Assembly (NCBI GenBank): GCA_026692885.1
Contig: JAPLNJ010000358.1
Coordinates: 1 to 16,782 of the forward strand
Reading direction: 5' to 3'
DNA from: Planctomycetota bacterium
GTDB taxonomy: Bacteria > Planctomycetota > Planctomycetia > Pirellulales > Pirellulaceae
DNA: 16,782 nt
How positions within the stretch are numbered: position 1 is the first letter of the stretch; every line of letters starts with the position of its first letter. Below are positions 1-16,782 of this stretch, one piece after another. Position numbers and translations under genes: made by a program. Under the pieces are notes generated by a model that saw nothing but the letters and a program-made list of their open reading frames with translations, ran no database searches and was not told the origin of the DNA.

Positions 1-9
1 GCCGATACC

Positions 10-79
10 TCGTTTAACGGCAAGCCGAAGGCGTCGGCGGCACGAACGAAATCGACGCCTTCGGCTTGCCGTTAAACGA
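10..79. repeat. Strong 27-bp hairpin downstream of the RND pump gene
   Basis: Positions 11-35 and 54-78 are exact inverted repeats of 25 bp; the pairing extends by one base at each end (10/79 and 36/53). The loop is 37-52. It lies about 55 bp past the stop codon of the RND pump gene on the minus strand, so it could end that transcript. There is no run of T after the stem in either direction, so it does not look like a classical intrinsic terminator. It may instead be a copy of a dispersed palindromic repeat. No gene is visible in 1-132. Confidence 0.75.
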
Positions 80-132
80 CCATATCTTAAGGACTTACCG
101 TCACTGCGCATGTCGTACGTGGCGCTGTCCAA

Positions 133-3100
133 CTACTCGTGCGTCTCGGGCGACTCCGCGGCGTGGTGCTCGTGCTGGTGCGGTGACCACCACTCGGACA
201 AACCTTGCAGCACGTAGTAGAACACGGGTGTCAGGAAGATGCCGAAGAAGGTCACTCCCAGCATACCGGCAAACACCGAGGTGCCTAGGGTCTGGCGCAT
301 TTCGGCACCGGCTCCGGAGGCCAGCATCAGCGGCACCACGCCCAGGATGAAGGCGAAAGAGGTCATCATGATCGGCCGCAGACGAAGTTTCGAAGCTTCC
401 ACCGCGGCGTGCCAGCGCGGGAGGCCCGTTTCGCGTTGCTGCTTCGCGAATTCGACAATCAACACGGCGTTCTTACACGCCAGGCCCGCTAAGACCACGA
501 AGCCAATCTGCGTGAAGATGTTGTTGTCCATGCCACGGAGCGACACGCCCACCAAGGCACACAGCAGACTCATGGGCACGATCAAGATGATCGCCACCGG
601 TAGAGCCCAGCTTTCGTACTCGGCCGCATGCGTCAGGAACACGAACAGAATGCAGAGCGGGAAGATGAGCAGCGCCGTGTTGCCCGCCAGGATCTCCTGG
701 TAGGTCAGTTCGGTCCATTCGTACGCCATCGTGCTTGGCAGTTCCTGGTCGGCAAGTTGCTGCACCTTCTTCGCCGCATCCCCGGAACTGATTCCCGGCG
801 CCCCGGCGCCATTGATCGCCGCCGCCGTGTACATATTGTAGCGATTGATGAGCACTGGTCCGGCGGTATCTTGGACCGTGGCCAGCGTGCCCAGGGGCAC
901 CATGGCGCCTTTGGCGTTGCGGACTTTGAGTTGCCGGACATCCTCCGGGCGGGCGCGGAATTGGGAATCGGCCTGCAGGTTCACCTGCCAGGTCCGGCCG
1001 AACTGGTTGTAGTCGTTGACGTAGTAGCCGCCGAGATAGACCTGCAGGGTATTGAATACGTCGCTGAGCGCCACCCCCAGCGTCTTGCACTTCGTGCGAT
1101 CGATGTCCACGTACAACTGTGGCGTGTTGGCCCGGAACATCGAGAACAGACCGACCAAACCGGGCGTCTGGTTCCCTTTCTGGGTCAGGCTCTCGGTCTG
1201 GCCCTGGAGCATGGCCAGACCACTGTCGCTGGGGTCCTGGATCATGATCTTGAAGCCACCCGCGTTTCCCAGGCCATCCACGGGCGGCGCGCCGAAGACC
1301 CCGACCTGCGCCTCCTGGAGCTTGACGTAGCACTCCTGCCTTAGCTTGGCCGCAATCGCGTCAGCACGCAGTTCCGGGTCATGCCGGTAGTGAAACTCCT
1401 TGAGAATCACGAACATCGAGCCGAAGTTAGAAGCGTTGGCATTCAACAAGAACGACTGCCCGGCGATGCCCACCCGGTGCGCGACGCCCTCGGTCGCACG
1501 CACGATGTCATCTAGCTTGACCATCACCTCTTGGGTCCGCTGCAACGAGGCCGAATCAGGCAGTTGCACCGACACCAGCAGATACCCCTTATCCTGGTTC
1601 GGGATGAAGCCGGTGGGCACCTTCGTGAACTCGAAATAGGTCAAATACACCAATCCCACGTAGACCAGCAGCGCCACCACAGTCCCGCGCAGGCAGAGGT
1701 TCACCAGCCGGCCATAGACGGACGTGCCAGCGTTGAACAGTTGGTTGAAACCTTTGAACAGCCAACCGAAGACAAAGTTCAGCAGCCGCGTGAGAGGATC
1801 CTTCTGCTGGGCGTGCGGCTTGAGCAGAATGGCAGCCAGAGCCGGGCTGAGCGTGAGTGAATTGAAGGCGGAGATCAGCGTCGATGTAGCGATCGTCAAC
1901 GCAAACTGCCGGTAGAACTGGCCGGAGATGCCGGAGATGAACGCCGTCGGGATGAACACGGCACTCAGCCCGAAAGCGATGGCGATCACCGCCACGGTGA
2001 CTTCTTCCATGGATTTGTACGCCGCTTCGCGCGGCGAGAGTCCCTTTTCGATCCACCGCTCCACATTTTCCACGACCACAATGGCATCATCGACGACCAC
2101 CCCGATCGCCAGCACCAGCCCGCAGAGCGAAATATTGTTCAAGCTGAAGCCCAGTAAGGCCATCACCGCAAAGGTGCCGACCAGCGAGACGGGGACCGCG
2201 ATCAGCGGGATCAGCGTCGAACGCCAGTTCTGAAGGAACAGTAGCACCACGATGGCGACCAAGAAGATCGCATCGCGGAGGGCCTTGAAGACCTCCTTGA
2301 TAGATTCGGTGATGAAAGGCGTCGTGTCGTAGACGATCTTGTAGTCCAACCCCTCCGGAAACCGCTGCTCCAGTTCATCCATCTTCTGGCGGATGGCTTT
2401 GGCGGTGGCGACGGCATTGGAGCCGGGGAGCTGAAAGACGGCCAGCCCGACGGAATCCCGGCCGTCCAGCGTCGCGGTTTGATCCCGGCTCTTGGCGCCG
2501 AGTTCCACCCGGCCCACATCGCGCAGACGCGTCACTTGGCCCTGCGTTCCCGTCTTGATGATAATGTCGGCGAATTGCTGGGGATCCGACAGTCGGCCGA
2601 GCGTACTCATGGTGTACTGGAAATCCTGGCCCTGGGGGACCGGCGGCTGACCGATTTGGCCTGCCGCGACCTGGACATTCTGTTCCTTCAGGGCGTTCAC
2701 CACATCCGTGCTCGTCAGGCTGCGCGAAGCCAGCTTCTCGGGGTCCAGCCACAGCCGCATACTGTAGTCCTGCTGCCCCAAGAACGTCACGTCGCCCACG
2801 CCTTCCAGCCTCGCCAACTGATCCTTGACCTTGGTCGTCGCGTAGTTACTCAAGTACAGCTGGTCATAACGCTCGTCGGGCGAGTAGAGGTTGACGACCA
2901 ACATGATGCTAGGGGACTTCTTTTTCGTCGTGACGCCGGTCTGCTTGACCACGTCGGGCAGGGTGGGCGTGGCCATCGCCACACGGTTCTGGACCAGCAC
3001 CTGAGCCATGTCCAGGTTGACGCCCAAGGCGAACGTGACCGTCAGGTTATACGCTCCGTCGTTGGTGCACTGCGAGGACATGTACAGCATGTTCTCGACG

Positions 3101-3315
3101 CCGTTCACCTGCTGCTCAATGGGCGCGGCAACTGTGTCGGCAACCACCTTGGCGCTGGCCCCTGGGTAGGTACAGGAAACCTGGACCGTCGGCGGCGCGA
3201 TCTCGGGGTACTGCGCCACGGGTAGTACCAGCACGGCCACGATGCCTGCGACCGTGATGACGATCGACATTACCGCGGCAAAAATTGGGCGATCGATAAA
3301 GAATCGGGAGAACAT
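133..3315 (-). CDS. RND efflux pump, HAE1 family (AcrB/MexF/OqxB-like inner-membrane transporter)
   Basis: This 1060-aa protein is full length for the family. RND pumps are trimeric inner-membrane proton antiporters that take drugs or other amphiphiles from the periplasm and pass them to an outer-membrane channel. Seen in the sequence: the N-terminus begins MFSRFFIDRPIFA as in AcrB homologues; TM4 carries the Asp-Asp pair at 409-410 within GVVVDDAIVVVENVER; the partner residues are K948 (ACKNAVLIVEF) and R980 (RLRPIMMTSFAF). Thus the whole proton relay (AcrB D407/D408/K940/R971) is present. Two large periplasmic loops (about 40-335 and 565-870) follow TM1 and TM7. The segment around 745-780 (VFNTLQVYLGG, YYVNDYNQFGRTWQV) resembles MexF/OqxB-type pumps. 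The C-terminus is His/Glu-rich. The start at 3315 fits the family N-terminus; no good Shine-Dalgarno site precedes it. It is the second gene after the membrane-fusion protein. No TolC-like gene is visible. Substrate is unknown. Confidence 0.96.
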   Translation of the reverse strand: MFSRFFIDRPIFAAVMSIVITVAGIVAVLVLPVAQYPEIAPPTVQVSCTYPGASAKVVADTVAAPIEQQVNGVENMLYMSSQCTNDGAYNLTVTFALGVNLDMAQVLVQNRVAMATPTLPDVVKQTGVTTKKKSPSIMLVVNLYSPDERYDQLYLSNYATTKVKDQLARLEGVGDVTFLGQQDYSMRLWLDPEKLASRSLTSTDVVNALKEQNVQVAAGQIGQPPVPQGQDFQYTMSTLGRLSDPQQFADIIIKTGTQGQVTRLRDVGRVELGAKSRDQTATLDGRDSVGLAVFQLPGSNAVATAKAIRQKMDELEQRFPEGLDYKIVYDTTPFITESIKEVFKALRDAIFLVAIVVLLFLQNWRSTLIPLIAVPVSLVGTFAVMALLGFSLNNISLCGLVLAIGVVVDDAIVVVENVERWIEKGLSPREAAYKSMEEVTVAVIAIAFGLSAVFIPTAFISGISGQFYRQFALTIATSTLISAFNSLTLSPALAAILLKPHAQQKDPLTRLLNFVFGWLFKGFNQLFNAGTSVYGRLVNLCLRGTVVALLVYVGLVYLTYFEFTKVPTGFIPNQDKGYLLVSVQLPDSASLQRTQEVMVKLDDIVRATEGVAHRVGIAGQSFLLNANASNFGSMFVILKEFHYRHDPELRADAIAAKLRQECYVKLQEAQVGVFGAPPVDGLGNAGGFKIMIQDPSDSGLAMLQGQTESLTQKGNQTPGLVGLFSMFRANTPQLYVDIDRTKCKTLGVALSDVFNTLQVYLGGYYVNDYNQFGRTWQVNLQADSQFRARPEDVRQLKVRNAKGAMVPLGTLATVQDTAGPVLINRYNMYTAAAINGAGAPGISSGDAAKKVQQLADQELPSTMAYEWTELTYQEILAGNTALLIFPLCILFVFLTHAAEYESWALPVAIILIVPMSLLCALVGVSLRGMDNNIFTQIGFVVLAGLACKNAVLIVEFAKQQRETGLPRWHAAVEASKLRLRPIMMTSFAFILGVVPLMLASGAGAEMRQTLGTSVFAGMLGVTFFGIFLTPVFYYVLQGLSEWWSPHQHEHHAAESPETHE

Positions 3316-3333
3316 GGTCAGGTGCCGTTCTTT

Positions 3334-3438
3334 GTCAGTTGTCAGTTGTCAGTTGTCAGTTGTCAGGGGTCAGTTGTCAGTTGTCAGTTGTCAGTTGTCA
3401 GGGGTCAGGGGTCCGTTGTCAGGGGTCAGGGGTCCGTT
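3334..3438. repeat. 15-unit heptanucleotide tandem array
   Basis: Exactly 15 head-to-tail 7-bp units on the plus strand, with no phase breaks. There are three variants: T = GTCAGTT, G = GTCAGGG, C = GTCCGTT. Order from 3334 is TTTTG TTTTG GC GGC, so a five-unit block is itself duplicated. The array fills the gap between the membrane-fusion and RND pump genes. On the minus (coding) strand most units contain TGA, and because 7 is not a multiple of 3 the stops fall in all three frames. The stop codon of the upstream gene (3426-3428) is one of these. Similar heptamer arrays are known as STRR sequences in cyanobacteria; I infer an equivalent class here. Confidence 0.93.
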
Positions 3439-4724
3439 TTCTGTGCCCCCGACGCATTGCTCGCTCCATTCTTCGTGCCGCCGTCAGCTTTCTTCCCACT
3501 GCCGTCTGCTTTCTGTCCGACGTCGTTGACTGCCTGCCCACTGCCTTCTGCCGCCTTCGCCTCCACCGAGAAGCTGGCCATATCTACGGCTTTCGGTTCG
3601 ACGATTTTGCCCGGCCGCGCCCGCTGCAGGCCGATCACGATCACCTGCTCACCGCCCTGCAACCCCTCCTCGATCACCCGTAAGCCGTTTTCCAGTTTGC
3701 CGAGTTTGACAGGCCGGTATTCCACCTCGTTCTTGGCGTTGACGACCAACAAATACTTCTGCCCCTGATCGGTGCCGATCGCCCGCTCGGTCACCAGCAG
3801 CGCCGGATGCGGCTCGCCGATGGGAATGCGAACCCGCACGAAAAAGCCGGGGGCCAGGGCGTGCGACCCCGTTTTCCCGGTAGGATTCGGGAACTTGCCG
3901 CGAACTTTGATCGTGCCCGTGCTGGAATCAACCTGGTTGTCCACGAAGTCAATGTCCCCCCGATGCGGAAAGCCGACATCGTTGGCCAACGCCATCGTCA
4001 AAGGCGACTCAGGCGCGTCGCGCTGCGAAGAGATCTTGCCCTCCTTGACCAGCTGCATTAGCCGTAAGATCGTGCGTTCGTCCACATCGAAGTAGGCGTA
4101 CATCGGGTCCTGAGAGACGATGTTCGTCAGGGCGGTCGTGTCGGCGGTCACCAGGTTTCCCTTGGTCATCAAGGTCCGGCTGACGCGACCGGCGATCGGC
4201 GACGACAGCTTGGTGAACTTCAGGTTCAGATCGGCACTCTCCAAGTTGGCCTTGGTGGACTCCGCGGAAGCTACCGCCTCTTTGCCGGATGCAACAATCT
4301 TGTCGAAATCCGCCTGAGAAATCACGCCTTTCTTTGCGAGCGGCTCGTTGCGAGCGAGTTCGGCTTTTTGTAGCTCCACTTGCGCCTCGCTCAGTTTGAT
4401 CCGAGCGGCAGCGACATCGTACTGGGCCTGATAGGGCCGCGCATCGATTTCGAACAGCGGATCGTTCGCCTTGACGTCGCCGCCTTCCTGGAAGTAGATC
4501 TTCTCCAGATAGCCGGTCACCCGAGCGCGGATTTCCACGGACTCGACCGCCTCCGTCCGCCCGGTAAACTCTTCGTACTCAGCCACATCGCGCTGCAGCG
4601 GTTTGGCAACCGTCACCTCCGTCGGCGGAACCTTGGCGGCTCCCTGTTCCTGCTGCGTACAACCGAACACGGCTACCAGTGCCAAGTAGATGCCACACCC
4701 TTCAGGGACGAAGCGGAAGCTCAT
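3426..4724 (-). CDS. RND efflux membrane-fusion protein (periplasmic adaptor lipoprotein, AcrA/MexE-like)
   Basis: This 432-aa protein links an RND pump to an outer-membrane channel. Residues are numbered from the ATG at 4724. A short hydrophobic signal ends in the lipobox-like VFGC with Cys22, predicting a lipid-anchored periplasmic protein. The first lipoyl half is near 60-96 (VTGYLEKIYFQEGGDVKANDP), then an alpha-helical hairpin about 100-170. The second lipoyl half (SSPIAGRVSRTLMTKGNLV) is near 174-195, followed by the beta-barrel and membrane-proximal domains (VDSSTGTIKVRGKFPNP, LAPGFFVRVRIP). A TTG 12 bp upstream is also in frame, but the ATG is preferred because GGGG lies 7 bp before it. 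The last ~45 residues are Gly/Lys/Asp-rich with a 7-residue period from a translated DNA heptamer repeat. It is the first gene of the pair with the RND pump. Confidence 0.93.
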   Translation of the reverse strand: MSFRFVPEGCGIYLALVAVFGCTQQEQGAAKVPPTEVTVAKPLQRDVAEYEEFTGRTEAVESVEIRARVTGYLEKIYFQEGGDVKANDPLFEIDARPYQAQYDVAAARIKLSEAQVELQKAELARNEPLAKKGVISQADFDKIVASGKEAVASAESTKANLESADLNLKFTKLSSPIAGRVSRTLMTKGNLVTADTTALTNIVSQDPMYAYFDVDERTILRLMQLVKEGKISSQRDAPESPLTMALANDVGFPHRGDIDFVDNQVDSSTGTIKVRGKFPNPTGKTGSHALAPGFFVRVRIPIGEPHPALLVTERAIGTDQGQKYLLVVNAKNEVEYRPVKLGKLENGLRVIEEGLQGGEQVIVIGLQRARPGKIVEPKAVDMASFSVEAKAAEGSGQAVNDVGQKADGSGKKADGGTKNGASNASGAQKTDP

Positions 4725-4782
4725 AGACGGCCCCAACAGAGAAAGAGATTCGGATTGACCCTCGCCGGAGAAGCTAGGGGTC

Positions 4783-4871
4783 GGGTGTTCAGAAATTCAT
4801 TTTTTGCGGAGATGGCGCCACTCATTGTCAAAGGCGATTGACCGCAAAAAAAAATGAATTTCTGAACACCC
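4783..4871. repeat. Long inverted repeat upstream of the RND operon
   Basis: The left arm 4783-4809 and right arm 4842-4871 pair over 17 outer bases (left arm starting GGGTGTTCAGAAATTCA) without mismatch. They continue through a T6/A9 tract that differs in length by three, and close with GCGG/CCGC. The 32-bp centre contains its own possible CGCC/GGCG pairing. The size (89 bp) and terminal inverted form fit either a MITE-like non-coding element or a very stable hairpin in the 5' leader of the minus-strand operon. No flanking target duplication is obvious. Confidence 0.8.
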
Positions 4872-4946
4872 GCCCCCGGACGAACCGGCCAGACCGGGAA
4901 CTTGTTTCCGCACGCGCGGCTGCTGCGGTCCACGACCGGGAGTGCC

Positions 4947-4966
4947 TATAATCTAGCAAGCTTGCT
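4947..4966 (+). promoter_or_regulatory. Candidate ppk2-pyk promoter -10 box with overlapping palindromic operator
   Basis: A perfect TATAAT at 4947-4952 is followed, two bases on, by the perfect 12-bp palindrome AGCAAGCTTGCT (4955-4966). The palindrome would cover the predicted start site. No good -35 hexamer is found 16-18 bp upstream. If real, the promoter fires toward ppk2 with a leader of about 350 nt. The placement of the palindrome suggests repressor control, but that is inference. Confidence 0.35.
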
Positions 4967-4972
4967 CGACAG

Positions 4973-4997
4973 GTCAACCGGCGGGAGTCAACCGGCG
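4973..4997. repeat. 11-bp direct repeat, 14-bp period
   Basis: GTCAACCGGCG occurs at 4973-4983 and again at 4987-4997. The repeats sit just after the TATAAT/palindrome element. They could be a tandem binding site for a regulator or a chance duplication; nothing else in the sequence decides. Confidence 0.5.
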
Positions 4998-5031
4998 AGG
5001 GGGTGAGGGGCAACGCCGCTAAGAATCATTG

Positions 5032-5096
5032 GTAGCCGAATTCGCCAGAATTCGGGTGTTTGGCATGAATCCCCGAAGTCTGGCGACTTCGGCTAC
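5032..5096. repeat. Paired-hairpin (BIME/REP-like) element A
   Basis: Two 24-nt copies in inverted orientation (5032-5055 and 5073-5096) are separated by 17 nt. Each copy folds on its own: CCGAATTC/GAATTCGG around loop GCCA in the left copy and CCGAAGTC/GACTTCGG around loop TGGC in the right copy. After reverse complementing, the copies differ at two positions only, and these two pair with each other (T-A in one, G-C in the other). The layout resembles bacterial BIMEs, in which two REP units face each other. Confidence 0.85.
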
Positions 5097-5308
5097 GACG
5101 TACGTGCCGGTTCTTACCCGCGTCAAAATCCTTAACTGCGTTGCGTGAGGGGTGACTAACCTATACGATCAAGCCTGAGCCGCGGTCGATTCGCGTTCCC
5201 GAATTCGGCGCCGGATTGCCGTGGTTCTCGGTTGACTCAGGATGGCGGCTGTACGACCATGATTTCGAGTACCGCCCAAAATAACATTCTGAACACGGGG
5301 AGGATGCA

Positions 5309-6154
5309 ATGTCCAAGCACGACAAGAAAAGGCGGGGCAAGACAGCCGATGTGGAAACGGTCGACAGCAACCAGCCGAAGTTGAAAGGCAAGGAGTACGC
5401 CAAGCAGTTGCGCAAACTCCAGACGGAGCTGTGCCTGTTCCAGGACTGGGTAAAGCACACCGGGCAGAGAATTATCGTGGTCTTCGAGGGCCGCGATGCT
5501 GCGGGCAAGGGGGGCACCATCCGAGCGCTCACCGAGCGGGTCAGCCCGCGCGTGTTCCGCGCGGTGGCCCTGCCGGCGCCCACCGAGCGGGAGAAGACCC
5601 AGATGTATGTCCAACGCTTTCTGGCCCACTTTCCGGCGGCCGGTGAGGTAGTGATCTTCGACCGCAGTTGGTACAATCGAGCCGGAGTGGAACACGTCAT
5701 GGGCTTCTGCACCAAGGAGCAGCACCGCGACTTCCTGCAAGTCTGCCCAGCCTTCGAACACTACATCGTCGACGGCGGCATCCGGCTGATCAAGTACTGG
5801 CTCGAAGTCAACAACGACGAGCAGAAACGGCGGTTCGAGGCGCGCATCGACGACCCGCTCCGCCAGTGGAAACTCTCCGCCATGGACCTCCCCTCACGCG
5901 AACGCTGGTACGAATACTCCCGCGCCAGGGACCTGATGCTGGAGGCCACTGATACCGAGTGGTCCCCCTGGCACATCATCCGTTCCGACAACAAGCGGCG
6001 GGCGCGGCTTAACTGCCTGTCCCATTTCCTGAGCCTGTTCCCCTACGAACCGGTGCCGCACGAGAAGGTCGAGCTGCCCAAACGTGCCATGCAGGACAGC
6101 TACGACGATGAGACGCCGATGAAGCAACGCCGCTGGATACCCGAGAAGTACTGA
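5309..6154 (+). CDS. ppk2: Polyphosphate kinase 2, class I single-domain type
   Basis: This 281-aa cytoplasmic enzyme transfers phosphate between polyphosphate and nucleoside diphosphates, typically polyP + ADP to ATP or the GTP/GDP equivalent, and the reverse. Visible motifs: Walker A GRDAAGKGGT (61-70, K67), Walker B VVIFDRSWYNR (114-124, D118) and the lid segment KRRFEARIDDPLRQWKLS (173-190). The MGFCT segment (131-135) after the Walker B region fits class I PPK2. The Lys/Arg-rich first 36 residues are outside the conserved core. The ATG is supported by a strong Shine-Dalgarno site (GGGGAGG, 5297-5303) 5 bp upstream, unusual for this window. It is followed after 4 bp by pyruvate kinase, so the two are probably co-transcribed. 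Nucleotide preference and direction cannot be read from the sequence. Confidence 0.95.
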   Translation: MSKHDKKRRGKTADVETVDSNQPKLKGKEYAKQLRKLQTELCLFQDWVKHTGQRIIVVFEGRDAAGKGGTIRALTERVSPRVFRAVALPAPTEREKTQMYVQRFLAHFPAAGEVVIFDRSWYNRAGVEHVMGFCTKEQHRDFLQVCPAFEHYIVDGGIRLIKYWLEVNNDEQKRRFEARIDDPLRQWKLSAMDLPSRERWYEYSRARDLMLEATDTEWSPWHIIRSDNKRRARLNCLSHFLSLFPYEPVPHEKVELPKRAMQDSYDDETPMKQRRWIPEKY

Positions 6155-6158
6155 CCTT

Positions 6159-7586
6159 ATGCTGCCCAACCACAAAACCAAGATCGTCGCCACCATCGGG
6201 CCCGCTTCGGAATCGCCGGAGATGCTGGAGCGTCTGATTCGCGCGGGGTTGAACATCGCACGGCTGAACTTCTCGCACGGCGACTTCACGGGTCACGCCG
6301 AGCGCATCGAGCACATCCGCGCCGCCGCACGCGTCACGGGCCAGCACGTCGCCATCATGGCCGACCTGCCCGGCCCCAAGATGCGAGTCGGCAAGATCGA
6401 GCCGGAGCCGATCCAGTTGCGCCCAGGCGAACGCTTCACGCTGACCAGCGAGGACATCGTCGGCAACGCCCAGCGGGTTTCGATGAGTTTTTCGCGATTG
6501 CCCCAAGTCGTGAAGCCGGGCGACCGGCTGTTCTTGAACGACGGACTGGTGCAACTGATCGTCGAGCGTGTGGCGGGCAACGAGGTCCACTGCCAAGTCG
6601 CCGTCGGTGGCGAACTACGCTCCAAGAAGGGCCTCAATTTGCCGGGCATTGATCTCGGCATCGGTGCGTTCACCGACCACGACCGCGCCTGCCTGGAATT
6701 TGCGCTCCAGAATGGCGTGGACGCGGTGAGCCAGTCCTTCGTGGAGACCGCCGCGGACATCGAAGCCGTGCGCGCCGCCGCCAAAGCCCTGGGTAGACAG
6801 CCCTTCCTGATCGCCAAGATCGAACGCGCGGACGCGCTCAAGAACTTTGATGAAATCCTGAAGGCCACCGACGGCATCATGGTGGCGCGCGGCGACCTGG
6901 GTGTGGAAGTGCCGATCGAGCAAATGGCCATCCTGCAGAAGCAACTGATTGCGAAAGCCAGCCTCGTGGGCAAGCCGGTCATCACGGCCACCCAGATGCT
7001 CGAATCCATGGTGTCCAGCCGCCTGCCCACGCGCGCCGAGTCCACGGATGTGGCCAACGCCATCCTGGACGGCACCGACGGCATCATGCTCTCGGCCGAG
7101 TCGGCGATGGGCAAGTATCCCGAGGAAGCCGTGGCGATGCTGGCGAAAATCGCGGCCTTTACGGAAGCCCACCGGCCACCCACGCGGCTCAACGATCTCA
7201 GGGCGCTGTCCAGTCAGCACCCGTCGACCACGGCAGCCGAAGCAATCGCTTCGGTGGTGGAACATGCGTTGGAGACGGTGCCGTGCGCCGCCGTGTTTGT
7301 GCCCACCCGGACCGGCACCACAGCGCGGATGATTTCGCGATTTAATCCGGCGGTGTGGATTGTCGCCTTGAGCCGGGACGCTGCCGTCTGCCAGGGATTG
7401 GCGTTCTCGTACGGCGTGCACGCGGATCAGCTCGCCGAGGATCCGGAGAACTGGCGCGACTTCGCTCGGAATTGGCTCCGCGAACATCAGTTGCCCGGTG
7501 CCGTCGCCATGCTGGTCGCCGGCCCGTCCCCGCGCAATCCGGACGCCAACCACCGCCTGGAGTTCATGCGCGTTGGCGATTTCTAG
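6159..7586 (+). CDS. pyk: Pyruvate kinase
   Basis: This 475-aa enzyme catalyses phosphoenolpyruvate + ADP to pyruvate + ATP, the last step of glycolysis, in the cytoplasm. The N-terminus KTKIVATIGPAS is diagnostic. Substrate and cation residues are seen in ARLNFSHG (34-41). The active-site signature FLIAKIERADAL (216-227) contains catalytic K220 and E222; ARGDLGVE (243-250) and ITATQML (275-281) follow. The B domain spans roughly 73-170 and the C-terminal allosteric domain about 350-475. K74 in DLPGPKMRVG occupies the position where Lys rather than Glu marks potassium-independent pyruvate kinases (known for the family; inferred here). SQSFVET (191-197) replaces the more common SFVR. The start 4 bp after the ppk2 stop suggests translational coupling. 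The gene is convergent with the adaptor gene ending at 7734. Confidence 0.97.
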   Translation: MLPNHKTKIVATIGPASESPEMLERLIRAGLNIARLNFSHGDFTGHAERIEHIRAAARVTGQHVAIMADLPGPKMRVGKIEPEPIQLRPGERFTLTSEDIVGNAQRVSMSFSRLPQVVKPGDRLFLNDGLVQLIVERVAGNEVHCQVAVGGELRSKKGLNLPGIDLGIGAFTDHDRACLEFALQNGVDAVSQSFVETAADIEAVRAAAKALGRQPFLIAKIERADALKNFDEILKATDGIMVARGDLGVEVPIEQMAILQKQLIAKASLVGKPVITATQMLESMVSSRLPTRAESTDVANAILDGTDGIMLSAESAMGKYPEEAVAMLAKIAAFTEAHRPPTRLNDLRALSSQHPSTTAAEAIASVVEHALETVPCAAVFVPTRTGTTARMISRFNPAVWIVALSRDAAVCQGLAFSYGVHADQLAEDPENWRDFARNWLREHQLPGAVAMLVAGPSPRNPDANHRLEFMRVGDF

Positions 7587-7661
7587 GAACGGCTCATTGC
7601 CCTACTGCAGAAGGAGTGGCAACCTGGTTGGCACACCGCCGCCAGACCGGGCTGATTACGC

Positions 7662-7688
7662 TTGCTGGCAGCACATCCTGTGCAGCAA
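7662..7688 (+). terminator. Possible bulged-stem terminator after pyk
   Basis: TTGCTG (7662-7667) pairs with CAGCAA (7683-7688). Inside, after a 4-nt bulge, CACA (7672-7675) pairs with TGTG (7679-7682) around loop TCC. The following bases are only modestly T-rich. The position in the 147-bp gap between convergent genes suits a terminator, but the structure is weak. Confidence 0.25.
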
Positions 7689-7733
7689 CAAAATCTTTCC
7701 TCTGACCGTAGCCTGCTGTCGGGTCCTGGTCCC

Positions 7734-8960
7734 TTATCCACCGACCAGCAGGCGGCTTCTCACCCGGATCCCGTCGCGCACCTTGTCACTGGGATGCAGG
7801 ATCACCTGCGTGTCGGCGTTCAAGCCGTCGAGCACTTGGGCTTGCAGGCTGTTGCGCTGGCCAAGCTTGATCACGCGCAGTTGGGCCCGGCCGTTCTCGG
7901 CCACGAACACCGCCCAATCATCGCCGGAGCGGAACAAGGCACCCGTCGGCACCTGGAACACATCCTCCTGCTCCCAGACGACGATCCGGGCCTCGACTCG
8001 AAACCCGTCGGCCAGCGTCGACGGCTTCTGCCCCCGATCCAAGTCGATGATCACCCACACGCGTTGTTCTTCCACGCCCAGCGCTGAGACCTTGGTGAAG
8101 GCCGAGGGTTCCACGAGCCTCACCCGGCCCAGCAACCGCTGTTGGCCGCCCCATTGCTCCAGCCAAGCTCCGGAGCCGGGTCGGATTTTCACGGCATCGC
8201 TGGACAGCACATCGACTTCCACTTCCAGCTGATCGGGGTCGTCGGGATTGCCCAGTTCCAGCAGTCGCGTGCCGGCCTGGACCACCGTCTCGCTTTCCTG
8301 GAACACGCGCAGGACTTTGCCGGGGTCGGGCGAGTGAATCTCGAAGCTTCTGTTTTCCGGCAGTAGCTCCTGCGCGGGTCGCCTCCGCAGGAGGGCGGCT
8401 TGGGCCATTTCCAGTTCAAACTTGGCGACGTCCTCGGCGAATTTGGCCGCCTTGCAATCCTGCTCGCGGGCTCGGAAGACCATCTCGGCATCGTCCCACT
8501 GATTCTGCGCAACCACGTTCCGCTGGGCCAAATCCTGCACACGCTTCAGCTCTTTTCGGGCGCGTTCCAGTTCGACCCGAGCACGTTCCATGGTGGGACC
8601 GACCCGTTCCAGCAGGGACTCGGCCGCACGGACTTTCGCCTGAGCCTGAGCCACCGCGCGGGGATCTAGAAGTTCCGGTTCGTGCGGCTCGATAGTGGCC
8701 AGCGTCTGGCCCGCGGTGACGTTGTCCCCCGGTTTCAGTCCGATCCGTAATAACCGTCCGGCTAGCGGCGCGGCGACCACGTAGCGTTCCTTGATCCGCG
8801 TCTGGCCGTCTTCGTCGACCGTGACCGTCAGCGGACCACGGGACACGACTCCCAACTCCACGTCCCACGGTTGCGGCCAGAACGCGTACGCGAGCGCCGC
8901 TGCCACCGCCAGCAGGAACAGCAAGGACACGAGTGTGCGGACGAAGGACTTCACGATCAT
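7734..8960 (-). CDS. HlyD-like periplasmic adaptor of an ABC exporter
   Basis: This 408-aa protein has one N-terminal membrane segment (about 10-28, FVRTLVSLLFLLAVAAALAYAF) and a periplasmic remainder. The first lipoyl half is near 60-92 (VVAAPLAGRLLRIGLKPGDNVTAGQ). A long Glu/Arg/Ala-rich coiled coil spans about 100-195. The second lipoyl half is near 208-238 (IHSPDPGKVLRVFQESETVVQAG), then beta-barrel domains to the end. Adaptors of this type bridge a MacB/DevC-like ABC transporter to an outer-membrane channel. Its ATG directly abuts the TAA of the permease gene (no gap), and the permease 3' end supplies a GGGAG Shine-Dalgarno. The two proteins are therefore probably made together. It is the last gene of the four-gene minus-strand unit. 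No outer-membrane channel gene is present. The cargo is unknown. Confidence 0.9.
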   Translation of the reverse strand: MIVKSFVRTLVSLLFLLAVAAALAYAFWPQPWDVELGVVSRGPLTVTVDEDGQTRIKERYVVAAPLAGRLLRIGLKPGDNVTAGQTLATIEPHEPELLDPRAVAQAQAKVRAAESLLERVGPTMERARVELERARKELKRVQDLAQRNVVAQNQWDDAEMVFRAREQDCKAAKFAEDVAKFELEMAQAALLRRRPAQELLPENRSFEIHSPDPGKVLRVFQESETVVQAGTRLLELGNPDDPDQLEVEVDVLSSDAVKIRPGSGAWLEQWGGQQRLLGRVRLVEPSAFTKVSALGVEEQRVWVIIDLDRGQKPSTLADGFRVEARIVVWEQEDVFQVPTGALFRSGDDWAVFVAENGRAQLRVIKLGQRNSLQAQVLDGLNADTQVILHPSDKVRDGIRVRSRLLVGG

Positions 8961-11327
8961 TTACTCCCGGGTCTTCAAGACGGCAATCAGGTCCAAGTGA
9001 TCCAAACGGCGACGCACGAGCAGTCCCGACACAACCGCCGCCGCCACGACGACCAGCGTCGAGAACCCGTACGTGGAGCGCTGGATCACCAGCGGCACGC
9101 GATAGACCTCCGTATCCAGTCCCAACGTGGCCCAGGCCGCAAAAACATAGCCTAGGATCAAGCCCAACGGAATAGCCGCCAGGGTCACGACCGCCAACTC
9201 GCCCAGCAAGATGGCGGAGATTTCCGCACGCGTGAAGCCGATGACCCGCAAGGTGGCCAGATCCCGACTGCGTTCGGACAGCGAAATCCGGGCACTATTG
9301 TACACCACGCCAAAGGCGATGACGGCGGCAAACATGACGTTGAACGTCCGCATCCGGCCCAGGTTCTCGGCAATGGTGTCCTGAAACCCTTGCACCGAGG
9401 CACGTTTGACCGTCACGCCAGCCACGCGCGGCGTGTTCTTCAGCGTGCGGTACAGGTCGTCCAGACGCCGCTCGTCCACCGCCAGGAACGCCCCGGACAG
9501 GGTGTCTCCTTCGCGCAACAAGCGATGCAGGGCCTGGATCTCCATGTACGCATTGGTGCCGCCGTACTCCGTGATCAGGGCGGTCACCGGGACCTCGCGG
9601 ATCGTGCGTTCGCCTTCCAGTACCTCGACCGTAATGCGCTCGCCCAGGCGCACTTCCAACAGCTCCGCCAGCTTGGACGACACCAGCAGGCCCTGATCGG
9701 GAACGGTCACCACCCGTTCGTGCTGGTCCATCAGCCGATACAGATCCGCACCGCGCGGCACCCCCAGGATCGCCACACGCCGCGTGCGATGGCCGAACCG
9801 GAACCGCGTCGAGACCCCACGTAGCGGCTCGCATTTCAGGACGCCGGGCAAGTGCTCCAGTTCGTGCACGACGTGGGCCGTGGTCGGCTCGACAAAACTG
9901 ACGATCAGATCCTGGCGTTGGGAGAGCACGAACTGAAAGTAAATGATGTAGTTAATGGAGTCGATCGTGAAGCTGCCCAGCACCACGATGGCCACGGCCA
10001 GGGCGATGCCCAGGCACGACATGGCCGCTTTCACCGGCTTACGTTCGAGCTCTCGCAGAATCATGCGCCCCGCCTGAGGCAAGAAGTACCCCAGTCCGCT
10101 GCGATCGAGCAGCGTGGCCCGGTAGACGGCTGGAGGTTCCGGCCGCATCGCCTCGGCGGGGGGCAGCTTGACTGCCCGGCGCACCGCGGCCAACGTGCCG
10201 AGCGTGGCGGCCGCCGCACTGCTGATGAAGGCCGCGCACACGACCATCCCATCCAACTGGAAGCCGAATACGGGGAAACGGTAGAAACTCGTGTACATCT
10301 CAGTCAGGCTGCGGCCCATGCGGGCCCCCACCCACGTGCCCAGCAGGGTGCCGATCACGGCCACCCACAGCACCAGCTTGAGGTAATGCAGTCCGATCTC
10401 CCACTTGGTGTAGCCGAAGGCCTTCAGCGTAGCGATCTGTTCGCGTTGCACGCCGATCAAACGCGTGAGCACGACGTTCAACAGGAACGCCGCCACCGAG
10501 AAGAAGATGATCGGCGCGATCAGCCCCATGCTGCGCAGCTGCTTGATCTCGTCCGAGATGTACTGGTGCGAGACGTGCTCCTTGCGGCCACCGGCCCCCC
10601 GAGCGCCGTAGGGCGCCGTCAGGTCGTCCAAACGCTTGATCACCTCCGCTTCGGATGCGCCGCGCAGGAGCGTTAACGACACGTCGTTGAACGCGCCGTC
10701 CATATTAAAGGCGGTGGCCAACTGCTTGTAGCCCATCCAGAAAATGCCGAACCGGCGATTGTCGGGCAGCGCATTGATGCCCCGGATCTGAATGATGTAC
10801 TCCGGCGACAGCACGATGCCCACGATCTTCAGCTGCTGCCGTCGGCCGTTGATCACCGCCGTGACGCTGCCGCCGAGGTCCAGTTGGTTCGCCTCTGCAA
10901 AGGACTCGCTGACCAGTACCTCGTTGCCGCGTTCCGGCTCGATCCAGCGGCCCCGCCGCAGGTGCAAGTCATTGACCGTCGGCTGGCGGCGCTCCGGGAT
11001 AGAAATCAGCCGGCCGATGGCGGGTTCGACCAGTCCCTGCACGTCGAGGCTGACATCGACCGCGATTCGCAGTTGCAATTGGGCCACGCCGGGGATTTCT
11101 GCGATCCGGCGACCGAGCGAAAGCGGTGCCCGTTTGAGCTGCGCGAACACGTGCCCGAAGCGGTAATGTTCGTAGTACGTTTCCTGAGATTGCTTCAGCG
11201 AGCGCAGCGTGCTCAGCGACATCACGAACGTGCCCACACCGGACGCGATGACCAGGCAGATCGCGACCGCCTGGCCCCGAATGCCCCACAGGTCTCGCAA
11301 CACTTTGCGGTCGATCGCTCGCAGCAT
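8961..11327 (-). CDS. ABC exporter permease with two FtsX/MacB domains
   Basis: This 788-aa inner-membrane protein probably couples ATP hydrolysis to extrusion of a substrate through the periplasmic adaptor. I count eight membrane segments: near 18-38, 267-289, 316-338, 360-383, 436-455, 661-680, 704-730 and 752-770. Large periplasmic MacB-type domains lie at about 40-265 and 457-660. The two halves are homologous: the cytoplasmic coupling motif QREQIATLKAFGYTKWEI (294-311) recurs as RSRDLATLRVIGFTRAEI (686-703). Single-FtsX permeases such as MacB or DevC are about half this size and dimerise. Here one chain may supply both halves. A 119-bp gap with palindromes separates it from the ATPase gene upstream. 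There is no strong Shine-Dalgarno before the ATG. Confidence 0.93.
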   Translation of the reverse strand: MLRAIDRKVLRDLWGIRGQAVAICLVIASGVGTFVMSLSTLRSLKQSQETYYEHYRFGHVFAQLKRAPLSLGRRIAEIPGVAQLQLRIAVDVSLDVQGLVEPAIGRLISIPERRQPTVNDLHLRRGRWIEPERGNEVLVSESFAEANQLDLGGSVTAVINGRRQQLKIVGIVLSPEYIIQIRGINALPDNRRFGIFWMGYKQLATAFNMDGAFNDVSLTLLRGASEAEVIKRLDDLTAPYGARGAGGRKEHVSHQYISDEIKQLRSMGLIAPIIFFSVAAFLLNVVLTRLIGVQREQIATLKAFGYTKWEIGLHYLKLVLWVAVIGTLLGTWVGARMGRSLTEMYTSFYRFPVFGFQLDGMVVCAAFISSAAAATLGTLAAVRRAVKLPPAEAMRPEPPAVYRATLLDRSGLGYFLPQAGRMILRELERKPVKAAMSCLGIALAVAIVVLGSFTIDSINYIIYFQFVLSQRQDLIVSFVEPTTAHVVHELEHLPGVLKCEPLRGVSTRFRFGHRTRRVAILGVPRGADLYRLMDQHERVVTVPDQGLLVSSKLAELLEVRLGERITVEVLEGERTIREVPVTALITEYGGTNAYMEIQALHRLLREGDTLSGAFLAVDERRLDDLYRTLKNTPRVAGVTVKRASVQGFQDTIAENLGRMRTFNVMFAAVIAFGVVYNSARISLSERSRDLATLRVIGFTRAEISAILLGELAVVTLAAIPLGLILGYVFAAWATLGLDTEVYRVPLVIQRSTYGFSTLVVVAAAVVSGLLVRRRLDHLDLIAVLKTRE

Positions 11328-11356
11328 GACCCGCTCGTTTCCGTCGCTGACAGCTT

Positions 11357-11425
11357 CCCTCGCCCCGATACTCCGGGGAGAGGGGGCGGGGGTGAGGGGT
11401 TCTCGTTCCCAATCCCAAGAACGAG
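11357..11425. repeat. Two consecutive hairpins between ATPase and permease genes
   Basis: The first stem is CCCTCGCCCCG (11357-11367) with CGGGGAGAGGG (11374-11384), 10 of 11 paired, loop of 6. The second is CTCGTTC (11402-11408) with GAACGAG (11419-11425), loop of 10. They lie inside an operon, in the only sizeable gap (119 bp, 11328-11446). They could stabilise or attenuate the transcript between ATPase and permease; the first stem also looks like a dispersed GC-rich repeat. Confidence 0.6.
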
Positions 11426-11446
11426 GTAGGTGACGGGCGAATCAAC

Positions 11447-12154
11447 TCACCACTCCAATTGACTCGCCAGCAGCTTAGTCTCATTGCTCCGCACATGATG
11501 TACACGGCCGTCGGACAGCGAGATCACGCGATCCGCCATAGCCGCGATGACCGCGTTGTGGGTGATCACCGCGGTGGTCGTGCCCAGCTCGCGGTTCACG
11601 CGTTCGATCGCCTCCAAGACCACGATTCCGGTGTGCACGTCCAAGGCGCCGGTTGGCTCGTCGCACAACAGCACGTCGGGACGTTTGGCGATCGCCCGGG
11701 CGATCGCCACCCGCTGCTGCTCGCCGCCGGAAAGCTGCGCCGGAAAGTGATCCATACGATCCGACAGATTCACCAGCCCCAACGCATCTCGCGGGTCCAT
11801 CGGGTCCCGGGCGATCTCGGTGATCAGCGCCACGTTTTCCCGCGCCGTCAGGCTGGGGATCAGATTATAGAACTGGAACACGAATCCCACGTGCTGACGC
11901 CGATAGCGGGTCAGCGCCGTGTCGTCGTAGGCGGTCAAGTCATGTTCCAGGTACCGCACGGTGCCGCGGGTCGGCACATCCAGTCCGCCGAGGATATTGA
12001 GCAAAGTCGATTTGCCGCTGCCCGACGGCCCCAGCAGCACCACGAACTCGCCCTGATACAGATCCAGATCGATACCGCGCAGCGCATGCACCTGGAACTC
12101 GCCCATTGAGTACACTTTGGTGATCCCGCGGGCCTGAAACACGACTTCGGTCAT
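11447..12154 (-). CDS. ABC exporter ATPase (MacB/LolD/DevA-like)
   Basis: This 235-aa nucleotide-binding subunit would pair with the FtsX-type permease downstream. All catalytic motifs are present: Walker [10 protein letters not shown] (42-50), Q-loop FVFQ (Q94), signature [14 protein letters not shown] (141-154), Walker [13 protein letters not shown] (161-172) and switch His199 (VITHN). The segment [18 protein letters not shown] is typical of the MacB/LolD group. The start is the ATG at 12154, where the family N-terminus begins ([15 protein letters not shown]). An open frame extends upstream to 12814 but only overlaps the previous gene and carries no ABC sequence. The ATG lies 11 bp after the stop of the cyanophycin-synthetase paralogue, so co-transcription is very likely. 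Confidence 0.95.
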
Positions 12155-12165
12155 GGTAGGACGAG

Positions 12166-14307
12166 CTACTCCCGATCGAGAACGAATGAATTCAGGCCGC
12201 TTTGAATCGTCGGTGGAGAAATGTGCAGCGCCCACGCCGCCGCCACCGCCGCCAACACGCCGCTCCGGATCGCTGGCCCGCGCAGGTCGGTCGAGGCCAG
12301 GTCGGCCAGTAGATGCTCTTGGTCGCCGTGCGCGGCGATGACGGAAGTCCCGCGGATGAAGACCGCCTTGCCGCCTTGCGCCCGTTGGGCCCGGACGGCT
12401 AGGTGAGTGGGCTGCTCTGCAAACAGCAGGACCTCCCCAGCGCAGGACGTTGGCAGGGCGGAAGCCCAGGCCGATTCGGCAACCACGACCACAACGCCGT
12501 CGCTCTCGAGCGTTCCCAGCAGAGCCTGTCGGGCAGCTGCGAGTTCGTCCGGGCTTGCCGACGACGGGAAATTGGCCGCCGTTTCCGCCGATTCCCCCTC
12601 GGCCATGACGACCACTTGGCAACGGTCGAAGCCCAGTCCGTCGCAGACCACGCCAGTCTCTGGCGTCTCGAACACCGCGGCCTCGATCAGCGGATGCAAC
12701 AGGAGATCGGCCGCACTGCGAGCGTCCGCAGCGTTGTCGCTGCGTAGCAATTGTCCGTTCGCGTAGGTCCCGGCAGCACACGCCAGCCCGGTCCGGACTC
12801 CAGCGACGTGCCACAGGTGGCCGATCAGCCGAGCGATCAGCGTCCGATCGCTGCCGCCACTGACCGCGACCAGCGGAATGCGTCCGGTCGCAGTCGGCGG
12901 AAACAGGGTAGCGACGATCAATTCGCCGACGGCACGCGGCAGGCCCGTGCCCGGTTGCAGATGCATCTGCAGCCCGGGTCCCGCGTTGACTTCGACCACG
13001 GCGCCCCCTTGGAGACGCAACGGCCGAGAGATGTCGTCGGCGACGATATCCACCCCGGCCACATCCAGTCCTACCGTCTTGGCCGCCAACACGGCGGCGG
13101 CAGCATTCTCCGGATGCACTTGGTCGGTGACGTCGTTGGACAAGTTGCCATTGCGTTGGACCAGCACCTGCTCGTCCGCCGGTGGCACCGACTCGGTGAA
13201 ATATCCCTGATGCGCCAGGACGGCCAGGTTGGGCGGATCGAATTCCACGGGACTGAGCGGCAACTCGGCAGCCTCACCTCGCCGCGGGTCGCGATTCAGT
13301 TCGGCCACCAGTTCGGTCACCGTCCGCTGGCCATCCCCCACGACAAAGACGGGATCCCCGCGGGTGGCCGCGACCAACTGATCGCCGACGACCAACAACC
13401 GATGCTCGGCCCCGGAGATGGAACGTTCGACGAGGACACCGTCCCCTTCGACCGCTGCCTGGTCAAAGGCCGAAACGATCTCTTCGGGTCGTGTCAGGCC
13501 GATGAAGACCGCGCGACCATGATTCCCATTGAGCGGCTTGACCACCACCGGGCTGTGCAGTTCTCCCGCGGCTCGGCAAGCATCCTGGGCGTCGGACACG
13601 AGTCGACCTGCGGGGACCGGCACGCCCACGGCACGCAGCAGACGTTTCGTCAGTTCCTTGTCGCACGCAATCGTCTCGGCGATGGCGCCCGTGCGGTCGG
13701 TTTCCGCAGCGCAGATGCGATGCTGGCGGACTCCCTGACCCAACTGGACCAGACTGCCGGTATTCAGCCGACGTACCGGAATCCCCCGGGCGCGGGCCGC
13801 CGAAACAATCGCCTGCGTGCTGGGGCCGAGGCAGACTTGATCCGCCACATCTCGCAACCGTTTCACTTCCTCCGTCAGCGGATACGGCCGGTCGTCAGCC
13901 AGCGCCAGACATAGGTCTCGAGCTACGTCCGTACATGCCCGAGCCAATTCCGCTTCCTCGAACTCGATCAGCACCCGAAAAACACCGTGCTCGGGTGTGG
14001 GAACCGCCTGCGTAAACGACACTCTGGTCCCAGCCAACGTCTGCAAGCTCAGCGTCAACTGCCCGATCAGTTCCGCCAGCAGCGTCTCTTCGCTGCTCGG
14101 CTTGGAGAAATTCAACTGTCCCGCCTGGCCTGTTGGGTCTTTGAGGGCAGACAGGCACTGGGCGACACGCTCTCTGAGGGCGAGGAAGTCCGTTGCCGAC
14201 GAAACGGCCGGCAGCCTGCCTCGCAGGCAGACCTCTAACACGGGAACGCGAGCCCAGATGTTGGGACCCGGCAGGGCACGGACGCAGCGCAACTCCAAAC
14301 CACCCAT
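12166..14307 (-). CDS. Degenerate cyanophycin-synthetase paralogue (CphA2/CphA'-like ATP-grasp ligase)
   Basis: This 713-aa protein has the CphA layout but is shortened. The N domain is about 1-160 (ALPGPNIW, 11-18), the ATP-grasp G domain about 215-470, and a partial Mur-ligase-like domain about 475-713. Retained ATP-grasp residues are K257 (VVVKP), GNHGR (261-265), E294-R295 and E439/N441 ([12 protein letters not shown]). Relative to the neighbouring CphA, it lacks the HxxEH...E motif of the N domain (now E79, G82, Q83, S87). The Mur P-loop GTNGKTT is GGSDRTL (484-490), so the catalytic Lys is Arg. The chain ends where the Mur central domain normally ends, so the C-terminal Mur domain is absent. 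ATP-grasp substrate loops are also altered. It probably ligates a peptide or dipeptide with one active site, as CphA2 enzymes join beta-Asp-Arg; the exact substrate is unknown. The ATG has GAGGGAGA 9 bp upstream. It is the first gene of the exporter unit and is head-to-head with cphA. Confidence 0.88.
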
Positions 14308-14408
14308 TACTTTATGTCTCCCTCGGCCGAGTGACGATGCAACATGAGCTTAGCACAATGGCAGAGCGGAAACAACGGCCCGCCCCACGCACCAGCGGCC
14401 GCAGCCGA

Positions 14409-14467
14409 GTAGGTCAGGCTTTCCAGCCTGACGTAAACCGTGCGTCAGCCTGGAAAGGCTGACCTAC
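14409..14467. repeat. Paired-hairpin (BIME/REP-like) element B
   Basis: Two 25-nt copies in inverted orientation (14409-14433 and 14443-14467) are separated by 9 nt. Each folds alone: GTCAGGC/GCCTGAC around TTTCCA in the left copy, and GTCAGCC/GGCTGAC around TTTCCA (read on the minus strand) in the right copy. The copies differ only by one flipped base pair, G-C against C-G. The unit sequence is unrelated to element A, but the architecture is the same. I associate this GTAGGTCAGSCTTTCCAG-type repeat with planctomycete genomes, from memory. Confidence 0.88.
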
Positions 14468-14804
14468 AACATGCATGCACCGCGCGATCATCCTATCGGT
14501 TAGCGTCACCCTGTTCTTTCGCGGTCCTTGGCTGCGTTTTGACAAAATCATCCGGGAAACAGAATATTTTCGAAAACCGTCAGGAATCGTGTCGCACCCT
14601 GTGGGAAAATGTCAATTCTACTCGCAAGCCCTCCACGGTGGATGCGAGTCCAACGTCTGGACTCTGACCCGCGGTGGGCCGCACGGGAAGCACTTCACTT
14701 GTCGCAGGGGCAAAGCGTGTCCTGAGTTTCGGTAGAACTGCTTGACCCAGCGGCGTTCAAGTCCGCCGCGTGGCGGTCCGATGCTACGATGATCGACAGA
14801 CGCA

Positions 14805-14834
14805 AAAGGAGTTCATCAGATGGACGACCCTTGA
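14805..14834 (+). other. Shine-Dalgarno plus minimal open frame (MDDP-stop)
   Basis: AAAGGAG (14805-14811) lies 8 bp before an ATG (14820) that opens a frame of only four codons, Met-Asp-Asp-Pro, then TGA. It may be a leader mini-ORF, the start of a decayed gene, or chance. No downstream continuation in another frame was recognised. Confidence 0.2.
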
Positions 14835-15296
14835 TAGGAAGTGAACCGACCAGACGAGAAGTAGTGGGGGGGAAAGTTCGTGGCGGACGGTTGCATTGCC
14901 CACCTCGCAAGATTAAAAAAGAACGGTTCAAACTACGAGGGCGCGAGAATCCTGCGAAACTAGGTGACCTGCCTGGACACTCTGTCCACTTTATCTGTTT
15001 AAGCCTCCGGTTGACCGACGCGGCGGTTCTGCCGCACCTGCAACTTGTGCCTAGCCGGTGGGCGGTACGGGAAAAGTGGTTGAGTTTCCGACGGTCGTCC
15101 GCCGTGTACAGTTGCGATCAGTAGCGACCATTCGGAAGGATCGACATTGTGGCCCTGGACGGCAATGGATGTGCATGGGGCACAGGCTGCCTATGCACGC
15201 GAACCACGTTGAACTCACTTTGGATCATTTCTCCCTGAAATCGCGAAGCGGCGCCAACCACGCGATTCCGGCAACGTCGTAGGAGAGGTGTCTCCA

Positions 15297-15347
15297 GCGG
15301 GCGCGACAGGACTCAGACCAGACCACCGCCCGCACCTGTCTTGGAAA
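15297..15347 (+). promoter_or_regulatory. Interleaved leader stems and ribosome-binding region of cphA
   Basis: Stem a: GCGGGCG (15297-15303) with CGCCCGC (15327-15333). Stem b: GACAGG (15305-15310) with CCTGTC (15335-15340). The order a-b-a'-b' means they either exclude each other or form a pseudoknot. The 1-nt gaps between a and b and between a' and b' make mutual exclusion likelier. Stem b ends directly before TTGGAAAG, the probable ribosome-binding site (GGAAAG, 15342-15347), 10 bp before the ATG at 15358. This is a plausible translational switch; no ligand class is recognised. Confidence 0.4.
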
Positions 15348-15357
15348 GCTCACATAT

Positions 15358-16782
15358 ATGGAATTCCGTAAAGTCTTGGCCCTGCGTGGCCCGAACATCT
15401 GGGCCAACTCGCCCGTCATCGAGGCTTGGGTGGACCTGGGCGAGTTGAAGGACCGTGCGTCGAACGAAATCCCGGGCTTCAACGAACGCCTGATGAGTTG
15501 GCTGCCCACGATGATCGAGCACCGCTGCAGCATTGGCGAGCGCGGAGGATTCTTCGAGCGGCTGCGGCGGGGCACCTATATGGCGCATATCTTAGAGCAC
15601 GTGACGCTCGAGATTCAGACGCTGGCTGGCGTCGAAGTCGGCTATGGCCGGGCCCGCGAGACCTCGGAAGAAGGCGTCTACAAGGTCGTCTTCAAGTACA
15701 AAGAGGAAAACCTGGGCCGGGCCTGTATCGCCACCGCTCGCGAGTTGTTGCTGGCCGCCGTACACGATCGGCCCTTCGACGTGCAGGCGGCGATTCATCC
15801 CTTACACGAGATGGCAGAGCGGTTCATGTTGGGCCCCAGCACGAACGCGATTGTCCAGGCCGCGCGCGAGCGGGGCATCCCGCACTATCGCTTGAATACC
15901 CAGAGCTTGGTGCAGTTCGGTTACGGCTCGAAACAGCGTCGTATTCAGGCTGCCGAGACCGATCGCAGCAGCGCCGTTGCCGAGTCGATCGCCCAGGACA
16001 AAGACCTGACTCGCATGTTCCTGCAAACGGTCGGAGTCCCCGTCCCAGACGGACGGCCCGTCACGGACGCCGAAGACGCCTGGGCAGCCGCCCAGGAGAT
16101 CGGTGCCGCTGTGGTCGTCAAGCCGCAGGACGGCAGCCAGGGCCGTGGCGTGGCCACGAACCTGCACACTCGTGAGCAGGTCATCGCGGCCTACCAGGCG
16201 GCTTTGCAAGAGAGCGACTCGATCATCGTGGAACGGTACGCGGCCGGGCACGACTATCGTCTGTTGGTCGTCGGTGGCAAAGTGGTCGCGGCGTCGCGGC
16301 GTGAGCCGGCCCATGTGATCGGCGACGGCACGCACACGATCCGCCAGTTGGTCGACGTCGCCAACACCGACCCGCGGCGCGGGGACCATCACGCCAACGT
16401 CTTGAGCAAGATGCGCCTGGATGCCGTCGCCTTGGGCGTGTTGCACGACCAAGGCTGCACGCCTGAGTCGATTCCGGCCGTCGGACAGTTGGTGCTGATC
16501 CGCCGGAATGCCAACTTGAGCACGGGCGGCACGGCGATTGACGTGACCGAGCGCGTGCACCCGGCCGTGGCGGCCCGCGCGGTGGACGCGGCCCAAGTGA
16601 TTGGGTTGGATCTCTGCGGTATCGATGTCGTGGCCCGCGACATCAGCATCCCGTTGGAGGAGCAGGGCGGGATCGTGGTCGAGGTCAACGCCGCCCCCGG
16701 CCTGCGGATGCATTTGGCGCCGTCGGTCGGCGTACCGCGTCCGGTGGGGGAAGCGATCATCGACATGATGTTCGAGCCGGGC
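15358..16782 (+). CDS. cphA: Cyanophycin synthetase, 5' part (cut by the right edge)
   Basis: 475 codons are visible without a stop; the full protein should be near 870-900 aa. CphA builds cyanophycin (poly-Asp backbone with Arg side chains), a cytoplasmic nitrogen and carbon reserve: the ATP-grasp domain adds Asp and the Mur-like domain adds Arg. Seen: N domain 1-160 beginning MEFRKVLALRGPNIW; HILEHVTLE (77-85) giving H77, E80, H81, E85, which fits the metallopeptidase-like primer-generating site reported for the N domain (from memory); RLNTQSLVQFGYG; ATP-grasp residues K255 (VVVKP), GSQGRG (259-264), E-R in IIVERY; PAHVIGDG (317-324); NLSTGGTAID (386-395); E442 and N444 in EVNAAPGLRMHL. The Mur domain lies outside the window. 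The ATG at 15358 is chosen from the family N-terminus and GGAAAG 10 bp upstream. Confidence 0.95.
   Translation, partial: MEFRKVLALRGPNIWANSPVIEAWVDLGELKDRASNEIPGFNERLMSWLPTMIEHRCSIGERGGFFERLRRGTYMAHILEHVTLEIQTLAGVEVGYGRARETSEEGVYKVVFKYKEENLGRACIATARELLLAAVHDRPFDVQAAIHPLHEMAERFMLGPSTNAIVQAARERGIPHYRLNTQSLVQFGYGSKQRRIQAAETDRSSAVAESIAQDKDLTRMFLQTVGVPVPDGRPVTDAEDAWAAAQEIGAAVVVKPQDGSQGRGVATNLHTREQVIAAYQAALQESDSIIVERYAAGHDYRLLVVGGKVVAASRREPAHVIGDGTHTIRQLVDVANTDPRRGDHHANVLSKMRLDAVALGVLHDQGCTPESIPAVGQLVLIRRNANLSTGGTAIDVTERVHPAVAARAVDAAQVIGLDLCGIDVVARDISIPLEEQGGIVVEVNAAPGLRMHLAPSVGVPRPVGEAIIDMMFEPG

Follow-up and report, generated by a model that had tools for sequence, protein, structure and literature searches.

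Why should the gene of a shortened cyanophycin synthetase (CphA), an enzyme of what is usually treated as a cytoplasmic reserve, be followed on the same strand by the genes of a complete ABC exporter? The question is raised by the 16.8-kb stretch of planctomycete-like DNA analyzed here in full (the window), for which the gene order, strand and spacing claimed in a preliminary description are confirmed by the coordinates. Behind a 713-aa CphA paralogue on the minus strand come an ABC ATPase, a double-FtsX permease and an HlyD adaptor; the four genes are 11, 119 and 0 bp apart. A class I CphA diverges from this unit on the plus strand:

7734..8960, minus strand: HlyD/RND_mfp periplasmic adaptor, 408 aa (TIGR01730 over cut-off; one N-terminal hydrophobic segment by hydropathy)
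8961..11327, minus strand: double-FtsX permease, 788 aa, of the type VII (mechanotransmission) kind (PF02687 twice, PF12704 twice; LolE/LolC as best PDB profile matches)
11328..11446, minus strand: permease-ATPase junction, 119 bp
11447..12154, minus strand: ABC ATPase, 235 aa, MacB/YbbA/LolD-like (NCBIfam matches, motifs)
12155..12165, minus strand: 11-bp junction from paralogue stop to ATPase start
12166..14307, minus strand: short class II CphA paralogue, 713 aa (NCBIfam score, site alignment)
14308..15357, no strand: divergent intergenic region, 1,050 bp, between paralogue and class I CphA
15358..16782, plus strand: class I cyanophycin synthetase (CphA1), truncated at the window end (open frame; NF010623/TIGR02068; with the HxxEH motif of the N-site and an acceptor loop of 19 aa)

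The four minus-strand genes probably form one transcription unit, as had been proposed. The permease TAA directly abuts the adaptor ATG, no inverted repeat was found in the 119-bp junction, and none of the terminator-like sites found between 7500 and 15600 (4 versus 6.4 expected from shuffles) lies inside a junction of the unit, including the one between ligase and ATPase, where a terminator would have spoken against the earlier proposal. A longer GTG ORF for the ATPase is not supported, as in the best NCBIfam matches the alignment starts 3-7 residues into the ATG form. Moreover, the linkage between ligase and exporter is probably kept in one relative, since P0002 (84%), which ranks second in similarity to the paralogue, and an HlyD protein likewise at 84% (P0243) are both encoded on a contig of 132,308 bp. 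Searches of the window against Rfam and viral contigs brought nothing of use, and a defence library gave only cross-matches of the ATPase.

The preliminary description of the 713-aa protein as a degenerate CphA paralogue holds, with the ATP-grasp (G) site being kept and the two other CphA sites lost. Against TIGR02068 the protein scores 566 bits, well under the curated cut-off of 850 bits for CphA1. The Mur-like M P-loop, GxNGKT in CphA1, reads SGGSDRTL, the M lid is absent, the protein stopping near CphA1 position 723, and the HxxEH motif of the N-site is lost. In contrast to these losses, the G site retains K217, K257, H263, R303 and R316. The equivalent residues (K220, K261, H267, R309 and R323 of CphA1) are found in 12/12 members of the paralogue's subfamily, none of which has the M P-loop or HxxEH (0/12 each). 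Also kept are E439 and N441, which as in other ATP-grasp enzymes would be the metal ligands. The acceptor loop comprises 14 residues in all 12 subfamily members versus 19 in 28/28 class I proteins, and R458 is replaced by glutamine (Q447), a combination from which an altered acceptor can be inferred. Residue N394, by which the aspartate beta-carboxylate is held according to PMC9427784 and PMC9262961, from which the CphA residue roles are taken, has its equivalent in 12/12 subfamily members, so that use of free aspartate by the 713-aa protein stays conceivable. In a tree calculated with SH-aLRT support only and not including a CphA2 row, the paralogue falls in a separate subfamily. In the families around G232 (9 genomes), G431 (51) and G369 (119), the matches at E 1e-110 included no closer relative of more than 50% identity.

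This anatomy resembles CphA2 of cyanobacteria, which we take to be represented by PDB entries 7ta5 and 8fxh. The paralogue and CphA2 both have one ATP-grasp site, have lost M P-loop and M lid and lack the N-site motif, corresponding to the definition of CphA2 (G site only) in PMC9427784 and PMC9262961. However, the 713-aa protein is closer to CphA1, with phmmer scores of 386 bits to CphA1 7wac versus 172 bits to 8fxh, and on this score difference only, the tree having no CphA2 row, orthology with CphA2 was rejected. By anatomy, the protein is hence a putative CphA2-like single-site ligase. It would be a cytoplasmic enzyme that, judged from the kept residues, activates the C-terminus of cyanophycin-type chains at its single ATP-grasp site. 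The acceptor loop being shorter by five residues and the change of R458 suggest that free aspartate may not be its acceptor, or not its only one, comparable to the use of beta-Asp-Arg by CphA2, and it would work beside CphA1.

The class I gene of the window, starting at 15358, matches NF010623/TIGR02068 along its whole length, scoring below cut-off because it is cut by the window end, and its product is 77% identical to the CphA1 of genome G369. In 59 out of 80 CphA loci, many of which belong to close relatives and are thus not independent, a class I and a second CphA gene lie on one strand within 800 bp; the other loci hold a class I gene and an unclassified ORF (10), class I only (8) or class II only (3). 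The term class II CphA is coined here for the second member of these tandem pairs, 29 of the 62 class II proteins in the 80 loci having at most 760 aa. With its 14-aa acceptor loop, H267 kept and R458 lost, the 713-aa protein has the class II features, albeit its gene does not adjoin class I on the same strand but diverges from it at a distance of 1,050 bp. A replacement of H267 by Q in class I was considered as a loss of function tied to the pairs and rejected, as class I proteins from genomes in which the search gave a single CphA match, such as that of G369, likewise have Q.

According to the preliminary description, cyanophycin enzymes have no described exporter partner. This is contradicted by NCBIfam, where NF052233 is named 'cyanophycin metabolism-associated ABC transporter', an MsbA-like protein, with NF052234 standing for the DUF1854 protein. 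Among the 80 partly interrelated loci, NF052233 is present in 60 and the DUF1854 gene in 56. Furthermore, among planctomycete genomes the NF052233 cut-off is exceeded in 30 of the 32 that bear CphA, compared to 0/50 controls without strong CphA match. The phrases 'cyanophycin metabolism-associated' and 'DUF1854' were not found in the papers searched, and among the titles and abstract openings listed none names a CphA exporter. In 11 of the 32 genomes, NF052233 diverges from CphA within 1.5 kb, with a match-to-match gap of 612-1,170 bp; ten of these belong to the 16 genomes with a CphA1 at least 67% like that of the window. In 19 of the 30 genomes having NF052233, it is not found divergent within 1.5 kb of CphA: it resides on another contig in 16 and otherwise at least 28 kb away, or, in G365, at 3.0 kb and separated from CphA by a CphA-like gene.

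In the window, the corresponding slot beside CphA1 is instead occupied by the paralogue and the type VII exporter, a comparison that refers to position and not to common descent of the neighbors. Neither NF052233 nor DUF1854 is encoded in its 16.8 kb, the best tblastn match to an NF052233 protein being the ATPase with 32% identity over the NBD alone, and the exporter does not show the fused MsbA-like TMD-NBD architecture scoring over 880 bits that defines NF052233. The window thus shares with the locus of CphA pair, NF052233 and NF052234 the class I and class II genes with a divergent ABC transporter at a gap of about 1 kb, but its transporter belongs to another superfamily (FtsX type VII plus HlyD) and its class II gene lies on the exporter's strand rather than in tandem with class I.

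The claim of a complete inner-membrane/periplasm exporter core is well founded. The ATPase, with Walker A, LSGG and LLCDEP motifs, the permease, in which FtsX and MacB_PCD stretches each occur twice, and the adjoining HlyD adaptor together make up a type VII tripartite system. A separate ATPase and an FtsX permease with MacB-like periplasmic domains are common to the window and to the type VII systems MacAB, LolCDE, YbbAP and DevBCA, and the adaptor is like MacA/DevB; these systems differ from the window, where a single chain of 788 aa holds two FtsX domains and is combined with an HlyD adaptor. Among the matches listed, ATPase and permease stay under every NCBIfam cut-off.

At 45% identity or more, the permease is found in 46 of 392 genomes; in such large draws, including the permease and CphA surveys, two candidates were scored per genome, making absences softer than in other searches, among them those for NF052233. 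The order of the trio is kept in 33 of 40 exporter loci with varying genes upstream, and a CphA relative is present in 0/40. The exporter, a general type VII module of planctomycetes, co-occurs with CphA no better than chance: 2 of the 9 strong CphA genomes are among the 46 exporter genomes (1.06 expected, P about 0.29), and a looser limit gives 5 of 30, compared to 3.52 expected (P about 0.27). The sole clean genome with both trio and CphA is G385, where they lie 3.4 Mb apart, G117 having a 54% permease without ATPase or adaptor matches. Conversely, FtsX or HlyD partners were seen in 0/130 CphA-relative loci, of which 50 reach only about 1.5 kb past the match and others end at contig ends. 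Contigs of permease relatives with 70-78% identity matched none of 119 CphA-relative contigs in length (longest contig per cluster, best 120 rows per list), which is weak evidence. A 1196-aa protein (P0203) was rejected as a permease-adaptor fusion, as the part between about residues 660 and 780 is unaligned and reads like out-of-frame permease; it shows only that permease and adaptor genes are adjacent.

Altogether, the window looks like a variant of the known CphA/ABC arrangement rather than a new system. We give about an even chance to its being a rearranged form of the locus of CphA pair and ABC transporter into which another exporter has been recruited. The rearrangement would have placed the exporter under the same promoter as the paralogue, resulting in co-expression, while the pump would act on envelope or periplasmic substrates and would not itself be the route by which the product of the ligase leaves the cytoplasm. 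As nearly all CphA genomes keep NF052233, the exporter would more likely add to this transporter than replace it. The substrate shared by ligase and exporter that had been postulated earlier, a peptide or cyanophycin-like oligomer exported or placed in the envelope by a dedicated pump, is improbable. The 11-bp junction, the linkage probably kept in the 84% relative and NF052233 argue for it, the latter by tracking CphA and filling the CphA1 slot in 11 of 32 genomes, so that some link between CphA and ABC transport is real. Nevertheless, the exporter stands without CphA in 40/40 loci, co-occurrence is at chance level and, for what it weighs, the contigs of the 70-78% permease relatives lack a CphA-relative match. 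The separation of homologues from the exporter, named beforehand as speaking against the pairing, is thus seen in G385 and in both sets of loci but probably not in the 84% relative. In addition, MacAB and Lol take their substrates from the periplasmic side, and type VII pumps are not known to take cytoplasmic ones, which makes direct export of the paralogue's product unlikely. PMC12646458, too, describes type VII systems as extracting substrates on the periplasmic side of the inner membrane.

Possible, albeit clearly short of an even chance, is that a chance rearrangement left an unrelated housekeeping exporter downstream of the paralogue and that co-transcription is functionally meaningless. 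The exporter is widespread, unlinked elsewhere and preceded by varied genes, and the partner tracking CphA is NF052233. With 34-99 first-look candidates per genome, ABC genes are frequent enough for any given slot to hold an ABC unit with a chance of, by our own estimate, a few per cent. However, the ABC transporter in the CphA1 slot of relatives would then be a coincidence, and the linkage appears to be kept in the 84% relative. Very unlikely, finally, is a catalytically silent paralogue that tunes CphA1 in a mixed oligomer or senses arginine or aspartate. The loss of two out of three CphA sites and the frequent pairing of class I and class II genes would fit, but the six equivalents of K220, K261, H267, R309, R323 and N394, conserved throughout the subfamily, would be needless in such a partner. 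R458 and E215 are indeed changed, yet just 3 of the 28 class I rows have glutamate at position 215.

With the exporter of the window, a second ABC type, unrelated to NF052233, joins such a CphA locus; NF052233 itself had already been recorded as a CphA-tracking neighbor in the form of a protein-family name. It is a rather doubtful extension that CphA loci are generally coupled to ABC transporters, with two unrelated superfamilies (MsbA-like NF052233 and type VII FtsX/HlyD) recruited beside CphA1 and cyanophycin-type peptides or arginine-rich conjugates serving in the envelope or in export, both in planctomycetes and in many proteobacteria; if true, the role of these peptides would go beyond cytoplasmic storage. 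The window also draws attention to CphA-like ligases of the putative single-site kind, a subfamily with a putatively altered acceptor pocket, the product of which is directly assayable.

Between positions 7734 and 14307, the preliminary description had placed four genes spaced by 11, 119 and 0 bp. Their positions and gaps are confirmed, all four being encoded on the minus strand:

12166-14307 (-), 713-aa short class II relative of cyanophycin synthetase (CphA), the paralogue
11447-12154 (-), ABC ATPase
8961-11327 (-), permease
7734-8960 (-), HlyD adaptor

Scanning the three junctions for terminator-like sites revealed none, in agreement with the proposed single unit lacking a terminator between ligase and ATPase. 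With 761 bits against NF010623 (NCBIfam cut-off 877), the paralogue is a cyanophycin-synthetase relative. The ATPase has LolD, MacB, DevA and YbbA as top matches, each under its own NCBIfam cut-off, the permease bears two FtsX and two MacB_PCD stretches (Pfam) and the RND_mfp/HlyD adaptor exceeds its family cut-off (NCBIfam). A class I CphA gene, cut by the window end, starts 1,050 bp from the paralogue on the opposite strand. The relatives of the window point to a planctomycete source. The divergent intergenic region contains a 25-nt inverted repeat (14409-14467, arms 92% complementary, 9-nt spacer), which we read as REP-like.

Across a sample of 392 Planctomycetota genomes, 46 carry permease matches at a minimum of 45% identity, and a match in a 47th (G315) covers only half the length; within a single order, 35 of 400 genomes gave matches at E 1e-150 or better. 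From the 46, 40 loci were examined, and order and strand of ATPase, permease and adaptor are kept in 33 and those of permease and adaptor in 37, while in the seven loci without an intact trio the ATPase is lost to a contig end (three), absent despite room (three) or on the opposite strand (one). By tblastn (E 1e-12), a CphA relative was detected at none of the 40 loci, five of which (L166, L168, L169, L180 and L188) lie too close to a contig end to show the gene preceding the ATPase. Genes upstream of the exporter differ among loci, a gene that we read as short-chain dehydrogenase-like recurring in five. In 20 of 119 genomes of the G369 family, there is another family of equally sized permeases, 32-35% identical to the window permease, which probably represents a paralogous exporter.

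Co-occurrence of permease and CphA is close to chance, with two of nine CphA genomes at E 1e-140 or better (expected 1.06) and five of 30 at E 1e-100 (expected 3.52); in the order-level draw, CphA matches at E 1e-110 occurred in three of 400 genomes, none being among the 35 exporter genomes. Where both are present, they lie apart: G385 has the entire trio and a tandem CphA pair on one contig, at 1.56 and 4.92 Mb, respectively, in G117 a permease alone lies at 1.89 Mb and class I CphA at 5.17 Mb, in G167 the two are 5.8 Mb apart, and in G205 and G276 they are on separate contigs. When all candidates were scored, four of 17 CphA genomes had permease relatives (G385, G117, G010 at 42% with two stops, and G011 at 46-47% in two pieces), none of them on the contig stretch carrying CphA. 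Considering the CphA-free loci, the near-chance co-occurrence and the separate placement, the exporter is independent of the paralogue. In one 84% relative, the linkage is probably kept, as judged from the equal length of the contigs that carry the paralogue and adaptor matches.

Cyanophycin enzymes, for which the preliminary description knew of no exporter partner, do have a named ABC partner: the ABC gene at constant distance in many CphA loci is NF052233, the MsbA-like 'cyanophycin metabolism-associated ABC transporter' (4/4 genes tested over cut-off; 2/2 for NF052234, DUF1854). With the Achromobacter pair as tblastn query, the ABC gene was found in 60 and DUF1854 in 56 of 80 CphA loci, many of which come from related beta-proteobacteria. 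NF052233 exceeds its cut-off in 30 of 32 CphA-bearing planctomycete genomes (exceptions G564 and G656), which served as positive control, versus none of 50 without a CphA match at E 1e-100, neither set including the 21 genomes with weaker CphA matches. NF052233 thus tracks CphA, yet neither 'cyanophycin metabolism-associated' nor 'DUF1854' appears in any paper of the literature searched; subscription papers on paired cphA may cover them. A cyanophycin utilization (uptake) locus with a transporter has already been described (PMC10206079).

In 11 of the 32 genomes, NF052233 is divergent from a CphA gene at a distance of 612-1,170 bp. This applies to ten of the 16 genomes with a CphA1 at least 67% identical to that of the window, the remaining six having it on another contig (G005, G010, G011, G787 and G804) or 28 kb off (G006). 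In the window, the slot divergent from CphA1 is occupied by the paralogue together with the type VII exporter, and tblastn of the 16.8 kb detected neither NF052233 nor DUF1854; judging from the counts in CphA genomes, NF052233 is probably encoded elsewhere in the source genome. The favored reading of the window is a CphA-pair/ABC type of locus that has undergone rearrangement.

Of the 80 CphA loci (L001-L080), 59 carry a same-strand pair of class I and class II genes. Two CphA genes are reported from Herminiimonas (PMC5670224). The class I ATP-grasp (G) domain shows a 19-aa acceptor loop, R458 and mostly Q267, with the N-site (HxxEH) absent from 59/59 pair members, whereas class II has a 14-aa loop, H267 and no R458, with the N-site present in 57/59. 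As pairing is common and, among the 62 class II proteins of these loci, 29 have 760 aa or less, some being shortened by contig ends, a short class II protein deficient in the Mur-like (M) site is not unusual. The unusual element of the window locus is rather the kind of ABC transporter.

In a 67-row tree of selected sequences, the paralogue, nine homologues (54-96% identity) and P0042/P0043 form a clade of 12 (SH-aLRT 97) separate from class I and from tandem-pair class II proteins. Among the active-site residues named in PMC9427784, equivalents of K220, K261, H267, R309, R323 and N394 are kept in 12/12, while R458, located near the alpha-carboxylate of aspartate (same source), is replaced by Q in 11 and M in one. 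The acceptor loop has 14 aa versus 19 aa in 28/28 class I rows, and because of this gap S396 cannot be placed reliably. Neither the N-site motif (PMC9262961) nor the M P-loop is present in any of the 12. In the paralogue, GTNGKTT of the solved CphA1 7wac corresponds to SGGSDRTL, and the M lid is missing, as the alignment ends at 7wac position 723. At the position of cyanobacterial E215, the paralogue has T, but E is found in just 3/28 class I rows. This anatomy matches that described for CphA2, although in sequence the paralogue is closer to CphA1 (386 versus 172 bits). With N394 kept, free aspartate may still be used as acceptor.

In L203 (G365:C13, 8971-13506), a 722-aa protein retains G-site H267 without the M P-loop. 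Its gene is preceded on that strand, at a distance of 6 bp, by one for a 786-aa protein in which the M P-loop (GTNGKTT) is intact but the G domain much shortened. We read these as a putative split cyanophycin synthetase, suggesting that G and M activities may be divisible between subunits; NF052233 is divergent, beyond the pair.

MacAB and Lol extract substrates at the periplasmic face of the membrane. For type VII ABC systems described so far, extraction occurs at this face (PMC12646458), whereas CphA products are formed in the cytoplasm, so that the substrate formerly proposed to be common to ligase and exporter is unlikely on mechanistic grounds.

The plus strand at 5309-7586 encodes polyphosphate kinase 2 (TIGR03707 over cut-off) and, directly after it, pyruvate kinase, both convergent with the exporter unit. 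At 133-4736 (minus strand), an AcrB-type RND permease (NF000282 over cut-off) and a MexE/OqxA-like adaptor (TIGR01730 over cut-off) are encoded, separated by 7/21-bp tandem repeats (TTGTCAG, 3332-3438) extending into the adaptor 3' end.
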